Positions 1 to 64,000 of a stretch of DNA of 64,000 nucleotides are shown in pieces; the stretch's first letter is position 1, and each line of letters starts with the position of its first letter. The stretch lies in contig CANMIP010000001.1 in assembly GCA_947497945.1 (NCBI GenBank), positions 1 to 64,000 of the forward strand. The letters run 5' to 3'. The stretch comes from an uncultured Tropicimonas sp. GTDB lineage: Bacteria; Pseudomonadota; Alphaproteobacteria; Rhodobacterales; Rhodobacteraceae. A program made the translations under genes and the position numbers. The notes beneath the pieces were generated by a model. The model saw only the letters and a program-made list of their open reading frames with translations. It made no database searches and was not told where the DNA came from.

Positions 1-1
1 T

Positions 2-379
2 CTTTCGCATGCGTCTGCTCCTGCAAAGGTTGGGCAGACTCTACATCACGGTGAGGGACTTTCCGGGGGGCAGGTCAGTTTCAACACACCTGAAACTTGG
101 AAGCCAAGGTGCGCACGAGGCGAGGCGTTGGGGAAACAGGCAACGGCCCGTCTTTCACAGCTTGTTCGAACGGCGGATACTGCGGAGGTTGAGTTTGTTC
201 CCTGTGCTTGCAAGCTAGGAACTCAAGGAACGAAGAACTGTAACTTTGGCCGCGCCTGTGCCTATCTTCGGATTGATGGAACGGACGTCGGGAAGACATT
301 GATTGCCGAAGGTTTGGCGGCACGGTTTGTCTGTGGTCGGACATCGTGTCCACGATTGCCCCGCCCTTGGTGCCCGTAG
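2..379 (+). CDS. Thermonuclease (SNase)-like protein, C-terminal part
   Basis: This frame is open from the window edge to the TAG at 377. The readable part has a TPE motif (FNTPETWKPRC), then a CARGEALGKQATARL stretch, and ends in a Cys-rich tail (CGRTSCPRLPRPWC). That layout is typical of small staphylococcal-nuclease-like proteins of alphaproteobacteria. The start lies upstream or is unclear. The residues before FNTPE do not show the usual DGDT motif in this frame. A run of six G at 64-69 lies where a one-base shift would join the neighbouring +3 frame, which reads ITVRDFPGG. The gene may therefore be frameshifted or divergent. Nuclease activity is inferred from family only. Confidence 0.55.
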   Translation, partial: LSHASAPAKVGQTLHHGEGLSGGQVSFNTPETWKPRCARGEALGKQATARLSQLVRTADTAEVEFVPCACKLGTQGTKNCNFGRACAYLRIDGTDVGKTLIAEGLAARFVCGRTSCPRLPRPWCP

Positions 380-452
380 ATGCTCAATCAAGGCAAGCTC
401 GCCTCAAGGGGCCGGCACCGCGACCATTCCCGTAGCAAGAACGGAGGTTCTT

Positions 453-713
453 ATGTCCCATGCACAGGCACTGAAGGCCCTCGAACTCCTGAAAGTTGGC
501 AACTTTTTGGCTGGTAGCCAGATGGAGGCAGCACACGAAATTTGCCAATCGTACGAAGGCCAATCCTTGTTCGATTGGGTCCACGCTCTTGTTCACAGGA
601 TAGAAGGCGATGATTGGAATGCCGACTATTGGTATCAGAGAGCGGGCAAATCACGTCATCCGGGTACAATCGAGGAAGAGTGGGAGTCCATTCGCTCTAC
701 GATTGAAGGTTGA
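453..713 (+). CDS. Small conserved hypothetical protein (86 aa)
   Basis: The ATG at 453 is preceded by a good ribosome site (GGAGG at 443-447), which makes it better than the upstream in-frame TTG at 303. The 86-residue product is soluble, has no signal peptide or membrane segment, and is rich in aromatic and charged residues. It has a conserved-looking central stretch (HALVHRIEGDDWNADYWYQRAG) that resembles the helical end of small alphaproteobacterial proteins of unknown role. No function is assigned. It lies between the nuclease-like gene and a tRNA gene read from the other strand. Confidence 0.6.
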   Translation: MSHAQALKALELLKVGNFLAGSQMEAAHEICQSYEGQSLFDWVHALVHRIEGDDWNADYWYQRAGKSRHPGTIEEEWESIRSTIEG

Positions 714-861
714 GCCAGCCCGCACGTCTCGGCAGTTCAAACTACGACAAATTAGAGCCAGTTTCCGGGTCATTCCAATACAAAATGGCGGCCTTAATGG
801 GGGACGGAAACCAAACAACACCCATTAATACTATGATTTAATTTATAATTCTTCATTAAAC

Positions 862-951
862 TGGCGGAGGCGGTGGGATTCGAACCCACGGTACGCTTTC
901 ACGCACGCCGGTTTTCAAGACCGGTGCATTCGACCACTCTGCCACACCTCC
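862..951 (-). tRNA. tRNA-Ser (anticodon TGA)
   Basis: Read on the minus strand, this 90-nt gene starts GGAGGTG, which pairs with CGCCTCC at the 3' end, followed by the discriminator G and an encoded CCA. The anticodon stem CCGGT/ACCGG encloses the loop CTTGAAA, so the anticodon is TGA. A long variable arm (about 20 nt between the anticodon and T arms) and a T loop GTTCGAAT confirm a class II serine tRNA. Confidence 0.97.
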
Positions 952-1148
952 GTCCGGAGAAGATGCCATAGCCCCTTCATTCTGATTCTGGAACCCATTC
1001 GACACGCTAGGAAGGCCGAATGTTGCCAATGATTCGCTCAGGACTTTTCCCAAGCCCGCCTAGTATGTATAACTAGAGCAAAGCGGCCGGATACGGGCAG
1101 TCGAGCGGCCGTCAAAGCGTGAAAAAACACGCGGATCAAGGGGCGAAA

Positions 1149-2366
1149 ATGGGCGGCTACAGGCAGATTCTCTTTACCAGCGCGTCAGTGCTGACGCTTT
1201 CTCTCTCCGGATGCATGGAAGGATCCGACGGCGCGGGCGATGCGGCCGGCGATGCGACGGCCTTTTCCGAACGACCGGCAGCCAGCCGGCTGGTCGAGCG
1301 CGACGTCGAGGCGCCGGAGGTGTTCCAGACCAATGACAAGGGGCTCTGGGACGGGCGCCCGTCGCTGGGCGGCGTCTGGGTGGCCTATTCCGAGGTGACC
1401 GATCCGGAACGCGTGATCATCCGCAACGTTGATAACGGGAAATTCGTCATCGGCGCGTTGTTCAAGCGGGAACGGGAACATCCCGGACCGAAGATCCAGG
1501 TGTCCTCGGACGCAGCAGCCGCACTCGGTATGCTCGCCGGCGCGCCGACCTCGCTCAATGTCACGGCCCTGCGCCGGGAAGAGCCGGCGCCGGCGACCGA
1601 GGCGCCAGCCGAAGCCGTTTCCGAAACCGACGGGACCGAAGTCGCCGAAGATGCAACGATTGCCAGCGCCGCTGCCGCCATCGATCGGGCAGAGACCGGT
1701 GACACCGCGGATGCCATTGCCGAGGCCGCAACAGACGCGACCGGAGAGGCAATTGCCACCGAAGCGCCCAAGCGCGGGTGGAACCCGTTCAAACGCAAAG
1801 CACCGGCAGACACGGACGCCGTGGCCGAGATTGCAGAAGCGACGGCAGCCACGAGCGCCGCAGGCGAAGCGGCGGCAACCGCTGTGGCCGAAGAGGTCGC
1901 CTCTGCCGCGTCCGACGTTCTTGTCGTCGAGCCGGAACCCAAGAAGAAACGGGGCTGGAACCCGTTCAAGCGCAAGGGCCGGGAGGTTGTGACACCGGCT
2001 TCGGCGACCGCCACGGCCGACACCGCCGCGCTTGCCGCGGGCGCGATCACCGCGCAGTCGCTTGCCCCCGCGCCACGCGTCATTGCCGATGAACCGGCCG
2101 CGGCGCCCGAAGCGCGCCAGACCGTCTCCCGGCTCGACAAGCCCTATGTGCAGATCGGCATCTTCTCCGTCGAGGACAACGCCAACAACACGGCCACCTC
2201 TCTGCGCCAGAACGGTGTCGTTCCGCAGGTCTACGAGCAGGAAAGCTCCGGCAAGACCTTCTGGCGGGTTGTCGCCGGCCCCGTGAACACCAAGGTGGAC
2301 CGCGCGGCGCTGGTCAAGAAGGTGAAAGGGATGGGCTTCGAGGATGCCTACCCGGTAGGCGGCTGA
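1149..2366 (+). CDS. SPOR-domain lipoprotein
   Basis: The product is 405 aa. I start it at ATG 1149, preceded by AAGGGGCG, rather than the GTG at 1119, because this puts a short basic N-terminus directly before the hydrophobic signal segment and lipobox (LSLSGC, lipidated Cys near residue 22). The middle (about 120-310) is a long low-complexity Ala/Glu/Thr linker that holds two copies of the basic-aromatic motif RGWNPFKRK. The last 75 residues (from about YVQIGIFSVEDNA) form a SPOR domain, which binds denuded septal peptidoglycan. It is probably an outer-membrane-anchored cell-division or cell-wall protein. It directly precedes dacA, another cell-wall gene, in an order common in Rhodobacterales. 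Confidence 0.85.
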   Translation: MGGYRQILFTSASVLTLSLSGCMEGSDGAGDAAGDATAFSERPAASRLVERDVEAPEVFQTNDKGLWDGRPSLGGVWVAYSEVTDPERVIIRNVDNGKFVIGALFKREREHPGPKIQVSSDAAAALGMLAGAPTSLNVTALRREEPAPATEAPAEAVSETDGTEVAEDATIASAAAAIDRAETGDTADAIAEAATDATGEAIATEAPKRGWNPFKRKAPADTDAVAEIAEATAATSAAGEAAATAVAEEVASAASDVLVVEPEPKKKRGWNPFKRKGREVVTPASATATADTAALAAGAITAQSLAPAPRVIADEPAAAPEARQTVSRLDKPYVQIGIFSVEDNANNTATSLRQNGVVPQVYEQESSGKTFWRVVAGPVNTKVDRAALVKKVKGMGFEDAYPVGG

Positions 2367-2385
2367 CCGTCGCCCTACGCAGGAT

Positions 2386-2435
2386 TGTGCCGAGTTGCGC
2401 GCCCGCGCGCCCCACGAACCGCTGCGCTCGGCACA
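2386..2435 (+). terminator. Nested inverted repeat between SPOR gene and dacA
   Basis: A perfect 9-bp stem (TGTGCCGAG at 2386-2394 with CTCGGCACA at 2427-2435) encloses a second GC stem (GCGCGC at 2397-2402 and 2405-2410). It lies 20 nt after the SPOR stop codon. No T run follows, so termination is only a guess; a processing or attenuation hairpin is equally possible. Confidence 0.35.
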
Positions 2436-2477
2436 TGACACTTCAACGCCTGACCGAAACGCTCTAGAGATGCGGCC

Positions 2478-3635
2478 ATGATGCGAAAGATTTCCGCCCT
2501 GCTGATTCTGGCCGCCTGCTTTGTCGCCTCCACGGCGCAGGCCGCCTTCGAAACACGCGCCACCGCTGCCTGGATCCTGGACCAGACGACTGGCACCGTT
2601 CTGCTGTCGAAAGACGCGCAGAAACCGCTGCCACCGGCCTCCATGTCCAAGCTGATGACGCTGAACATGCTTTTCGAGGCGCTGCGCGATGGGCGCGTGT
2701 CGCTCGAAACGAAATTCTCGGTCTCCGACAAGGCCTCGAGCATGGGCGGCTCGTCCATGTTCCTGACGCCCAAGGATCGCCCCACGGTGGAGGATCTCAT
2801 CAAGGGGATCATCGTGCAGTCGGGCAATGATGCCTGCGTCGTGGTCGCCGAGGGACTGGCCGGAACGGAGGAAGGCTTCGCCCGGCTGATGAACGAACGC
2901 GGCCGCGCCATCGGGCTGCGCAACTCGACCTTCGCCAATGCCTCGGGCTGGCCTCATCCGAACCATCGCATGTCGATGGAGGATCTCGGCCTGCTGGCAA
3001 GCCGGATGATTTCGGAATTCCCAGAGTATTACGGCTATTTCGCCATGCCGAGCTTCGAGTTCGACGGGCGCGTCCCCTCGAACCACCGCAACCGCAACCC
3101 GCTGCTCAATCTCGGCATCGGCGCGGACGGGCTGAAGACCGGTCACACATCCGAGGCCGGCTACGGCCTCGTCGGTTCCGCCGTGCAGGGCGATCGTCGC
3201 ATCGTCTTCGTCATCAGCGGGCTCGACAGCGAGATTGCCCGCGCCGAGGAGGCCGAGCGAGTCGTCAACTGGGCCTTCCGCCAGTTCGTGCAGAAGACCG
3301 TCGCCGAAAAGGGCACACGGCTCGCCTCTGTACCGGTCTGGATGGGCTCGGAGCGGCAGGTCGGGATGATCTTGCCGGAAGATCTGGAGCTGCTGGTGCC
3401 CGCTGTGGTGCGTGGCGAAATCGAGGCGGAAATCACCTATGAAACGCCGCTGCGCGCGCCCATCGCCGAAGGCCAGCAGATTGGCACGTTGATCGTGGAC
3501 CTGCCCGATCTCGAAAGCCAGGAACTGCCGCTGACCGCCGAAATCGCCGTCGCCAAGGGAGGTTTCCTGCCGCGCATGCGGACCGCTGCCTTCGTCCTGT
3601 TCGAGCGGTTGACCGGCTCGGCCGAAGGGCTCTGA
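2478..3635 (+). CDS. dacA: D-alanyl-D-alanine carboxypeptidase (PBP5/6 family)
   Basis: A 385-aa periplasmic penicillin-binding protein that removes the terminal D-Ala from peptidoglycan pentapeptides. A signal peptide (about residues 1-22, ending AQA) precedes the S11 peptidase domain. All three active-site motifs are present: SMSK at 55-58, SGN at 115-117 and KTG at 220-222. A C-terminal beta domain follows (about 280-370), then a short hydrophobic/amphipathic end that fits membrane anchoring. The stop overlaps the tmk start by one base, so the two are cotranscribed. Confidence 0.95.
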   Translation: MMRKISALLILAACFVASTAQAAFETRATAAWILDQTTGTVLLSKDAQKPLPPASMSKLMTLNMLFEALRDGRVSLETKFSVSDKASSMGGSSMFLTPKDRPTVEDLIKGIIVQSGNDACVVVAEGLAGTEEGFARLMNERGRAIGLRNSTFANASGWPHPNHRMSMEDLGLLASRMISEFPEYYGYFAMPSFEFDGRVPSNHRNRNPLLNLGIGADGLKTGHTSEAGYGLVGSAVQGDRRIVFVISGLDSEIARAEEAERVVNWAFRQFVQKTVAEKGTRLASVPVWMGSERQVGMILPEDLELLVPAVVRGEIEAEITYETPLRAPIAEGQQIGTLIVDLPDLESQELPLTAEIAVAKGGFLPRMRTAAFVLFERLTGSAEGL

Positions 3636-4294
3636 TGTCCAGCAATCGCGGGATCTTCATCACATTCGAAGGAATCGACGGCTCCGGCAAGTCGACCCAG
3701 GCCCGGCGGCTGGCCGAGGCGCTGCGCGATGCGGGTCACGCGGTCGTTCTCACGCGCGAGCCCGGCGGCTCGGAAGGCGCCGAACAGATCCGGGCGCTGG
3801 TGCTGGAAGGGGACCCGGAGCGCTGGTCGCCCGAAACAGAGATCCTTCTCTTCACCGCCGCGCGCCGCGACCATCTCGAAAAGCGCATCTGGCCCGCGCT
3901 CGAAGCCGGGCAGATCGTGATTTCGGATCGCTTCGCGGACAGTACCCGGATGTACCAGGGCCTGAGCCGCGGCAACCGGAAAGCACAGGTCGACGGCTTG
4001 CACGCGATGATGATCGGCACCGAGCCGGACGTGACCTTCCTGATCGACATGGACCCGGGCACCGGGCTGGCGCGCGCCAAGGGACGGCAGGGCACGGAAG
4101 AACGGTTCGAAGATTTCGGCGAGGGGCTGCAGCGGCAGATGCGCGACGGCTTCCTTGAGCTGGCCGCCGCGCAGACGGAGCGGTTCATCGTGATCGACGG
4201 CGCACGGCCGATGGACGTGGTTGCGGCCGATGTGCTGGCCGCCGCGCTGGACCGCCTGCCAGAACCGGCGGAGAGCTCCGCCGAGGCCGGATGA
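3635..4294 (+). CDS. tmk: Thymidylate kinase (dTMP kinase)
   Basis: A 219-aa cytosolic enzyme that phosphorylates dTMP to dTDP with ATP. The P-loop GIDGSGKST is at residues 13-21, the DR-F motif (SDRFADST) sits near 98, and the REPGG motif near 45 binds dTMP. Its length is normal for the family. It overlaps dacA by one base and holB by four (ATGA). The tmk-holB-tatD order is widely conserved in bacteria. Confidence 0.97.
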   Translation: MSSNRGIFITFEGIDGSGKSTQARRLAEALRDAGHAVVLTREPGGSEGAEQIRALVLEGDPERWSPETEILLFTAARRDHLEKRIWPALEAGQIVISDRFADSTRMYQGLSRGNRKAQVDGLHAMMIGTEPDVTFLIDMDPGTGLARAKGRQGTEERFEDFGEGLQRQMRDGFLELAAAQTERFIVIDGARPMDVVAADVLAAALDRLPEPAESSAEAG

Positions 4295-5430
4295 CCGATC
4301 CCGACGACATTCCCCAGGCCGACCGGCTAGAAGGCGCCTCGCATCCCCGCGACGCAATCGCGCTGATCGGGCAGGCGGCAGCGGAAAAGGCCTTCCTCGA
4401 CGCATATACCTCGGATCGTCTGCACCATGCCTGGCTGATCACCGGACCGCGCGGCGTTGGCAAGGCGACCCTGGCCTGGCGCCTGGCCCGCTTCCTGTTG
4501 GCAACGCCGCCGGCCAGCGATGACGGGCTCTTCGGCGCCCCACCGCCGCCGGAGACGCTCGATATCGACCCCGAACACCCGGTGGCCCGCCGCATGCGTG
4601 CGCTCTCTGAGCCCGGCCTATTCCTGCTTCGTCGCCCCTGGGACGAGAAGGCAAAGCGGCTGAAGCGGGAGATCACGGTAGACGAGGCGCGCAAACTCAA
4701 GGGTTTCTTCGCCATGTCGGCCACCGATGGCGGGCATCGCGCCGTGATCGTCGATTCCGCGGACGAGATGAACCCCTCTGCTGCCAATGCCGTGCTGAAA
4801 CTGCTCGAAGAGCCCCCTGCCCGCACGACGCTCTTTCTCATCAGCCACCAGCCCTCGCGCCTGCTGCCGACGATCCGCTCCCGCTGCCGGACCCTGCGCT
4901 GCCATCCGCTCTCACCCGAAGAGATGACACGTGCGCTCGAAGCCGCCGGGGCGGAGTTGCCCGAGCAGGCGGATGCGCTGACAGCGCTGGCCGATGGCTC
5001 GGTCGGCGCCGCTTTCACGCTCTTGAGCGGCTCGGGGCTGCGATTCTACACTGCGTTGATCCGCCTGTTCGAGGGCGCGCCCAATATCGACCGCGAGTTG
5101 GCCCTCGGTTTCGCCGAGATGGCCGGCAGCCGCTCTGGCGACGCCACAGCCGACCAGGCGCTGGAAATGCTCGACCTGTTCCTGACACGGCTCGCACGCA
5201 CCGGCGCGCTTGGCCCGCCCGAGCCGCAGGCCGCCGCCGGCGAAGCTGCGCTGCTGTCCCGGCTCTGCCCGGACGTCGCCGCGGCGCGCCATTGGGCGAC
5301 GCTTCAACAGGCGATTGGCGAACGCGCCCGCCACGGGCTGGCGGTCAACCTTGACCCCGCCGCGTTGCTGCTTGATACCGTGCTCAAGATCAATGCGGGC
5401 GCCGGAGAGGTTCTGCCCGCGCCAGCCTGA
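4291..5430 (+). CDS. holB: DNA polymerase III subunit delta'
   Basis: A 379-aa clamp-loader subunit of the replicative polymerase. The AAA+ fold starts with a P-loop-like GPRGVGKAT (52-60). It continues with the sensor region containing the conserved phrase NAVLKLLEEPP near 170 and the SRC motif (IRSRC) near 200, which provides the arginine finger of clamp-loader subunits. The Cys zinc module typical of gamma subunits is not obvious, which fits delta'. It overlaps tmk by four bases and is followed 12 nt later by tatD. Confidence 0.93.
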   Translation: MTDPDDIPQADRLEGASHPRDAIALIGQAAAEKAFLDAYTSDRLHHAWLITGPRGVGKATLAWRLARFLLATPPASDDGLFGAPPPPETLDIDPEHPVARRMRALSEPGLFLLRRPWDEKAKRLKREITVDEARKLKGFFAMSATDGGHRAVIVDSADEMNPSAANAVLKLLEEPPARTTLFLISHQPSRLLPTIRSRCRTLRCHPLSPEEMTRALEAAGAELPEQADALTALADGSVGAAFTLLSGSGLRFYTALIRLFEGAPNIDRELALGFAEMAGSRSGDATADQALEMLDLFLTRLARTGALGPPEPQAAAGEAALLSRLCPDVAAARHWATLQQAIGERARHGLAVNLDPAALLLDTVLKINAGAGEVLPAPA

Positions 5431-5442
5431 GCCGAGCAGCAA

Positions 5443-6246
5443 ATGTCCCAACCGCAGATCGTCGACAGCCATTGTCACCTGGATTTCTCGGATTTCGATG
5501 GCCAGCACGCCGAAATTGTCGCCCGCGCCGCCGAGGCCGGCGTGACCCGCATGGTCACGATCTGCACGAGGCTGCGCCTCGAGCCGCAGGTCCGCGCGCT
5601 TGCCGAGACCTACGCACCGGTCTTCTACGCCGCCGGAACCCATCCGATGAGCGCCGCCGAAGAGCCGCTGGCGACGGTGGAAGAGCTTGTCGCACTGGCA
5701 AAACACCCGAAATTCGTTGGAATCGGCGAAACCGGGCTCGATTATCACTACACCGCCGAGAGCAAGCAGGTGCAGCAGGAGAGCCTGCGCATCCATATCG
5801 AGGCCGCGCGCCAGACCGGGCTGCCGCTGATCATCCATGCCCGCGATGCCGATGACGACATGGCCCGCATCCTCTCCGAGGAGCACGCCGCCGGCGCCTA
5901 TTCCTGCGTCATGCATTGCTTCAGTTCGACCGCCGCGCTGGCCGAAGCGGCGCTCGGCCTCGGCTTCTACCTCTCGATGTCCGGCATTGCCGCCTTCCCC
6001 CGCAGCCAGGAACTCCGCGACATCTTCGCCGCCGCGCCGCTGGACCGGATCCTCGTCGAAACCGACTCGCCCTATCTCGCGCCGCCGCCCCATCGCGGCA
6101 AGCGCAACGAGCCGGCCTATACCGCCCACACCGCCCGCAAGGGCGCCGAGGTGTTCGGCCTGCCTTACGAAGATTTCGCCGCCGCGACCTCCGCCAATTT
6201 CGACCGCCTCTTCGCCAAGGCCGCCGCCTGGGAACTGGCCGCCTGA
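5443..6246 (+). CDS. tatD: TatD-family metal-dependent DNase
   Basis: A 267-aa TIM-barrel hydrolase of the TatD/YcfH family. Metal-binding motifs are in the expected order: SHCHLD (9-14), GETGLDYHY near 97, IHARDAD near 130, MHCFSS near 157 and VETDSPYLAPPPHRGKRNEP near 205. The family members characterised are 3'-5' exonucleases or D-amino-acyl hydrolases in DNA quality control; the substrate here is unknown. The stop overlaps the start of the next gene by one base. Confidence 0.92.
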   Translation: MSQPQIVDSHCHLDFSDFDGQHAEIVARAAEAGVTRMVTICTRLRLEPQVRALAETYAPVFYAAGTHPMSAAEEPLATVEELVALAKHPKFVGIGETGLDYHYTAESKQVQQESLRIHIEAARQTGLPLIIHARDADDDMARILSEEHAAGAYSCVMHCFSSTAALAEAALGLGFYLSMSGIAAFPRSQELRDIFAAAPLDRILVETDSPYLAPPPHRGKRNEPAYTAHTARKGAEVFGLPYEDFAAATSANFDRLFAKAAAWELAA

Positions 6247-7043
6247 TGGCCGAGATGCGCTTCACGATCCTCGGCTGCGGCTCGTCTGGCGGGGTGCCGC
6301 GTGTCGGCGGGCTCTGGGGCGCCTGCGATCCGGAGAACCCGAAGAATTCCCGCCAGCGCTGCTCGCTGCTGATCGAGAAGCTCGATGGCGACAAGGCGAC
6401 CCGTGTCCTCATCGACACCTCCCCCGACCTGCGCAACCAGATGCTCACCGCCGGCGTCGGCGAAGTGGACGCGGTCGTCTATACCCATGACCACGCGGAC
6501 CACACCCATGGCATCGACGACCTGCGGATGATCGTCTTCGTCCGCCGCGCACGCCTGCCCGTCTGGGCCAATCCCTCGACCCAAAAGGGGCTGATCGGCC
6601 GCTTCGGCTATGCCTTCGTGCAGCCCGAGGGCTCGGATTATCCGCCGATCCTCGACCTGCACACGATTGACGGCCCGGTCACCATCTCCGGTGCCGCCGG
6701 CGACATCACGCTTGACCCGCTGGAGGTCCAGCACGGCAATATCCGCGCGCTCGGCTTTCGCATTGCGGATCTCGTCTACATGCCCGATGTCAACGAGATC
6801 CCCGAATCCGTCTGGCCGAAGCTCGAAGGGGTCGATTGCTGGATCCTCGACGCCCTGCGCTACACCCCGCATCCGAGCCACGCCCATCTCGACCTCTCGC
6901 TGGACTGGATCGCCCGCGCTGCGCCCCGCCGTGCCGTGGTGACCAATCTCCATATCGACATGGATTACGAAGAGGTCGCCGCCGCCACCCCCGACCACGT
7001 CACCCCCGCCTATGACGGGATGACCATCAGCTACCGGGTCTGA
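6246..7043 (+). CDS. MBL-fold metallohydrolase (PhnP-like)
   Basis: A 265-aa metallo-beta-lactamase-fold protein. The N-terminal GCGSSGGVPRVGG and the metal motif THDHADHTHGIDDLR (around residue 80) are those of the PhnP/tRNase Z-like phosphodiesterase branch. Further ligands sit in HGN (about residue 160) and LHIDMDYEE near the end. It begins at the ATG that overlaps the tatD stop, and this tatD-MBL pairing is common in alphaproteobacteria. The likely activity is a cyclic phosphodiesterase; no phosphonate genes are nearby, so a phosphonate role is not supported. Confidence 0.88.
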   Translation: MAEMRFTILGCGSSGGVPRVGGLWGACDPENPKNSRQRCSLLIEKLDGDKATRVLIDTSPDLRNQMLTAGVGEVDAVVYTHDHADHTHGIDDLRMIVFVRRARLPVWANPSTQKGLIGRFGYAFVQPEGSDYPPILDLHTIDGPVTISGAAGDITLDPLEVQHGNIRALGFRIADLVYMPDVNEIPESVWPKLEGVDCWILDALRYTPHPSHAHLDLSLDWIARAAPRRAVVTNLHIDMDYEEVAAATPDHVTPAYDGMTISYRV

Positions 7044-7047
7044 TGCG

Positions 7048-7980
7048 ATGCTGAACCTCCTTGCCGTCATCCTCCCCGTCTTCCTCGTGGTTGGTTTCGG
7101 CTATGTGGCAGTACAGCAGAAGCTCTTCCCGAGCAGTGGTGTCGACGGGGTCATGCTCTTCGCGCAAGGGTTCGCCCTGCCCGCCCTGCTCTTCCGGGCC
7201 ATGTCGACGCTGGACCTCTCGACCCTGACCATCGACCTTTTCCTGAGCTATTACGGCGGCGCGACGGTCGCGTTCCTCGTGATCATGGCCGGAGCGAGGC
7301 TATTCTTCCGCCGCCCCTGGGAGGACACGATCGCCATCGGCTTCTGCGCGCTCTTCGCCAATGGCCTCCTGCTCGGGGTTCCCGTGACCCAGCAGGCTTT
7401 CGGCCAGGAAGCCACGATCACGAATTTCGCGATCATCTCGGTCAACTCGATCTATTGCTACGGGATCGGCATCACGCTGATGGAGGTCACCCGCGCCCAC
7501 AAGACCGGCGCCAGTCTCGCCGAACTGCCCGGCAAGGTGCTGAAGGGGATGTTCTCCAACAATCTCATCATCGGCATCCTGCTTGGCCTCGCCGTCAATG
7601 TCACCGGCCTGCCGCTGCCCGAGTTCCTCACCGACGCTCTGGACCTGATGTCCCGTGCCGCGCTGCCGGCCGCGCTGTTCGGCCTCGGCGGCGTGCTGTG
7701 CAATTACCGCCCCGAGGGCGATTTCCGCACCATCGCCTGGATCGTGTCCGGCTCCCTGCTCCTGCACCCCTCGGTGACCTGGCTGATCGGCTCTTCGCTG
7801 GCCTTGCCGGTGGACGGGTTCCGCTCCTCCATGGTCATGGCGGCGATGGCGCCCGGGGTGAACGCCTATATCTTCGCCAATATCTACGGTGTCGCCAAAC
7901 GGGTCGTGGCCTCATCCGTCCTCATCGGAACCGCGGTCTCGCTGATCACGAGCTGGTTCTGGCTGGCGATGCTGCACTGA
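7048..7980 (+). CDS. AEC-family transporter (auxin efflux carrier type)
   Basis: A 310-aa inner-membrane protein with about ten hydrophobic segments in two five-helix halves, opening LLAVILPVFLVVGFGYVAV and ending SLITSWFWLAMLH. Families of this type export or import malate, malonate or other organic anions. The substrate cannot be told from sequence. It starts 4 nt after the MBL gene, so it is probably the last gene of the dacA-tmk-holB-tatD-MBL run. Confidence 0.85.
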   Translation: MLNLLAVILPVFLVVGFGYVAVQQKLFPSSGVDGVMLFAQGFALPALLFRAMSTLDLSTLTIDLFLSYYGGATVAFLVIMAGARLFFRRPWEDTIAIGFCALFANGLLLGVPVTQQAFGQEATITNFAIISVNSIYCYGIGITLMEVTRAHKTGASLAELPGKVLKGMFSNNLIIGILLGLAVNVTGLPLPEFLTDALDLMSRAALPAALFGLGGVLCNYRPEGDFRTIAWIVSGSLLLHPSVTWLIGSSLALPVDGFRSSMVMAAMAPGVNAYIFANIYGVAKRVVASSVLIGTAVSLITSWFWLAMLH

Positions 7981-8004
7981 CCCCGGCGCGCGCGGCCGCG
8001 CCGG

Positions 8005-9186
8005 CTATTTCGCGTCCAGCAGGTGCTCGTATCGGGCGTCGGTCAGCGTTTCTAGAAAGGCGACCAGCGCGTCGATGCGCACATCCTCCAATGCCGGCCC
8101 ATGTTCCAGCTCGTTCATCGAGAGCGTGCCCTCGACCTCGGGCGTGCGCCAGGGCTGGCCGGTCTCGGGGTTGACCTGCCGGGCCTCGGACCGAGAATTG
8201 AACGTGTCGTAGAAGAGCACAACCGTGCGCAGATCCGCGAACACGCCATTGTGCATGTAGGGTCCGGTCACGGCCACGTTGCGCAGCGTCGGCACCTTGA
8301 ACAGGCCCGCCGCGGCAGGATCCTCGACAGCCGGGTTCATCAGCAGCCCGGTATCGACGAAACCCGCGGCCACACCGTTTATCTCGCGCAGCGCCGTGTT
8401 CTCCGGCACGCCGATATTGTGATATTCGTAATTGGAGAATGTCTCGCGCGGATCAATGGCGCTGCGGCGCAGCTGGTGGCAGAGCGCGCAATTGGTGAAC
8501 TGCTCGGAGAAGAACAGAACCCGGCCAAGCTCCTCCTCGTCCGTCAACGTCTCCTCGCCGCGCAGGAAACGGTCATATCTGGAATCGAAAGGCGCGAAGC
8601 CTTCCGTCCGCTCGTATGCGGCGATGCTCTCGGCCATCGCGCCATAGGCCGCCTCGGTATCCTCAAAAAGCCCCGCGCCGAACAGCGCCTGCATCGAGAC
8701 AACGTAATCCTCGTCCTCCTGCAGCCGCGCCACCACGCTGGCCTTGTCCGGCATCCCCATCTCGATCGGGTTGAGCGGCGGTCCGCCCGCCTGCCCCGCG
8801 AGGTCGGTTTCGCGGCCGTCATGGAACTGACCGCCGGTCCAGCGGTTGGTCTTTTCCACGAAACCGAAAGGCGGGGAAAACATCGCATAGGCTGCCGTCG
8901 GCGCGTTCCGGTCTCCGAGCGAGACGCCGTCATCGCCCAGCGAGACCGCCGCCGCGACGCCCTCGCCACGGTGATCGACAAACCCCGCCGAGGGGTCGTG
9001 GCAGGTCGCGCAGGCCTGGGTGCGGTTTGCCGACAGCCCGGTGTCGAAGAAGAGCGCTTCGCCCAGCGCTTCCGGCGTCGGGTAGAGCGGCTCGGCAGTG
9101 ACGCCCCCGGCGAGCAGGAGCAGCGGCACAACGGCACGCGCAGGGGCCGTGAGCGGGCTGGACAGGTTGAGTTTGCCTGAAAGCAT
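8005..9186 (-). CDS. Di-haem cytochrome c peroxidase / MauG-family protein
   Basis: A 393-aa exported protein. I start at the ATG at 9186, which has a GGAGAG site and leads straight into a signal peptide ending near TAE (about 31). Two haem c motifs are visible: CATCH at 59-63 and CALCH at 233-237. The spacing and the phrase FNPIEMGMP-like region fit the bacterial peroxidase/MauG family. It is divergent from the imelysin iron operon across a 170-nt shared promoter region, and a role in periplasmic iron redox chemistry or peroxide removal is likely but inferred. Confidence 0.88.
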   Translation of the reverse strand: MLSGKLNLSSPLTAPARAVVPLLLLAGGVTAEPLYPTPEALGEALFFDTGLSANRTQACATCHDPSAGFVDHRGEGVAAAVSLGDDGVSLGDRNAPTAAYAMFSPPFGFVEKTNRWTGGQFHDGRETDLAGQAGGPPLNPIEMGMPDKASVVARLQEDEDYVVSMQALFGAGLFEDTEAAYGAMAESIAAYERTEGFAPFDSRYDRFLRGEETLTDEEELGRVLFFSEQFTNCALCHQLRRSAIDPRETFSNYEYHNIGVPENTALREINGVAAGFVDTGLLMNPAVEDPAAAGLFKVPTLRNVAVTGPYMHNGVFADLRTVVLFYDTFNSRSEARQVNPETGQPWRTPEVEGTLSMNELEHGPALEDVRIDALVAFLETLTDARYEHLLDAK

Positions 9187-9275
9187 CTGGATCTCTCCGG
9201 GTCTGAACGCGCGATGGTCTCCGGGACCTTCTAGGAGGGGCCGGAAGCGAATTGAACTGGGGCGATGCAATATCA

Positions 9276-9288
9276 GATAAATTTTATC
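9276..9288. promoter_or_regulatory. Dyad GATAAA-T-TTTATC in divergent promoter region
   Basis: A perfect 6-1-6 inverted repeat in the AT-rich spacer between the divergent peroxidase-like gene and the imelysin operon. Its form resembles the GATAAT-type half sites of Fur operators. The regulator is inferred, not shown. Confidence 0.4.
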
Positions 9289-9296
9289 AGAAAAGG

Positions 9297-9321
9297 GTTT
9301 CTTACAAAATTAGTCTGATAT
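9297..9321 (+). promoter_or_regulatory. IscR type-1-like operator upstream of imelysin operon
   Basis: This 25-bp stretch matches the E. coli IscR type-1 consensus at 18 of 25 positions by hand count. The right half (TAGTCTGATAT) is close to YAGTCRRSTAT. It lies 36 bp before the imelysin ATG, where an operator would overlap the promoter. Two better matches lie at the other iron promoters of this window (21429 and 22700). Confidence 0.45.
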
Positions 9322-9356
9322 AGTGAGTGACAAAACAGCACGAACAGGGACACATC

Positions 9357-10610
9357 ATGAACCTTCGCATTTCTGCCCTTGCGACACTGCTCTGCGGCAC
9401 GGCGGCCATGGCCAATGCCGCGGCCCCGGCCGACGTCCTCACCACCTATGCCGATATCGCTCTGGCTGGCTACGAGGACAGCCTGGAGACCGCCACAGCG
9501 CTGAAATCCGCGCTGGAGACGCTGATTGCCGCGCCGACCGATGCCAATCTGGAAGCCGCGAAAACGGCCTGGATCGCCGCCCGCGTGCCCTATCAGCAGA
9601 CCGAAGCCTTCCGTTTTGGCAACCCGGTCGTCGATGACTGGGAGGGCAAGGTCAACGCCTGGCCGCTGGACGAAGGGCTGATCGACTATGTCGCGGGCGA
9701 TGCCGGGCTCAACGAGGAGAACCCCTTCTCCGGCGCCAATCTCATCGCCAACCCGATGCTGGAAATCTCCGGCACGACGCTCGACGCAACCGCGATCACG
9801 CCCGATCTGTTGCAGGAAATGCACGAGATCGACGGCATCGAAGCCAATGTGACCACCGGCTATCACGCCATCGAATTCCTGCTCTGGGGCCAGGACCTGA
9901 ACGGCACCGGGCCCGGCGCGGGCGCCCGCCCTGTCACCGATTTTGACGTCGCCAATTGCATCGGCGGCAATTGCGAGCGCCGCGCCGAGTACCTGCTGGC
10001 CGCCGCCGACCTGCTGATCTCCGATCTCGAGGATGCCGTGGCGCTCTGGTCCGAGGGCGGCAAGGGGCGCGTCGAGATCACCGCCGACGACATGCAGGGC
10101 CTCGTGATGGCCTTCACCGGCATGGGCTCGCTCTCCTATGGCGAACAGGCCGGTGAACGCATGAAGCTCGGGCTGCTGCTGCACGATCCCGAGGAAGAGC
10201 ATGACTGTTTCTCCGACAACACCCATGCCAGCCATTTCCATGACGGCCTGGGCATCCAGAATGTCTATCTCGGCAGCTACACGCGCATCGACGGCAGCAA
10301 GGTCGAAGGCCCGTCGCTCTATGACGTGGTCGCCGCCCGGGACCAGGCCCTCGCCGATGCGCTGAAAGCCGATATCGCGGACACGATGGACAAGCTCGGC
10401 GAGATCGTCAGCCAGGCCGAAGCCGGCACCGCCTATGACCAGCTCATCGGAGCGGGCAATTCCGAGGGCAACGCGATCGTCCAGGCCGCCATCGACGCGC
10501 TGGTCGCCCAGACCCGCAATATCGAGCGCGCCGTGGCCGCGGTCGGGCTCGAAGGCGTGGAAGTCGAAGGCTCCGACAGTCTCGACAGCCCCAACGCCGT
10601 CTTCGAATGA
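9357..10610 (+). CDS. Imelysin-family iron-uptake protein (IrpA/EfeO-like)
   Basis: A 417-aa exported protein with signal peptide (about 1-22, MANAA). The imelysin domain carries the signature GYHAIE (168-173, GxHxxE), which in this family is a metal site and not a working protease centre. I use ATG 9357 (AGGGA upstream), not the in-frame start at 9327, because only this gives a clean signal peptide. It heads a plus-strand operon with bfd, bfr, a DUF1111 protein, a second imelysin and a DUF1513 protein. Periplasmic iron binding for uptake is the accepted family role. Confidence 0.9.
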   Translation: MNLRISALATLLCGTAAMANAAAPADVLTTYADIALAGYEDSLETATALKSALETLIAAPTDANLEAAKTAWIAARVPYQQTEAFRFGNPVVDDWEGKVNAWPLDEGLIDYVAGDAGLNEENPFSGANLIANPMLEISGTTLDATAITPDLLQEMHEIDGIEANVTTGYHAIEFLLWGQDLNGTGPGAGARPVTDFDVANCIGGNCERRAEYLLAAADLLISDLEDAVALWSEGGKGRVEITADDMQGLVMAFTGMGSLSYGEQAGERMKLGLLLHDPEEEHDCFSDNTHASHFHDGLGIQNVYLGSYTRIDGSKVEGPSLYDVVAARDQALADALKADIADTMDKLGEIVSQAEAGTAYDQLIGAGNSEGNAIVQAAIDALVAQTRNIERAVAAVGLEGVEVEGSDSLDSPNAVFE

Positions 10611-10624
10611 GCGTCATGTTCACA

Positions 10625-10644
10625 GGGTAGCCTCCGGGCTGCCC
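10625..10644 (+). terminator. Intercistronic hairpin after first imelysin gene
   Basis: GGGTAGCC (10625-10632) pairs with GGCTGCCC (10637-10644) over a 4-nt loop, eight pairs with one G-T wobble. It sits 15 nt after the imelysin stop and 27 nt before bfd. Without a T run it is more likely an attenuator or mRNA-stability hairpin that raises imelysin over bfd/bfr. Confidence 0.35.
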
Positions 10645-10670
10645 GTTCCCTCGCATTCCGGACTGTCCCG

Positions 10671-10910
10671 ATGATCGTTTGCTCCTGCCAGAACATCTCC
10701 GACCGCGACATCAACGCCGCCATCGACTGGATGCGCTCCGCCGATGCCGCCACGATCATCACCCCGGGCAAGGTCTATCGCGCTCTTGGAAAGCGAGCGG
10801 ATTGCGGCGGATGCATGGCGCTCTTCTTGTCCACGATGCGCGCCAACCCTAGTCTTGAAGTACCCGCCACGCTGCGCAACCTGCGCGGCACAGCAAGAAA
10901 GGAAGCCTGA
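10671..10910 (+). CDS. bfd: Bacterioferritin-associated ferredoxin
   Basis: A 79-aa [2Fe-2S] protein of the Bfd family (Fer2_BFD). The four cluster ligands are visible: C4 and C6 at the N-terminus ([13 protein letters not shown]) and C45 and C48 (ADCGGCM). Bfd docks on bacterioferritin and reduces its haem to release stored iron. The adjacent bfr gene, one nucleotide downstream of the stop, supports this directly. Confidence 0.93.
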
Positions 10911-10911
10911 C

Positions 10912-11397
10912 ATGAAGGGCGACGAAACGGTCATTGAATATCTGAACAAGGCCCTGCGCAGCGAGCTGACCGCGATCAGCCAGTACTGGCTGCATTACAA
11001 GCTCCAGGAGGACTGGGGACTGGGCAAGATGGCCGCGAAATCCCGCGAGGAGAGCATCGAGGAGATGAACCACGCGGATGAGCTGATCGGCCGGATCCTG
11101 CTGCTCGGCGGCCACCCGAACCTGCAGAAGCTCGACAGCCTGCGCATCGGCGAAAACCCGAAGGAAACGCTTGAAGCCGACCTTGCCGCGGAAGAAGAGG
11201 CGCGCGCGCTCTACAAGGAGGCCCGCGAGTATTGCCAGAAGGCGGGCGACTACATCTCGATGGAGCTTTTCCAGAAGCTGCTTGGCGATGAAGAAGGCCA
11301 TATCGACTTTCTCGAAACCCAGCTCGACCTGCATGACAGGATCGGCGCCGAGCGCTATGCGCTCCTCAACGCATCGACGATGGATGAAGCCGAGTAA
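10912..11397 (+). CDS. bfr: Bacterioferritin
   Basis: A 161-aa haem-containing iron-storage protein forming 24-mers in the cytoplasm. Ferroxidase ligands are in place: E18, E51 and H54, with E94, E127 and H130 expected in the EEEARALY and [10 protein letters not shown] helices. M52, the haem-iron ligand shared between two subunits, is present, so this is a true haem-binding Bfr. The gene follows bfd by one base. Confidence 0.96.
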
Positions 11398-11398
11398 C

Positions 11399-12937
11399 AT
11401 GACATGCCGAGCCGCGGCGACCTTTGCCGCGACCCTGGCAGCCTCCACGACACTGGCTGCCCCGAACGCCCCGGCCAAAGGCTGGGGCGAACCACATTTG
11501 ACGGTCCTGCCGCGCAGCGCACAGGAGGCCGCGCGCGTCGCGGCCGTGACGGCGCCACCGCAGGACTTCACCACCCCCGAGCCTTTCGAGGCGCGCCCGG
11601 CCGGAGCCGCGACACATGTCGACCACAGGACAGGCACACCCTTCTCGCTGCCATCGGCCAACATGGCGCCGGAACGGGAGATGGATTTCCGCCTGGGCAA
11701 CGCCTTTTTCGAGAAATTCTGGGTCGAAGCGCCGACAGCCACCACCGCAAGCGACGGGCTGGGGCCGCTCTTCAACGGGCGCGGCTGCAAATCCTGCCAT
11801 ATCCGCGACGGGCGCGGCCACCCGCCGGAGAGCACGGAGGATTTCGGCATCTCGATGGTGCTGCGTCTCTCGGTGCCGGACCACGCCTCCGACCTTCCCG
11901 CCGAGACGCTGCAATATCTCGCCAATGCGCCCGAGCCGGTCTACGGCACCCAGCTTCAGGACAAGTCCGCCGCCGGTCTGGCCGCCGAGGGGCGCCTGCG
12001 GATCGACTATGACCCGGCGACCGTTGCCTTTGCCGATGGCACGGAGATCACGCTGCGCCAGCCTGCCTATTCCGTGGCTCGCACCGGCTACGGCCCGCTG
12101 CACGAGGCGGTCGAATTCAGCCCGCGCATCGCGCCACCGATGATCGGGCTCGGCCTGCTGGAGGCGATCCCCGAGGCAGACATCCTCGCCCTGGCCGACC
12201 CGGAAGATCGCGATGGCGACGGGATCTCGGGCCGCCCGAACCGGGTCTGGTCGCAGGAACATGACCAATGGATGCTGGGCCGGTTCGGCTGGAAGGCCGG
12301 CCAGCCGACACTCTCGCAGCAAAGCTCCGACGCGTTTCTCAACGATATCGGCATCTCCACCCCGATCCATCCCGATCCCTGGGGCAATTGCACAGCGGCG
12401 CAAACCGCTTGCCGGCGCGCCCCGCATGGCGAGAGCGGCACGGCCGAGCAGCTGGAGATCCCCTCAGTCGGCATGGATCTTGTCACCTTCTATGCCCGAA
12501 ACCTCGCCGTTCCGGCCCGGCAGGCCGTCGACAGGCCGGAGGTTCTTGCCGGAAAGGCGCTGTTCCACGCCGCTGGCTGCGCTGGCTGTCACCAACCGAA
12601 ATTCGTCACCCACCGGCTCGACGCACAGCCCGAACAGAGCTTCCAGCTCATCTGGCCCTATAGCGACCTGCTGCTCCATGACATGGGCGAGGGGCTCGCC
12701 GACAACCGCCCCGAATTCGCCGCCAACGGGCGCGAATGGCGCACGCCACCGCTCTGGGCGATCGGACGCACCGAAGCCGTTTCGGGCCATACGGTCTTCC
12801 TGCATGACGGCCGCGCCCGTTCGCTCACCGAGGCCATCCTGTGGCACGGGGGTGAAGCGGAGGTGGCCCGCGAAGCCTTCCGCACGATGGGCAAACCGGA
12901 CCGCGACGCCCTGATTACCTTCCTGGAGTCTCTTTAG
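11399..12937 (+). CDS. Di-haem oxidoreductase of the DUF1111 (putative thiol oxidoreductase) family
   Basis: A 512-aa exported protein with signal peptide (about 1-21). Two haem c sites are visible: CKSCH at 130-134, in the family phrase LGPLFNGRGCKSCH, and CAGCH at 394-398. The end LTEAILWHGGEAE...F contains the conserved HGG. DUF1111 proteins regularly sit with imelysins in iron-regulated operons; a periplasmic redox step in iron uptake is the usual inference. An in-frame ATG at 11384, inside bfr, is an alternative start. Confidence 0.9.
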   Translation: MTCRAAATFAATLAASTTLAAPNAPAKGWGEPHLTVLPRSAQEAARVAAVTAPPQDFTTPEPFEARPAGAATHVDHRTGTPFSLPSANMAPEREMDFRLGNAFFEKFWVEAPTATTASDGLGPLFNGRGCKSCHIRDGRGHPPESTEDFGISMVLRLSVPDHASDLPAETLQYLANAPEPVYGTQLQDKSAAGLAAEGRLRIDYDPATVAFADGTEITLRQPAYSVARTGYGPLHEAVEFSPRIAPPMIGLGLLEAIPEADILALADPEDRDGDGISGRPNRVWSQEHDQWMLGRFGWKAGQPTLSQQSSDAFLNDIGISTPIHPDPWGNCTAAQTACRRAPHGESGTAEQLEIPSVGMDLVTFYARNLAVPARQAVDRPEVLAGKALFHAAGCAGCHQPKFVTHRLDAQPEQSFQLIWPYSDLLLHDMGEGLADNRPEFAANGREWRTPPLWAIGRTEAVSGHTVFLHDGRARSLTEAILWHGGEAEVAREAFRTMGKPDRDALITFLESL

Positions 12938-12940
12938 AAC

Positions 12941-13972
12941 ATGTTCCCCAGACTTGCCGCGCCATTGATTGCCGGCCTCCTTCTCGCCCTGCCTGCCTCT
13001 GCCCAGAAGCTTGTCGCGCCCGACCACGCCGCGCTGCGCGAGGATTCCCTCGTCGTTCTCGAAAGCCAGTTCGACGCGTTCCGCGTGGCAGCATCGGAGC
13101 TCGCAGCGGCCTCGCAGGCCTATTGCGACGATGGTCTCGCGCAGGATGCCTACCTGGAGAGCTTCCGCCGGACCTGGCTGGCCTGGGCGCCGCTCGACGC
13201 CTACCAGTTCGGGCCCATCGAACAGCAAGGCGCAGCACTCACGGTCGCGTTCTGGCCCGACAAGAAGGACTTTGTCGGCCGCGGCCTCAAGCTGCTGCTC
13301 CAGCAACCTCCCGAGACCCTGCGCGATGCGGCGGCAATCGCCGAGCATTCCGCCGCCGTCCAGGGACTTCCCGCAATCGAGCGCCTGCTCCTCTCGGATC
13401 TCGAAACCTGCCCGGCGGTGATCGGCATCTCCGCGCATCTCGAGCGGACCGCCAACAGCCTCCATGACGCCTGGTTCCTGCCCGGCGGCTATAGCGATCT
13501 TGTGCGCAGTGCCGGACCGGAGAATCCGGTTTTCCTGTCCGACGCGGAGTTCACCAAGATCCTCTACACGGCGATCGATTTCGAGCTGACGCGGATCTCG
13601 GAAACACGGCTTGGTCGCCCTCTCGGCAGTTTCGACAAGCCCCGCCCCCGGCAGGCCGAGGCCTGGCGCTCGGGGCTGAGCCTCGACATCATCGACGCGC
13701 AACTGGCCGGGATCGACCTGCTGCTCAACGAAGGTTTCGGCAACCACCTGTTCAGCCCGAACAAATCCTGGGTGCGCGGGGTGATCGAAGATACGCGCGA
13801 ACGGGTCGACAGGATGGGGCTGCCGCTGGACGTTGCCGTGTCCGAGCCGGCAACCCGCGTGCGGGCGGAGGCGCTCCAGACCAAGGTCCGCCATCTGCAA
13901 CTGCAATTCGCGCAGGATGTCGGGCCGGAGCTTGGTGTCGAGACCGGTTTCTCCGCCGCGGATGGAGACTGA
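12941..13972 (+). CDS. Second imelysin-family protein
   Basis: A 343-aa exported protein (signal peptide 1-21, ASA/Q) of the imelysin superfamily. It is more divergent than the first copy: the conserved region reads VQGLPAIERLLL, so the GxHxxE histidine is replaced (G-L-P-A-I-E). This is the usual form of the partner imelysin that follows DUF1111. The spacing is 3 nt on both sides, so it is translated with its neighbours. It probably binds iron or a partner protein in the periplasm. Confidence 0.85.
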   Translation: MFPRLAAPLIAGLLLALPASAQKLVAPDHAALREDSLVVLESQFDAFRVAASELAAASQAYCDDGLAQDAYLESFRRTWLAWAPLDAYQFGPIEQQGAALTVAFWPDKKDFVGRGLKLLLQQPPETLRDAAAIAEHSAAVQGLPAIERLLLSDLETCPAVIGISAHLERTANSLHDAWFLPGGYSDLVRSAGPENPVFLSDAEFTKILYTAIDFELTRISETRLGRPLGSFDKPRPRQAEAWRSGLSLDIIDAQLAGIDLLLNEGFGNHLFSPNKSWVRGVIEDTRERVDRMGLPLDVAVSEPATRVRAEALQTKVRHLQLQFAQDVGPELGVETGFSAADGD

Positions 13973-13975
13973 CCC

Positions 13976-15040
13976 ATGCGCAGACGCCATTTTCTCCTGG
14001 GCGCCGGGGCGGGCTTGGCAAGTGCAAGCGTCGCCTGGTCCGATATCGGTCGCGATCTCTACCTGAGCGCGGGAAACCGGCGCGACAATTCCACCTGGCT
14101 GGTCGGCCTGACCGGGCGCGGTGCCCAGTGCTTCGCGCTTGCCCTGCCGAGCCGGGGCCACGCGGCCGCCAGCCATCCGGAACGCGCCGAGGCCGTCGCC
14201 TTTGCCCGCCGGCCGGGCAATTTCGCGCTGGTTCTGGAGTGCGGCAACGGTCGGGAGGTGGCCCGGCTGACCACGCCCGCAGGGTTGCATTTCTACGGCC
14301 ATGGCGCCTTCACGGCGGATGGTCGCTACCTGCTGACGACGGAAAACGCCTTTGACCTGCCCGATGGGCGGATCGGGATCTGGGACGCCGAACACGGCTA
14401 CCGGCGGGTCGGCGATGTCCCCTCGGGCGGGATCGGGCCGCATGAGATCCTGGCGATGGGCGATGGCGGTTTCGCCGTTGCCAATGGCGGCATCCAGACC
14501 CATCCCGATTTCCAGCGCGCGAAGCTGAACATCCCGACCATGCAGACCAACCTCTCCTTTCTCTCGGAGACGGGCAGCCTGCGCGAGACCCAGCCCTTCT
14601 CCGGCGAGATGCGGCAGAACTCGATCCGCCATATCGATCGCGATGCGGCGGGCAATGTCCTTGCTGCGCTGCAATGGCAAGGCGCGCCAACCCGGACCGT
14701 GCCGCTCGTGGCCCGGTTCGCCCCGGGCGCGGCCCCGGTCTTGCTGGACCATCCCGAAACCGCGCGCCTCAAGCATTATGCCGGGTCGATCGCGATCTCC
14801 GGCGACGGTTCGGAGATCGCCGTGACCGGACCGAAGGGCAACCATGTCCTCTTCCTCGGCGCGGACGGATCTCCCCGCCCCGCCAGCCAGCTTTCCGTCG
14901 CCAGCGGGGTGGCGAAGGCCGAGGGCGGGCTGCTCATCACCGTCGCCGGCGGTCTCGCCCTGCGCCGGGACGGACGGGAGGAGACGATCCCGGTCGCCGG
15001 TGACTGGGCCTGGGACAATCACCTTGTCCGGGTTGCCTAG
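13976..15040 (+). CDS. DUF1513-family Tat-exported protein
   Basis: A 354-aa protein with a twin-arginine signal (RRRHFLLGAG) and a body of beta-propeller-like repeats (phrases such as GHGAFTADGRYLLTTEN and GIGPHEI). This is the family annotated DUF1513, whose members close imelysin-DUF1111 operons in many proteobacteria. The Tat signal suggests it is folded or cofactor-loaded before export. The stop overlaps the stop of the convergent DUF4857-like gene by four bases. Confidence 0.88.
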   Translation: MRRRHFLLGAGAGLASASVAWSDIGRDLYLSAGNRRDNSTWLVGLTGRGAQCFALALPSRGHAAASHPERAEAVAFARRPGNFALVLECGNGREVARLTTPAGLHFYGHGAFTADGRYLLTTENAFDLPDGRIGIWDAEHGYRRVGDVPSGGIGPHEILAMGDGGFAVANGGIQTHPDFQRAKLNIPTMQTNLSFLSETGSLRETQPFSGEMRQNSIRHIDRDAAGNVLAALQWQGAPTRTVPLVARFAPGAAPVLLDHPETARLKHYAGSIAISGDGSEIAVTGPKGNHVLFLGADGSPRPASQLSVASGVAKAEGGLLITVAGGLALRRDGREETIPVAGDWAWDNHLVRVA

Positions 15041-16311
15041 CCGCCCGTCGCGCCGGTGGCCGGGCCGGGTCCGGGCAGCAGGGCAATGGCCAGCACACCG
15101 TAGAGCCCGGCGATGGCGGCGAGCGCCAGTTGCGGGATCATCTGCTGCGGCGCGATCCGGCGCCGGCGTCCGAACAGCAGTACCACGCCGACGGCAAGCA
15201 GGTTGCCCAGGAACGCCAACGGCGCCGGCCCGGAAACGGTCCAGCCGAGATACCCGCTGTTCCCGGTCCCAAGCGACAGGGTGACGGGAAAGAGCAGCTT
15301 CGAGATCCGCGCGTGGATCATCCCCGTCGTGCCGGGAACGGCGCGGCTATAGGCGGCGATGGGAAGAAGGTCTTCGTTCAACGCGACAGCGGTTACCGTC
15401 CCGCCATCGCCGAAGACGGCGGTCGGATGGACCGGGTTCAGCAGCAGCTTGTAATCCATCCGGTCAGCATCATAGCCGCTCGAAGGCAGTTCCACGAGCC
15501 CGTAGCCGTCGGATTGCAGCAGGAAGAGCCGGTTGTCCACGGTCAGAACGAGGCCGAGATAGATCCGCTGCCTGTTCTCCTGCACCTTGATCGACCGGAT
15601 GCCGAGATCTGTCGGGATCGGCGTCCGGACAATAACCGGGTCGTCGCCCACGCGCTTGACGTGGAACACCGCCCCCTCCGCATCGACAAGGAACACCCCC
15701 TCGTCAAAGGGCTTCAGGATGGTCTGCTTGCCCGCGACGAGCCGAGCCGGGAAGGCGAAGCGCTCGGCCGCGAGCGCCTCGGTGAAGCGGTCGGTCAGCG
15801 CCGGATCGACCCGGTTCTCATCCACGTCGAGAAACTCCATCCGGTCGGGCTTCATCCGGAAGACGTCTTCCGGGAAGCTCAGCCCCGCCTTGCCAGGATC
15901 GGAATCGAGCAACGCATGGACGGGCACGGACGGGTGCCTGTCCGCCACTTCCCGCGCTTTCAGCTCGAAGACCTGCCGGGCATCCCGGATCGCCTGCATG
16001 TCGAAGCTCTGCCCGTCGATCTCGATCGGCAGCAGGCCCCAGAGCTCCATGTTCTTGTAGTAGATGAAAGGCAGGGACATCTCGAAAGCCTTGCGGTCGA
16101 AATGTTCGCCGGAGGCCGTGGCATAGGTGAAATCATGGTTCCCGCGATGCTCGCGATAGACAAAATCCTGTTTCACCGCGGAGTAGAACAGATGCGTTGG
16201 CGCCACCCGCGGGGCAAACGCCATCGCATAGATCGCCGGCAGCAGGATGGCGGCCAGCACCACCGTCAGAAAGGCCAGACAGAGCCAGGAGAGGAGGCGG
16301 GAGGTCATCAA
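15037..16311 (-). CDS. DUF4857-like membrane-anchored protein of the Feo operon
   Basis: A 424-aa protein with an N-terminal membrane segment (about 8-30), a large extracytoplasmic domain (about 35-345) and two C-terminal membrane helices (about 355-415) separated by a basic GRRRR patch. I recognise it tentatively as the DUF4857 type found next to ABC ATPase and permease genes. Its start overlaps the permease stop by four bases, so it is the last gene of the feo operon. Function unknown; the topology suits an accessory subunit of the ABC transporter that carries a periplasmic domain. Confidence 0.65.
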   Translation of the reverse strand: MMTSRLLSWLCLAFLTVVLAAILLPAIYAMAFAPRVAPTHLFYSAVKQDFVYREHRGNHDFTYATASGEHFDRKAFEMSLPFIYYKNMELWGLLPIEIDGQSFDMQAIRDARQVFELKAREVADRHPSVPVHALLDSDPGKAGLSFPEDVFRMKPDRMEFLDVDENRVDPALTDRFTEALAAERFAFPARLVAGKQTILKPFDEGVFLVDAEGAVFHVKRVGDDPVIVRTPIPTDLGIRSIKVQENRQRIYLGLVLTVDNRLFLLQSDGYGLVELPSSGYDADRMDYKLLLNPVHPTAVFGDGGTVTAVALNEDLLPIAAYSRAVPGTTGMIHARISKLLFPVTLSLGTGNSGYLGWTVSGPAPLAFLGNLLAVGVVLLFGRRRRIAPQQMIPQLALAAIAGLYGVLAIALLPGPGPATGATGG

Positions 16312-16973
16312 GGCTCTCCGTTTCGAAAGCGATGCGCGGCTTGCAGGCTTGCCGGCGCCAACAGCAGGACCAACCCGGCCACCCCGCCGAGGACGAGATC
16401 ATAGGCCTGGTATTGGCCGGAGCGATGGCACAGCCAGACGACGCCCGCCGAGAGCGCGAGATTGGCCGCCTGGTAGCGGCGGCGGGGTTCCAGCAATGTC
16501 AGCGCCACGCCGAAATAGGCGGCGATCCCGGCCAGGATCCACGGCGCGGCGGTCAGCAGGGCCGAGCCGATGAAGGCGGCGGGGAAGAAGCTGCCGATGG
16601 TGATCGCCAGCGCCGCGAGATCGAGCGCAAGAAAGACCAGGAGCGCTTCCAGCCCGATGCCGAGATGGGCGAGGACCAGCGGCGCGAGCCCCATCGGCAG
16701 GTGCAGCGACAGGCGCAGCCGGCCGCGCAGCAGCTCGGGCAGGAACTGCGCCGCGCCGATCAGCGCGCCGGTCAGCAGCGGGATGTAGCGCAGGTCATCG
16801 TAGAAGATCCGTCCGATATGGTTGGCCTGGTAGTAGATCATCTCGGCATGTTCGAAGCGGAACTGGTGCCGGATCGAGAGGTAGAGCCAGGCGGCGAAGA
16901 CCAGGTGCGCGGCGAGCATGAATCCCAGCCAGGAGCGCAGCTTGAGCCATTCCTTGAAGGCGATCGCACGCAT
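16308..16973 (-). CDS. ABC transporter permease of the Feo operon
   Basis: A 221-aa integral membrane protein with about six hydrophobic helices. The first follows MRAIAFKEWLKLRSW, the basic N-terminal pattern of ABC-2-like permeases. I start at the ATG whose first base is the last base of the ATPase stop. The long in-frame extension upstream overlaps the ATPase gene and is rejected. With the ATPase and the DUF4857-like protein it forms a compact transporter whose substrate is not known. Confidence 0.75.
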   Translation of the reverse strand: MRAIAFKEWLKLRSWLGFMLAAHLVFAAWLYLSIRHQFRFEHAEMIYYQANHIGRIFYDDLRYIPLLTGALIGAAQFLPELLRGRLRLSLHLPMGLAPLVLAHLGIGLEALLVFLALDLAALAITIGSFFPAAFIGSALLTAAPWILAGIAAYFGVALTLLEPRRRYQAANLALSAGVVWLCHRSGQYQAYDLVLGGVAGLVLLLAPASLQAAHRFRNGEP

Positions 16974-17872
16974 CAGTATTTCCCCGTGTAACCGACGAAA
17001 GCGTCTTCGAGCGACATCTGTTGCGGGGTGATGCCCGTGGGGTCGATCCCGGCCTCCCGCAACGCCGCCTCGACCTCGGGCTGATCCTTGAAGGCAAAGA
17101 CCTCCAGCCGGCCATCGGCCTCCATCTCGACCCGGTGCAGCGCGCCATCGGGCGGCGGAAGCGCGCCCCGGGCCGCACCGGGCGGCAGCTCGTAACGGCG
17201 GAAACTGGACAGGAAGCCGGGCAGCGAGCTTTGCAACACCCGCGCGCCGCGGCGGATCAGGATCACGTCGTCGACCAGCCGCTCCATGTCCTGCACCACG
17301 TGGGAGGTGACGAAGACCGTCTTGTTCCCCTCCCGCGCACATTGGACGAGATAGTCGAGAAACAGCCGCCGATACCCGGCATCCAGCCCCATCGTGTAAT
17401 CGTCGAGGATCAGAAGGTCGGGATCCTGCGCCATGACGAGGCCGAGCACGACCTGGCTGCGCTGGCCTTCGGACATGTTGCGGATCCGGTGGGTGCCCGG
17501 CAGTTGCAGCCGGTCGACGAGGTCATAGAACACGTCTCGGCGCCATTTCGGATACCATTGCGCCGTGAAGCGTTCGATCTCTTCGATCGACATGAAATCA
17601 TAGGCAAGATGGCCTTCGAAGACGAGCCCGATCTGGCGTTTGGTCTCTGCCGGGAGCGCATGGGACGGCGCACCCAGCACCCGGCAGCGTCCCGCATCCG
17701 GCGTCAGGAACCCCATCAGGATCTTGATCAGAGTCGTCTTTCCCACCCCGTTCTTGCCCAGCAGGCCAAGGATTCGCCCGGGCGCGACGGAGAAGCTCAG
17801 CCCGTCATGGATCCTGTGCGCGCCATAATGGTGCACCAGCCCGTCCACCTCGATGGCAGGTTGCAAAGTCAT
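16973..17872 (-). CDS. ABC transporter ATP-binding protein of the Feo operon
   Basis: A 299-aa ATPase: Walker A GLLGKNGVGKTTL (about 36-48), signature MSEGQRSQ (near 134) with the first S shifted from the usual LSGGQ, Walker B DLLILDDYTMGLD (near 152) and the H-loop VTSH (near 190). In Walker B the usual catalytic Glu after the Asp is replaced by D (LILDDY). The C-terminal 80 residues form a divergent domain like those of ABC-2 efflux ATPases. It lies 23 nt downstream of the 106-aa gene and runs into the permease. Confidence 0.85.
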   Translation of the reverse strand: MTLQPAIEVDGLVHHYGAHRIHDGLSFSVAPGRILGLLGKNGVGKTTLIKILMGFLTPDAGRCRVLGAPSHALPAETKRQIGLVFEGHLAYDFMSIEEIERFTAQWYPKWRRDVFYDLVDRLQLPGTHRIRNMSEGQRSQVVLGLVMAQDPDLLILDDYTMGLDAGYRRLFLDYLVQCAREGNKTVFVTSHVVQDMERLVDDVILIRRGARVLQSSLPGFLSSFRRYELPPGAARGALPPPDGALHRVEMEADGRLEVFAFKDQPEVEAALREAGIDPTGITPQQMSLEDAFVGYTGKY

Positions 17873-17895
17873 GGATGCCCTCGATTGCAGCGGGG

Positions 17896-18216
17896 TCAGT
17901 AGATGTCGTCGGCGGTGATCTCGACCCGGTGGCCTTCGCCGGCATCGAGCATCACGCTGTACTTGCCGTCCGGCATTTCAAAGGTGAATTCGCTGTTCTC
18001 GTCCATCTGCGCGTCGATGACGATATTGCCGTCCGTGTCGTTGACATGGATTCGGACGCCCGCCGCCGAGGAGCCGTCGAAAAAGCCGCCCTCGCACAGG
18101 ACGGTGCCGTCGCCATTGTCATAACAGGCACAGAGCGGGGTATGGGCAAGGGCGGTGCCGGCACTGCCAGCCAGGACGCCTGCCATGAGGATCTGGGGGA
18201 TGATCTTGCGGATCAT
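17896..18216 (-). CDS. Small secreted N-terminal-His, Cys-rich protein A
   Basis: A 106-aa exported protein. The signal peptide (about 1-24) ends ALA, so the mature chain should begin with His: HTPLCACYDNGDGTVLCEGG. It has three Cys in a conserved C-x-C and C pattern, then a beta-sandwich-like part with the phrases FEMPDGKYSV and DAGEGH, and ends DDIY. It is a paralogue of the protein at 22269-22589, of exactly equal length. The features suit a periplasmic metal-binding protein; no known function is assigned. It lies within the feo operon. Confidence 0.75.
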   Translation of the reverse strand: MIRKIIPQILMAGVLAGSAGTALAHTPLCACYDNGDGTVLCEGGFFDGSSAAGVRIHVNDTDGNIVIDAQMDENSEFTFEMPDGKYSVMLDAGEGHRVEITADDIY

Positions 18217-18282
18217 GCTGGTCTCCTTGACGGATTGCCGTCCTGGCGCCGGGCGGCTCGCTTCGGACGGCGCCCGGCGGGG

Positions 18283-18531
18283 TTATTTCGAAGCCTTCTC
18301 CTTCTCGGGATCGAAGGAAAAGGTGGTAACGCTCGGACAGCTCCCGGTCGTGGAACAGCCTGCACAGCCGCCGCAGCCCTCGCCGGAGGTTGCCTTGGCC
18401 CGCCGGCGCAGGAAACCGCGCAGCAGATAGGCCAGGGCCAGCCCGGCGATCACGGCGAGGACGGCCAGTTCCAGCGGCGCGGTCGCGGCCTCGGCGCCGA
18501 TATCGATCATCGGTTGGGTCGTGTCGGTCAT
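18283..18531 (-). CDS. FeoB-associated Cys-rich membrane protein
   Basis: An 82-aa protein with one membrane helix (about 20-40, LELAVLAVIAGLALAYLL), a basic stop-transfer patch (RGFLRRRAK) and a Cys-rich cytoplasmic tail GEGCGGCAGCSTTGSC. The ATG overlaps the feoB stop by four bases (ATGA), showing translational coupling. Small Cys-rich one-helix proteins of this sort follow feoB in many bacteria and are thought to replace FeoC or receive Fe(II), though direct evidence is limited. Confidence 0.82.
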   Translation of the reverse strand: MTDTTQPMIDIGAEAATAPLELAVLAVIAGLALAYLLRGFLRRRAKATSGEGCGGCAGCSTTGSCPSVTTFSFDPEKEKASK

Positions 18532-21035
18532 TGGGCCGGCTCCCGCGATCGGCCGGCAAGCAGGTCCGGCAACCAGGGCTTCGGCAGGGCCACGACCAGC
18601 AGCAGCCCGAGCGCTGCAAACCAGACCGTCGACATTGTCTGCAGTCCCGTCAGCCCGAGCGCGGTGGCGCCGGAATAGACAGCGGAGGCGACGGTCAGCC
18701 CGAGCAGGGTCGGGAAGATGATGGAGAACATCATCCACCCGGTCGAGGCGGTCTGGACACGCACCATGATGACGGTGGCCAGGCAGGGCGGGTAGAGCGC
18801 GAAGAAGAGCATGAGCGCCACCGCGGAGACGGCCGTGCGCCCTTCGCTCGATTGCTGCGCGCCCATCCGGTCTTCGAGCGAGCGGTTCTCGCCGTCATCC
18901 TGATCGAACAGTACCCCGAGCGTGGACACCGCGCTTTCGCGGGCCGCGAAAGAGGCCAGCAGCGCGATGTTTATCTTCCAGTCGAAATCGGCGAATTGCG
19001 TCACCGGCTCCAGCCCGCGGCCGATATGCCCCAGGAAGCTGGCCTCGATCCGGTCGGATCGCATCTCCCGTCGCAGGGTCGTCCGCTGGTTGGTGAGCGT
19101 GCGCAGCGCCTGGTTGGCGGCTTTCGCGTCCGCGTCCCGGCCGCGCAGCACGAAGGGGACGAAATCCGGGTGGGCCTCGGCCAAGTCCGCATCCATCGCC
19201 TGCACCGCCTCCTTGCCACCGGCATTGAGCCGCGCGGCCCTGTAGGCGCTCTGCACATTGATCAGGTCGATCAGGCGGGCCGGGTCTTCGACGGCGAGGC
19301 GATGGGGATTGCCCTCCAGCGCCTCGTAGAACTGCGCGATCGCTGCCTCGGCCTCGGCATGGTAGGCAACCTGCCGGGCGGCCGGCACACCGGGAAACTG
19401 CAACAGCACATAGATCACCACGGCGATGGCCACGACCACGGTGCCCACCTTCTTGATATAGAGCCAGGTGCGGTCGAAGCTGCGGCGCAACACGCCCGGA
19501 ATCGTCGGCAGATGGTAGGAGGGCAGCTCCATCACGAAGGGCGCGGTCTCCTCGTTCCGCAGCACCGAACTGGTCAGCAGTTTCGCCACCAGCATCGCCA
19601 CCACGACCGTGATCGTGGAGAGGTAGAACAGCATCAGGCCCTTGGTCTCGGGGAAATAGATGTTGATGAGCAGCGTGTAGAGCGGGATCTTGGCCATGCA
19701 GTTCATGAAGGGCACGGTCAGGATCGTCGCCAGCCGGGCACGGGCATCCGGAATGCCCTTGGTCGCCATGACGCCGGGAACGGCGCAGCCGCCGGCAAAG
19801 ACCCCGGCAAGGATGAAGGGCAGGGTCGACTGCCCGTGCAGGCCGAAACGGTGCAGGATGCGGTCGAGGATGAAGGCGATCCGCGCCATGTAGCCCGAAT
19901 CCTCCAGGATCGCGATCAGCGCGAAGAGGATCAGGAAGATCGGCACGTAGTTCAGCAGCGTGTTGATCGAGTCGACGATCCAGAGCCCCAGCGAACGGAT
20001 CTGCGGATCGGTCAGGAAGCCCGCATCGGGCAGGATCCCGGCGGCGAAATTGCGAAACCCGGCGAGAAAGGGCCAGGTGACCTTGGTCAGTTCGTAGCCC
20101 TGCACGATCGAGAGCTGGTAGATCGCCCAGACCGTCGCCATCAGGAAGATCGGCGCGGCGAACCGGTTGAGCAGCACCCGGTCGATCCGCTCGGAAACCG
20201 GCACCTGGCCCGCTTTCGTATCGGTGATGGACGCCTCGATGATGGCGGCGGCATGCCGGTCCCGGCAATAGCTGACATGGTCGCCCGAACTCAGCCCATG
20301 TCTTTTTTCGAATGTCTTCCGCGCCGTATAGACCTCGTCGAGGATACCATGCGGATTCGGGAGCCGCGTTCCGAGAAGCGCTTCGGCCTCGCTGTCGCTT
20401 TCCAGCAGCTTGACCGACAACCAGCGCGCCGAGACATCCTGCAGCGCAGGTTCGGCCGCGAGTTTCCCCTGGAACCGTGCAACATCCTCTTCCAGCGCGC
20501 CGTAATTCAGCGTCGCGGGGGTGACGTGATCCGTCGTCGCCGCCTTGGCAATCGCCGCGCGCAGTTCGGCCTCGCCCTTGCCCTTGCGGCCCACCACGGG
20601 GATCACCGGCACGCAGAGCCGGCGCTCGAGATGGGCGATGTCGATCTCCAGCCCGCGGCGCTCGGCGGCATCCATCATGTTGAGCGCGATGACCACCTTG
20701 AAACCCATTTCCAGCAGCTGGAAAGTCAGCGGCAGGGAGCGGCGCAGGTTGGTCGCGTCGATTACATTGACCACGACATCCGGCCTGTCCTCGAGCAGGA
20801 AGGCGCGGGCAACCCGTTCTTCCAGCGAGAAGGCGGCGAGCGAATAGCAGCCGGGCAGGTCGACCACCTCATAGCGCTGCCCGTCGGCGGGGTAACTGCC
20901 GGATTTCTTGTCCACGGTCACGCCGGGGTAATTCGCGATATGCTGCTGCAGCCCTGTCAACATGTTGAACAGGGTCGATTTTCCGGCGTTTTGCTGTCCG
21001 GCCAGCGCAACGAGCCAGGGGGCGCCCTCAGGCAT
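18528..21035 (-). CDS. feoB: Ferrous iron transporter B
   Basis: An 835-aa inner-membrane Fe(II) transporter. The N-terminal G domain has G1 GQQNAGKST (about 13-21), G3 DLPGCYS (about 58) and G4-like ALNMMD (about 118). The C-terminal half has Gate motifs and about ten helices, including FAGGCAVPGVMATKG. It is roughly 60 residues longer than the E. coli protein. The excess lies in a polar region (about 610-720) inside the C-terminal half, between membrane segments. It overlaps feoA by eight bases and the Cys-rich gene by four. Confidence 0.95.
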   Translation of the reverse strand: MPEGAPWLVALAGQQNAGKSTLFNMLTGLQQHIANYPGVTVDKKSGSYPADGQRYEVVDLPGCYSLAAFSLEERVARAFLLEDRPDVVVNVIDATNLRRSLPLTFQLLEMGFKVVIALNMMDAAERRGLEIDIAHLERRLCVPVIPVVGRKGKGEAELRAAIAKAATTDHVTPATLNYGALEEDVARFQGKLAAEPALQDVSARWLSVKLLESDSEAEALLGTRLPNPHGILDEVYTARKTFEKRHGLSSGDHVSYCRDRHAAAIIEASITDTKAGQVPVSERIDRVLLNRFAAPIFLMATVWAIYQLSIVQGYELTKVTWPFLAGFRNFAAGILPDAGFLTDPQIRSLGLWIVDSINTLLNYVPIFLILFALIAILEDSGYMARIAFILDRILHRFGLHGQSTLPFILAGVFAGGCAVPGVMATKGIPDARARLATILTVPFMNCMAKIPLYTLLINIYFPETKGLMLFYLSTITVVVAMLVAKLLTSSVLRNEETAPFVMELPSYHLPTIPGVLRRSFDRTWLYIKKVGTVVVAIAVVIYVLLQFPGVPAARQVAYHAEAEAAIAQFYEALEGNPHRLAVEDPARLIDLINVQSAYRAARLNAGGKEAVQAMDADLAEAHPDFVPFVLRGRDADAKAANQALRTLTNQRTTLRREMRSDRIEASFLGHIGRGLEPVTQFADFDWKINIALLASFAARESAVSTLGVLFDQDDGENRSLEDRMGAQQSSEGRTAVSAVALMLFFALYPPCLATVIMVRVQTASTGWMMFSIIFPTLLGLTVASAVYSGATALGLTGLQTMSTVWFAALGLLLVVALPKPWLPDLLAGRSREPAQ

Positions 21036-21372
21036 GGGTCACCTCGATATGCGCGGCCTCGCGGCGGCGCAGGACAATGAAACTGTCGCCCAGTTGCAGC
21101 TCGATCGGATCGTGGAGCGGCGCGTTGCGCACCATCTTCACCTCGCGCCCCGGCTGGAACCCGAGATCCAGCAGACGCTGGCGGACAGAACCGCGCCCGT
21201 GCAGGCGGCAGATCGTACAGGCTTCCCCCGGCGCGATGTCGTTGAGATTGGTATCGTCGCGCCCCTTGCAGCAGGCTTCGTGGCAACGATAGCCCTTGCG
21301 GCGACCTTTCCCGTCGCCACGGCAACGGCCCCGTCCCAATCCCATCGCCTGGAAGAATGCGCGATTCATCAT
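21028..21372 (-). CDS. feoA: Ferrous iron transport protein A, with N-terminal extension
   Basis: A 114-aa protein. Residues about 40-114 form the normal SH3-like FeoA core (GEACTICRLHGRGSVRQRLLDLGF, then GREVKMVRNAPL). The first 40 residues are an unusual basic and Cys-rich extension (GRGRCRGDGKGRRKGYRCHE, then ACCKG), with four Cys and one His. FeoA cores are about 75-85 aa, so the extension is a real oddity. The start is the double ATG at 21372/21369. It heads the minus-strand feo operon, with an IscR-like site 57 bp upstream. Confidence 0.88.
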   Translation of the reverse strand: MMNRAFFQAMGLGRGRCRGDGKGRRKGYRCHEACCKGRDDTNLNDIAPGEACTICRLHGRGSVRQRLLDLGFQPGREVKMVRNAPLHDPIELQLGDSFIVLRRREAAHIEVTHA

Positions 21373-21401
21373 CCGTACTGCTCTTCTTGGATCCCGTCCC
21401 C

Positions 21402-21423
21402 GCCCGGCATGCCAGGCGGGTTC
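21402..21423 (-). terminator. Hairpin between DUF4198 gene and feoA
   Basis: CCCGCC and GGCGGG form a 6-bp stem around a 10-nt loop, 33 nt past the stop of the DUF4198 gene and 30 nt before feoA. No T run follows. It may end the upstream short operon or act in the feoA leader. Confidence 0.3.
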
Positions 21424-21428
21424 GATGT

Positions 21429-21453
21429 ATAGGTTACTATTTTGCTCAACTAC
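21429..21453 (-). promoter_or_regulatory. IscR type-1-like operator upstream of feoA
   Basis: This 25-bp stretch matches the E. coli IscR type-1 consensus at 20 of 25 positions by hand count. It includes the central TACTATTTT and the arm CTCAACTA. It lies 57-81 bp before the feoA start, in the gap after the DUF4198 gene. It shares the core TTTT-n-CTCAACTA with the site at 22700. Confidence 0.5.
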
Positions 21454-21455
21454 TG

Positions 21456-22247
21456 CTATTCGAGGTCGAACGCCTTGATCCAGATCACGGCGTCCTGGCT
21501 CAGTTCCTTGCCCGCATGCTCGGTGTCCGGACCCGATCCCAGGGCGGCGAAGCCCCAGAAACCGGCCTTGGGAATTCCGAAGGTGAAGACGCCGTTCTCG
21601 TCGGTACACGCGACCAGCGCGCCGCCAGGCATCGGCCTAGCGGTGACCTCACTGGGGGCGTTGGCCTCCATATCCGGCTCTGCGGCAAGATATTCGACCT
21701 CGACCTCGGCGCCGACGACCGGCTTGCCACCCGACAGCAGCCGGGCGGAGAAGGTCGAGCCTGCGATCACGTTGTAGGGCTTGTTGAGCGGCACGAACTC
21801 GGTCTTCATCCCGACCGGTTCGTTCCACCCTGTCGGGGCCCCGCCCTTGTTGACGAAGGTCTTGGTGATCTGCTGGATGTAGATGTCTTCGGAGCCTTCG
21901 TAATAGGGCGCGGGCACAAGGCCGACGATATAATCGCCATTGCGCTTCACCGGCAGCACGCCCTCGAAGGCGGCGGACTCGTTATTGGCGCCCTGGAAGG
22001 TGATCGGCCTGAGGCTGTCGGAGATATCGGTCTTCTTGCCCTTGAGCACGTAGAAGAACTCTTCCGGCTGGCCCATATCCATCGCGTGGCCATTCTCGAA
22101 CGGGTGCCAGAAGATCAGCTTCAACGGCATCTGGACCGGCTTTCGCACATTCATGTCGGGGCCATAGACCAGCTGGAAATGCGCCATCGCCGGAGCGGCA
22201 AGGGCGAAGGCGGACAGGGCGGTTGCGGCAAGCAGTTTTTTCATCAC
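21456..22247 (-). CDS. DUF4198-family secreted protein
   Basis: A 263-aa exported protein. The signal peptide (1-22) ends AMA, so the mature protein should start with His (HFQLVYGPD). The body matches the DUF4198 type (phrases such as VKRNGDYIVGL and TDENGVFTFGIPKAGFWGFAAL), often linked to uptake of Ni, Co or other metals. It lies 21 nt downstream of the N-terminal-His protein B gene and reads toward feoA. A periplasmic metal-binding or delivery role is inferred from family and context. Confidence 0.85.
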   Translation of the reverse strand: MMKKLLAATALSAFALAAPAMAHFQLVYGPDMNVRKPVQMPLKLIFWHPFENGHAMDMGQPEEFFYVLKGKKTDISDSLRPITFQGANNESAAFEGVLPVKRNGDYIVGLVPAPYYEGSEDIYIQQITKTFVNKGGAPTGWNEPVGMKTEFVPLNKPYNVIAGSTFSARLLSGGKPVVGAEVEVEYLAAEPDMEANAPSEVTARPMPGGALVACTDENGVFTFGIPKAGFWGFAALGSGPDTEHAGKELSQDAVIWIKAFDLE

Positions 22248-22268
22248 GTTTATGTCGTCCGGCTCTGG

Positions 22269-22589
22269 TCAGTAGATTTCGTCTTGCGGCACGACGATCT
22301 GGTGGCCTTCACCAGCGTCGAACAGCACGTCGTGGAACCCTTCGGGCCGCTCGAACTCGAACTCGCCATTTGCATCGACCGCGCCTTCCAGAAGCGTTTC
22401 GCCAGCCTCGTTGCGTACGATCATCGGCACGTTCGCGGCCGAGGAACCGTCCGAGTAGCCGCCTTCGCACAGGACGGTTCCGTCGCCATTGTCATAGCAG
22501 GCGCAAAGGGGCGTATGGGCCGAGGCCGCGGTGGCCAGAAACAGGAGTGATCCGCCAAGAATCAGCGCGGTCCGAGTGGATTTGGTCAT
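22269..22589 (-). CDS. Small secreted N-terminal-His, Cys-rich protein B
   Basis: A 106-aa exported paralogue of protein A (17896-18216). The signal peptide (1-24) ends ASA, leaving a mature HTPLCACYDNGDGTVLCEGG, identical to protein A over these 20 residues. Both share DGSSAA, a single E-F-x-F/E-F-E strand motif, DAGEGH and a final IY. I start at the ATG at 22589; an upstream in-frame start would spoil the signal peptide. It is first gene of a two-gene operon with DUF4198. Confidence 0.78.
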   Translation of the reverse strand: MTKSTRTALILGGSLLFLATAASAHTPLCACYDNGDGTVLCEGGYSDGSSAANVPMIVRNEAGETLLEGAVDANGEFEFERPEGFHDVLFDAGEGHQIVVPQDEIY

Positions 22590-22989
22590 GGAGTCCTCAT
22601 GGAGCGGGAGCGGTGCAGATCCCTGCATCGCGGTTCACCGCATCTCCACCCTGGCTCGGCATGGCTGGCGTGAGCAACTGCGGTACGGCCGGCTCTACGC
22701 CTCCCGAGTGTTTTACTCAACTAATTGTTGCGCGACACGCGGTCGCAAAGAGACGCCTTTCGCCAGCGCTCCGGAGAACAAGCGGAGTCAGGGTCTGGCG
22801 AGGCAGGCCCGATGCGGCCGGCAAGATGGTTCGGCCGGGCATCGATGCGGGGGATGATGGCGGAAAGAGGGTCGCCTGTATCGGCTGTTTCGCGGCAGGT
22901 CACATCTGTGGACACCGCATCGCCGGTTCCGGGCATGGCGGACAAGATCCAGCTTTTGCCCTTGTTGAAAGGACGTGGTTGCACTAATC
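22590..22989. other. 400-nt gap between iron island and thiamine operon
   Basis: No convincing gene on either strand. It holds the promoter and operator of the N-terminal-His protein B operon (left, minus strand) and the promoter of the thi operon (right). The open frames here have no family features. Confidence 0.6.
22700..22724 (-). promoter_or_regulatory. IscR type-1-like operator upstream of protein B / DUF4198 operon
   Basis: This 25-bp stretch matches the E. coli IscR type-1 consensus at 19 of 25 positions by hand count, and shares TTTTACTCAACTA with the feoA site (TTTTGCTCAACTA). It lies 111 bp before the start of the operon. Confidence 0.45.
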
Positions 22990-23080
22990 CGGACCCACCT
23001 CGGGGTGCTCTGTGAGCTGAGATGCGTATCGCGAACCCGTTGAACCTGAACCGGTTAGAACCGGCGGAGGAAAGGTCGAC
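22990..23080 (+). ncRNA. TPP riboswitch (THI element)
   Basis: The conserved segments of the thiamine pyrophosphate aptamer appear in order: CGGGGTGC (23001), GCTGAGA (about 23016-23022), ACCCGTTGAACCTGAACCGG (about 23035-23054) and TTAGAACCGGCGGAGGAAAGG. It lies 45 nt before the thiB start. The short distance to the ribosome site AAGGAG suggests control of translation initiation. Confidence 0.93.
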
Positions 23081-23125
23081 ATTCCCAGGCCGTCCGAACT
23101 CCGCCCACAACCCAAGGAGTTTGCC

Positions 23126-24106
23126 ATGAAGGCGTTTCCTCTTGTTGCGGGCCTGTTGATTGCCACATCGGCTGCGGTCGAAACCCCGGTATTGACAGTC
23201 TATGCCCCGGATTACTTCGCTTCGGAATGGGGCCCGGGCCCCGGGATCGAAGCGGCCTTCGAAGCACGCTGCGGCTGTGACCTGGTCTACAAGACCGGCG
23301 AGCTCCTGCCGCGCCTGTTGCTGGAAGGCGCGCGGACCGAGGCCGACGTGGCCATCGGCTTCAATTCCGACATCACGAAAAAGGCGCGGGAAAGCGGGCT
23401 CTTCGCGCCGCATGGGTTGGACATCTCGGCGCTGACCCTGCCGGTCGAATGGTCGGACGACACCTTCCTGCCGTTCAACTACAGCCACACGGCCTTCATC
23501 TATGACAACACGAAACTGTCCGAACCGCTGTCCAGTTTCGACGCGTTGCTGGAGGCGCCGGATGACCTGCGGCTGGTGATCCAGGACCCGCGCAGCTCGA
23601 TCTCCGGCCTCGCGCTGGTGCTCTGGATGAACCACGTCTATGGCGACAAGTCCGCTGAAGCCTGGGCGAAACTGGCGCCGAAGATCGTCACCGTCACCAA
23701 GGGCTGGTCGGAGAGCTACGGCATGTTCACCGATGGCGAGGCCGACATGGTGCTGAGCTACACCACGTCGCCCGCCTACCACATCATCGCCGAAGACGAC
23801 CCGAGCAAATCGGCCGCGATCTTCGAGGAAGGGCATTACTTCATGGTCGAACTGGCGGCAAAGCTCGCCGGAACCGACAATGCCGATCTCGCGGACCAGT
23901 TCATGGCTTTCATCCTGACCGAGGAATTCCAGTCGATGATTCCGACCTCGAACTGGTCCTTCCCCGCCGCGCTCTCCGAGGCGAAATGGCCCGAAGGGTT
24001 TCGCGAGCTGCCGGTGCCGGAAACGGTGCTGTTCTATAACGAGGACGAAGCTGCGGCATTGCGGGACGAGGCCATCGAGGCATGGCGCAGCGCGCTCTCC
24101 CAATAG
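23126..24106 (+). CDS. thiB: Thiamine ABC transporter, substrate-binding protein
   Basis: A 326-aa periplasmic binding protein with signal peptide (about 1-18). The opening TPVLTVYAPDYFASEWGPGP and later phrases (FNSDI, PFNYSHTAFIYD, LSYTTSPAYH) are those of the ThiB/TbpA family, which binds thiamine, thiamine phosphate and TPP. A TPP riboswitch stands directly upstream and thiP and thiQ follow. It overlaps thiP by 25 bases. Confidence 0.94.
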   Translation: MKAFPLVAGLLIATSAAVETPVLTVYAPDYFASEWGPGPGIEAAFEARCGCDLVYKTGELLPRLLLEGARTEADVAIGFNSDITKKARESGLFAPHGLDISALTLPVEWSDDTFLPFNYSHTAFIYDNTKLSEPLSSFDALLEAPDDLRLVIQDPRSSISGLALVLWMNHVYGDKSAEAWAKLAPKIVTVTKGWSESYGMFTDGEADMVLSYTTSPAYHIIAEDDPSKSAAIFEEGHYFMVELAAKLAGTDNADLADQFMAFILTEEFQSMIPTSNWSFPAALSEAKWPEGFRELPVPETVLFYNEDEAAALRDEAIEAWRSALSQ

Positions 24107-25590
24107 GCGCAGCACTGCTGGTCGCGGGGATGGTCATCCTCCCCGTGACCGCGGTGTTCTGGCGCGGCGGCGGGCCCGGCACGCTCGGGCCGGCCGACTG
24201 GGCCGCCCTGCGCTTCACGCTCTGGCAGGCGGCGCTCTCGGCGGCGCTGTCGACAGCGCTCGCAATCCCCGTGGCCCGTGCCCTTTCCCGGCGTCGTTTT
24301 CCGGGCCGCTCGGGGCTTGTCGCTCTGATGGGGGCGCCCTTCATCCTGCCGGTCATCGTCGCGATCCTCGGGCTGCTGGCGGTCTTTGGTGGCAATGGCC
24401 TGATCAACCGGATCGGCGCGCCGCTCGGCCTGCCGCGGCTGGATATCTACGGCTATCACGGCGTTATCCTGGCGCATGTCTTCTTCAACCTGCCGCTGGC
24501 CGTCCGGCTGATCCTGCAAGGCTGGCTGTCAATTCCGGCCGAACGCTTCCGCCTGGCCGCGTCGCTCGACGCACCGGTCTGGCGCGTGCTCGAACGGCCA
24601 ATGTTGCGCCGGGTCTGCCCCGGCGCGTTTGGCGTGATCTTCGTGATCTGCCTGGGCTCCTTCGCGGTGGCGCTCACGCTCGGCGGCGGGCCGCGGGCAA
24701 CCACGGTGGAACTGGCGATCTATCAGGCCTTCCGCTTCGATTTCGACCTTGGAAAGGCCGCGACCCTGGCCGTCTTGCAACTATGCCTCGGTCTTGGCGC
24801 CGGTGCCCTGGCTTTGCGTCTTGCCCCGAGAGAGGGCTTCGGCACCGGGCTCGACAGGCTGACCGATCGCTGGGACGGGCGGGGGCGGCTGCCTCGCGTG
24901 ATCGATGCCCTCTGGATCCTGCTCGCAGCCGCGTTCCTGCTCGCGCCGCTTGGCGCCGTCGCCCTCTCCGGCCTGCCGGGTCTGCCCGCGCTGCCCGCCG
25001 AGGTCTGGTCTGCGGCGGCCCGCTCGCTCGCCCTGGCGCTCGGCGCAACCGCCCTGACCCTCGCGCTGGCGCTGCCGCTGCTCTCGGCTCCGGGCGAGGT
25101 CGCGGCGCTGCTGGGCATCTCGGTCAGCGGCCTCGTGCTCGGCACCGGCTATTTCCTGCTGCTGCAACCTCTCATCCGGCCCGCCGAGGTGGCCCTGCCG
25201 GTGACGATGCTGGTCAATGCGCTGATGGCGCTGCCCTTCGTCATCCGCATCCTGCGTCCCGGGCTGGAAGCCGCGCGCGCCGATTACGGCCGCCTGGCCG
25301 CTGCACTCGGGCTGACCGGCTGGCGGCTCTGGCGGATCGTCTACCTGCCGCGCCTGCGCCGGCCACTCGGTTTCGCGGCCGGGCTGACGGCGGCGCTGTC
25401 GATGGGGGATCTCGGCGTGATCACGCTGTTCGCCGATGGCGACACCGCGACGCTTCCGCTACAGGTCTATCGCCTGATGGGCAGTTACCAGATGGAGGCG
25501 GCCCGCGCGGCGGCGCTGCTTCTGCTGGCGCTCAGCCTCGGGCTGTTCTGGGGATTTGACAGGGGAGGCCGCGCCAATGCTGCGATTTGA
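24082..25590 (+). CDS. thiP: Thiamine ABC transporter, permease
   Basis: A 502-aa fused permease with two similar halves and about 12 membrane helices; each half carries an EAA-like loop (FRLAASLDAPVWRVLERP near 155; ARADYGRLAAALGLTGWRLW near 405). This double-length form is typical of ThiP. The start at 24082 lies inside the end of thiB. Confidence 0.93.
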   Translation: MAQRALPIGAALLVAGMVILPVTAVFWRGGGPGTLGPADWAALRFTLWQAALSAALSTALAIPVARALSRRRFPGRSGLVALMGAPFILPVIVAILGLLAVFGGNGLINRIGAPLGLPRLDIYGYHGVILAHVFFNLPLAVRLILQGWLSIPAERFRLAASLDAPVWRVLERPMLRRVCPGAFGVIFVICLGSFAVALTLGGGPRATTVELAIYQAFRFDFDLGKAATLAVLQLCLGLGAGALALRLAPREGFGTGLDRLTDRWDGRGRLPRVIDALWILLAAAFLLAPLGAVALSGLPGLPALPAEVWSAAARSLALALGATALTLALALPLLSAPGEVAALLGISVSGLVLGTGYFLLLQPLIRPAEVALPVTMLVNALMALPFVIRILRPGLEAARADYGRLAAALGLTGWRLWRIVYLPRLRRPLGFAAGLTAALSMGDLGVITLFADGDTATLPLQVYRLMGSYQMEAARAAALLLLALSLGLFWGFDRGGRANAAI

Positions 25591-26287
25591 CGATCTGCTC
25601 GTGCGGCAAGGCGGCTTCGACCTGACCGCCAATATCACGATTCCGGCCGGCATCACCGCGTTGATCGGCCCCTCCGGCGCTGGAAAATCCACCTTGCTGA
25701 ACGTGATCGCCGGGTTCGTGCCGGCCGCGAGCGGGCGTGTTCTCTGGCACGACACGGAGATCACGACCCGTCCCCCGGCGCAGCGCCCGGTTGCAATGCT
25801 GTTTCAGGACAACAACCTCTTTGCCCACCTGTCCCTGACCGAAAACCTCGCGCTGGCCCTGACCCGGAAACGCCCGACCGCGTCGGAACGGGCACGGATG
25901 GAGGCGGCGCTGGAACGCGTCGGCCTGCCGGGGCTTGGCGCGCGCAAGCCCGCCGAGCTGTCGGGCGGCCAGCAAAGCCGGGTTGCGCTGGCTCGGGTGC
26001 TGCTGCAATCCCGCCCGCTGGTACTGCTCGACGAGCCCTTCGCCGCGCTCGGCCCGGCGCTCAAGATCGAGATGCTGGACCTGGTGGCGGAAGTGGCCGG
26101 CGAGGACGGGCTGCAGGTACTCATGGTCAGCCACGACCCGCAGGACGCCTTGCGCATCGCCACCCGATCCGCTGTCGTGTCCGATGGCTCTGTTGCCGCG
26201 CCCGAGCCGACGGCGGAGCTCCTGCGCTCGCCTCCCGCAGCCCTCGCCCGCTATCTCGGGGTCCATTCCGGTCCGGGCAAAGAGTGA
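25577..26287 (+). CDS. thiQ: Thiamine ABC transporter, ATP-binding protein
   Basis: A 236-aa ATPase with Walker A GPSGAGKST (about 32-40), Q-loop LFQDNN, signature LSGGQQSR (near 130), Walker B VLLDEPFAALGP and H-loop VSHD. The short length without a C-terminal regulatory domain is right for ThiQ. The start is the ATG after AGGGGAGG (25561-25568), inside the end of thiP by 14 bases. It powers thiamine import with ThiBP. Confidence 0.94.
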   Translation: MLRFDDLLVRQGGFDLTANITIPAGITALIGPSGAGKSTLLNVIAGFVPAASGRVLWHDTEITTRPPAQRPVAMLFQDNNLFAHLSLTENLALALTRKRPTASERARMEAALERVGLPGLGARKPAELSGGQQSRVALARVLLQSRPLVLLDEPFAALGPALKIEMLDLVAEVAGEDGLQVLMVSHDPQDALRIATRSAVVSDGSVAAPEPTAELLRSPPAALARYLGVHSGPGKE

Positions 26288-26381
26288 AGCGGAACGCCCC
26301 GGCAACGCAATACGTGCCGCGAGCGCAGAGCCGCGACGAGATCAATCTCCTCGCCGGCGCAATGCGATTGGCTCAAATGCA

Positions 26382-26409
26382 GAACGCGCGCCGGTTGGGG
26401 CGCGCGTTC
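26382..26409. terminator. GC-rich hairpin downstream of thiQ
   Basis: A perfect 11-bp inverted repeat, GAACGCGCGCC and GGCGCGCGTTC, with a 6-nt loop, 95 nt past the thiQ stop. No T run on either strand. It may terminate thiQ or protect the mRNA. Confidence 0.4.
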
Positions 26410-26460
26410 AATAGCTTCTGAAACATCGTGGATCGCCCGAAGGCCATCCGTGTCGGTGGT

Positions 26461-26494
26461 CCATCCGACAGGACCCGAAGGCAATGTCGGATGG
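26461..26494. terminator. Inverted repeat downstream of acnB
   Basis: CCATCCGACA (26461-26470) and TGTCGGATGG (26485-26494) form a perfect 10-bp stem with a 14-nt loop, 37 nt past the acnB stop on the minus strand. The convergent thiQ and acnB could share it. Confidence 0.4.
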
Positions 26495-26530
26495 GCGTCA
26501 CCCCATGTGATCCGGGGCCGTCAGGGCCGA

Positions 26531-29323
26531 TCAGAAATGCGCGGACTTTGTTCCCGCCGGGATCGCGAGAGGGGGAGCGAACTTCGTCAGGTCAATCCCT
26601 TTCACGGCAGATTTGTACTCATCCACGTTGGGCGTACGACCGAGGATCGCGGAGAGAACGACAACCGGCGTCGAGGCAAGCAGGGACTCGCCCTTCTTCT
26701 CGGTCGAGTCCTCGACGACCCGCCCCTGGAACAGGCGCGTGGACGTGGCCAGGACGGTGTCGCCCTTGGCGGCCTTTTCCTGGTTGCCCATGCAGAGGTT
26801 GCAGCCCGGGCGCTCGAGATAGAGGATATTCTCGTATTCCGTCCGCGCGGTGCTCTTCGGCATGAAATCGTCGAACTCGAAGCCCGAATATTTCTGCAGG
26901 ATCTCCCAGTCGCCCTCTTCCTTGAGCTCGTCGATGATGTTGTAGGTCGGCGCGGCAACGACAAGCGGCGCCTTGAACTCGACCTTGCCCGTCTCCTTCT
27001 CCAGGTTCTTGAGCATCTGGGCCACGATCTTCATGTCGCCCTTGTGCACCATGCAGGAGCCGACAAAGCCCAGATCCACCTTCTTGTCGCCGCCATAGAA
27101 AGAGACGGGACGGATTGTGTCGTGGGTGTAGCGCTTGGAGACATCGGCGTTGTTGACATCCGGGTCCGCGATCATCGGCTCGTCGATCACGTCCAGATCC
27201 ACCACGACCTCGGCGAAGTATTTCGCGGTCTCGTCCGGGGTCAGCGCCGGCTTCTCGCCGGAACGGATCTCGGCGATACGCTTGTCCGCCTTGTCGATCA
27301 GGCCCTGAAGGGTCTGGGCTGCGTTGTCCATGCCCTTGTCGATCATCACCTGGATGCGCGACTTGGCCAGTTCCAGCGAGCCGATCAGCGTCTCGTCTTC
27401 CGAGATACAGATCGAGGCTTTCGCCTTCATCTCGGCGGTCCAGTCGGTGAAGGTGAAGGCCTGGTCGGCGAGCAGCGTGCCGATATGGACCTCGATGACG
27501 CGGCCCTGGAAGACGTTGTCGCCGAACTGCTTGAGCATCTGGGACTGGGTGGCGTGGACCACGTCGCGGAAGTCCATGTAGTCCTTCATGCTGCCCTTGA
27601 AGGTCACCTTGACCGATTCCGGGATCGGCATGGTGGCCTCGCCCGTGGCCAGTGCAAGCGCAACGGTGCCGGAATCGGCGCCGAAGGCAACTCCCTTGGA
27701 CATGCGGGTATGGCTGTCACCGCCGATGGTGATGTCCCAGTCGTCCACGGTGATGTCATTCAGCACCTTGTGGATGACGTCGGTCATCGCATGGTAGCTG
27801 CCCTTCGGGTCCCGCGCCGTGATAAGTCCGAAATTGTTCATGAAATTCATGAGCTTCGGGATGTTCGCCTGGGCTTTCTTGTCCCAGACCGAGGCAGTGT
27901 GGCAGCCGGACTGGTAGGCGCCGTCGAGGGTCGGCGAGATCACGGTCGCGGCCATGGCCTCCAGTTCCTGCGAGGTCATCAGGCCGGTCGTGTCCTGCGA
28001 ACCAACGATATTCACCTTCACGCGGACATCGGAGCCCGCATGCAGCACCTTGCCCTCGGCCACGCCGACAGCGTTCTTGTTGAAGATCTTCTCCACGGCC
28101 GTGAGGCCCTGGCCTTCCTTGGAGATCTCCTTGTTGGGCGCAAAGACCGGGGTCGGCTCGACGCCAAGGGTCTCGGCGGCGAAATTCTGCAGCTTCTTGC
28201 CGAAGACGATCGCATAGGAGCCGCCGGCCTTCATGAACTCCACTTTCTGCGGCGTGAAGGCCGAAGAGATGTCGACAAGCTCCTCGCCGCCATCTTCGGT
28301 CCGGAGCGTCTTGTTCTTGGTGTCGATGGTCAGGACCGTCCCGGTCTCGACGGAGTATTTCTGCTCGAGCACCGGGTTTCCGTCATTGTTCAGGATCGGC
28401 TTGCCATCCGCGTCCACTTTCTTGACCCAGTTCTTGAGGTCGAGACCGATGCCGCCGGTGACACCGACCGTGGTCAGGAAGATCGGCGAAATGCCGTTGG
28501 TGCCGGCGACGATCGGGGCGATGTTCACGAAGGGAACGTAGGGGCTGGCCTGCTTGCCGGTCCAGAGCGCCACGTTGTTGACGCCCGACATCCGGGAGGA
28601 GCCGACGCCCATCGTGCCTTTCTCGGCGATCAGCATCACGCGTTTGTCGGGATGCTGCAGCTTCAGCGCCGCGATTTCCTGCTGCGCCTTCTCGGAGATC
28701 AGGCACTTGCCGTGCAGCTCACGGTCCGAACGCGAATGCGCCTGGTTGCCCGGCGACAGCAGGTCGGTGGAGATATCGCCTTCGGCGGCGATATATGTGA
28801 CGACCTTGACCTCGTCATCCACGTCGGGAAGCTTGGTGAAGAACTCTGCCTCGGCATAGCTCTCCAGAATCTCCCGGGCGATCTTGCTGCCGGCCTTGTA
28901 GGCCGCCTCAAGCCGGCCCGTATCCGCCTCGTAGAGGAAGACCTGGGTCTTCAGGACGTCAGCGGCCTGTTGGGCGGTCGAGGCATCATCGCCGAGGGCC
29001 AGGTCCAGGAGGACCTCGATCGACGGGCCGCCCTTCATGTGCGACAGCAGCTCGAAGGCGAATTCGGGCGAGATCTCCGCGACCAGCGCCTCGCCGGTGA
29101 TGACCTTCTTGAGGAACTTCGCCTTCACACCCGCAGCACTGGTGGTCCCGGGCAAGGTGTTGTAAATGAAGAACTTCAGGCAATCCGCGCGGTGCTCGCT
29201 GTCCGCATCGATGATCTCCCCGATGAGTTCCTCGACAAGCGCGCCCTCGTCGATCGGCTTGGGGTTCAGGCCTTGCGCCTTCCGGGTGCTGATCTCGTCC
29301 AGATAGTCGGTGTACAAACTCAT
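26531..29323 (-). CDS. acnB: Bifunctional aconitate hydratase 2 / 2-methylisocitrate dehydratase
   Basis: A 930-aa TCA-cycle enzyme converting citrate to isocitrate through cis-aconitate, and able to act in the methylcitrate cycle. The N-terminal HEAT-like domain and swivel domain precede the catalytic core, the AcnB order. The [4Fe-4S] ligands are Cys in FVGSCMVHKGD and the pair in GCNLCMGNQ. It is about 65 residues longer than the E. coli protein. It stands alone with a 400-nt leader that holds repeats. Confidence 0.95.
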   Translation of the reverse strand: MSLYTDYLDEISTRKAQGLNPKPIDEGALVEELIGEIIDADSEHRADCLKFFIYNTLPGTTSAAGVKAKFLKKVITGEALVAEISPEFAFELLSHMKGGPSIEVLLDLALGDDASTAQQAADVLKTQVFLYEADTGRLEAAYKAGSKIAREILESYAEAEFFTKLPDVDDEVKVVTYIAAEGDISTDLLSPGNQAHSRSDRELHGKCLISEKAQQEIAALKLQHPDKRVMLIAEKGTMGVGSSRMSGVNNVALWTGKQASPYVPFVNIAPIVAGTNGISPIFLTTVGVTGGIGLDLKNWVKKVDADGKPILNNDGNPVLEQKYSVETGTVLTIDTKNKTLRTEDGGEELVDISSAFTPQKVEFMKAGGSYAIVFGKKLQNFAAETLGVEPTPVFAPNKEISKEGQGLTAVEKIFNKNAVGVAEGKVLHAGSDVRVKVNIVGSQDTTGLMTSQELEAMAATVISPTLDGAYQSGCHTASVWDKKAQANIPKLMNFMNNFGLITARDPKGSYHAMTDVIHKVLNDITVDDWDITIGGDSHTRMSKGVAFGADSGTVALALATGEATMPIPESVKVTFKGSMKDYMDFRDVVHATQSQMLKQFGDNVFQGRVIEVHIGTLLADQAFTFTDWTAEMKAKASICISEDETLIGSLELAKSRIQVMIDKGMDNAAQTLQGLIDKADKRIAEIRSGEKPALTPDETAKYFAEVVVDLDVIDEPMIADPDVNNADVSKRYTHDTIRPVSFYGGDKKVDLGFVGSCMVHKGDMKIVAQMLKNLEKETGKVEFKAPLVVAAPTYNIIDELKEEGDWEILQKYSGFEFDDFMPKSTARTEYENILYLERPGCNLCMGNQEKAAKGDTVLATSTRLFQGRVVEDSTEKKGESLLASTPVVVLSAILGRTPNVDEYKSAVKGIDLTKFAPPLAIPAGTKSAHF

Positions 29324-29338
29324 GGTAGTCCCCTCGAT

Positions 29339-29377
29339 TCGGTATCAGATATAGCTTGAAAACTCGGTATCAGATAT
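29339..29377 (-). repeat. Two 14-bp direct repeats in acnB leader
   Basis: TCGGTATCAGATAT occurs at 29339-29352 and again at 29364-29377, a 25-bp period. Each copy holds the small palindrome TATC-A-GATA. They lie 16-54 bp before the acnB start on the minus strand, so a regulator bound here could block the promoter or leader. Confidence 0.6.
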
Positions 29378-29403
29378 CTCTGTCGATCCGGAACAAGCTT
29401 GCT

Positions 29404-29419
29404 GTATACAATGGTATAC
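29404..29419. promoter_or_regulatory. Tandem GTATAC palindromes upstream of acnB
   Basis: GTATAC at 29404-29409 and 29414-29419 with AATG between, i.e. two self-complementary hexamers on the same face of roughly one helical turn. The pattern resembles GntR-type operators; regulator unknown. Confidence 0.4.
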
Positions 29420-29729
29420 TATCCATTTGAGGATTGCAAGAGATCTGGTGGGCATGATGCCGCAGCCGCGGCATCGCGCCCCTCTGCTCAGAGCCTTCCG
29501 CGCGTCACCGGGACGCAAGGATTTCCAGACCGTCTCACGCGCCCATCGCGCATTGAAAAACGGCTTTCTTGCAAAGGGTTGAGGTCGCCTTCATCCAGGC
29601 GATGCGCAATGCCCTGATCCGGTCAGCTCGGGGCAGGCCGGTCACAGGACCAAGCGTGCGCAAGACCGTCGGCGGGGAGGGAGGGAGGAGGATACCGCCC
29701 CGCCCGACTTCCCGCCGGCCGCAAGCGAC

Positions 29730-30620
29730 TCACCGTGTGCCGATCTGGTCCATCGAGATCCGGCGTCCGAAGACCCGTTCGGCATTGCGATAGGCGATCT
29801 TCTCGGCGACATCGCGCGGCAGCTTCGACAGCCAGGTCCGGTTGGAGGCGATGATCGCGTCGTAATTGTCCCACTGGCTGTTGACCCATGTGTCCGAGCC
29901 GACCATCAGCCGGTCCTGGAAATCGAAGATGATGCGTTCCCAGGCCGGGTCGAGCCCACGGTCATCGGCATCGATATCCCACTCACGCAGCGAGGTATCG
30001 GCCAGCAGGTCCGGGAATTCCGCCATCAGCGCATGGACTTCCGGCGCCGGGGTCGACAGCCCGGCATGGGCCCAGATGATCTTCACCTCCCCGTCCAGCG
30101 ATTTCAGCCAGCGGATCGGCTCGGCATCGGAATGGACATGGAGGTAGATGTCGCGCTGGCGCGCCATTGCCACCACGGTCCGGAAGAACTTCACATCGGT
30201 GATGTCAAGCCGGTGGATGTGGAACTCGCCGATCCCTTCATGCGGGTAGCGCTCCAGCCTGTCCTCGAGATAGGCCTCCATGCCGTCGACCTTGGCCCAG
30301 TTCGAGGACCCCGCCGAGCCGTGATAGGGACGCAGCTCCGGGACAATGCGGTTCGGAGCATGCTTCCAGAGCATGATCGTGCCCTCGTCCGGGGTCGAGG
30401 AGACAAGCCCCATTGCAACACCGTTGCGGTCCATCAGCTCGATGATGCTCTCGACCGGATAGGCGTCCCAGGCCGGCTCCTTGTAGTGGATATGCGCGTC
30501 GAAGATCGGCAGCTCGGCCACCGCATCCCCGATCGGAGCGTGATCCCCGTCCGCGCCCGCGCAGGACGCCAGAAGCAATCCGCTCAGCGCGCATCCCAAT
30601 ACCACCGTCCTGTCAATCAC
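29730..30620 (-). CDS. Lipoprotein amidohydrolase (ACMSD-type TIM barrel)
   Basis: A 296-aa metal-dependent hydrolase with a lipoprotein signal (LLLASC, Cys near 20), so it is exported and membrane-anchored. The barrel starts IFDAHIHY (HxH metal site), has GEFHIHR and HVHSD in the middle, IIWAHAG and a late Asp in VGSDTWV. The start is GTG at 30620. Location outside the cytoplasm is unusual for this ring-hydrolysing family. It ends the minus-strand catabolic operon after the intradiol dioxygenase, 44 nt away. Substrate unknown. Confidence 0.82.
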   Translation of the reverse strand: MIDRTVVLGCALSGLLLASCAGADGDHAPIGDAVAELPIFDAHIHYKEPAWDAYPVESIIELMDRNGVAMGLVSSTPDEGTIMLWKHAPNRIVPELRPYHGSAGSSNWAKVDGMEAYLEDRLERYPHEGIGEFHIHRLDITDVKFFRTVVAMARQRDIYLHVHSDAEPIRWLKSLDGEVKIIWAHAGLSTPAPEVHALMAEFPDLLADTSLREWDIDADDRGLDPAWERIIFDFQDRLMVGSDTWVNSQWDNYDAIIASNRTWLSKLPRDVAEKIAYRNAERVFGRRISMDQIGTR

Positions 30621-30664
30621 GACACGTCTCCACTTCCTGTTCGCTGCAACGCAGCGTGACCGGA

Positions 30665-31534
30665 TCAGCCGGCCGGCGCAAGGATCAGGTCGAAATCGAC
30701 CCGGCTATAGGCGCCCTCGACCTTGCCCGACAGGGCGAAGCCCTCGGGGAAGCTGCCAGCCTCTTGCGGCACATAGGTCATGACGAGATCGTCGCGCACG
30801 CCGAAGACGGTGTCCTGGTCGAGATAGGGGTCGTCATCGGGGAAGACTTCGGTGACGAGCTGGCGGTGCCCCTCGGCGGAAACGATGTAATGCAGGTGCG
30901 ACGGACGCCAGGGGTGGCGGCCGGCGGCACGCAGGATCTCTCCGACCGGGCCGTCATCGGGCACGGTGTAGCTGACCGGGCGAACGGTGGTGAAGGCGTA
31001 GCGGCCATTCTCGTCGCAGGTCATCAGCCCGTGGAAGGAGTGGATGTGCTGCTCCGGGTCCTGGCTGGAATACATGCCGTTGGGGGCGGTCTGCCAGATA
31101 TCGATCGTGGCGCCGGGCAGCGGGTTGCCGGCGGTGTCGCGCACCGTGCCTTCGACCAGCAGCACTTCGCCCTCGAAATCCCGCTTCATGTCGCCGCCAA
31201 TCGGCAGCGCCGGCGGGTTGGAGACGTGGAACGGGCCGAGCACGGAGGAGGAGGTTGCCTCCGGCGTCGAATGCATCATGTCGACCAGGGAGGAGAGGCC
31301 GAGCACGTCGGAGAGCAGCACGAACTCGTTGCGTTCCGGATCGGTGATCTTGCCGGCCCATTCGAGGAATTCCAGCCCCTTGCGCCACTCGTCATGGGTG
31401 AGCTGCGTCTCGCGGGCGAAGTCGTGGATATGACGGGCCAGCGCGGTCAGCACTTCACGGGTGCGCGGGTCGGTCTCTTCGCTGAAATAGCCGGAGAAGA
31501 CCTCGGTGATGTTGTCTTTGGTGACGGTCCGCAT
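30665..31534 (-). CDS. Intradiol ring-cleavage dioxygenase (catechol/hydroxyquinol 1,2-dioxygenase type)
   Basis: A 289-aa cytosolic Fe(III) enzyme that opens catechol-type rings between the two hydroxyls. An N-terminal helical dimerisation domain (1-100) precedes the catalytic beta-sandwich. The four iron ligands are visible as Tyr in WQTAPNGMYSSQ, Tyr in SYTVPDDGP, and His-x-His in RPSHLHY. The overall pattern is nearest to hydroxyquinol-type enzymes, but no maleylacetate reductase lies nearby, so the substrate is open. Confidence 0.9.
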   Translation of the reverse strand: MRTVTKDNITEVFSGYFSEETDPRTREVLTALARHIHDFARETQLTHDEWRKGLEFLEWAGKITDPERNEFVLLSDVLGLSSLVDMMHSTPEATSSSVLGPFHVSNPPALPIGGDMKRDFEGEVLLVEGTVRDTAGNPLPGATIDIWQTAPNGMYSSQDPEQHIHSFHGLMTCDENGRYAFTTVRPVSYTVPDDGPVGEILRAAGRHPWRPSHLHYIVSAEGHRQLVTEVFPDDDPYLDQDTVFGVRDDLVMTYVPQEAGSFPEGFALSGKVEGAYSRVDFDLILAPAG

Positions 31535-31544
31535 GAGTGGGTCC

Positions 31545-32852
31545 TCAGTTTAGAATGGCAAGGCTGAGCGACGGGAAGCGGATCAGCAGGATGAGCACGA
31601 TCAGCATCACGACGGCGAAGGGGAAGGCGCCGATGAAGACATCCTTCAGCGCGATCCGGTGGTCATTGAGCGTCGCCTTGATGACGAAGCAGGAGATCCC
31701 GAGCGGCGGTGTCAGCAGCCCGATCTCCGCGCCGACGACGGTGACGATGCCGAACCAGACGAGGCTGAGCCCCATCGGCTCGATCAGCGGCAGGAAGAGC
31801 GGCACGACGATCAGGATGATCGAGGCCGTGTCCAGCAGCGTGCCGAGGAAGATCATCAGCACGACATAGAAGAACATGATCCAGAAGAAGCTGAACTGCG
31901 CGGTCTCGAGGAAATCGCCCAGAGCATTGGGCACCCCGGCCATGCCGAGCATGCGGCTGTAGATCGAGGCGGCGGTGATCAGGAACAGGATCGCGGCGGT
32001 GATATGGCCGGTCTCCAGCAGCGCCTGCCAGAACCCCTTGAGGTCCATCTTGCGGCGGACCACGGCGATCACGAGGCCGAGTAGAGAACCGGTGGCGCCG
32101 GCCTCCACGGGCGTGAGCCAGCCGGTATAGATGCCGCCGAGGACCACAACGATCAGCGTGGTGATCGGAAGGGTCTTCTCGGCGATCTCGCCCCAGGTCA
32201 TCCATTCGGTGTCCTCGAAGGACCGGCCGCCGATATAGGCCGGAGCGAATTTCCCCATGATCCAGATCCAGCCGACATAGGCCGCGGCCAGCATCAGCCC
32301 GGGCACGATCCCTGCCTGGAACATCTCGCCCACCGATTGCTCGGCGACGAAGGAATAGATGATGAGCATCGCCGAGGGCGGGATGATCATGCCCAGCACC
32401 GAGGAGCCGGCGACCACGCCCACGGCGAAGCGCGGATTGTAGTCGTAGTTGAGCATCTGCGGCACCGAGACCTTGGAGAAGACCGAGGCCGAGGCGATGG
32501 AGGAGCCGGTGACGGCGGCGAAGACAGCGTTGGCGCCGACGGTGGCCATGCCGATCCCGCCCTTCACCTTGCGGAAGCCGGAATTCATCACCTCGTAGAT
32601 ATCCGCGCCCAGCCCGGCCTTCGAGACGATCAGCCCCATGAAGGTGAAAAGCGGCACGGTGGCGAAGGTGTATTCCATCACCGAGTCGCCGACGGCGATC
32701 TTCAGCAGGTTCATCGACAGGTCGAAATTGTCCCGCATCAGCCAGATCGACACGAAGGAGACGACCCCGAGCGCGATGGGAATATAGACCCCGATATAGA
32801 CCAGGATGACGATGGCCCCGACAGATGTGAGGCCGATTTCAATGGGGCTCAC
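31545..32852 (-). CDS. dctM: TRAP transporter large permease (DctM)
   Basis: A 435-aa inner-membrane protein with about 12 helices, typical of DctM (phrases VFAAVTGSSIASASVFSKV, GMIIPPSAMLIIY, GLLTPPLGISCFV). I start at the GTG whose TGA partner ends dctQ (GTGA overlap) rather than the longer in-frame form. It takes up an organic acid with DctP and DctQ. Confidence 0.93.
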   Translation of the reverse strand: MSPIEIGLTSVGAIVILVYIGVYIPIALGVVSFVSIWLMRDNFDLSMNLLKIAVGDSVMEYTFATVPLFTFMGLIVSKAGLGADIYEVMNSGFRKVKGGIGMATVGANAVFAAVTGSSIASASVFSKVSVPQMLNYDYNPRFAVGVVAGSSVLGMIIPPSAMLIIYSFVAEQSVGEMFQAGIVPGLMLAAAYVGWIWIMGKFAPAYIGGRSFEDTEWMTWGEIAEKTLPITTLIVVVLGGIYTGWLTPVEAGATGSLLGLVIAVVRRKMDLKGFWQALLETGHITAAILFLITAASIYSRMLGMAGVPNALGDFLETAQFSFFWIMFFYVVLMIFLGTLLDTASIILIVVPLFLPLIEPMGLSLVWFGIVTVVGAEIGLLTPPLGISCFVIKATLNDHRIALKDVFIGAFPFAVVMLIVLILLIRFPSLSLAILN

Positions 32853-33412
32853 TGGCCTTCCTCCGTGGTCTTGATACCCTTGACGGTGACGATGCGCTCG
32901 GTCGGCAACAGGACCTTGAGCAGGAAGATCAGCGTGCAGAGCCCGGCACTGAGGAAGATCGTCAGCTTGATCGGCCACCAGGGCGCGGTGAACACACCGG
33001 GAATGCCGAAATAGTCGCGGGTTTCGAACATCTCGGTGAATTCCGGCCAGATGGCGATGGCAATCAGCGCCATGAAGATACCGGAGATGAAGTTGATGAT
33101 CCGCCGGATCGTCTTGCCCGCCTTCGGATGGCGCCCTTCGAGAACGGTCAGGAAACCGTCCGAGCGGGTCAGACGCCCGACCCGCACCACGTCCGGAAGC
33201 TGCAGGAAGACGATGAGGACCATCGAGAATTGCACAACCTCGACCGCGCCGAGGAAGGGCTTGTTGAAGATGCCCCGTGCGACAACGTCATAATTCACGA
33301 CGAGGACAAGCAACAGGACGACGAGTGTGCCAGCGGCATTCGCCGAGATGGCGATGCCGCTGGCCAGTTTCGACAGGCCGGTTGCAACGGTCTTGAGAGT
33401 GCCGTTTGTCAT
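32849..33412 (-). CDS. dctQ: TRAP transporter small permease (DctQ)
   Basis: A 187-aa protein with four membrane helices, the family standard (AGTLVVLLLVLVVNYDVVARGIFNKP, VVQFSMVLIVFLQLPDVVRVGRLTRSD). It connects DctP and DctM. It sits between dctP and dctM with a 4-bp overlap into dctM. Confidence 0.92.
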   Translation of the reverse strand: MTNGTLKTVATGLSKLASGIAISANAAGTLVVLLLVLVVNYDVVARGIFNKPFLGAVEVVQFSMVLIVFLQLPDVVRVGRLTRSDGFLTVLEGRHPKAGKTIRRIINFISGIFMALIAIAIWPEFTEMFETRDYFGIPGVFTAPWWPIKLTIFLSAGLCTLIFLLKVLLPTERIVTVKGIKTTEEGQ

Positions 33413-33438
33413 GCGAGTGGCTCCGACCTTGTCCTGTG

Positions 33439-34524
33439 TCAGTTAGACAGTTCTGCGGCCCAATCGCGGACCGGCTCGAAGCCTGCGTCCTTGAGCTTGC
33501 CCATATAGGCATTGAGCATCTCGGTGCCCGGCTCACCCGCGTCGTCCAGGCCCTTGGCCCATTCGGCGGCGATGTTGGGCATGGCTTCGGCCCAGGCCAT
33601 GCGGTCCTCCGCGCTCATCTCGACGATCGTGCCGCCGGAGGCGACATAGGCGTCGCGGCTCTCGCCGGCGCGATCCATGGCGATCCCCGCAACGTGGTCA
33701 CGATATTCGACCGCAACCTCCTGCAGAACCGACTTCACCTCGTCGGGCAGGCCGTCCCAGTAATCCTTGTTCACGGTGATGGTCTTGGAATTCACCGCGC
33801 CAAGATCGGCCTTGAGCATGTAGGGGGCAACTTCGGCGATCTTGAAGGTCTTTGCCGCTTCCGGCCAGAGCAGGGCGGCATCGGTCAGCCCGGTCTGCAC
33901 CATGTTGTAGAAGTCGGTCAGGCCGCCGCGCACGCCGGCCGCGTCCTTGATGCCCTCAAGATAACGCAGGTTCATGCCGGCACCGGCAACCTTCATCCCT
34001 TCGAGATCCTTCAGCCCGGTGATCTCCTTGCTGGAGAAGGGCTGGTAGGTGTCGAGCACCACGCCTGTGGCCAGGTAAACCTGGTTCTGCGCTTCGAATT
34101 CCTTCTGCATGGTCGGGAATTCCTTGGCGATCTCGTCAACCGCCTTGGCCACCGCCTGCGAATCCGAGGAGACGAAGGGCGTCACCGCCGACAGCGCCTG
34201 GCTCGGCAGCTTGGAATTGTGGAAGATCGTGGTGACGATGCCGATATCGCCGAGGCCAAGCTTCACACCCTCGAGCACGCCCTTGGGCTTGACGATCGCG
34301 CCGCCATAGCTCTCCTGCCAGTCCATTTCGTAATTGCCGGTCTCGGCGAGGCGCTTGTCGACCTCGGGGATGAAGAATTCGGAGAATTCCTTCACCCAGA
34401 GCGCCTTGGCCGGATAGCCGTCAATGACGACGGCCGTGATCTTCTCGGCGGCAAAGGCGGGTGCGGTCAGGGCCGTGGCGGCCAGCAGCCCGATTGCCAT
34501 GCGGCGGGTCCAAGTCTCGATCAT
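33439..34524 (-). CDS. dctP: TRAP transporter solute-binding protein (DctP)
   Basis: A 361-aa periplasmic binding protein with signal peptide ending about AFAAEK (residue 25). The GLKDLEGMKVAGAGMNLRYLEGI stretch and ITVNKDYWDGLPDEVK are DctP family marks. The substrate is probably a carboxylate linked to the dioxygenase cluster, since the TRAP genes are in the same operon. Confidence 0.9.
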   Translation of the reverse strand: MIETWTRRMAIGLLAATALTAPAFAAEKITAVVIDGYPAKALWVKEFSEFFIPEVDKRLAETGNYEMDWQESYGGAIVKPKGVLEGVKLGLGDIGIVTTIFHNSKLPSQALSAVTPFVSSDSQAVAKAVDEIAKEFPTMQKEFEAQNQVYLATGVVLDTYQPFSSKEITGLKDLEGMKVAGAGMNLRYLEGIKDAAGVRGGLTDFYNMVQTGLTDAALLWPEAAKTFKIAEVAPYMLKADLGAVNSKTITVNKDYWDGLPDEVKSVLQEVAVEYRDHVAGIAMDRAGESRDAYVASGGTIVEMSAEDRMAWAEAMPNIAAEWAKGLDDAGEPGTEMLNAYMGKLKDAGFEPVRDWAAELSN

Positions 34525-34557
34525 CGTGTCCTCCCTTGATGATACAGATTGTCGGCG

Positions 34558-35013
34558 TCAGATCTTGCGCCAGGTAATGTCCAGGTTCGTCCCGGCTCCT
34601 TCGTAGAGTTTGGAGATCGCACAATATTTCGCGGTCTCTTCTGCAACACGGTTCAGCTCCTCCGGGCTGGCCGTGCCATTCGACGTTACGCGCAGGCGGA
34701 TGGCCTTGAAAGGCACGTCCACCTCTTCGATCAACAGAACGCCACGTCGGTCGAAATCGATCTCCATCTCGAAATCGAGGGTCCCGATATCGACGCCGAG
34801 CTTGTCGGCGCATTTGTTCCCGATCGTGTTGGTGCAGCCGATCAGCGCGGCATAGGCGGTCTCGGTCGGCGAGAAACCAAGATTGGTCCCGCCGCGCTCG
34901 ACAGGCTCGTCGATCTTCATGCTCAGGTCGCGCACGGAGACATCCACGAGCGAATGGCTGCTGCCATGCCCGGACATCTTCACTGTGATCACGGTCTTCT
35001 GCTTGATGGGCAT
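34558..35013 (-). CDS. OsmC-family protein
   Basis: A 151-aa OsmC/Ohr-type protein: thiol site IGCTNTIGNKCADK with two Cys, and a final beta-strand region. Members reduce organic hydroperoxides. I start at the ATG at 35013; the longer upstream frame overlaps the nitroreductase gene. In this operon it may guard a redox-active substrate or intermediate. Confidence 0.85.
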   Translation of the reverse strand: MPIKQKTVITVKMSGHGSSHSLVDVSVRDLSMKIDEPVERGGTNLGFSPTETAYAALIGCTNTIGNKCADKLGVDIGTLDFEMEIDFDRRGVLLIEEVDVPFKAIRLRVTSNGTASPEELNRVAEETAKYCAISKLYEGAGTNLDITWRKI

Positions 35014-35020
35014 GGGCGCC

Positions 35021-35686
35021 TCAGACGAATTTGCAGGCCGCGTCGAACGGGAAGCGCGGAAGTTTCTGGAACAACGCGCTCTCGTCGGCATAGCCAAGGT
35101 TGAGCAGGAAATTTGAACGCAATGTGGAGCCGGCAAAGAACTCCGCATCCACGATCTCGTTCGAGAAGCCCGACATGGCGCCGGTATCGAGGCCGACAGC
35201 CCGTGCCGCGATCATGAAATAGGCCGCCTGCAGCGTCCCGTTGCGGAAGGCGGTGATCTCGGAATGCTCCGGCTTGCCCTGGAAATGCGGCCGCCGGTCT
35301 TCATGCGGGAAGAGGAAGGGCAGTTCGGTCCAGAAATCCAGGTCATGCGCGATGATGACCGTCACCGGGGCCGACATCATCTTGTCGATATTCTTGGCCT
35401 TGAGCGACTTGGCGAGCTTTGCCTTCGCCTCGGCGGTCTCGACGAAGATGAAGCGGGCGGGACAGCAATTCATGCTGGTCGGGCCATTGGCCGTGATCTC
35501 GTAGATCTCTTCCAAGAGCGCGCGCGGGACAGGACGGTCCTGCCAGGCATAATGCGACCGCGCGTCCCGCAGGATAAGGTCGATGGCCGGGTCATCGAGC
35601 CGCTCGCAGGCAGAACGGACCTTGCGGACCGCCTCCTGCGCCTCGGCACGTGCCTGCTCCAGCGCCTCTCCGGTCAGCGCGATCAC
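35021..35686 (-). CDS. RutE-like nitroreductase-family reductase
   Basis: A 221-aa FMN oxidoreductase. The phrase ANGPTSMNCCPARFIFV is that of the RutE/HadB branch (putative malonic semialdehyde reductase), and the late AAYFMIAARAVGLDTGAMSGF is shared by all nitroreductases. It overlaps the FAH gene by four bases. A link to malonic semialdehyde is attractive because the divergent operon has a malonyl-CoA synthetase, but it is inference. Confidence 0.85.
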   Translation of the reverse strand: MIALTGEALEQARAEAQEAVRKVRSACERLDDPAIDLILRDARSHYAWQDRPVPRALLEEIYEITANGPTSMNCCPARFIFVETAEAKAKLAKSLKAKNIDKMMSAPVTVIIAHDLDFWTELPFLFPHEDRRPHFQGKPEHSEITAFRNGTLQAAYFMIAARAVGLDTGAMSGFSNEIVDAEFFAGSTLRSNFLLNLGYADESALFQKLPRFPFDAACKFV

Positions 35687-36564
35687 TCCGCGGCCTCCGT
35701 GTTCGCGAGATCCTCTTCGGCAACGATCGGGCTGGAACAGATGCCGATGCCTTCGATCTCCACATCCACGGTCTCGCCGGGGCGCAGCCAGCGCGGCGGC
35801 GTCTTGGCATGGCCGACGCCGGGAGGCGTGCCCATCGCGATCATGTCACCGGGCTCCAGGGTAGAATATTCCGAAACGGTGGCGATGGTCCGGGCGACCG
35901 ACCAGAGCATGTCCGACGTGTTCGCCGACTGCAGGATCTCGTCGCCAACGCGGCTCTCGATCTTCAGCCCGACCGCGCCTTCCGGCAGCTCGTCCGGCGT
36001 CACGACATCCGGGCCAATGGGACCGGTGGCGTCGAAATTCTTGCCCGGCGTCCACTGGTGGGTCTTGCGCTGATAGTCGCGCACGGAGCCGTCATTGAAG
36101 AGCGTGTAACCGAAGACATGGTCGAGCGCGTCTTCCTCGGAAATATGCTTGCCGCCCTTGCCGATTATAACCATCAGCTCGACCTCGTAATCGAGCCGTT
36201 CCGAGCAGGAGGGGCGGATCATCGGCTCGCCCGCGGCCATGATCGAGTTGCGGCAGCGCATGAAGAGCGCCGGGTAATCCGGGATCTCGTAGCCGCCTTC
36301 CTTGATATGGTCGACATAGTTCAAGCCGAGGCAGACCACCTTCCCGGGATTGGCGACCGGAAGCGCCGGCGTGACTTCCGCCAGCGGCACCCTCGGCGCC
36401 CCCGCGGCGGCCGCGGACAGGGCGGCGGGATCAGCCTGGGCGCTGATGATCCCCATCAGGTCGGACCCGATGGCCGGATCCAGCGCCGATAGGTTGATCG
36501 CCTCGTCACCCTCCACGAGATGGACGCCATTTCCGGCGCTGCTGTTACCGACTCTGAATCGCAT
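35683..36564 (-). CDS. Fumarylacetoacetate hydrolase-family protein
   Basis: A 293-aa FAH-domain enzyme. The acidic metal triad is present in DYEVELMVIIGKGG and the DGSVRDYQ motif; GKNFDATGPIGP and MGTPPGVG are further marks. Members hydrolyse C-C bonds of acylpyruvates or hydrate 2-oxo-enoates, the usual last steps of ring degradation. I start at the ATG at 36564, with GAGAGGAG upstream. It is the first gene of the minus-strand catabolic operon. Confidence 0.88.
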   Translation of the reverse strand: MRFRVGNSSAGNGVHLVEGDEAINLSALDPAIGSDLMGIISAQADPAALSAAAAGAPRVPLAEVTPALPVANPGKVVCLGLNYVDHIKEGGYEIPDYPALFMRCRNSIMAAGEPMIRPSCSERLDYEVELMVIIGKGGKHISEEDALDHVFGYTLFNDGSVRDYQRKTHQWTPGKNFDATGPIGPDVVTPDELPEGAVGLKIESRVGDEILQSANTSDMLWSVARTIATVSEYSTLEPGDMIAMGTPPGVGHAKTPPRWLRPGETVDVEIEGIGICSSPIVAEEDLANTEAAE

Positions 36565-36615
36565 GATGTCTCCTCTCCCTGCTGGCATCGCCTTTTCTGA
36601 CGATAAAATTTACTG

Positions 36616-36643
36616 TTGTCAAATAAAATCGATAATTTATTCT
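36616..36643 (+). promoter_or_regulatory. Possible sigma-70 promoter for YciI-matB
   Basis: TTGTCA (36616-36621) and TATTCT (36638-36643) with a 16-bp spacer lie 26 nt before the YciI start, in an AT-rich gap between divergent operons. An imperfect AAATCGATAATTT-like dyad overlaps the spacer. Confidence 0.35.
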
Positions 36644-36669
36644 TTGGGCATAAAATGAAGGAGTAAACC

Positions 36670-37056
36670 ATGCCTGCATGGAGCGAGTACAAGCGTGAAG
36701 CCCGTGACCGAGGGGCGCTGGCGCTGGAATTATACGTGGCGCGATCCCTGCCCGCGAAGTCGCCGGACGCGCTGCGGGAGATGCTGCCGAGTCATCTTGC
36801 CTACCAGGCGGATCTGGAAGCCGCCGGCAAGCTGGCCTTTGCCGGGCCGGTCTCCGACGAGAGCGGCGAGAACCTCTTCGGCGAGGGCATGATCATCTAC
36901 CGCGCGGACTCGCTCGAGGAAGCCCGGGCGCTGGCCGAAGCCGATCCGATGCACAAGAGCGGAACGCGCAGCTTCGAGATGAGGCGCTGGCTGGTCAACG
37001 AGGGCAGCTTCTCGTTGACGGTGGGTCTTTCGGGACAGACAGTCGGCTTCCGGTGA
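36670..37056 (+). CDS. YciI-family protein
   Basis: A 128-aa protein with the YCII fold (phrases LPSHLAYQADLEAAGKLAFAGPVSDE, and ADPMHKSG near the Asp/His site). Related proteins include the muconolactone isomerase-like fold and the chlorohydroxyquinol dehydrochlorinase TftG, so a role in ring-fission products is possible. The ATG at 36670 has GGAG close upstream. It is 67 nt before matB and divergent from FAH. Confidence 0.82.
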   Translation: MPAWSEYKREARDRGALALELYVARSLPAKSPDALREMLPSHLAYQADLEAAGKLAFAGPVSDESGENLFGEGMIIYRADSLEEARALAEADPMHKSGTRSFEMRRWLVNEGSFSLTVGLSGQTVGFR

Positions 37057-37123
37057 GCGCGACAGAACAGAAAACGGCGGTCGCGATGCGCGGCCCCGAA
37101 CGCCTTTGACAAGTGGAACAAGA

Positions 37124-38635
37124 ATGACAAATCACCTGCATGACGCCATGTTCGCACCGCGCAGCGGCAGCCCGTCCCCCTTCCTGCTCCTGCCCGATGG
37201 CGAGACCCTGACCCATGAGGGCTTTGCACAGCTCGCGGCACGGCAGGCCGCCGTTCTTGTCGCCGCCGGCCTGCGCAAGGGCGACCGCGTGGCCCTGCAG
37301 GCCGCCAAGACCCCCGAGGCCCTGGCCGTCTATGCAGCCTGCATCCGGATCGGGGCGGTCCTGCTGCCGCTCAACACCGCCTATACGCCGGCCGAGGTTG
37401 CGTATTTCCTCGAGGATGCGGAACCGAAGCTGCTGATCTGCGATCCGCGCTCCGAGACGGCGCTGGCACCGATCGCCAGCAAGGCCGGCGCCGCCGTGCT
37501 GACACTGGATTCCGAAGGCAATGGCAGTTTCAGCGACAAGGTCGCGGCGGCCGCGCCGCATCCGGCCATCGAAACCTGCGGCCCGGACGATCTGGCCGCG
37601 ATCCTCTACACCTCCGGCACCACCGGCCGCTCCAAGGGCGCGATGCTGAGCCATGACAACCTGCTCTCCAACGCGAGCGCGCTGACCGATCTGTGGCAGT
37701 TCACCGAGGCCGACACGCTGGTCCATGCGCTGCCGATCTTCCACACGCACGGGCTCTTCGTCGCGATCAATGTCAGCCTGCTCTCCGGCGCCGCCGTCCG
37801 CTTCTTCCCGAAATTCGACATCGACGAGATCATCGCCGCAATCCCCGACTCCACGACGCTCATGGGGGTGCCGACCTTCTACACGCGGCTGCTGGAGGAC
37901 CCGCGCCTCGACCGGGAACTCGTCGCCTCCATGCGCCTCTTCGTCTCCGGCAGCGCGCCGTTGCTGGCCGCCACCCATGAGGCGTTCGAAGCCCGCACCG
38001 GCCACCGCATCCTTGAACGCTACGGGATGACCGAGACCAACATGAACGCCTCGAATCCCTATGACGGCGACCGGATTGCCGGCACGGTCGGCAATCCGCT
38101 TCCGGGCGTGGAGATCCGCATCACCGATCCGAACAGCGACCAGGAGCTGGCCAGGGGCGAGACGGGCATGATCGAAGTGCGCGGCCCGAATGTCTTCCAG
38201 GGCTACTGGCAGATGCCGGAGAAGACGGCGGAGGAGCTGCGCGCGGACGGGTTCTTCATCACCGGCGATCTCGGCGTGATCGATGACGCCGGATACCTGC
38301 AGATTGTCGGGCGCCAGAAGGACCTGATCATCGCTGGCGGCTACAACATCTATCCCAAGGAGATAGAGATCCTGCTCGACGGGATGGAGGGGGTCGGAGA
38401 AAGCGCCGTCATCGGCGTACCGCATCCCGATCTCGGCGAGGCCGTGGTGGCGCTGGTCGTGGCCGAGGGCGAGACGCCGCCGGAAGCGGAGGCGCTGCTT
38501 TCCGCCCTCGCCTCACAGCTGGCGCGCTTCAAGCAGCCCCGCCGGCTGCTGTTGGTCGACAGCCTGCCGCGCAACACGATGGGCAAGGTCCAGAAGAACG
38601 TGCTGCGCGAGCAATTCGCCGATTGCCTCGGCTGA
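37124..38635 (+). CDS. matB: Malonyl-CoA synthetase (MatB-type AMP-binding enzyme)
   Basis: A 503-aa adenylate-forming enzyme that joins malonate and CoA with ATP. The A-domain has the P-loop YTSGTTGRSKGAMLSH, YGMTETNMN and GDLGVID motifs, then the C-terminal lysine in PRNTMGKVQKN. Length and the PIFHTHGL phrase fit MatB. I start at the ATG at 37124. It may use a malonate made by the neighbouring catabolic enzymes. Confidence 0.9.
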   Translation: MTNHLHDAMFAPRSGSPSPFLLLPDGETLTHEGFAQLAARQAAVLVAAGLRKGDRVALQAAKTPEALAVYAACIRIGAVLLPLNTAYTPAEVAYFLEDAEPKLLICDPRSETALAPIASKAGAAVLTLDSEGNGSFSDKVAAAAPHPAIETCGPDDLAAILYTSGTTGRSKGAMLSHDNLLSNASALTDLWQFTEADTLVHALPIFHTHGLFVAINVSLLSGAAVRFFPKFDIDEIIAAIPDSTTLMGVPTFYTRLLEDPRLDRELVASMRLFVSGSAPLLAATHEAFEARTGHRILERYGMTETNMNASNPYDGDRIAGTVGNPLPGVEIRITDPNSDQELARGETGMIEVRGPNVFQGYWQMPEKTAEELRADGFFITGDLGVIDDAGYLQIVGRQKDLIIAGGYNIYPKEIEILLDGMEGVGESAVIGVPHPDLGEAVVALVVAEGETPPEAEALLSALASQLARFKQPRRLLLVDSLPRNTMGKVQKNVLREQFADCLG

Positions 38636-38672
38636 GCAACGGCGTGCCATCCGTATCCCGGCGCCCGTCCGG

Positions 38673-40016
38673 TCAGATCGACTGGAACGGGAAGCTCGGG
38701 CGCGGGCGGTGCAGGTTTTCGAGCCGGGCGAGGTCCTGCGAGACAGCGCCATCGGTCAGCGCCATGACCTGGCGGCGCGGCAAGGTCCGGATATCGGCCG
38801 AAAGATAGCCCGATTTGACGACCAGCAGCGGGTGCTCGTCCAACACGAGTCCAAGCGCCTCGAAATCCGCGAAGCCGTGGAACGGCCGCCGACGGTGGCT
38901 GATGACGATCGTGACCGGGCCGGACGTGATGATGGCACAGCGCTCGGCAAAGCGGCAGCTCTCGACCGCGAGCGACAGGCGCGGCCCACCGCCGCCGAGC
39001 TCTCCGCCGAGGTCGATCTCCCGCGCACCGCCTTCCAGCGCTTCATAGGCGCGCGGCGCGGCGATCCCGGCAAACAGCGCCGGGCGACCCTCCGCCAGCA
39101 CTGCTTCCAGCACATCGGCCCGGTCGCCAACACCGCCGCCGGTGGGGTTGTCGCCGCTATCGGCAAGCACCGCAGGGCCGTCCAATGCGGCCAGAGCCTC
39201 GTCCAGCGGCAAGGCCTCCATGTCGAAGACAAGCGCGTCGCGGACGTCGAGATAGCTTTTCGCGATCTCCAACGCCGCGGCCTGCCCGGCCTGCGCATCT
39301 TCGCATGTGACAACGGCCGCGGCCGTGGCCCGCGGGCTGTCGGCCCAGACATAACCGATCATCAGGTTCGCATCCCAGATCCCCGGCCGCGCATCCAGCC
39401 CCGGCAAGGCGGCATAGAGCCGGTCGCAGGGCGCGACAAATGTCGAGGACATCTCGCCGGAGACCAGGACAGGCACCGGGACGCGCACCACGCAGGGCCG
39501 CGTGCCGCCCCTGAGCGCGCGGGCCAGCATCGCGGCGGCGCGGGCATGGGTCTCGGGCACATCGACATGCGGCGCGGTGCGGAAAGCGGCGAAGATGTCC
39601 AGCGTCTCCGCGATCTGCGCCGTGATCTGGCCATGCAGGTCGAAACTGGCGGCAATCAGGCAGTCCGGCCCCACGACCTCGCGCACCGAGGCGATGAAGC
39701 CGCCCTCCGGATCGTCGATGCCGGGCACGAACATCGCCCCATGCATCAGCAGCAGCACCCCGTCGAGCGGCATCGCGGCGCGCAACCCCTGGAGCAGCTC
39801 GGCGCATTGGGCCTCGAAGACCTCGCGCCGCACGGGCCCGCCGGGAACGGAGGACTCGTAGAAGAGAGGGACGGTATCGACGCCCACGGCCGCGAAATCG
39901 AAATTCGCCTTGGCAAGCAGGTCGCCGCCCTCCAGCCGGCGGAAATCCGACCGTTCCTGCAACAATGGGTTGTAGGTCGAGCATTCGGTGTGAAGCCCGC
40001 CAAGGGCGATACGCAT
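38673..40016 (-). CDS. M81-family (MlrC-like) peptidase
   Basis: A 447-aa protein whose opening MRIALGGLHTECSTYNP and phrases LLLMHGAM, DLHGQIT, DSGDNPTGGG belong to the M81 family (zinc-dependent MlrC type). The function in bacteria without microcystin is unknown. It starts 10 nt after the GH20 stop, as the last gene of the minus-strand amino-sugar operon. Confidence 0.88.
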   Translation of the reverse strand: MRIALGGLHTECSTYNPLLQERSDFRRLEGGDLLAKANFDFAAVGVDTVPLFYESSVPGGPVRREVFEAQCAELLQGLRAAMPLDGVLLLMHGAMFVPGIDDPEGGFIASVREVVGPDCLIAASFDLHGQITAQIAETLDIFAAFRTAPHVDVPETHARAAAMLARALRGGTRPCVVRVPVPVLVSGEMSSTFVAPCDRLYAALPGLDARPGIWDANLMIGYVWADSPRATAAAVVTCEDAQAGQAAALEIAKSYLDVRDALVFDMEALPLDEALAALDGPAVLADSGDNPTGGGVGDRADVLEAVLAEGRPALFAGIAAPRAYEALEGGAREIDLGGELGGGGPRLSLAVESCRFAERCAIITSGPVTIVISHRRRPFHGFADFEALGLVLDEHPLLVVKSGYLSADIRTLPRRQVMALTDGAVSQDLARLENLHRPRPSFPFQSI

Positions 40017-40026
40017 GAGCGTTCTC

Positions 40027-41916
40027 CTACATCTGGGGCATCAGGCGCGAAAGCGCGGCGAAGCGCTGCCAGTCCTTGGCCGCCTCCGTGCTCCACCCCG
40101 CCTCGGCCACGACGGACCAGCGCGGGAAAGCGATGTCGTTGAAGCGGGCCACGCTGTCGATCTGTTCGGTCCACATGCAGCCCTGAATCCCGGCCAGCTT
40201 GCCCGGCCCTTCGGGCAGTCCGTCCGTCGCCTCGTAGGCGTAGCTGTTCTCCGGCGTCGAGACCCCGGCCCAGAATGTGCCTGGCGCGTCCCAACCAGCC
40301 GTCTCGATCATGTCGAGGTAATAGGCCTGCCCGGGCGTGCCGACCACCTCGTAGCCATCGGCGATCAGCGTCGCCACCCGCTCCTGCGAGCGCCAGGCGA
40401 AGAGCAGCGCGTCCGGCTCCACGCCGCCGCCATCAGCGCATTCGTCCCAGCCCGCCATGCGGCGGCCGCGCGCCCGCAGCATCTGCTGGACGCGACGCAG
40501 GAAGTAGCTCTGCAGCGGCGCGGCGCCCGGCGCCAACCCCTCGCGCTCCACCAGCGCCTGCGCGGCGGGCGATTGCGACCAGCTCAGCGCGTCCACCTCG
40601 TCGCCGCCGAGATGCACGACATCGAAGGGGAAGAGATCGGCCAACCCGTCGAGGATCGTCTCGACCACCGGCCAGACCGCCTCGACGCCCGGGTTGAGCG
40701 CATTGTTCGGATAGCCTTGAACCGAACGATAGCTGTCCGGGGTCTCCTCCGGATCGACCAGCTCCGGCATGACCGCCAGCAGCACGGCCATATGCCCGGG
40801 CATATCGACCTCCGGCATGATCTCGATCCCAAGTGCCTTCGCGTGGGCGACAAGGGCGCGGATCTCGGCAATGCTGTAAGCGCCGGCCTGTCCGTCCGGG
40901 CCATCGGCATATTGCGGCGGCAGCACATGGCCACGCGCGCGGGTCGACCAGGCCTTGGTAAGCTGTGACAGGCCGGCGATCGGAACGCGCCAGCCCTCGT
41001 CGTCGCACAGGTGCCAATGCAGGCGGTTCATCCGCTGCCAGGCCATGGTGTCGAGGACGCGCCGCACACCGTTATGGTCGATGAAATTGCGCGAGACATC
41101 GAGCATCAGCCCGCGCCAGCCATGGCGCGGCGCGTCCTCGATGGTGCCATTCAGCGGGAAGCGGAAGCGACGATCCGTGCGCTCGGCATGGGCCATCTGG
41201 GCCAGCGCGATCAAGCCGTGGCGCAGCCCGTCCGCGTCGCCTTGCTCAATCGTGATCGTCTCGCCAAAATCGACTCGGAAGCCGCCTGCGGGCAGCTCCG
41301 CAGCGACAGCCTCCACCGCGCGTCCCGAGACGTCGGCATCGAGGCTGAACGGCCCGGGCGCGGCCGGGAAGAGCCGGCGATGCAGCGCGGCGACCCGTGC
41401 CATTTCCGGCTTCAGCCCGGCGCTGGCCGGGTAGAGCTGCGGCGCGGACCCGTAGGACGGGATCTCGACCGAGGCCGGCCAGGGCAGCAGGCCGATCGGC
41501 AGGGTGATCTTCCCCTCCGGCCAGACCTTGGGCGTGCCGCGCTCCTCCCCTTCGGGCGGCTGCAGGTCGCCGGTGGCGATGGTCAACGGCCCGTCATCGG
41601 TCTCGAACCAGGCCGCCATGGCGCCTTGCGTCCGGTTGACCGGCTTGTGGGACAGCCCGTGGATCTCGACCTGCCAGACATCGCCCGGCCTGAGCGTGAG
41701 CCCCTCGGGTGGCAGGATCTCGACATGGTTGGCGAAATGCCGGACCAGCGTGCCGCCTTCGACGCGATAGTCGCGGCTCGGGCGGGTCATGCAGGAATAG
41801 CACAGCCGCGCCGGCGACAGCGCCGCGCCCGAGAGGTGATGGATGCGGAAGACTAGAGCGCCATTGGGCGCGCCAGCTTCCGCCCGGTATTTCTGTTCAA
41901 GGCGGAACTCAGACAT
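40027..41916 (-). CDS. Cytoplasmic beta-N-acetylhexosaminidase (GH20)
   Basis: A 629-aa glycoside hydrolase family 20 enzyme that removes terminal GlcNAc or GalNAc. A noncatalytic N-terminal domain (1-230) precedes a TIM barrel with the family marks GLMLDVSRNF, RLHWHLCDDEGWR and the catalytic Asp-Glu in HLGGDEVD (near 435). No signal peptide is present, so it acts on imported oligosaccharide. Its start overlaps the nagA end by eight bases. Confidence 0.92.
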   Translation of the reverse strand: MSEFRLEQKYRAEAGAPNGALVFRIHHLSGAALSPARLCYSCMTRPSRDYRVEGGTLVRHFANHVEILPPEGLTLRPGDVWQVEIHGLSHKPVNRTQGAMAAWFETDDGPLTIATGDLQPPEGEERGTPKVWPEGKITLPIGLLPWPASVEIPSYGSAPQLYPASAGLKPEMARVAALHRRLFPAAPGPFSLDADVSGRAVEAVAAELPAGGFRVDFGETITIEQGDADGLRHGLIALAQMAHAERTDRRFRFPLNGTIEDAPRHGWRGLMLDVSRNFIDHNGVRRVLDTMAWQRMNRLHWHLCDDEGWRVPIAGLSQLTKAWSTRARGHVLPPQYADGPDGQAGAYSIAEIRALVAHAKALGIEIMPEVDMPGHMAVLLAVMPELVDPEETPDSYRSVQGYPNNALNPGVEAVWPVVETILDGLADLFPFDVVHLGGDEVDALSWSQSPAAQALVEREGLAPGAAPLQSYFLRRVQQMLRARGRRMAGWDECADGGGVEPDALLFAWRSQERVATLIADGYEVVGTPGQAYYLDMIETAGWDAPGTFWAGVSTPENSYAYEATDGLPEGPGKLAGIQGCMWTEQIDSVARFNDIAFPRWSVVAEAGWSTEAAKDWQRFAALSRLMPQM

Positions 41917-43006
41917 TGGGCATCTCCGTGAGGGAAAGCGTCTCATCGAGGCAGATCAGATCGGCGAGCGGGGTGCCTGTGACGATCTGCTGGCGCGGCA
42001 GGCCAAGCACGTCGCGCGGCACATCCGTGGCCATTGCCAGGGCTTCGGCCAGCGGCAGCCCGATGGCGCGGTGCGCATTGGCAAGCGAGGTCACCATGTC
42101 GATATGGGCGCCGGCGAGCGAACCTTCGGCATTGACCAGCGCGCCCTCCTGCACATGGATTGTCTGGCCGTAGAGGGTGAAGAAATCCGGGCCGCCAACC
42201 GTCGCCATGGCGTCGGAGACGAGGTAGGTCCGACGCGGCACGGGGCGCGCCGTACAGGCGATACGGGCCATTTCCCAGCTCACATGGATGCCATCGGCGA
42301 TCAGCCCGACATGCGCGCCCGAGCAAATCGCGACGCCGACAGGACCGGGATCGCGCGAGGTCATCGGCGGCATCGCGTTGTAGAGATGGGTGAAACAGCT
42401 GATGCCGTTTTCCAGCCCCGCCTTGATCTCGGCGGTGTTGGCGGCGGTATGGCCGGCCGAGAGCACGCAGCCCATCGCGCGCAGCTCGGCCATCAGAGCG
42501 GCATCGGCCAGCTCGGGGGCGAGCGTCAGCAGGACCGGAATGCCCCGGGCGCGAAGCCGGGCGATGAGATCCACGGTGATCCGGTCCAGCGGGCGGATGC
42601 GGGCGGCGTCATGGGTGCCGCGGCGGGCGACCGCGATATGCGGTCCCTCGATATGCAGGCCGAGGATATTCGGATCCGGCCAGAGCGCCATGACCGCCTC
42701 GGCCGCGGCCTCCGTCACCGCCGGGTGGTCGGTGATGATCGTCGGCAGGATCCAGCGCGTGCCAAGCCCGGCATGGGCCTCGGCGATGCGGCGAAACCCG
42801 TCCGGCGTGGTGTCGGAATTGGTCATCGCGCCGCCGCCGCCATTGACTTGGATATCGGTGCAGCCGGGCATGAGAAGATGCGGAGCGGCCCCCTGGTCGG
42901 AGGCGGCACGCGGGCGCAGCGCGGTGACAGTCCCGGCATCCGTTTCGACGGCCATGCCGGCGTGGAGCGCTCCGTCGGACCAGAGCAGATCAGGCAGCAG
43001 GAGCAT
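41909..43006 (-). CDS. nagA: N-acetylhexosamine-6-phosphate deacetylase
   Basis: A 365-aa cytosolic amidohydrolase. Metal sites are visible: Glu in LHIEGPHIA, His in SAGHTAAN and in CFTHLYNAMPP, and the catalytic Asp in LVSDAMA. It makes GlcN-6-P (or GalN-6-P if the AgaA variant) plus acetate. Two SIS deaminases nearby can use either product, so I do not fix the sugar. Confidence 0.92.
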   Translation of the reverse strand: MLLLPDLLWSDGALHAGMAVETDAGTVTALRPRAASDQGAAPHLLMPGCTDIQVNGGGGAMTNSDTTPDGFRRIAEAHAGLGTRWILPTIITDHPAVTEAAAEAVMALWPDPNILGLHIEGPHIAVARRGTHDAARIRPLDRITVDLIARLRARGIPVLLTLAPELADAALMAELRAMGCVLSAGHTAANTAEIKAGLENGISCFTHLYNAMPPMTSRDPGPVGVAICSGAHVGLIADGIHVSWEMARIACTARPVPRRTYLVSDAMATVGGPDFFTLYGQTIHVQEGALVNAEGSLAGAHIDMVTSLANAHRAIGLPLAEALAMATDVPRDVLGLPRQQIVTGTPLADLICLDETLSLTEMPNV

Positions 43007-43009
43007 GGC

Positions 43010-44260
43010 TTACTCTCCGGGTGCAACGAAATAGGGCAACAGCATCAGCTGCACGCTCGCGAGCAGCATCGCGCGCGGCCAGGGAAGCGGCAGGGTCGCG
43101 GCAATCTCGCGGGTATCGGGTGGCAGGTATTGCGCCAGCAGCGGCGCGGGCGGATCCAGCCCTTCAAGCGCCTCCAGCATCGCCGCCACGGCGCCCTGCG
43201 CCTGCGGCCAGTAATAGCGGATGCGGTCGGAATAGCCGAAATGGCGCAGGCGGCGCTGCTGATCGGCGTCACCATGCAGGTGGCCCTGCCAATAGCCGGG
43301 ATCGGCCAGCATCAGCCGCTCCATTTCCTCGCTGATATGCGCAGCACCGGTCATCCAGCCATGGATATGCGACAGCCCGTACAACGCCTCGCGCCAGGCA
43401 AAGGTCAGCGCCGGGCCGACCTTCAGCAGCGCGAAATGCCGCCGGGCAAGATCGGGATAGACCTCGTCGCGTTGGTAATCGGTCGAATGGGCCTCGAAGC
43501 AGAGCAGGCCCTGGCCCTCGAGAACCGGCGAGAGGTCATCCGGGCGCGCGGTGTCGAAACGGTCGATATGGGCGGGGGCGAATTCGAGCCCCGGCTGCAG
43601 GACAAGGCCCCGGATGCGCGACCAGGCACCGTCCAGCCCGCGTTCGGCAAAGGCGGCGCGGTGGGTCTCCAGCGTGGCAAGCGCGCGGGCCGGCGGGGTC
43701 GAGACGATGCCATGCTCGTCGGAGCGCGCACCGCCCGGGGGCGGCACCTCCGTGCCGATGATATAACGCAGGGCTTCCGGCTCCGGCGCGGCCAGCTCGC
43801 AAATCTCGGCCAGTTCGGCGGCCCGCGCGGCCACGATCTCGTCGCCAAGCTGCGCCGGCTCGCCCGCACAGCCCTCCGAGCAATCAAGGTGGATCTTGGT
43901 GAAACCCGCCTCGACATAGGCGCGCATCATGTCCCGCGCCTTCGCCATGGCGTCCGCGGCGGGCTCCGCCTTCCAGGCCTGCGGTCCGAGATGGTCGCCG
44001 CCAAAGAGCACGCGGTCACGGGACACCCCGGCGCGGTCGCAAATGGCATGGACGAAGGCGGTGAAATCCGCCGCCTGCATGCCGGTATAGCCGCCGAACT
44101 GGTTGACCTGGTTTGACGTGGCTTCAACAAGAAGCGGCCGGTCGAGCGTCTCGGCGAGGCGCAGCGAGGCTTCCAGAACATCCTCATGTGCCGAACAGAC
44201 GGAAGGGAGCGCGGGGCCGCCGCTGCGATTGGCGGCGATAATGGCGTCAAGTTGGTTCAT
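43010..44260 (-). CDS. Tagatose-bisphosphate aldolase noncatalytic-type subunit (GatZ/AgaZ family)
   Basis: A 416-aa GatZ/KbaZ/AgaZ protein (phrases VLFGGDHLGPQAWK, TKIHLDCSEGC, YIIGTEVPPPGG). In enterobacteria it stabilises the catalytic GatY/KbaY class II aldolase. No GatY/KbaY or tagatose-6-phosphate kinase gene occurs in this window. The start at 44260 is chosen because the longer frame runs through the ROK gene. It supports a galactosamine (Aga-type) route. Confidence 0.9.
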   Translation of the reverse strand: MNQLDAIIAANRSGGPALPSVCSAHEDVLEASLRLAETLDRPLLVEATSNQVNQFGGYTGMQAADFTAFVHAICDRAGVSRDRVLFGGDHLGPQAWKAEPAADAMAKARDMMRAYVEAGFTKIHLDCSEGCAGEPAQLGDEIVAARAAELAEICELAAPEPEALRYIIGTEVPPPGGARSDEHGIVSTPPARALATLETHRAAFAERGLDGAWSRIRGLVLQPGLEFAPAHIDRFDTARPDDLSPVLEGQGLLCFEAHSTDYQRDEVYPDLARRHFALLKVGPALTFAWREALYGLSHIHGWMTGAAHISEEMERLMLADPGYWQGHLHGDADQQRRLRHFGYSDRIRYYWPQAQGAVAAMLEALEGLDPPAPLLAQYLPPDTREIAATLPLPWPRAMLLASVQLMLLPYFVAPGE

Positions 44261-44298
44261 GTCGGTCTGACCTTGTGTGAACGGGGCCTGAACTGGGG

Positions 44299-45210
44299 TC
44301 ATGCGCCCTTGGCGCTGTCTGTCTTCATCTTCGCGACCAGCGCGGCGCCGCGGGCGCCGGAGCTGTCGCCATGCAGGGCCGTGCGCAGCGCGGGCAGGCG
44401 GACAGAGCCAAGCCTGAGCCCGCCGAAGGCAGCCTGCAGCCGCTCCACCGCGCCGGGCATGTTCGACACGCCACCGCCGAGCACGATGCAGTCGGGGTCC
44501 AGCAGGAGCTGGATCGTGTCGAGGCAATCGGCGGTGAGGTCGGCCCAGATCGCCAGCACCTCCTGGGCGCGCGGATGGGTCTCGAGATCGCGCGCGGCGA
44601 GTTTCTCGCCGAGCTTCCACTCGGCCAGCCGGGCAAGCCCGGTTCCGGAGATGTAGTTCTCCATGCAGGCCACGCGTCCGCAGCCGCAATTCCAGAGCGG
44701 CAGCCCGTGACGTGCCAGTGCGCGGGCGGAAATCCCGACATGGCCGACCTCCACCGCGAGCCCCGCATGGCGATAGGCCAGCCGCGAGCCGAGGCAGAAA
44801 CCGCCACCCACGCCGGTGCCGAGCACCAATCCCATCACCGAGTGGAACTCTGCCCCGGCGCCGCCATGCGCCTCGGAAAAGGCAAAGGCCATGCAGTCAT
44901 TGACCACCGGGATCGCGCGGCCCATGTCCTGCGCCAGCGTGACCCCGACGGAATGGCCGGTGGCCGGGATGTTGGAGGCGAAATTCTCCTGCGTGACCGG
45001 GTCGATGATGCCGGGGATGGCGACGCCGACCGGCAGGCCCGGCGCGTGGCCCTCCAGCCAGCGGACCTGCTCCTCCAGCCCCGCCATCATGTCGGCAAAG
45101 CTGTTTTTCGGCGTCGGGATGCGGCGGGTTTCCACCGTCAGCACCGCGTCGCCCTCGAAGAGCCGCGCCTCGATCTTGGTGCCGCCGAGGTCGATCCCGC
45201 CGCAGAGCAT
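44299..45210 (-). CDS. ROK-family N-acetylhexosamine kinase
   Basis: A 303-aa ROK kinase. N-terminal phosphate loop GIDLGGTKIEARL, catalytic base region NDCMAFAFSE, and the zinc motif CGCGRVACMENYISG near 175. ROK kinases in GalNAc clusters of Shewanella (AgaK) and NagK in GlcNAc clusters do the same step, making the 6-phosphate. The presence of a kinase agrees with an ABC rather than a PTS import. Confidence 0.9.
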   Translation of the reverse strand: MLCGGIDLGGTKIEARLFEGDAVLTVETRRIPTPKNSFADMMAGLEEQVRWLEGHAPGLPVGVAIPGIIDPVTQENFASNIPATGHSVGVTLAQDMGRAIPVVNDCMAFAFSEAHGGAGAEFHSVMGLVLGTGVGGGFCLGSRLAYRHAGLAVEVGHVGISARALARHGLPLWNCGCGRVACMENYISGTGLARLAEWKLGEKLAARDLETHPRAQEVLAIWADLTADCLDTIQLLLDPDCIVLGGGVSNMPGAVERLQAAFGGLRLGSVRLPALRTALHGDSSGARGAALVAKMKTDSAKGA

Positions 45211-45213
45211 GCC

Positions 45214-46290
45214 TCAGCCCTCGTAGTCGTAGAATGTCACGCCGGAGACGACGCGGCTCAGGTTCTGGCCCTGGAACGGGTCATCGACATGCAGGCCAAG
45301 CTCGGCCGACCAACGCGCGCCGAGAACCTGGCTGAGGATCACGTAGAGCGGGGCGTCGGCGCGGGGATTGCCGGTGGCCGCAAGCGGGATGTCACCGCCC
45401 GGGCCAATCGTGGTCACGGCGGTCTTCGGGAACTGTGCCCGGATCTCCGCGGCGATATCGCTGTCATAGCGTGCGGTATGGGCGTCCGGGTTCAGCATGA
45501 CGAAGACATGGGTGTTCTCGTCGACCGCCGCCTTCGGTCCGTGACGGAAGCCGAGCGCGCTGTCCCAGAGCGTCATCGTCCGCCCGGCGGTCAGCTCGAG
45601 CACCTTCAGCCCGCTCTCCCGCGCCGCCCCGGTCAGGGCGCCGGAGCCAAGGAAAACGGCCCGCTCGGGGCGGGCGACCTGTGCCAGCGCCGGTTGCGCC
45701 AGCAAGGACTCGGCGGCATCGGCAAGCGCCGGAAGGGCGGTGGCGGCGTCGAAGGGCGAGAGGCAGGCGAGCGCCGAGAGCACCATCGTCGAGAAGCTCG
45801 ACGTCATCGCGAAGCCGGTATCATGGGTGGCTTCCGGCAGGGAGATGACGCGGGCCTCGCCCGGACCTGGCGCGGGGCGGGTGGCCAGCGCGCCGTCCGG
45901 GTTGCAGGTGATGTGCAGGCGGTCCCAGTCGGGACGGTGCCTGTCCAGCAGGTCGAGGGCGGCGACAGATTCGGAGCTGTCGCCGGAACGGCCGAACTGC
46001 ACCACGAGCCCGTGGCCGGGCCGGCCGAGCCAGTCCTGGGGGGCGGAAACGAGATCGGTCGTCGGCACCGGCCGCAGGCGGGCGTCCCCGGCGGCCAGGA
46101 CATTGCCGATATAGGCCGAGGTGCCCGCACCGCAGAGCCAGATCTCGGAGGGCGCGCGGGCGGCGATCCACTGGCGGATCTCGCGGGCCTCTTCGGCCAG
46201 CGGCCCGGCCCAGCCGCGCCAGATACCGGGCTGGGAGTGGATTTCCGACCAGGTTGCGCAATCGGTGAGCGGGTCAGGGAGGGTGTTCAT
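45214..46290 (-). CDS. AgaS-type SIS-domain sugar-phosphate deaminase/isomerase
   Basis: A 358-aa protein with two SIS domains (LCGAGTSAYIGN, FGRSGDSSESVAALDLL; then FLGSGALTGAARES and SALGFRHGPKAAVD). The RHGPK phrase and the AgaZ neighbour suit AgaS, which converts GalN-6-P to tagatose-6-P and ammonia. A second SIS protein of the NagB-II/GlmS type lies at 53404. Function by family; no experiment. Confidence 0.87.
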   Translation of the reverse strand: MNTLPDPLTDCATWSEIHSQPGIWRGWAGPLAEEAREIRQWIAARAPSEIWLCGAGTSAYIGNVLAAGDARLRPVPTTDLVSAPQDWLGRPGHGLVVQFGRSGDSSESVAALDLLDRHRPDWDRLHITCNPDGALATRPAPGPGEARVISLPEATHDTGFAMTSSFSTMVLSALACLSPFDAATALPALADAAESLLAQPALAQVARPERAVFLGSGALTGAARESGLKVLELTAGRTMTLWDSALGFRHGPKAAVDENTHVFVMLNPDAHTARYDSDIAAEIRAQFPKTAVTTIGPGGDIPLAATGNPRADAPLYVILSQVLGARWSAELGLHVDDPFQGQNLSRVVSGVTFYDYEG

Positions 46291-46294
46291 GAGC

Positions 46295-47164
46295 TTACCT
46301 CGGGTCGGATGGCCGGATTTCCGGCGAAACGGTCTCTACCTGGACCCCGCGTTCGCGAATGGCCGACAAGATGGTAGACGTGGGGGGCAGGTCGGTCACG
46401 AGGATGTCGATATCCTCCAGGCCGCAGATCCTGTGCAGCGCCGACTTGCGGAATTTCGTGTGGTCTGCCAACACGATGACCCGGGCGGCAGCGGCGACCA
46501 TCGTGCGGGTGCCGTGGGCCTCGTCCTCGCGGAAGGTGGAAAAGCCAAGCTCCGGCTCGACCGTTCCCACGCCCATGATGAACGTGTCGAAGCGCATGTC
46601 GGAGAGCGTGTTTTCCACCTGCCGGCCGGTCAGCGAGAGCGCGCGCGGGCGGATGCGCCCGCCGGTCAGCAGCACGTCATGTTCGCCGCGCGCCAGGGCG
46701 TTCTGCGCAACGACGAGGCCGTTGGTCATGATCGTGCGCTTCGGCGTTTCGGGCAGCGCCGAGGCGAAGAACTCGGCCGTGGAGCCATTGTCGATCAGCA
46801 GCGTGTCATCGGAGCCCAGGAGCGTGACCGCATGTTCGGCGATGCGGCGCTTTGCGGCGAGATTGGCGCGGCGGCGATCCATCGCGAGCGGCTCGACGAA
46901 GCCGCGCCCGCGCGGCTGATGCGCCAGCGACAGCGCGAGGTCGATGCGGAAATCCGACAGGCCGGAATAGCCAAACTGGCGGCAGAAGCGAATCAGCGTC
47001 GGCTCGGACGTGCCCAGCTCGGCACAGATCTCGCGACTGGTGTTGCGGATGAATTGCTCTGTTTTCGCAAGGCACATCTCCCCGATCGCGCGCATTTTCG
47101 GCGTCATCTCCGGCAGCGTGGCGCGGATGACCGTCATCAGGTCTTGATCGGGAATTTGCGTCAT
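46295..47164 (-). CDS. Hybrid regulator: RpiR-type HTH with DeoR sensor domain
   Basis: A 289-aa repressor. The first 85 residues match the RpiR HTH_6 fold (phrases IRNTSREICAELGTSEPTLI and RFCRQFGYSGLSDFR). From about residue 95 the protein is a DeoR C-terminal sensor (DNGSTAEFFASAL, MTNGLVVAQ, TGGRIRPRALSLTG, ADHTKF) instead of the SIS domain normal for RpiR. I start at ATG 47164, with 47137 or the TTG at 47203 as alternatives. It is first in the minus arm and lies next to two operator-like dyads. Confidence 0.85.
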   Translation of the reverse strand: MTQIPDQDLMTVIRATLPEMTPKMRAIGEMCLAKTEQFIRNTSREICAELGTSEPTLIRFCRQFGYSGLSDFRIDLALSLAHQPRGRGFVEPLAMDRRRANLAAKRRIAEHAVTLLGSDDTLLIDNGSTAEFFASALPETPKRTIMTNGLVVAQNALARGEHDVLLTGGRIRPRALSLTGRQVENTLSDMRFDTFIMGVGTVEPELGFSTFREDEAHGTRTMVAAAARVIVLADHTKFRKSALHRICGLEDIDILVTDLPPTSTILSAIRERGVQVETVSPEIRPSDPR

Positions 47165-47190
47165 GAACCAAACATCGGGAACGCAGAATG

Positions 47191-47235
47191 TTTTGTCAAA
47201 CAAAAATATAGGCCGCCCAATTTGTGTTCAACAAA
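47191..47235. promoter_or_regulatory. Two operator-like dyads between divergent amino-sugar operons
   Basis: TTTTGT-CAA-ACAAAA at 47191-47205 and TTTGT-GTTCA-ACAAA at 47221-47235, two related inverted repeats with centres 30 bp apart in the shared promoter region. They are candidate sites for the adjacent hybrid regulator, which could control both arms at once. Confidence 0.5.
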
Positions 47236-47332
47236 AAAATTCTTGCCAGATTGCGCGATTCGTGGTGACCATTAGGGAAATAGGTTGGTTTGCCTGAACC
47301 AGCCCGTCGGGCCTCTTGCGCAGGAAGGATGC

Positions 47333-48067
47333 ATGGTTCACTCGCGGTCATTGCCACTGGAGATCTGCGTGGATAGCGCCGAGGGGCTGGCTGTTGCCGG
47401 ATCTGCCGGGGCCGACCGGGTCGAGCTTTGCGCGGCGCTTCCGCTGGGCGGCCTGACACCGGGACCGGGGCTGATCGCGGCGGCAAGGGCCGCGCAGGTC
47501 CCCTGCCACGCAATGATCCGCCCCCGGCCTGGCGATTTCCTGTTCGAGGGCGCGGACCTGCGCGCCTGCCTTGACGACATCGCGGCGATCCGCGCAGCCG
47601 GGCTGGCCGGTGTGGTGATCGGCGCAGCGGGAGCCGACGGCCAGCTGAACCTGCCGGCACTCGAAAAGCTGATCGCCGCCGCGGGCCCGATGCAGGTGAC
47701 GCTGCACCGGGTGTTCGACCTGACGCCCGACCCGTTCGAAGCGCTGGAACAGGCGGTTGGGCTCGGCATCGCCCGGATCCTGACCAGCGGACAGGCCCCG
47801 ACGGCCCCCGATGGGCTGGCCCTGCTGAGCGACCTGGCGCGCCACGCGGCGGGTCGGATCGAGATCATGGCCGGCGGCGGCGTGCAGGCGGGCAACGCGC
47901 AGGCCCTGCTCGAAACCGGGGTAGACGCGCTGCATGCGTCCTGCTCGGCGCCTGCCCCGCTGCGGCAACCGGCGGAACGGATCGGCATCACGCCGTGCCG
48001 ACAAACAGACAAGGACAGCATCCTCGCCCTGCGGGCAGCGATGCGAACAAGCGAGGAAGTGGCATGA
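47333..48067 (+). CDS. cutC: CutC-family protein
   Basis: A 244-aa TIM-barrel protein (phrases GADRVELCAALPLGGLTPG, CHAMIRPRPGDF, LHRVFD). The name comes from an old copper-tolerance link that has not held up well. CutC genes often sit in glycan clusters, so a sugar role is suspected. It heads the plus arm; start at the ATG with AGGAAGG. It overlaps the next gene by four bases. Confidence 0.88.
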   Translation: MVHSRSLPLEICVDSAEGLAVAGSAGADRVELCAALPLGGLTPGPGLIAAARAAQVPCHAMIRPRPGDFLFEGADLRACLDDIAAIRAAGLAGVVIGAAGADGQLNLPALEKLIAAAGPMQVTLHRVFDLTPDPFEALEQAVGLGIARILTSGQAPTAPDGLALLSDLARHAAGRIEIMAGGGVQAGNAQALLETGVDALHASCSAPAPLRQPAERIGITPCRQTDKDSILALRAAMRTSEEVA

Positions 48068-49221
48068 AGATCGGCGTAATCGGGCTTGGGCTGCGGCTTT
48101 CCAAGCTGGCGGCGGATTTCAAGGAGGCGGCGCCCGAGATCCGCTTCACGGCCGTGGCCGATCCAATGGACACGCGGATGGAGGCGCTGGAAGCCCTGGG
48201 CGACAGCCCGGTTCGCTATGACAGCGCCGCCGAGATGCTGGCCGCCGACAGCTACGACATGCTGATGATCGGCTCGGTCAACTCGATGCATCTGGAGCAT
48301 CTTCGGCTGGCGCTGGAATCGGACGCGCCCTTCATCTTTGCCGAGAAGCCTGTGGTGATCTCGGTCGAGGAGACGATCGAGCTGGGCCGCCTGATCGCCA
48401 AACATGACGGCATGAAGCGGCTGATGATCGGGCTTGTCCTGCGCTATTCGCCGCTCTACCGGGCGCTGCGCAAGGCGCAGGAGGACGGGCAGATCGGCGA
48501 GGTCATGTCCATCGAGGCCAGCGAGCATATCGGGCCCTATCACGGCTCCTTCTTCATGCGGGACTGGCGCCGCAACTGCGCCGAGGCCGGCTCTTTCATG
48601 CTGGAAAAGTGCTGCCACGATATCGACCTCTACCAGGGCACCGTGGGCGCGCGGCCGGCCCGGGTGGCCAGCTTCGGCGGGCGCAAGAAATTCGTTCCCA
48701 GCCAGCGGCCCGCGACACCGCCCGCCTATCTCGCAGAGATGGCGCCGCGTTGGGGCGGGATCGACGATCCCTGGTCCGGCGAGGGCGACATCATCGACTA
48801 CCAGACCGCGCTGGTGGAATACGAGAACGGCGCCACGATGGCGTTTCACACCAATCTCAACGTGCCGGACGAGTTCCGCCGGTTCTGTGTCATCGGCGTC
48901 GACGGCATGGCCGAGGGCGATTTCATCCGCAACACGTTCCGGGTGACAGATTCCAACAGCGAGACGGTGATCCATGAGACCGACAGCATCGGCACCGGCG
49001 ACCAGAAGGGGCATTACGGCTCCGACATCGCCATGTGCCGGGACGTGATGGCCTATGTGAAGGGCGCGCTTGCCGGGCTGCCGCTGAGCGTGAAGGATGC
49101 GCTGGAAGCCGGCGTCACGGCGCTGGCCATGGACGAGGCGCGCGCGCACCGCCGCGTGGTCGATCTCGCGCCGGTCTGGGAGCGTTTCGACGCAGCCCTG
49201 GCCGGAAAGACGGCAGGGTAA
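48064..49221 (+). CDS. Gfo/Idh/MocA-family sugar oxidoreductase
   Basis: A 385-aa NAD(P)-dependent enzyme. Rossmann fold starts IGVIGLGLRLS (4-14), then the EKPV motif near 98 and the catalytic-type H in CCHDIDLYQG. Possible substrates are oxidised or modified amino sugars. It is coupled to cutC (ATGA) and ends 3 nt before the permease. Confidence 0.87.
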   Translation: MKIGVIGLGLRLSKLAADFKEAAPEIRFTAVADPMDTRMEALEALGDSPVRYDSAAEMLAADSYDMLMIGSVNSMHLEHLRLALESDAPFIFAEKPVVISVEETIELGRLIAKHDGMKRLMIGLVLRYSPLYRALRKAQEDGQIGEVMSIEASEHIGPYHGSFFMRDWRRNCAEAGSFMLEKCCHDIDLYQGTVGARPARVASFGGRKKFVPSQRPATPPAYLAEMAPRWGGIDDPWSGEGDIIDYQTALVEYENGATMAFHTNLNVPDEFRRFCVIGVDGMAEGDFIRNTFRVTDSNSETVIHETDSIGTGDQKGHYGSDIAMCRDVMAYVKGALAGLPLSVKDALEAGVTALAMDEARAHRRVVDLAPVWERFDAALAGKTAG

Positions 49222-49224
49222 GCA

Positions 49225-50106
49225 ATGAAGAAGAAGGTCGATCTCTTCCCCTATCTGCTGCTGGTCCCGGCGCTGCTGCTGGTGATTACCATCGTCGCCT
49301 GGCCTCTCATCGAGACCTTCCGGCTCTCCTTCACCAACACCTCGATGCGCCCGACCTGGGAATATGTCGGCTTCGAGAACTATGTCGAGATCTTCGAGGA
49401 TGATTTCAACGAGATCATCCTGCGGACCTTCCTCTGGATGACGATCTCAGTGGTTCTGAAGATCGTGCTCGGCACGATCGGCGCACTGCTCCTGAGTGCC
49501 GCCCTGCCGGGGCGCGGGTTGTTCCGGGTGCTGGTCATGCCGCCCTGGGTCGTGCCGATCGCCATTGGCGTCTTCATGTGGTCCTGGATGTATAACGGAC
49601 AGTTCGGGATGATCTCGGGCATCGCACAGCGGATCGGGCTGATCGATGGCCCCTTCGAATTCCTCGCCTACAAGACCTCGTCCTTCCTCTCCACCATCGT
49701 CACCGATGTCTGGGTCGGGGTGCCGCTGGTCTCGCTCTACCTGCTGGCGGCGATGCAATCGATCCCCAGGGAGTTGCATGAGGCGGCCTGGACCGACGGC
49801 GCCTCGCGCTTCTACCGCCTGCGCCGGATCACCCTGCCGTTGATCGCGCCCTCGATCTTTACTATGGCGCTCCTGTCCGCGATCTGGACCTTCAACTCCT
49901 TCGACATCATCTGGATCCTGACCGAAGGCGGGCCGCGCGGCGCGACCACCACGATGATCATCGACACCTACAAGACCGCCATCTCCCGTTTCCGCTTCGG
50001 CGAAGGCTCGGCGCGGGCGGTGATGATCCTGCTCTGCCTGACGGCCTTCTCGGTGGTCTACATGATGTTGCTGATGCGCACGGCGCGCAAAGGGGAGTCG
50101 CGCTGA
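49225..50106 (+). CDS. Sugar ABC transporter permease (MalF-like)
   Basis: A 293-aa protein with six membrane helices and the EAA loop (HEAAWTDGASRFYRLRRITLP near 190). It forms the membrane pore with the next gene. Their stop and start overlap by one base. Confidence 0.93.
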   Translation: MKKKVDLFPYLLLVPALLLVITIVAWPLIETFRLSFTNTSMRPTWEYVGFENYVEIFEDDFNEIILRTFLWMTISVVLKIVLGTIGALLLSAALPGRGLFRVLVMPPWVVPIAIGVFMWSWMYNGQFGMISGIAQRIGLIDGPFEFLAYKTSSFLSTIVTDVWVGVPLVSLYLLAAMQSIPRELHEAAWTDGASRFYRLRRITLPLIAPSIFTMALLSAIWTFNSFDIIWILTEGGPRGATTTMIIDTYKTAISRFRFGEGSARAVMILLCLTAFSVVYMMLLMRTARKGESR

Positions 50107-50948
50107 TGCTCTACAAGTACAAATGGTATGAAAAGCTTGGCATGTATGCGGCAATGCTGGTCTTCCTGACCTTCGTCCTCGCACCGTTCCTTGAAGCCTT
50201 CCTCGTCTCGATGCGCCCGCTGGACGCCGTGTTCCGTGCGCCGCACCGCTTCTTGACCGAGGACATGTCCTTCCGCGCCTACATCACCATGTGGGAGAGC
50301 GTGCCGAACCTGCCGCGCTACATCTTCAACTCTTTCTTCATCTCCTGCGCGGTCACGCTGCTCGCGCTGACCTGCATCATCCCCGCCGCCTATTCGGTTT
50401 CGCGTTTCGAATACCGCTTCCGGGACGGCATCCTGACGGGCTTTCTCGCGATCAACATGGTCGGCGCCGCCGTCCTGATCATCCCGCTCTACAAGCTGAT
50501 GCTGACCATCGGGCTGTTGAACACCTACTGGGCGATGATCGTCCCAGGCGCTGCCTTCACCGTGCCGACCGGCATCTTCCTCATGCGCAGCTACTTCCTG
50601 CGTATCCCCAAGGAGCTTGAGGAAGCGGCCTATGTGGATGGCGCGGGGCGGCTCTACACGCTCTGGCGGGTGATCCTGCCGGTGGCGCTGCCGGGAATCA
50701 TCGTGGTCTCGATCACCGTCTTCATCTCGGCCTATGCGCAGCAATTCCTCTTCGCGCTCACCTTCAACTCCATCGACGACTACAACCCGCTGCCTATGGG
50801 CCTGTTCCAGTTCTTCGGTCGCGAGCGTGTCGTTTACAACGAGCTGATGGCGGCGAGCCTGGTCGGCATCCTGCCGGTGCTCTTCGTCTACATCTTTCTC
50901 CAGAAATACATCGTCGCCGGGCTGACCGCCGGGGCGGTGAAGGAATAG
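50106..50948 (+). CDS. Sugar ABC transporter permease (MalG-like)
   Basis: A 280-aa protein with six helices and the EAA loop EEAAYVDGAGRLYTLWRVILP (near 180). It is the second subunit of the pore. The ABC binding-protein gene follows 26 nt later. Confidence 0.93.
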   Translation: MLYKYKWYEKLGMYAAMLVFLTFVLAPFLEAFLVSMRPLDAVFRAPHRFLTEDMSFRAYITMWESVPNLPRYIFNSFFISCAVTLLALTCIIPAAYSVSRFEYRFRDGILTGFLAINMVGAAVLIIPLYKLMLTIGLLNTYWAMIVPGAAFTVPTGIFLMRSYFLRIPKELEEAAYVDGAGRLYTLWRVILPVALPGIIVVSITVFISAYAQQFLFALTFNSIDDYNPLPMGLFQFFGRERVVYNELMAASLVGILPVLFVYIFLQKYIVAGLTAGAVKE

Positions 50949-50974
50949 TGGTCAACCTCAGGGAGTATTCAGCC

Positions 50975-52186
50975 ATGAAACTCAAGTCACTTCTCTTTGC
51001 CGGTACGGCAATCGTTTTGGGAGCGCAGATGGCCAGCGCCCAGACCGAAATCAAGTTCATCAACTGCGGCGCGACCGACGGTGTCGTCCCCGAGGCGCAG
51101 AACGTCGACGTCGCCGCCTGGGAAGCAGAGAACCCCGATTACAAGGTGATGCAGGAATACATCCCCTGGGGCCAGTGCCAGGAAAAGGCGATCACGCTGG
51201 CCGCAGCCGGTGACCCGGTGGGCCTCGCCTATCTCGGCAGCCGTACCCTGCCCCAACTCGCCGATGCCGGCCTGATCGTGCCCGTCGAGATGACCGATGA
51301 GGAGAAGGCGAGCTACCAGCCCTCCGTTCTCGCCACCGTGCAGTTCAACGGCGGCATCTGGGGCCTGCCGCGGGCCTTCTCGACCAAGGGCATCTTCTAC
51401 AACAAGGCGCTCTTCGAAGAGGCCGGGCTCGACATGCCGAACGGCCCGCAGACCTTCGCCGAGATGGTCGAAGCCTCCAAGGCGATCTCCGAAAACACGG
51501 ACGCCAAGGGCTTCGGCATGCCGGCCGCGTCCTTCGACAACACGATGCACGCCTTCCTCAACTTCATCTACTCGAACGGCGCCGAAGTCGTGAACAGCGA
51601 CGGCGAGGTTGTCTTCAACAGCCCCGAGACCGTCGAGGTGTTCCAGTTCTACAAGGACCTGGTTCCCTATTCGCAGGAAGGCCCGGTCGCCTATGACCGC
51701 GGCAAGGTCGAGCCGCTCTTCTCCGAGGGCAAGGTGGCGATGATGGTGCAGAGCTTCGGCTACCGCTCGCGCACCGGCGATGTCGATTACGGCATCACCT
51801 GGATCCCGGCCGGCCCCTCCGGCGAGCACTCCACACTGCTGATCACCGACAGCCTCGCCGTCTTCAAGGGCTCGGGCGTCGAAGAAGCCGCGATGTCGCT
51901 GGCCAAATTCCTCAACGAGACCGATCGCCAGGCGAAGTTCGACGACATCGCCGGCTGGACCCCGGTGCGCGACACAGACATCAGCCGCGCCCTGGTCGAG
52001 AAGGATCCGAACTGGAAGTTCTTCCTCGAGTCCATCTCCGCGGGTGGGCCGGAGCCGCAGGTCATCGACTATAACGCCCTGCAGGACGTCATGAACGAAG
52101 CCATCCAGGGTGTCGTTCTCGGCGAGATCTCGCCCGAGGAAGCCGCCGAAGACGTGGCCAAGGAACTCGAAGACCTGATGGAGTAA
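50975..52186 (+). CDS. Sugar ABC transporter substrate-binding protein
   Basis: A 403-aa periplasmic binding protein. Signal peptide (about 1-24, ASA). Typical phrases: GIWGLPRAFSTKGIFYNKALFEEAGLD and KVAMMVQSFGYRS. The likely ligand is an N-acetylhexosamine oligosaccharide, given the neighbours. A terminator-like hairpin follows, which usually makes this the most abundant protein of the operon. Confidence 0.92.
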   Translation: MKLKSLLFAGTAIVLGAQMASAQTEIKFINCGATDGVVPEAQNVDVAAWEAENPDYKVMQEYIPWGQCQEKAITLAAAGDPVGLAYLGSRTLPQLADAGLIVPVEMTDEEKASYQPSVLATVQFNGGIWGLPRAFSTKGIFYNKALFEEAGLDMPNGPQTFAEMVEASKAISENTDAKGFGMPAASFDNTMHAFLNFIYSNGAEVVNSDGEVVFNSPETVEVFQFYKDLVPYSQEGPVAYDRGKVEPLFSEGKVAMMVQSFGYRSRTGDVDYGITWIPAGPSGEHSTLLITDSLAVFKGSGVEEAAMSLAKFLNETDRQAKFDDIAGWTPVRDTDISRALVEKDPNWKFFLESISAGGPEPQVIDYNALQDVMNEAIQGVVLGEISPEEAAEDVAKELEDLME

Positions 52187-52199
52187 TCCTCCGTCTTTC

Positions 52200-52227
52200 G
52201 GGGCGGCGCGATCCGCGCGCCGTCCCC
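52200..52227 (+). terminator. Hairpin after substrate-binding protein gene
   Basis: GGGGCGGCGCG (52200-52210) pairs with CGCGCCGTCCCC (one bulged T) around a 5-nt loop, followed by TTTCGCCTTT. It sits 14 nt past the stop. It probably works as a partial terminator that lowers ATPase-gene expression relative to the binding protein. Confidence 0.6.
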
Positions 52228-52248
52228 TTTCGCCTTTCAGGAGCGGAT

Positions 52249-53361
<1,113 letters not shown>

Positions 53362-53403
53362 CGCGACGATTCACTTCACGACCGGCCCCGAGGGAGCTGT
53401 CCA

Positions 53404-54435
53404 ATGACTGACCGAACGACCCGGATGCGTCTGGAGATCGACGAAATCCCCGTTGCCGCCGAGCGGTTGCTGACGGAAGGCGCGGCGGATGTCGCACGGG
53501 CAGCCGCACAATTGCGGTCCCATGATCCGTCGCTGATCGTGACCGTGGCGCGCGGCACCTCGGACCACGCCTGCACCTTCCTGAAATACGCCGCGGAGAC
53601 CTATCTCGGGCTCCCGGTTGCTTCGCTTGGCCCCTCGATTGCCTCGATCTACCACACCCCGTTGCGGCTCGATCGGACCGCGAGCCTGTCGATCTCCCAA
53701 TCCGGCAAGAGCCCGGACATCGTGCAGATGACGCAAGCCGCCCGCGCGGGCGGGGCGCTGACCGTGTCGCTGACCAACAGCGCCGGCTCGCCACTCGCCG
53801 CCGCCGCCGACCTGCCGCTCGACATGCGGGCCGGGCCGGAGCTGGCGGTTGCCGCCACCAAATCCTTCTCCAATTCGCTGGTCGCCTGTCTGATGCTGTT
53901 GGCCGAGCTGCGCGAGGATGATGCCCTGCGGGCCGCGTTGAAGGGGTTGCCAAAGGCGCTGGAGCAAGCGGTCGGAATCGACTGGCCGGAGGTCCGCGAA
54001 GGGGTTTCGGATGCGCGCTCGATGTTCACGCTGGGACGCGGCCATTGCTTCGCCATCTCCAACGAAGCGGCGCTGAAATTCAAGGAAACCTGCTTCCTGC
54101 ATGCCGAGAGCTATTCCTCGGCCGAGGTGCTGCATGGCCCGGTTGCCGTCGTGCAGGAGGGCTTCCCCGTTCTCGCCTTTGCCGCAGGAGACGCCGCCGA
54201 GACCGGGCTGGCCGAGGTTGCGGACCGGATCGCCGCGATGGGCGGACGCGTCTTCGCCACCACATCGAAGGTCCGCAAGGCCCATTCGGTCGCCCATGTC
54301 GACACCGATCACCCGCTGACCGATGCGCTCTGCCTGATCGCATCCTTCTATTCGATGGTCGAGCGGCTGGCCGGCAGCCGGGGCATCGACCCCGACGCCC
54401 CGCGCAACCTGCTCAAAGTGACCGAAACACTCTGA
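53404..54435 (+). CDS. SIS-domain glucosamine-6-phosphate deaminase (NagB-II type)
   Basis: A 343-aa double-SIS protein resembling the isomerase half of GlmS (phrases RGTSDHACTFLKYAAE, SISQSGKSPDIV, AVAATKSFSNSL, LKFKETCFLHAESYSSAEVLHGP). In nag operons this NagB-II enzyme replaces classical NagB and makes fructose-6-P. It follows the ATPase by 42 nt. Together with the AgaS-type protein it covers both amino-sugar forms. Confidence 0.88.
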   Translation: MTDRTTRMRLEIDEIPVAAERLLTEGAADVARAAAQLRSHDPSLIVTVARGTSDHACTFLKYAAETYLGLPVASLGPSIASIYHTPLRLDRTASLSISQSGKSPDIVQMTQAARAGGALTVSLTNSAGSPLAAAADLPLDMRAGPELAVAATKSFSNSLVACLMLLAELREDDALRAALKGLPKALEQAVGIDWPEVREGVSDARSMFTLGRGHCFAISNEAALKFKETCFLHAESYSSAEVLHGPVAVVQEGFPVLAFAAGDAAETGLAEVADRIAAMGGRVFATTSKVRKAHSVAHVDTDHPLTDALCLIASFYSMVERLAGSRGIDPDAPRNLLKVTETL

Positions 54436-54445
54436 CCGGCGGGCG

Positions 54446-55261
54446 CTACCGCCCCTCGATGAACTTGCGCCCGGCCGCGACGGTACGGTCGAGCCAGGGC
54501 TGTTCCTGCGCCATCGCTTCTTCCAGCGAGGCGCCGAGCGGCAACCAGTGCTCGACAATCACGCTCATATCCGCATCGCAATGGGCAAGCTGGTCGAGGA
54601 TCCAGGGGATATTGGCCCGGCCCTCGCCAAGCGGCACGCCATGGATACGGAAGCCGACGCCATAGGGGTCCGGCGTGATCTCGTAATCCTTCAAGTGCAG
54701 GTTGATCGTGTAGGGCGCGAGCATGGTGATCGTCTCTTCCGGCCACTCCCCGGCGCAGATCGAGTTGGCCACGTCGAGGCAGACACCAAGCGCGGGATCA
54801 TTCACCGCTTCCAGCAGCTCGACCATGCGCGGGGACGGGTAGTTGAAATGGTTCTCGATGGCGATCCGGATGCCGGCGACCTTCGCCTCCTCGACCAGCG
54901 GGCGCAACTGTTCGGCCAGTTCGGGCACAGGGACGAGGGCATCCTCGGCATCCAGCGCGACGCGCAGGATCTTCGAGGAGATCACCTTGCAGATGCCGAT
55001 ATACTCCGCGACCTGCTTGGCGTCGAAACACTGGGTGCCGACTTCGAGCGTGATGCCCTTTGCGCGCGCAAGTGCGGCAAGCCGTTCCAGTTCCTCGGCC
55101 GAAAGCGCCTCCAGCGGCATGTTGTCGGCATATTGGACAAGGTCGAGCCCCATCCGCTCTGCCGCTTCCAGTACGTCGAAAGGTGTCATCGGGCTGGGCG
55201 GAACCTGGTCCTTGATCCCGATATTCCAGCGATAGGCGTAGCTTCCAAGACCAAGGCGCAT
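54446..55261 (-). CDS. Sugar phosphate isomerase/epimerase (AP-endonuclease 2 TIM barrel)
   Basis: A 271-aa TIM barrel of the xylose-isomerase-like family (MRLGLGSYAYRWNIG, IAIENHFNYPSP with the Glu metal ligand, CLDVANS, LHLKDYE, VEHW). Substrate unknown. I start at 55261, after a clear GGAGG. It is divergent from the split transketolase and probably belongs to the same pathway. Confidence 0.85.
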   Translation of the reverse strand: MRLGLGSYAYRWNIGIKDQVPPSPMTPFDVLEAAERMGLDLVQYADNMPLEALSAEELERLAALARAKGITLEVGTQCFDAKQVAEYIGICKVISSKILRVALDAEDALVPVPELAEQLRPLVEEAKVAGIRIAIENHFNYPSPRMVELLEAVNDPALGVCLDVANSICAGEWPEETITMLAPYTINLHLKDYEITPDPYGVGFRIHGVPLGEGRANIPWILDQLAHCDADMSVIVEHWLPLGASLEEAMAQEQPWLDRTVAAGRKFIEGR

Positions 55262-55500
55262 AACGGATCCTCCAAGAATGCCCCGAGGCGGAGGCTGCCT
55301 CCGGCGTTCAGAGCCGTCCACTTCCGCCTGGGCCCGTCCAGACCACCGGACGGGTTCCCATATTACCCATCACAAAGCGGGGCGCAGTAATATTAAGCAC
55401 TCCTACGCAAATTTGTAATTCTTGTTTGTATAACTCCCTCCGAGATTGGCTCACTCTGAAGGCCACGGGACGCAAACCAGCGCGTCCGAAGGGAGGATCC

Positions 55501-56355
55501 ATGAGCGGGCAAGCTTCGACCGACCGGCGGTCGAATGTCTCCTTGGCGCGGCGCGCCTGTAACATCCGTCGCAAGGCGGTCCAGATGGGCGAGGTCCAGG
55601 GCCAGGGCTATGTCGGCCAGGCGCTCGGCGTTGCCGACCTGCTCGCTGTCTCCTTCTTCCACGCAGTGGAATACCGCTCGGAAGACCCGGAATGGGAAGG
55701 GCGCGACCGGTTCCTGCTCTCGATCGGGCATTACGCCATCGCCTTCTATGCCGCGCTGATGGAGGCCGGCATCCTGCCCGAGGAGGAGCTTGGCACCTAT
55801 GGGATGGACGATTCCCGGATGCCGATGTCCGGCATGGCCTCCTACACGCCGGGCATGGAGATGAGCGGCGGCTCGCTCGGGCTCGGGCTCTCGGTCGCTG
55901 TTGGCCGCGCGCTTGGGCTGAAGCGCAAGAAAAGCGGCGCGCTGGTTTTCAACCTGATGTCGGATGGCGAGCTGGGCGAGGGATCGACCTGGGAAGCGGC
56001 GATGGGGGCGGCGCATCACCGGCTCGACAACCTGATCTGCCTCGTCGATTTCAACAACCAGCAGGCCGACGGCGCCTCGACCGGCATGCTCTCGGCAGAA
56101 CCTGTGGACGCGAAATTCGCCGCGTTTGGCTGGTTCGTGCAGCGGATCGACGGCAACGACATCGACGCGCTGGTCGCCGCCTTCGATGCTGCGCGCGCCC
56201 ATGACGGGCCGGAGCCGCGCGTGATCATCTGCGACACCAAGATGTGCAAGGGCGTGCCTTTCCTTGAGACGCGCGAGATGGCGCATTTCGTCCGGGTCGA
56301 GCCGGATGAGTGGCAGAAGGCGCTGGACGCGCTGGACGAGGAGGCCCCGAAATGA
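55501..56355 (+). CDS. Split transketolase, N-terminal (TPP-binding) subunit
   Basis: A 284-aa subunit with the TPP-pyrophosphate motif SDGELGEGSTWE then LVDFNNQQADG. It needs the C-terminal subunit in the next gene to form the enzyme, as in split transketolases. Start at the ATG with AGGGAGG. It is coupled to the next gene by ATGA. Confidence 0.9.
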   Translation: MSGQASTDRRSNVSLARRACNIRRKAVQMGEVQGQGYVGQALGVADLLAVSFFHAVEYRSEDPEWEGRDRFLLSIGHYAIAFYAALMEAGILPEEELGTYGMDDSRMPMSGMASYTPGMEMSGGSLGLGLSVAVGRALGLKRKKSGALVFNLMSDGELGEGSTWEAAMGAAHHRLDNLICLVDFNNQQADGASTGMLSAEPVDAKFAAFGWFVQRIDGNDIDALVAAFDAARAHDGPEPRVIICDTKMCKGVPFLETREMAHFVRVEPDEWQKALDALDEEAPK

Positions 56356-57380
56356 GTGCTGCAACCCGCGCCCGCAAATACGAGCCGCGCAAGCTGCCCG
56401 AAGGCAAGCAGGCCACCTCCGCCATGATCGCCTCGCTGGAAGCGGAAGGCTATGACACGGTCAGCGCGCCCTTCGGCCATGCGCTCAACGCGTTGGCGGC
56501 ACAGGACGAACGGATCGTCGGGCTTTCGGCGGATCTGTCGAAATACACCGACCTGCATGTCTTCGCGCAAGCCAATCCGGACCGGTTCTACCAGGTCGGC
56601 ATGGCCGAACAGCTGCTGATGGGCACGGCGGCGGGGCTCGCGCATGAAGGGTTCATCCCCTTTGCCACGACCTATGCCGTTTTCGCCTCGCGCCGGGCCT
56701 ATGATTTCGTCTCCCAGGCCATCGCCGAGGAAGGGCTGCCGGTGAAGATCTGTTGCGCCTTGCCTGGGCTGACCTCCGGCTACGGGCCGAGCCACCAGGC
56801 GACAGAGGATATCGCCATCTTCCGCGGCCTGCCGGACATTGCCATTGTCGATCCCTGCGATGCGACGGACGTGGCGCAGATGGTGCCCGAACTTGTGGCT
56901 TGGAACGGCCCGACCTATGCCCGCCTGCTGCGCGGGCAGGTCGCCAATGTGCTTCAGAAGCACAAGCCGGATTACCAGTTCAAGCTCGGCCGTGCGCAGA
57001 TGATCCGCGAGGGCAAGGACGTGCTGGTGATTTCCGCCGGCATCATGACCATGCGGGCGCTGGACGCGGCCGAGGATCTCGCCGCCGACGGGATCGATGT
57101 TGCCGTGCTGCACTGTCCGACGATCAAGCCGCTCGACACCGAGACCATCCTCGCCGAGGCGGGCAAGGGGCGGCTGACGGTCGTGGCTGAGAACCACACC
57201 AAGCTCGGCGGGCTGGGCGAGGCTGTCGCCACCACACTGCTGACGGCGGGCGTGACCCCGGTCTTCCGCCAGATCGGCCTGCCGGACGCTTTCCTCGAAG
57301 CCGGCGCGCTGCCGACGCTGCATGACATGTACGGAATTTCCCGCCGCGCCGTGGCGGAGCAGATCAAGGGCTGGCTCTGA
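56352..57380 (+). CDS. Split transketolase, C-terminal subunit
   Basis: A 342-aa subunit: pyrimidine-binding domain (GMAEQLLMGTAAGLAHEG, with the catalytic Glu) and transketolase C domain (VLVISAGIMTMRALDAAEDL, EHNTHTK-type VAENHTKLGGLGEAV). Split transketolases often act on unusual sugars (e.g. apulose-4-P, sulfo-sugars). It starts at the ATG overlapping the upstream stop. Confidence 0.9.
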   Translation: MSAATRARKYEPRKLPEGKQATSAMIASLEAEGYDTVSAPFGHALNALAAQDERIVGLSADLSKYTDLHVFAQANPDRFYQVGMAEQLLMGTAAGLAHEGFIPFATTYAVFASRRAYDFVSQAIAEEGLPVKICCALPGLTSGYGPSHQATEDIAIFRGLPDIAIVDPCDATDVAQMVPELVAWNGPTYARLLRGQVANVLQKHKPDYQFKLGRAQMIREGKDVLVISAGIMTMRALDAAEDLAADGIDVAVLHCPTIKPLDTETILAEAGKGRLTVVAENHTKLGGLGEAVATTLLTAGVTPVFRQIGLPDAFLEAGALPTLHDMYGISRRAVAEQIKGWL

Positions 57381-57410
57381 CCGCCGACAGAACAGGAACG
57401 GAGAAAAAAC

Positions 57411-58163
57411 ATGGGACTACTTGAAGGCAAATTCGCCGTCATCACCGGCGCCGCCTCCCCGCGCGGGCTGGGCAAGGCCACTGCAAAGCTCTTTGTCGAA
57501 CATGGCGCGACGGTTGCGATTCTCGATCTCGACGCCGCGCAATCCGAGGCCGCTGCGGCGGATCTCGGGGCGGATCATGTCGGCATGGCCTGCAACGTGA
57601 CCAACAAGGCGCAGGTGCAGCAGGTCATGGACGCGCTGATCGCCAAATGGGGTCAGATCGACATTCTGGTGAACAATGCCGGCATCACCCAACCGCTGAA
57701 ATTCCTCGAAATCGAACCGGAGAATTACGAGGCGGTGACCGATGTCAGCCTGCGCGGCACGCTCTATTGCAGCCAGGCGGTGGTGCCGCATATGCGCGCG
57801 CGCAAGTCGGGCTCGATCATCAACCTCTCCTCGGTCTCCGCGCAGCGCGGCGGCGGCATCTTCGGCGGCCCGCATTACTCGGCGGCCAAGGCGGGCATCC
57901 TCGGCCTGACCAAGGCCAGCGCCCGGGAACTTGCGCCGGACAATGTCCGCGTCAACGCCATCTGCCCGGGCTTCATCGCCACCGACATCACGCAAGGAAA
58001 GCTGACGCCGGAGATGAAGGCGCAGGTGCTGGCCGGCATCCCGATGGGACGCGCCGGCGAGGCGAGCGATGTCGCGGGCTGCGCGCTGTTCCTCGCCTCC
58101 GACCTGTCGGCCTATTGCACCGGAACAGAGGTCGACGTGAATGGCGGCTCCCTGATCCACTGA
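57411..58163 (+). CDS. SDR-family oxidoreductase
   Basis: A 250-aa classical short-chain dehydrogenase: nucleotide motif ITGAASPRGLGKA (with two extra residues between TG and GxG), NNAG near 88, catalytic Ser near 142 and Tyr-x3-Lys in HYSAAKAG near 158. Likely a polyol or sugar dehydrogenase of the transketolase cluster; it lies 30 nt after it. Confidence 0.9.
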   Translation: MGLLEGKFAVITGAASPRGLGKATAKLFVEHGATVAILDLDAAQSEAAAADLGADHVGMACNVTNKAQVQQVMDALIAKWGQIDILVNNAGITQPLKFLEIEPENYEAVTDVSLRGTLYCSQAVVPHMRARKSGSIINLSSVSAQRGGGIFGGPHYSAAKAGILGLTKASARELAPDNVRVNAICPGFIATDITQGKLTPEMKAQVLAGIPMGRAGEASDVAGCALFLASDLSAYCTGTEVDVNGGSLIH

Positions 58164-58176
58164 GGCGCATGGCCCG

Positions 58177-59172
58177 TCAGGAGCGCTCGGCCCCCGCATC
58201 ACCCGGGGCCGGGCCCTCTTCCTGGACCACGTGACAGCCCTTTGCCTCCAGGAAGGCGCGCAGCTCGGCTTCGTGTTTCGCGCCTTCCTGCACCACCCAA
58301 TCGCTGAACAACCGCACGATCCGGCGGTTGGTGTGGCGCGGCGGACAGACAACGCGATAGGCCGGGTAGGCAATGACATCGATTTCAGGCGAGAGCGGCA
58401 CCAGCCGGCCGGCTTCCAGCTCGCGCCAGGCCAGGACGGCGCTTTCCAGCGTCACCCCGGCGCCATCCGCCGCAAGCTGAATCGCCATCGACGAACGGTC
58501 GAAACGCAGCGAATAGACGGACGGGATCGACATCGACCGCCCGGCATAGCGGTTCAGCCAGAGATCCCAGCGATAATGCGCCATGGCGGAATCGATCAGC
58601 TGGGCCTCGCGGAGCTGCTCCAGCGGGTCGTCGCTGACCGCCCGCAGTCTCTCCAGCAGGTCGGGCGAACACATCGGCAAGACGAAATCCTGCATCACCT
58701 GGGTTTCGTGCAGCTCCGCTGTCGTCCCACTGCCATAGCGCAGGTCGAGATCCACCTTCTCGGTGCCGAAATCGGACACTTCCGGCGTCGCGTCGACCCG
58801 GACGGACCAGTCGGGATGCTGGTCGAGAAAGGGCTTGATCCGAGGGCCCAGCCAGCGGACCCCGAAGGACGGGCTCACCCGCAACACGAATTCCCGCCCA
58901 TGCGGCTGGCGAACGATGGCGGAATGCACATCCGCCATCAGCTTGAACGCCTGCGAGGTCGCGCTGTAGAGCCGGGCGCCTTCCTCCGTCGGGATCAGGC
59001 GGCGGTTGTGACGGCGGAACAGGAGGACACCGAATTGCTGTTCGAGCAGGCGGATCTGCTGGCTCACGGCCGAGGTGGTCACCCGGAGTTCATCGGCAGC
59101 CTTGGAGACGCGCCCGAGCCGGACGACAGCCTCGAAATGGCGCAACCCGTTGAAATTGAGATCCTTCAGCAT
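58177..59172 (-). CDS. LysR-family transcriptional regulator (GcvA-like)
   Basis: A 331-aa regulator. HTH at about 20-40 (AADELRVTTSAVSQQIRLLE), then the LysR substrate-binding domain. I start at the ATG at 59172. It is convergent with the SDR gene and probably controls the transketolase/epimerase cluster, by position. A long C-terminal tail (about 20 extra residues) is present. Confidence 0.88.
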   Translation of the reverse strand: MLKDLNFNGLRHFEAVVRLGRVSKAADELRVTTSAVSQQIRLLEQQFGVLLFRRHNRRLIPTEEGARLYSATSQAFKLMADVHSAIVRQPHGREFVLRVSPSFGVRWLGPRIKPFLDQHPDWSVRVDATPEVSDFGTEKVDLDLRYGSGTTAELHETQVMQDFVLPMCSPDLLERLRAVSDDPLEQLREAQLIDSAMAHYRWDLWLNRYAGRSMSIPSVYSLRFDRSSMAIQLAADGAGVTLESAVLAWRELEAGRLVPLSPEIDVIAYPAYRVVCPPRHTNRRIVRLFSDWVVQEGAKHEAELRAFLEAKGCHVVQEEGPAPGDAGAERS

Positions 59173-59280
59173 CGACCCGTCCGATTTCGCAGCGGGGCGG
59201 GTCCGGCCGCCCCTGCCCCATCGTAGCCACGCCGGGGGAGACCGCAATGCAGCGCAGCGGCGCGCGGGTGCCAAAATGCA

Positions 59281-59309
59281 AGACGCCCCACCAGTCTGGC
59301 GGGGCGTCT
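59281..59309 (-). terminator. Rho-independent terminator of the rpoBC operon
   Basis: AGACGCCCC and GGGGCGTCT form the outer 9 bp of a 12-bp stem with one A-C mismatch and a 5-nt loop. On the minus strand it is followed by TGCATTTTGG. It lies 24 nt past the rpoC stop. Confidence 0.85.
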
Positions 59310-59332
59310 CGGTGTCAAAACCCTGAGCGGGA

Positions 59333-62300
59333 TCAGAGGTCGCGGCTCTCCGGCGTATCGACGATGAAGATATCATCGGCGCTGCTGCCAACGACATCCT
59401 CGACCGGTGCGGCCAGCGCCGCCGCGGCTTCCGCCTCTGCCTGACGCTCGTCGATCACCTTCTGGTCGCGATCCGTGGCGATCTTGCGGACCCGCTGGGT
59501 CGCGCCACCGGTGCCCGCAGGGATCAGGCGGCCAACGATGACGTTCTCCTTGAGACCAACCAGCTTGTCGCGCTTGCCCTGGACCGAGGCCTCGGTGAGC
59601 ACACGGGTGGTCTCCTGGAAAGAGGCCGCCGAGATGAAGGACCGGGTCTGCAGCGACGCCTTGGTGATGCCGAGCAGGATCGGTTCGCCCTGAGCCGGGC
59701 GACGGCCGTCCTTGAGCGCCTTGGCATTGGCCTCGTCGAACTCGGCCTTGTCCACATTCTCGCCCTTGAGCAGCGTGGTTTCCCCGGAATCCTGGATCTC
59801 CCACTTCTGCAGCATCTGGCGAACGATCACCTCGATATGCTTGTCGTTGATCTTCACGCCTTGCAGACGATAGACCTCCTGCACCTCGTTGATCATGTAA
59901 TCGGCCAGCGCTTCGACACCCATGATCGACAGGATGTCATGCGGCGCCGGGTTGCCGTCCATGATGTAATCGCCCTTCTGCACGAAGTCGCCTTCCTGCA
60001 CCGGGATGTGCTTGCCCTTCGGCACCATGTACTCGACCGGCTCCAGCCCTTCCTCGGCGGGAACGACCGCAATCCGACGCTTGTTCTTGTAGTCGCGTCC
60101 GAATTTCACATAGCCATCGGCCTCGGCGATGATCGCGTGGTCCTTGGGACGACGCGCCTCGAAGAGTTCGGCCACACGCGGCAGACCACCGGTGATGTCC
60201 TTCGTCTTCGCGCCTTCCCGCGGGATACGCGCGACCACGTCACCGGCTTTGACCTCGGACCCTTCCTCGATCGAGAGGACCGCATCCACCGACATCTGGT
60301 AGGTCACCGGGTTGCCGGCATCGTTGCGAACCGCCTCGCCCGTTGCAGGATCAAGGATCAGAACTTCAGGCTTGAGCTCGTTGCCCTTGGGCGCGGAACG
60401 CCAGTCGGACACGATCTTCTGGGTCATGCCGGTCGCATCGTCTGTGTCTTCGCGCACCGAGATGCCCGAGATCAGGTCGACGAACTTGGCCGTACCGGCC
60501 TTCTCGGCGATGATCGGCTGGGTATAGGGGTCCCATTCGTAGAGCTTCGCGCGTCGTTCGATCTGCTGACCGTCCTTGACGAAGATCTTCGTGCCGTAGC
60601 TGAGCTTGAAGTTGCCGCGCTCCACGCCATGCTCGTCCATGATGGCGATCTGCATGTTCCGGCCCATGACCACATGCTCGCCATGGGCGTTTTCCAGCAG
60701 GTTGGTGTTGCGGAATTCGATCTTGCCGTCGAAATTGGCCTCCTGGAAGGATTGCTGGCCACCCTGGGCAACACCGCCGATGTGGAAGGTCCGCATCGTC
60801 AGCTGCGTGCCCGGCTCGCCGATCGACTGCGCCGCGATGATGCCCACGGCTTCGCCCTGGTTCACCGTCGTGCCGCGCGCGAGGTCACGCCCATAGCACA
60901 TGGCGCAGACGCCCTCTTCCGACTCACAGGTCAGCGGCGAGCGCATGCGGATGGAGACAAGACCGGATTTCTCGATCTCGTCGGCCTTGCGCTCGTCGAT
61001 CAGCTCGTTGCGCGCAACGATGACCTCGTCGGTGCCCGGACGCAGGATGTCCTCGGCCGCAACACGGCCCAACACACGCTCGCCGAGCGTCGCCACGACC
61101 TCGCCATCCTTGATCGCCGGCTCTGCGGTGATCGCGATATCGGTGCCACAATCATGCTCACGGATGATGCAATCCTGCGCCACGTCCACCAGACGGCGGG
61201 TCAGGTAGCCCGAGTTCGCCGTCTTCAGAGCGGTGTCCGACAGACCTTTCCGCGCACCGTGGGTGGAGTTGAAGTACTCCAGCACGGTCAGGCCTTCCTT
61301 GAAGTTCGAGATGATCGGCGTTTCGATGATCTCGCCGGACGGCTTGGCCATCAGGCCGCGCATGGCGCCCAGCTGCTTCATCTGCGTAACAGAGCCACGC
61401 GCTTTCGAGTCGGCCATCATGTAGACCGAGTTCGGCTCCATCTCGGCACCGTTCTCGTCCAGCTTCTTGGAGGAGATGGTGTTCATCATGGCGTCGGTGA
61501 CGCGGTCGTTACATTTCGACCAGGCATCGACGACCTTGTTGTACTTCTCACCCTGGGTGATCAGGCCGTCCATGTATTGCTGTTCGAAATCCTTGACCTG
61601 GTCGCGGACCGAGTCGACGATCTCCCACTTGTTGTCAGGGATGACCATGTCGTCCTTGCCAAACGAGATGCCGCCCTTGAAGGCCTCGCGGAAGCCCATC
61701 GTCATGATCTGATCGCAGAAGATGACCGATTCCTTCTGGCCGCAATAGCGGTAGACGGTGTCGATGACCTTCTGGACGTCACCCTTCTTGAGCAAGCGGT
61801 TGACCAGCTCGAACGGCGCCTTCGCGTTCTTGGGCAGCAGCGCACCGAGACGAACCCGGCCGGGCGTCGTCTCGTAGCGGATCATCACTTCCTGGCCATG
61901 ATCGTCGATCTGCGCCACACGACACTGGATCTTGGCGTGCATATGCACTTCGCCGGAATCGAGCGCGTGTTGCACTTCCTCGATACCGGAGAAGATCATG
62001 CCTTCGCCCTTCATGCCTTCGCGCATCATCGACACGTAGTAGAGGCCGAGGATCATGTCCTGCGACGGCACGATGATCGGCGCGCCGTTGGCGGGCGACA
62101 GCACGTTGTTGGTCGACATCATCAGCACGCGCGCTTCCAGCTGGGCTTCCAGCGAGAGCGGCACGTGGACAGCCATCTGGTCACCGTCGAAGTCGGCGTT
62201 GAAGGCCGAGCAGACGAGCGGGTGCAGCTGGATTGCCTTGCCTTCGATCAGAATGGGCTCGAAGGCCTGGATGCCGAGGCGGTGCAGCGTGGGCGCGCGG

Positions 62301-63586
62301 TTCAGCAGAACCGGGTGCTCGCGGATCACCTCGTCAAGGATGTCCCAGACCTCGGGACGTTCCTTCTCCACCAGCTTCTTCGCCTGTTTCACGGTGCTGC
62401 TGAGGCCCTTGGCCTCCAGACGCGAATAGATGAAGGGCTTGAAGAGCTCGAGCGCCATCTTCTTGGGCAGGCCGCATTGATGCAGCTTCAGCTCCGGGCC
62501 GGTCACGATCACCGAACGGCCGGAGAAGTCGACCCGCTTGCCGAGAAGGTTCTGGCGGAAGCGACCCTGCTTGCCCTTGAGCATGTCGGAGAGCGACTTC
62601 AGCGGACGCTTGTTGGCACCGGTGATGACCCGGCCGCGACGGCCGTTGTCAAACAGCGCATCGACCGATTCCTGCAGCATCCGCTTTTCGTTGCGGATGA
62701 TGATGTCCGGCGCCCGCAGCTCGATGAGCCGCTTGAGGCGGTTGTTCCGGTTGATGACGCGGCGATAGAGATCGTTCAGGTCCGAGGTCGCGAAACGGCC
62801 ACCGTCCAGCGGGACGAGCGGGCGCAGTTCCGGCGGAATGACCGGCACGACCGTGAGAATCATCCATTCCGGACGGTTGCCCGATTCCAGGAAATGCTCG
62901 ACGATCTTCAGGCGCTTGATGATCTTCTTGGGCTTCAGCTCGCCGGTGGCTTCCTTCAGCTCATCGCGCAGCTGCTCGGCGGTCGACTCGAGGTCGATCT
63001 GGGAGAGCATCTCGCGGATCGCTTCGGCGCCGATATTGGCGGTGAAAGCGTCCATGCCGAAGGTGTCCTGGGCGTCCATGAACTCCTCTTCGGACATCAG
63101 CTGCCCGTAGGAGAGATCGGTCAGACCCGGCTCGATGACGACATAGTTCTCGAAGTAGAGAATGCGTTCGAGATCCCGAAGCGTCATGTCCAGCATCAGG
63201 CCGATGCGGGACGGGAGCGACTTCAGGAACCAGATATGCGCAACGGGGGCGGCCAGTTCGATATGGCCCATGCGTTCGCGGCGCACCTTCTGCAACGTGA
63301 CTTCCACGCCGCATTTCTCGCAGACAACGCCGCGATATTTCATGCGCTTATATTTGCCGCAAAGGCACTCGTAATCCTTGATCGGGCCAAAGATCCGGGC
63401 GCAGAAGAGGCCGTCACGCTCCGGTTTGAAGGTCCGGTAGTTGATGGTCTCGGGCTTCTTGATCTCGCCATAGGACCACGAGAGGATCCGTTCCGGGCTC
63501 GCGAGGCTCACCTTGATCTCGTCAAAGACCTTCGGCGGCGTGAGCGGGTTGAACGGGTTGTTGGTCAGTTCCTGGTTCATGTTCAA
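59333..63586 (-). CDS. rpoC: RNA polymerase subunit beta'
   Basis: A 1417-aa core RNA polymerase subunit, the length usual for alphaproteobacteria. N-terminal zinc site C-x-C-x12-15-C-x2-C ([20 protein letters not shown]), catalytic NADFDGDQM (about 460) with the three Asp that hold Mg, the second zinc site C-x6-C-x2-C ([11 protein letters not shown]) and a C-terminal acidic end. Start at the ATG of MNMNQ. It follows rpoB by 67 nt. Confidence 0.99.
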
Positions 63587-63616
63587 ATCCTTGAAATGGT
63601 GCGGGAGGGGAGGAGC

Positions 63617-63638
63617 CGGGCGACGCTTGCGCCGCCCG
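63617..63638 (-). repeat. Intercistronic hairpin between rpoB and rpoC
   Basis: CGGGCG-A-CGC and GCG-C-CGCCCG form a 10-bp stem with one mismatch and a 2-nt loop. No T run; likely a processing or stability element. Confidence 0.4.
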
Positions 63639-63653
63639 TTTCAGGCCGGGGCC

Positions 63654-64000
<347 letters not shown>

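Follow-up and report, generated by a model that had tools for sequence, protein, structure and literature searches.

A block of nine genes on the minus strand (22589-15037) of a 64,000-nucleotide stretch of DNA from an uncultured Tropicimonas sp. (the window) joins the genes of a Feo system to an ABC ATPase, a small permease, a DUF4857 protein, and NikL-like and DUF4198 secreted proteins. The recurrence of this set in distant bacteria suggests an undescribed energy-driven step that hands iron across the periplasm. Neither the route of Fe(II) across the Gram-negative periplasm to FeoB nor the existence of periplasmic partners of Feo is well settled, and the block offers a set of conserved candidates for this crossing, each tied to a defined gene. 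The link between the extra genes and feoB far exceeds what a rough chance model predicts, and it spans classes and phyla. The initial annotation had proposed an enlarged ferrous iron or other metal system with an export or assembly branch; the linkage to feoB stood, an assembly or hand-off role fitted better than plain export, and a module restricted to Feo was not supported.

The open reading frames and profile searches of their translations confirmed all the named genes at their coordinates on the minus strand (Table 1), as well as the companion unit upstream of feoA with the paralogue of the 106-aa protein and the DUF4198 gene. The spacings along the nine genes from 5' to 3' are +21, +83, -8, -4, +66, +23, -1, and -1 nt, and the 8-nt overlap is that of feoA and feoB. 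The feoA product has a basic, Cys-containing N-terminal extension. FeoB has the FeoB_N (E 9e-62), Gate (E 1e-28), and FeoB_C (E 2e-14) domains, and its score against TIGR00437 exceeds the cut-off. The protein previously called DUF4857-like is not merely like this family but a full member of PF16149; it has one hydrophobic segment near the N-terminus, two near the C-terminus, and a beta-rich middle. No Pfam family matched the permease. The convergent neighbours of the block in the window (imelysin, bfd, bfr, DHOR, imelysin, and DUF1513) are iron genes. The GC content of the block (0.647) is close to that of its flanks (0.653 and 0.649), and thus there is no sign of recent foreign origin.

Table 1. 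Genes and putative regulatory boxes of the block
Feature	Position	Strand	Remarks
Box TAGTTGAGTAAAACACT	22707..22723	-	118 nt upstream of NikL-like first copy
NikL-like secreted protein, first copy	22269..22589	-	106 aa; predicted mature N-terminus HTPLC
DUF4198 (NikK-like) secreted protein	21456..22247	-	E 4e-50; predicted mature N-terminus HFQ
Box TAGTTGAGCAAAATAGT	21436..21452	-	upstream of feoA; overlaps end of DUF4198 intergenic stretch
feoA	21028..21372	-	PF04023, E 8e-21; FeoA domain aa 42-112
feoB, long type	18528..21035	-	835 aa; insert about aa 549-652
FeoB-associated Cys-rich membrane protein	18283..18531	-	82 aa; PF12669, E 8e-8, above cut-off
NikL-like secreted protein, second copy	17896..18216	-	106 aa; 50% identity to first copy
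ABC ATPase, exporter class	16973..17872	-	DDY in place of DEP after Walker B
Small permease	16308..16973	-	221 aa; structure model nearest CcmB and NosY, none significant
DUF4857 protein	15037..16308	-	PF16149, E 8e-78, 261.9 bits (cut-off 25)

In Tropicimonas marinistellae, these nine genes form a single 7.7-kb block with unchanged order (80% nucleotide identity over 7695 bp), and the genes flanking the block in the window (imelysin, DUF1513, and ThiB/P/Q) had no match in 18 kb of T. marinistellae. Since the block is kept there in other surroundings, the order of the nine genes is more than chance. The module of ATPase, permease, and DUF4857 recurs near a long-type FeoB, NikL, and DUF4198 in Alpha- and Gammaproteobacteria and in Desulfobacterota, and the gene orders and strands of the partner set vary between loci. 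A DUF4857 scan with two peptide patterns, which thus leans to near relatives, gave 39 loci, where the permease (39), the ATPase (38), NikL (28), DUF4198 (28), and FeoB (25) were found. Of the 14 loci that lack feoB, five (L022, L025, L027, L028, and L041) are truncated close to the module and L031 starts just upstream; FeoB regions were taken from 9 of these 14 genomes, together with a 3.7-kb piece for L022 (L119). In evenly drawn samples, feoB was near DUF4857 in 10 of 12 genomes of the Thiohalocapsa family (a 13th match, G1195, E 8e-4, under the cut-off, was excluded) and beside it in 4 of 12 DUF4857-carrying genomes of Desulfobacterota, one of these having an ordinary, broken FeoB, as against a chance of about 1% per locus in the rough model. 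The pattern that the initial annotation took as refuting, ABC genes without feoB in most genomes, was present in the Desulfobacterota sample (8/12) but not in that of the Thiohalocapsa family.

The module is patchy: it was found in 2 of 9 genomes of the genus, and in the window's own genome alone among 295 genomes of the family and among 398 of the phylum. A plasmid search with DUF4857 found no genuine match: none reached 1e-5, and the single one obtained at E<=10 had an E of 3. The ATPase by itself is unfit for tracing the module, as many ABC ATPases match. Protein distances of FeoB and of the three module proteins were correlated (Mantel r 0.86-0.90 over 19 loci; null maximum 0.62), a correlation to which shared ancestry contributes. 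In Pseudovibrio, all six proteins compared were closer to those of gammaproteobacteria than to those of the window, as if the partner set had moved as one.

The FeoB of the block is a long type with an insert of about 100 residues; its length exceeds that of the 10 ordinary FeoB proteins compared by about 60-110 residues. In three genus-mates (L112-L114), this FeoB type is accompanied by just feoA and the Cys-rich gene, with no NikL, DUF4198, or module. Thus, the added genes appear to be accessories of the long FeoB. The same three loci weakened the idea that the insert depends on NikL.

Loci without feoB often carry TonB-dependent receptors, ExbB, PepSY, or CbiK. In Desulfobacterota, other genes beside the module were ExbB plus a possible receptor, an M16 peptidase together with SBP_5 and a receptor plug, or PepSY; for L106 and L107, the reading frames were assessed by eye, and Pfam searches covered single neighbours of L105, L111, and L121 and, for L107, a radical-SAM gene only. 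Two of the eight feoB-less Desulfobacterota loci (L108 and L109) had no iron partner that could be recognised with the seeds used. In B. thetaiotaomicron, the BT3625-33 genes, which include DUF4857, an ABC ATPase, PepSY, and a receptor, are described as induced 37- to 128-fold on iron depletion, and no feoB is listed for the locus in the available text of that study (PMC10434189). DUF4198 genes of Caulobacter are described as being under Fur regulation (PMC3751524). Since the feoB-less loci hold receptor, ExbB, PepSY, or CbiK genes and the Bacteroides locus responds to iron, the module is not specific to Feo and serves iron uptake broadly, Feo often. The link of the module to iron is strong.

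The two 106-aa proteins had been annotated as secreted paralogues. They are a secreted pair as judged by pattern, and they can now be placed as remote relatives of NikL, with matches to NF058648 (E 1e-15 and 2e-13) of 57.9 and 51.0 bits, below the cut-off of 100. DUF4198 we take to be NikK. With signal peptides assigned by pattern, His comes after the signal peptide in all 38 NikL sequences under a loose pattern (37/38 under a stricter one) and HF does so in 34 of 36 DUF4198 sequences; mature NikL and DUF4198 probably start with histidine, and both kinds of protein probably bind metal. A PDB profile search with NikL gave weak matches only (SdrD, 3e-4; collagen adhesin, 1.5e-3; CopC, 0.05). Away from Feo, metal uptake genes adjoined NikL in all 13 further loci (up to 12 candidates scored per genome), and ZnuABC-like genes were among these neighbours. 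NikK and NikL are described as parts of NikKMLQO (PMC2667541, PMC545781). Iron is not proven for the block, NikL and DUF4198 being related to parts of nickel/cobalt transporters. Zhang et al. (2009) described orphan NikK/NikL without NikMQO, for which the available text of that survey reports no informative neighbours (PMC2667541), and the recurrence of NikL and DUF4198 beside FeoB bears on this puzzle.

Both putative transcription units of the block have a box in common upstream, and a similar box with three mismatches lies ahead of NikL in T. marinistellae. Iron genes of Rhodobacteraceae are described with an upstream 19-bp palindrome bound by IscR, the Iron-Rhodo-box (PMC4618611). The palindrome-like box that precedes both units and the feo or NikL genes of relatives is similar to it in size. 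A pattern made from the two boxes, with up to two mismatches, matched nowhere else in the 5.8-Mb genome, and the reversed pattern, used as a control, gave one site. The box was rejected as a mark of many iron promoters in this genome: the generalised palindrome gave one extra place (C42:31871), where no iron gene was recognised by eye, and the region upstream of irpA had a four-mismatch match at best. Because a footprint scan also found three-mismatch matches outside feo promoters (L115 and L037), the evidence for the shared box is moderate. At the sequence level, the similar box before both units speaks against the unrelated regulation that the initial annotation had considered.

All 45 readable module ATPases have Asp at the position of the catalytic Glu ('DDY'). 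Such a change in an ABC ATPase speaks against fast pumping. The ATPase is similar to those of the exporter class, namely ABCA, NosF (E 8e-23), DrrA, and GldA-like proteins. In a Foldseek search with the permease model, CcmB ranked first (E 0.03, TM 0.46; not significant) and NosY took ranks 4 to 8 (E at least 0.8, with a highest TM of 0.53). The DUF4857 fold had no significant match in the PDB (best E 1.3e-3, TM about 0.2). A NosD-like fold was not seen for it: there was no NosD among the 50 matches listed and no match at E<=1e-3, and PF16149 was its sole family. The permease model comes closest to CcmB and NosY, although not significantly, and the exporter-class ATPase has a changed catalytic residue, so that plain export fits less well than an assembly or hand-off branch. 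With the conserved replacement of Glu by Asp and the CcmB/NosY-like permease, a role other than pumping can be tested directly.

Our leading, still tentative reading is an enlarged Feo system with a slow, ATP-driven release machine similar to CcmAB/NosFY for the hand-off of periplasmic iron. FeoA, FeoB, and the Cys-rich protein would form the inner-membrane importer, and NikL and DUF4198 would bind metal in the periplasm via the N-terminal His and conserved His, Met, Glu, or Cys. The ATPase, the permease, and DUF4857 might form a CcmAB/NosFY-like complex that pumps no solute, and slow ATP turnover would shift DUF4857 and thereby cause a periplasmic carrier or an outer-membrane system to release iron for FeoB. 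In other genomes, the iron would be released for TonB- or PepSY-based uptake. It is possible, though doubtful, that the module is a general Gram-negative machine for periplasmic iron hand-off, a branch beside CcmAB (heme) and NosFY (copper). Its DDY-type ATPase, cycling slowly, would then strip iron from His-headed NikL/DUF4198 or from outer-membrane systems for FeoB, PepSY-type, or TonB-linked importers. If so, the orphan NikK/NikL of earlier surveys would gain a function in iron uptake.

The grouping of the ATPase with the exporter class, together with the outer-membrane uptake genes that are the second sort of module neighbour, could also mean that the module is a true exporter of a small molecule (a metallophore, a thiol, or another reductant) by which iron is mobilised or held in the ferrous state for FeoB or receptors. 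This is unlikely, since the block has no recognisable genes for making such a molecule, the permease is small with a model nearest to CcmB and NosY (not significant), and Asp replaces the catalytic Glu in every readable ATPase. The module might instead be merely co-regulated and do an envelope job in iron-poor or anoxic conditions, with no contact to the importer. Its presence with several unlike iron systems, and with none by the seeds used in L108 and L109, is consistent with this, as are the boxes common to both units. However, the partner set is retained in rearranged orders over several classes, FeoB and module distances are correlated (in part through shared ancestry), and the set looks jointly moved in Pseudovibrio; we consider co-regulation alone to be less probable still.

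The likeness of both 106-aa proteins to NikL, below the cut-off, the membership of NikK and NikL in NikKMLQO (PMC2667541, PMC545781), and the NikL genes near ZnuABC-like genes raise the question of whether the block imports Ni, Co, Zn, or Mn, with a changed FeoB substrate and NikL/DUF4198 in their nickel/cobalt role. This seems improbable, because FeoA, FeoB, and the FeoB-associated protein are all in the block, the convergent neighbours are genes of iron storage and uptake, and the Bacteroides DUF4857 and Caulobacter DUF4198 genes are described as responding to iron (PMC10434189, PMC3751524).

An enlarged Feo system with a hand-off branch can be compared with several known systems. Like FeoAB systems, the block has FeoA, FeoB, and the FeoB-associated Cys-rich protein, but it differs by its longer FeoB and six added genes of other families. 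It shares NikL-like and DUF4198 (NikK-like) secreted proteins with NikKMLQO, whereas no NikM, NikQ, or NikO is among its nine genes and its NikL is below the curated cut-off. CcmB, the top Foldseek match, has 219 aa and is thus similar in length to the permease of the window; no CcmC, CcmD, or CcmE is among the nine genes, and DUF4857 is present instead. The ATP of CcmABCD is described as spent on transfer and release, not on simple pumping (PMC9616876). NosDFY has, besides the NosF-similar ATPase and the weakly matched NosY, a third part with a large, presumably periplasmic domain, as DUF4857 would be in the window, but the block lacks nosZ and nosL and its DUF4857 had no NosD among the matches listed. 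BT3625-BT3633, likened by gene description, has DUF4857 and an ABC ATPase with a hypothetical protein lying between the two, as in the window, and it has a TonB-dependent receptor, PepSY, and DUF4876 where the window has Feo, NikL, and DUF4198 (PMC10434189).

In the P19 iron operon of Campylobacter, an iron permease and a periplasmic metal protein are encoded together with an ABC transporter whose cargo is unclear. By description, its permease, metal protein, and ABC families differ from those of the window, but the operon resembles the block in outline.

The initial annotation had read an enlarged Feo operon in the window, and translation with Pfam and NCBIfam searches confirmed that all nine genes are present. 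FeoA, FeoB, the FeoB-associated Cys-rich protein, DUF4198, and DUF4857 scored above the curated Pfam cut-offs. The 106-aa proteins, which share 50% identity, are remotely NikL-like and score below the cut-off. The permease of the window matched no Pfam family, and ABC2_membrane_4 was touched by 2 of 28 aligned permease homologues. Intergenic spacing in the block ranges from -8 to +83 nt, and its feoB encodes the single FeoB of the genome at E ≤ 1e-30. The Feo-linked gene set is genuine and conserved, and is accessory to iron uptake. No description of Feo combined with NikL/DUF4198 and the ABC module (ATPase, permease, and DUF4857) was found in the literature searched, which covered few subscription papers, and to that extent the set is undescribed.

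Tropicimonas marinistellae, of the same GTDB genus, carries the same set of nine genes in unchanged order, with 80% identity over 7695 bp, and no match to imelysin, DUF1513, or ThiB/P/Q from the window occurs in its 18-kb stretch. When named genomes were scanned with the N-terminal part of DUF4857, 39 loci were obtained, from Alphaproteobacteria, Gammaproteobacteria (purple sulfur bacteria among them), and Desulfobacterota. By tblastn, these contained the permease in all 39, the ATPase in 38 (the exception, L028, is a cut locus), NikL and DUF4198 in 28 each, and FeoB in 25. The order is NikL-DUF4198-feoAB-ABC in the window and its near relatives and feoAB-NikL-DUF4198-ABC in Desulfobacterota; in purple sulfur bacteria, Pseudovibrio, and Cohaesibacter, DUF4198 and NikL point away from feoAB-ABC in a divergent arrangement. 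In each of the six proteins compared, the alphaproteobacterium Pseudovibrio is nearer to two gammaproteobacteria than to the window (DUF4857 identity 49 and 54% versus 39%), consistent with the genes having been transferred together.

In evenly drawn samples DUF4857 was rare, occurring in 2 of 9 genomes of the genus; among 295 genomes of the family and 398 of the phylum, the single positive was each time the window's own genome. It was found in 12 of 345 Desulfobacterota genomes and, above the cut-off, in 12 of 146 genomes of the Thiohalocapsa family. FeoB lies within about 10 kb of DUF4857 in 10 of the 12 genomes of the Thiohalocapsa family (exceptions G732 and G1108) and in 4 of the 12 Desulfobacterota (G706, G710, G719, and G725, the last with an ordinary, broken FeoB). 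Chance neighbourhood would be about 1% per locus under a rough model that ignores kinship. The set is often tied to Feo in Proteobacteria, and its association with iron uptake is very likely.

FeoB was detected at E ≤ 1e-30 in 36 of the 39 scan genomes. Of the 14 genomes with no feoB at the module locus, 9 had their FeoB regions (13 in total) examined. In six, a long-type FeoB is accompanied by NikL, DUF4198, or both (L080, L082, L083, L085, L088, and L089), and four of these six carry an ordinary FeoB as well; two have a long FeoB without NikL or DUF4198 (L079, L091), and one has an ordinary FeoB only (L081). Long FeoB measures 822–884 aa in 35 full-length sequences, with an extra stretch at about aa 549–652 of the window protein that is mostly missing from 10 ordinary FeoB (724–776 aa). 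The sequence fetched around FeoB included NikL or DUF4198 for 29 of the 35 long FeoB versus 1 of the 10 ordinary ones, counts that are not independent, the loci having been picked via DUF4857, its genomes, and genus-mates. Three genus-mates (G004, G005, G007) encode a long FeoB accompanied solely by feoA and the Cys-rich gene, and four (G001, G003, G006, G008) have ordinary FeoB.

Eight Desulfobacterota module loci have no adjacent feoB; L108 and L109 have no recognised partner gene beside the module, and the other six are given in the table. TonB-dependent receptors lie beside the module in G1108 (L121) and L054, and CbiK in L036. The loci with an M16 peptidase look, by description, like the predicted FUR-regulated Desulfovibrio cluster of Rodionov et al. 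2004, which opens with a zinc peptidase gene and includes ABC, exbB, exbD, and tonB genes (PMC545781). An LbtU-type siderophore porin gene (cluster 10; NF033652 at E 1e-109 for one member scanned) lies near the block in L030, L042, L043, L045, L049, L052, and L055, and also in L110 and L122. The heavy-metal P-type ATPase of cluster 13 (table) is reminiscent of the ferrosome ATPase.

A NikL profile search was positive in 15 of 398 Pseudomonadota genomes, at 17 loci. Four adjoin feoB and DUF4198: two in the window's genome, and L143 and L144, which have no ABC module within the 16 kb examined. The other 13 (L145–L157) adjoin ZnuABC-like, DUF6162, DUF3325, or PepSY genes, a context repeated on three annotated plasmids, two with a TonB-dependent receptor. 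The two kinds of NikL matched each other in a profile comparison (probability 99.8%). His comes first after the signal-peptide cut in 38 of 38 NikL by pattern (37 with a stricter one), with Cys7 in 38 and Cys5 in 34; all 26 aligned sequences share His25, Cys31, Cys41, and His96. Mature DUF4198 starts with HF in 34 of 36, the remaining two being incomplete in frame, and its invariant residues (n = 35) include His23, His48, Met56, and Glu183. From the N-terminal His and conserved residues, we infer that both proteins probably bind metal. Fur controls DUF4198 genes in Caulobacter (PMC3751524), and a further report connects DUF4198 genes with PepSY-type iron reduction (PMC11870441).

ABC ATPases usually read DEP where the module ATPases read DDY, and Asp at that position slows hydrolysis. 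By pattern, 43 of the 47 module ATPases have DDY in place of DEP. Among the other four, L107 has DDY with an altered last residue and three are fragments; with L052, which was missed by the adjacency rule, DDY is present in 45 of 45 readable sequences. The DUF4857 model (mean pLDDT 86.7) has a long N-terminal helix, a beta-rich middle, and C-terminal helices, and no PDB structure matched it at E ≤ 1e-3 (TM ~0.2). The permease model (pLDDT 91.8) best matched CcmB (8ce1, E 0.032, prob 1.00, TM 0.46; also 7f02), followed by TarG and NosY (7qba, E 0.8, TM 0.53). Judged from this model, two metal-cofactor systems (CcmB and NosY) lead the match list, none of the matches being significant. CcmABCD is described as using ATP for heme transfer and release between partners (PMC9616876). 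That the module likewise performs a slow, ATP-driven periplasmic hand-off of iron, in a CcmAB/NosFY-like manner, is a tentative reading with slightly less than an even chance.

A search pattern derived from the two window boxes found no third site in the genome at ≤2 mismatches, and the backward control pattern found one. T. marinistellae has a similar box upstream of NikL, and G004, G005, and G007 have one upstream of feoA, all at a distance of 85–140 nt. In Rhodobacteraceae, IscR binds a 19-bp Iron-Rhodo-box ahead of feoAB and hemP-irpA-bfd-bfr, the latter cotranscribed with RSP_1545-1543 (PMC4618611). The bfd-bfr operon convergent with the Feo block appears to correspond to this IscR-controlled irpA-bfd-bfr operon of Rhodobacter, and its last gene overlaps the end of the DUF4857 gene by 4 nt.

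Features of the window and of loci in other genomes
Locus	Position (strand)	Feature
Window	22707-22723	Box ahead of first NikL-like gene
Window	21436-21452	Box ahead of feoA
Window	9327-15040 (+)	Imelysin, bfd, ferritin-like bfr, DHOR, imelysin, DUF1513; convergent with Feo block
L105		No adjacent feoB; ExbB, DUF3450, receptor-plug protein just below cut-off
L107		No adjacent feoB; resembles L105 (judged by eye)
L111		No adjacent feoB; M16 peptidase, receptor plug, SBP_5
L106		No adjacent feoB; M16 peptidase, receptor plug, SBP_5 (judged by eye)
L031		No adjacent feoB; DUF4198, PepSY_TM (contig starts at locus)
L110		No adjacent feoB; FeoA, NikL, DUF4198, LbtU
L013	6001-6327	NikL-like protein in PepSY/DUF3325/DUF6162/ZnuABC-like context
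L036	244-7264	Module adjoined by CbiK chelatase gene and second ABC system (ABC_transp_aux permease, DUF4340)
L030	6499-8352	Heavy-metal P-type ATPase (cluster 13; two members scanned) in or near block; also L039, L043, L048, L051, L052
L012 (= L018)	8036-9288	T. marinistellae DUF4857 split by frameshift; sequencing error or broken gene
L123	~6978-10324	DUF4857 C-terminal part starting at 3' end of long feoB in different frame; ATPase and permease not found between them
L042	11301-11987	Conserved ~220-aa protein 3' of DUF4857, also at 11 further loci; no Pfam or NCBIfam match
Window	22991-26287 (+)	TPP riboswitch (66.6 bits), then three genes resembling a thiamine ABC transporter; divergent from Feo block
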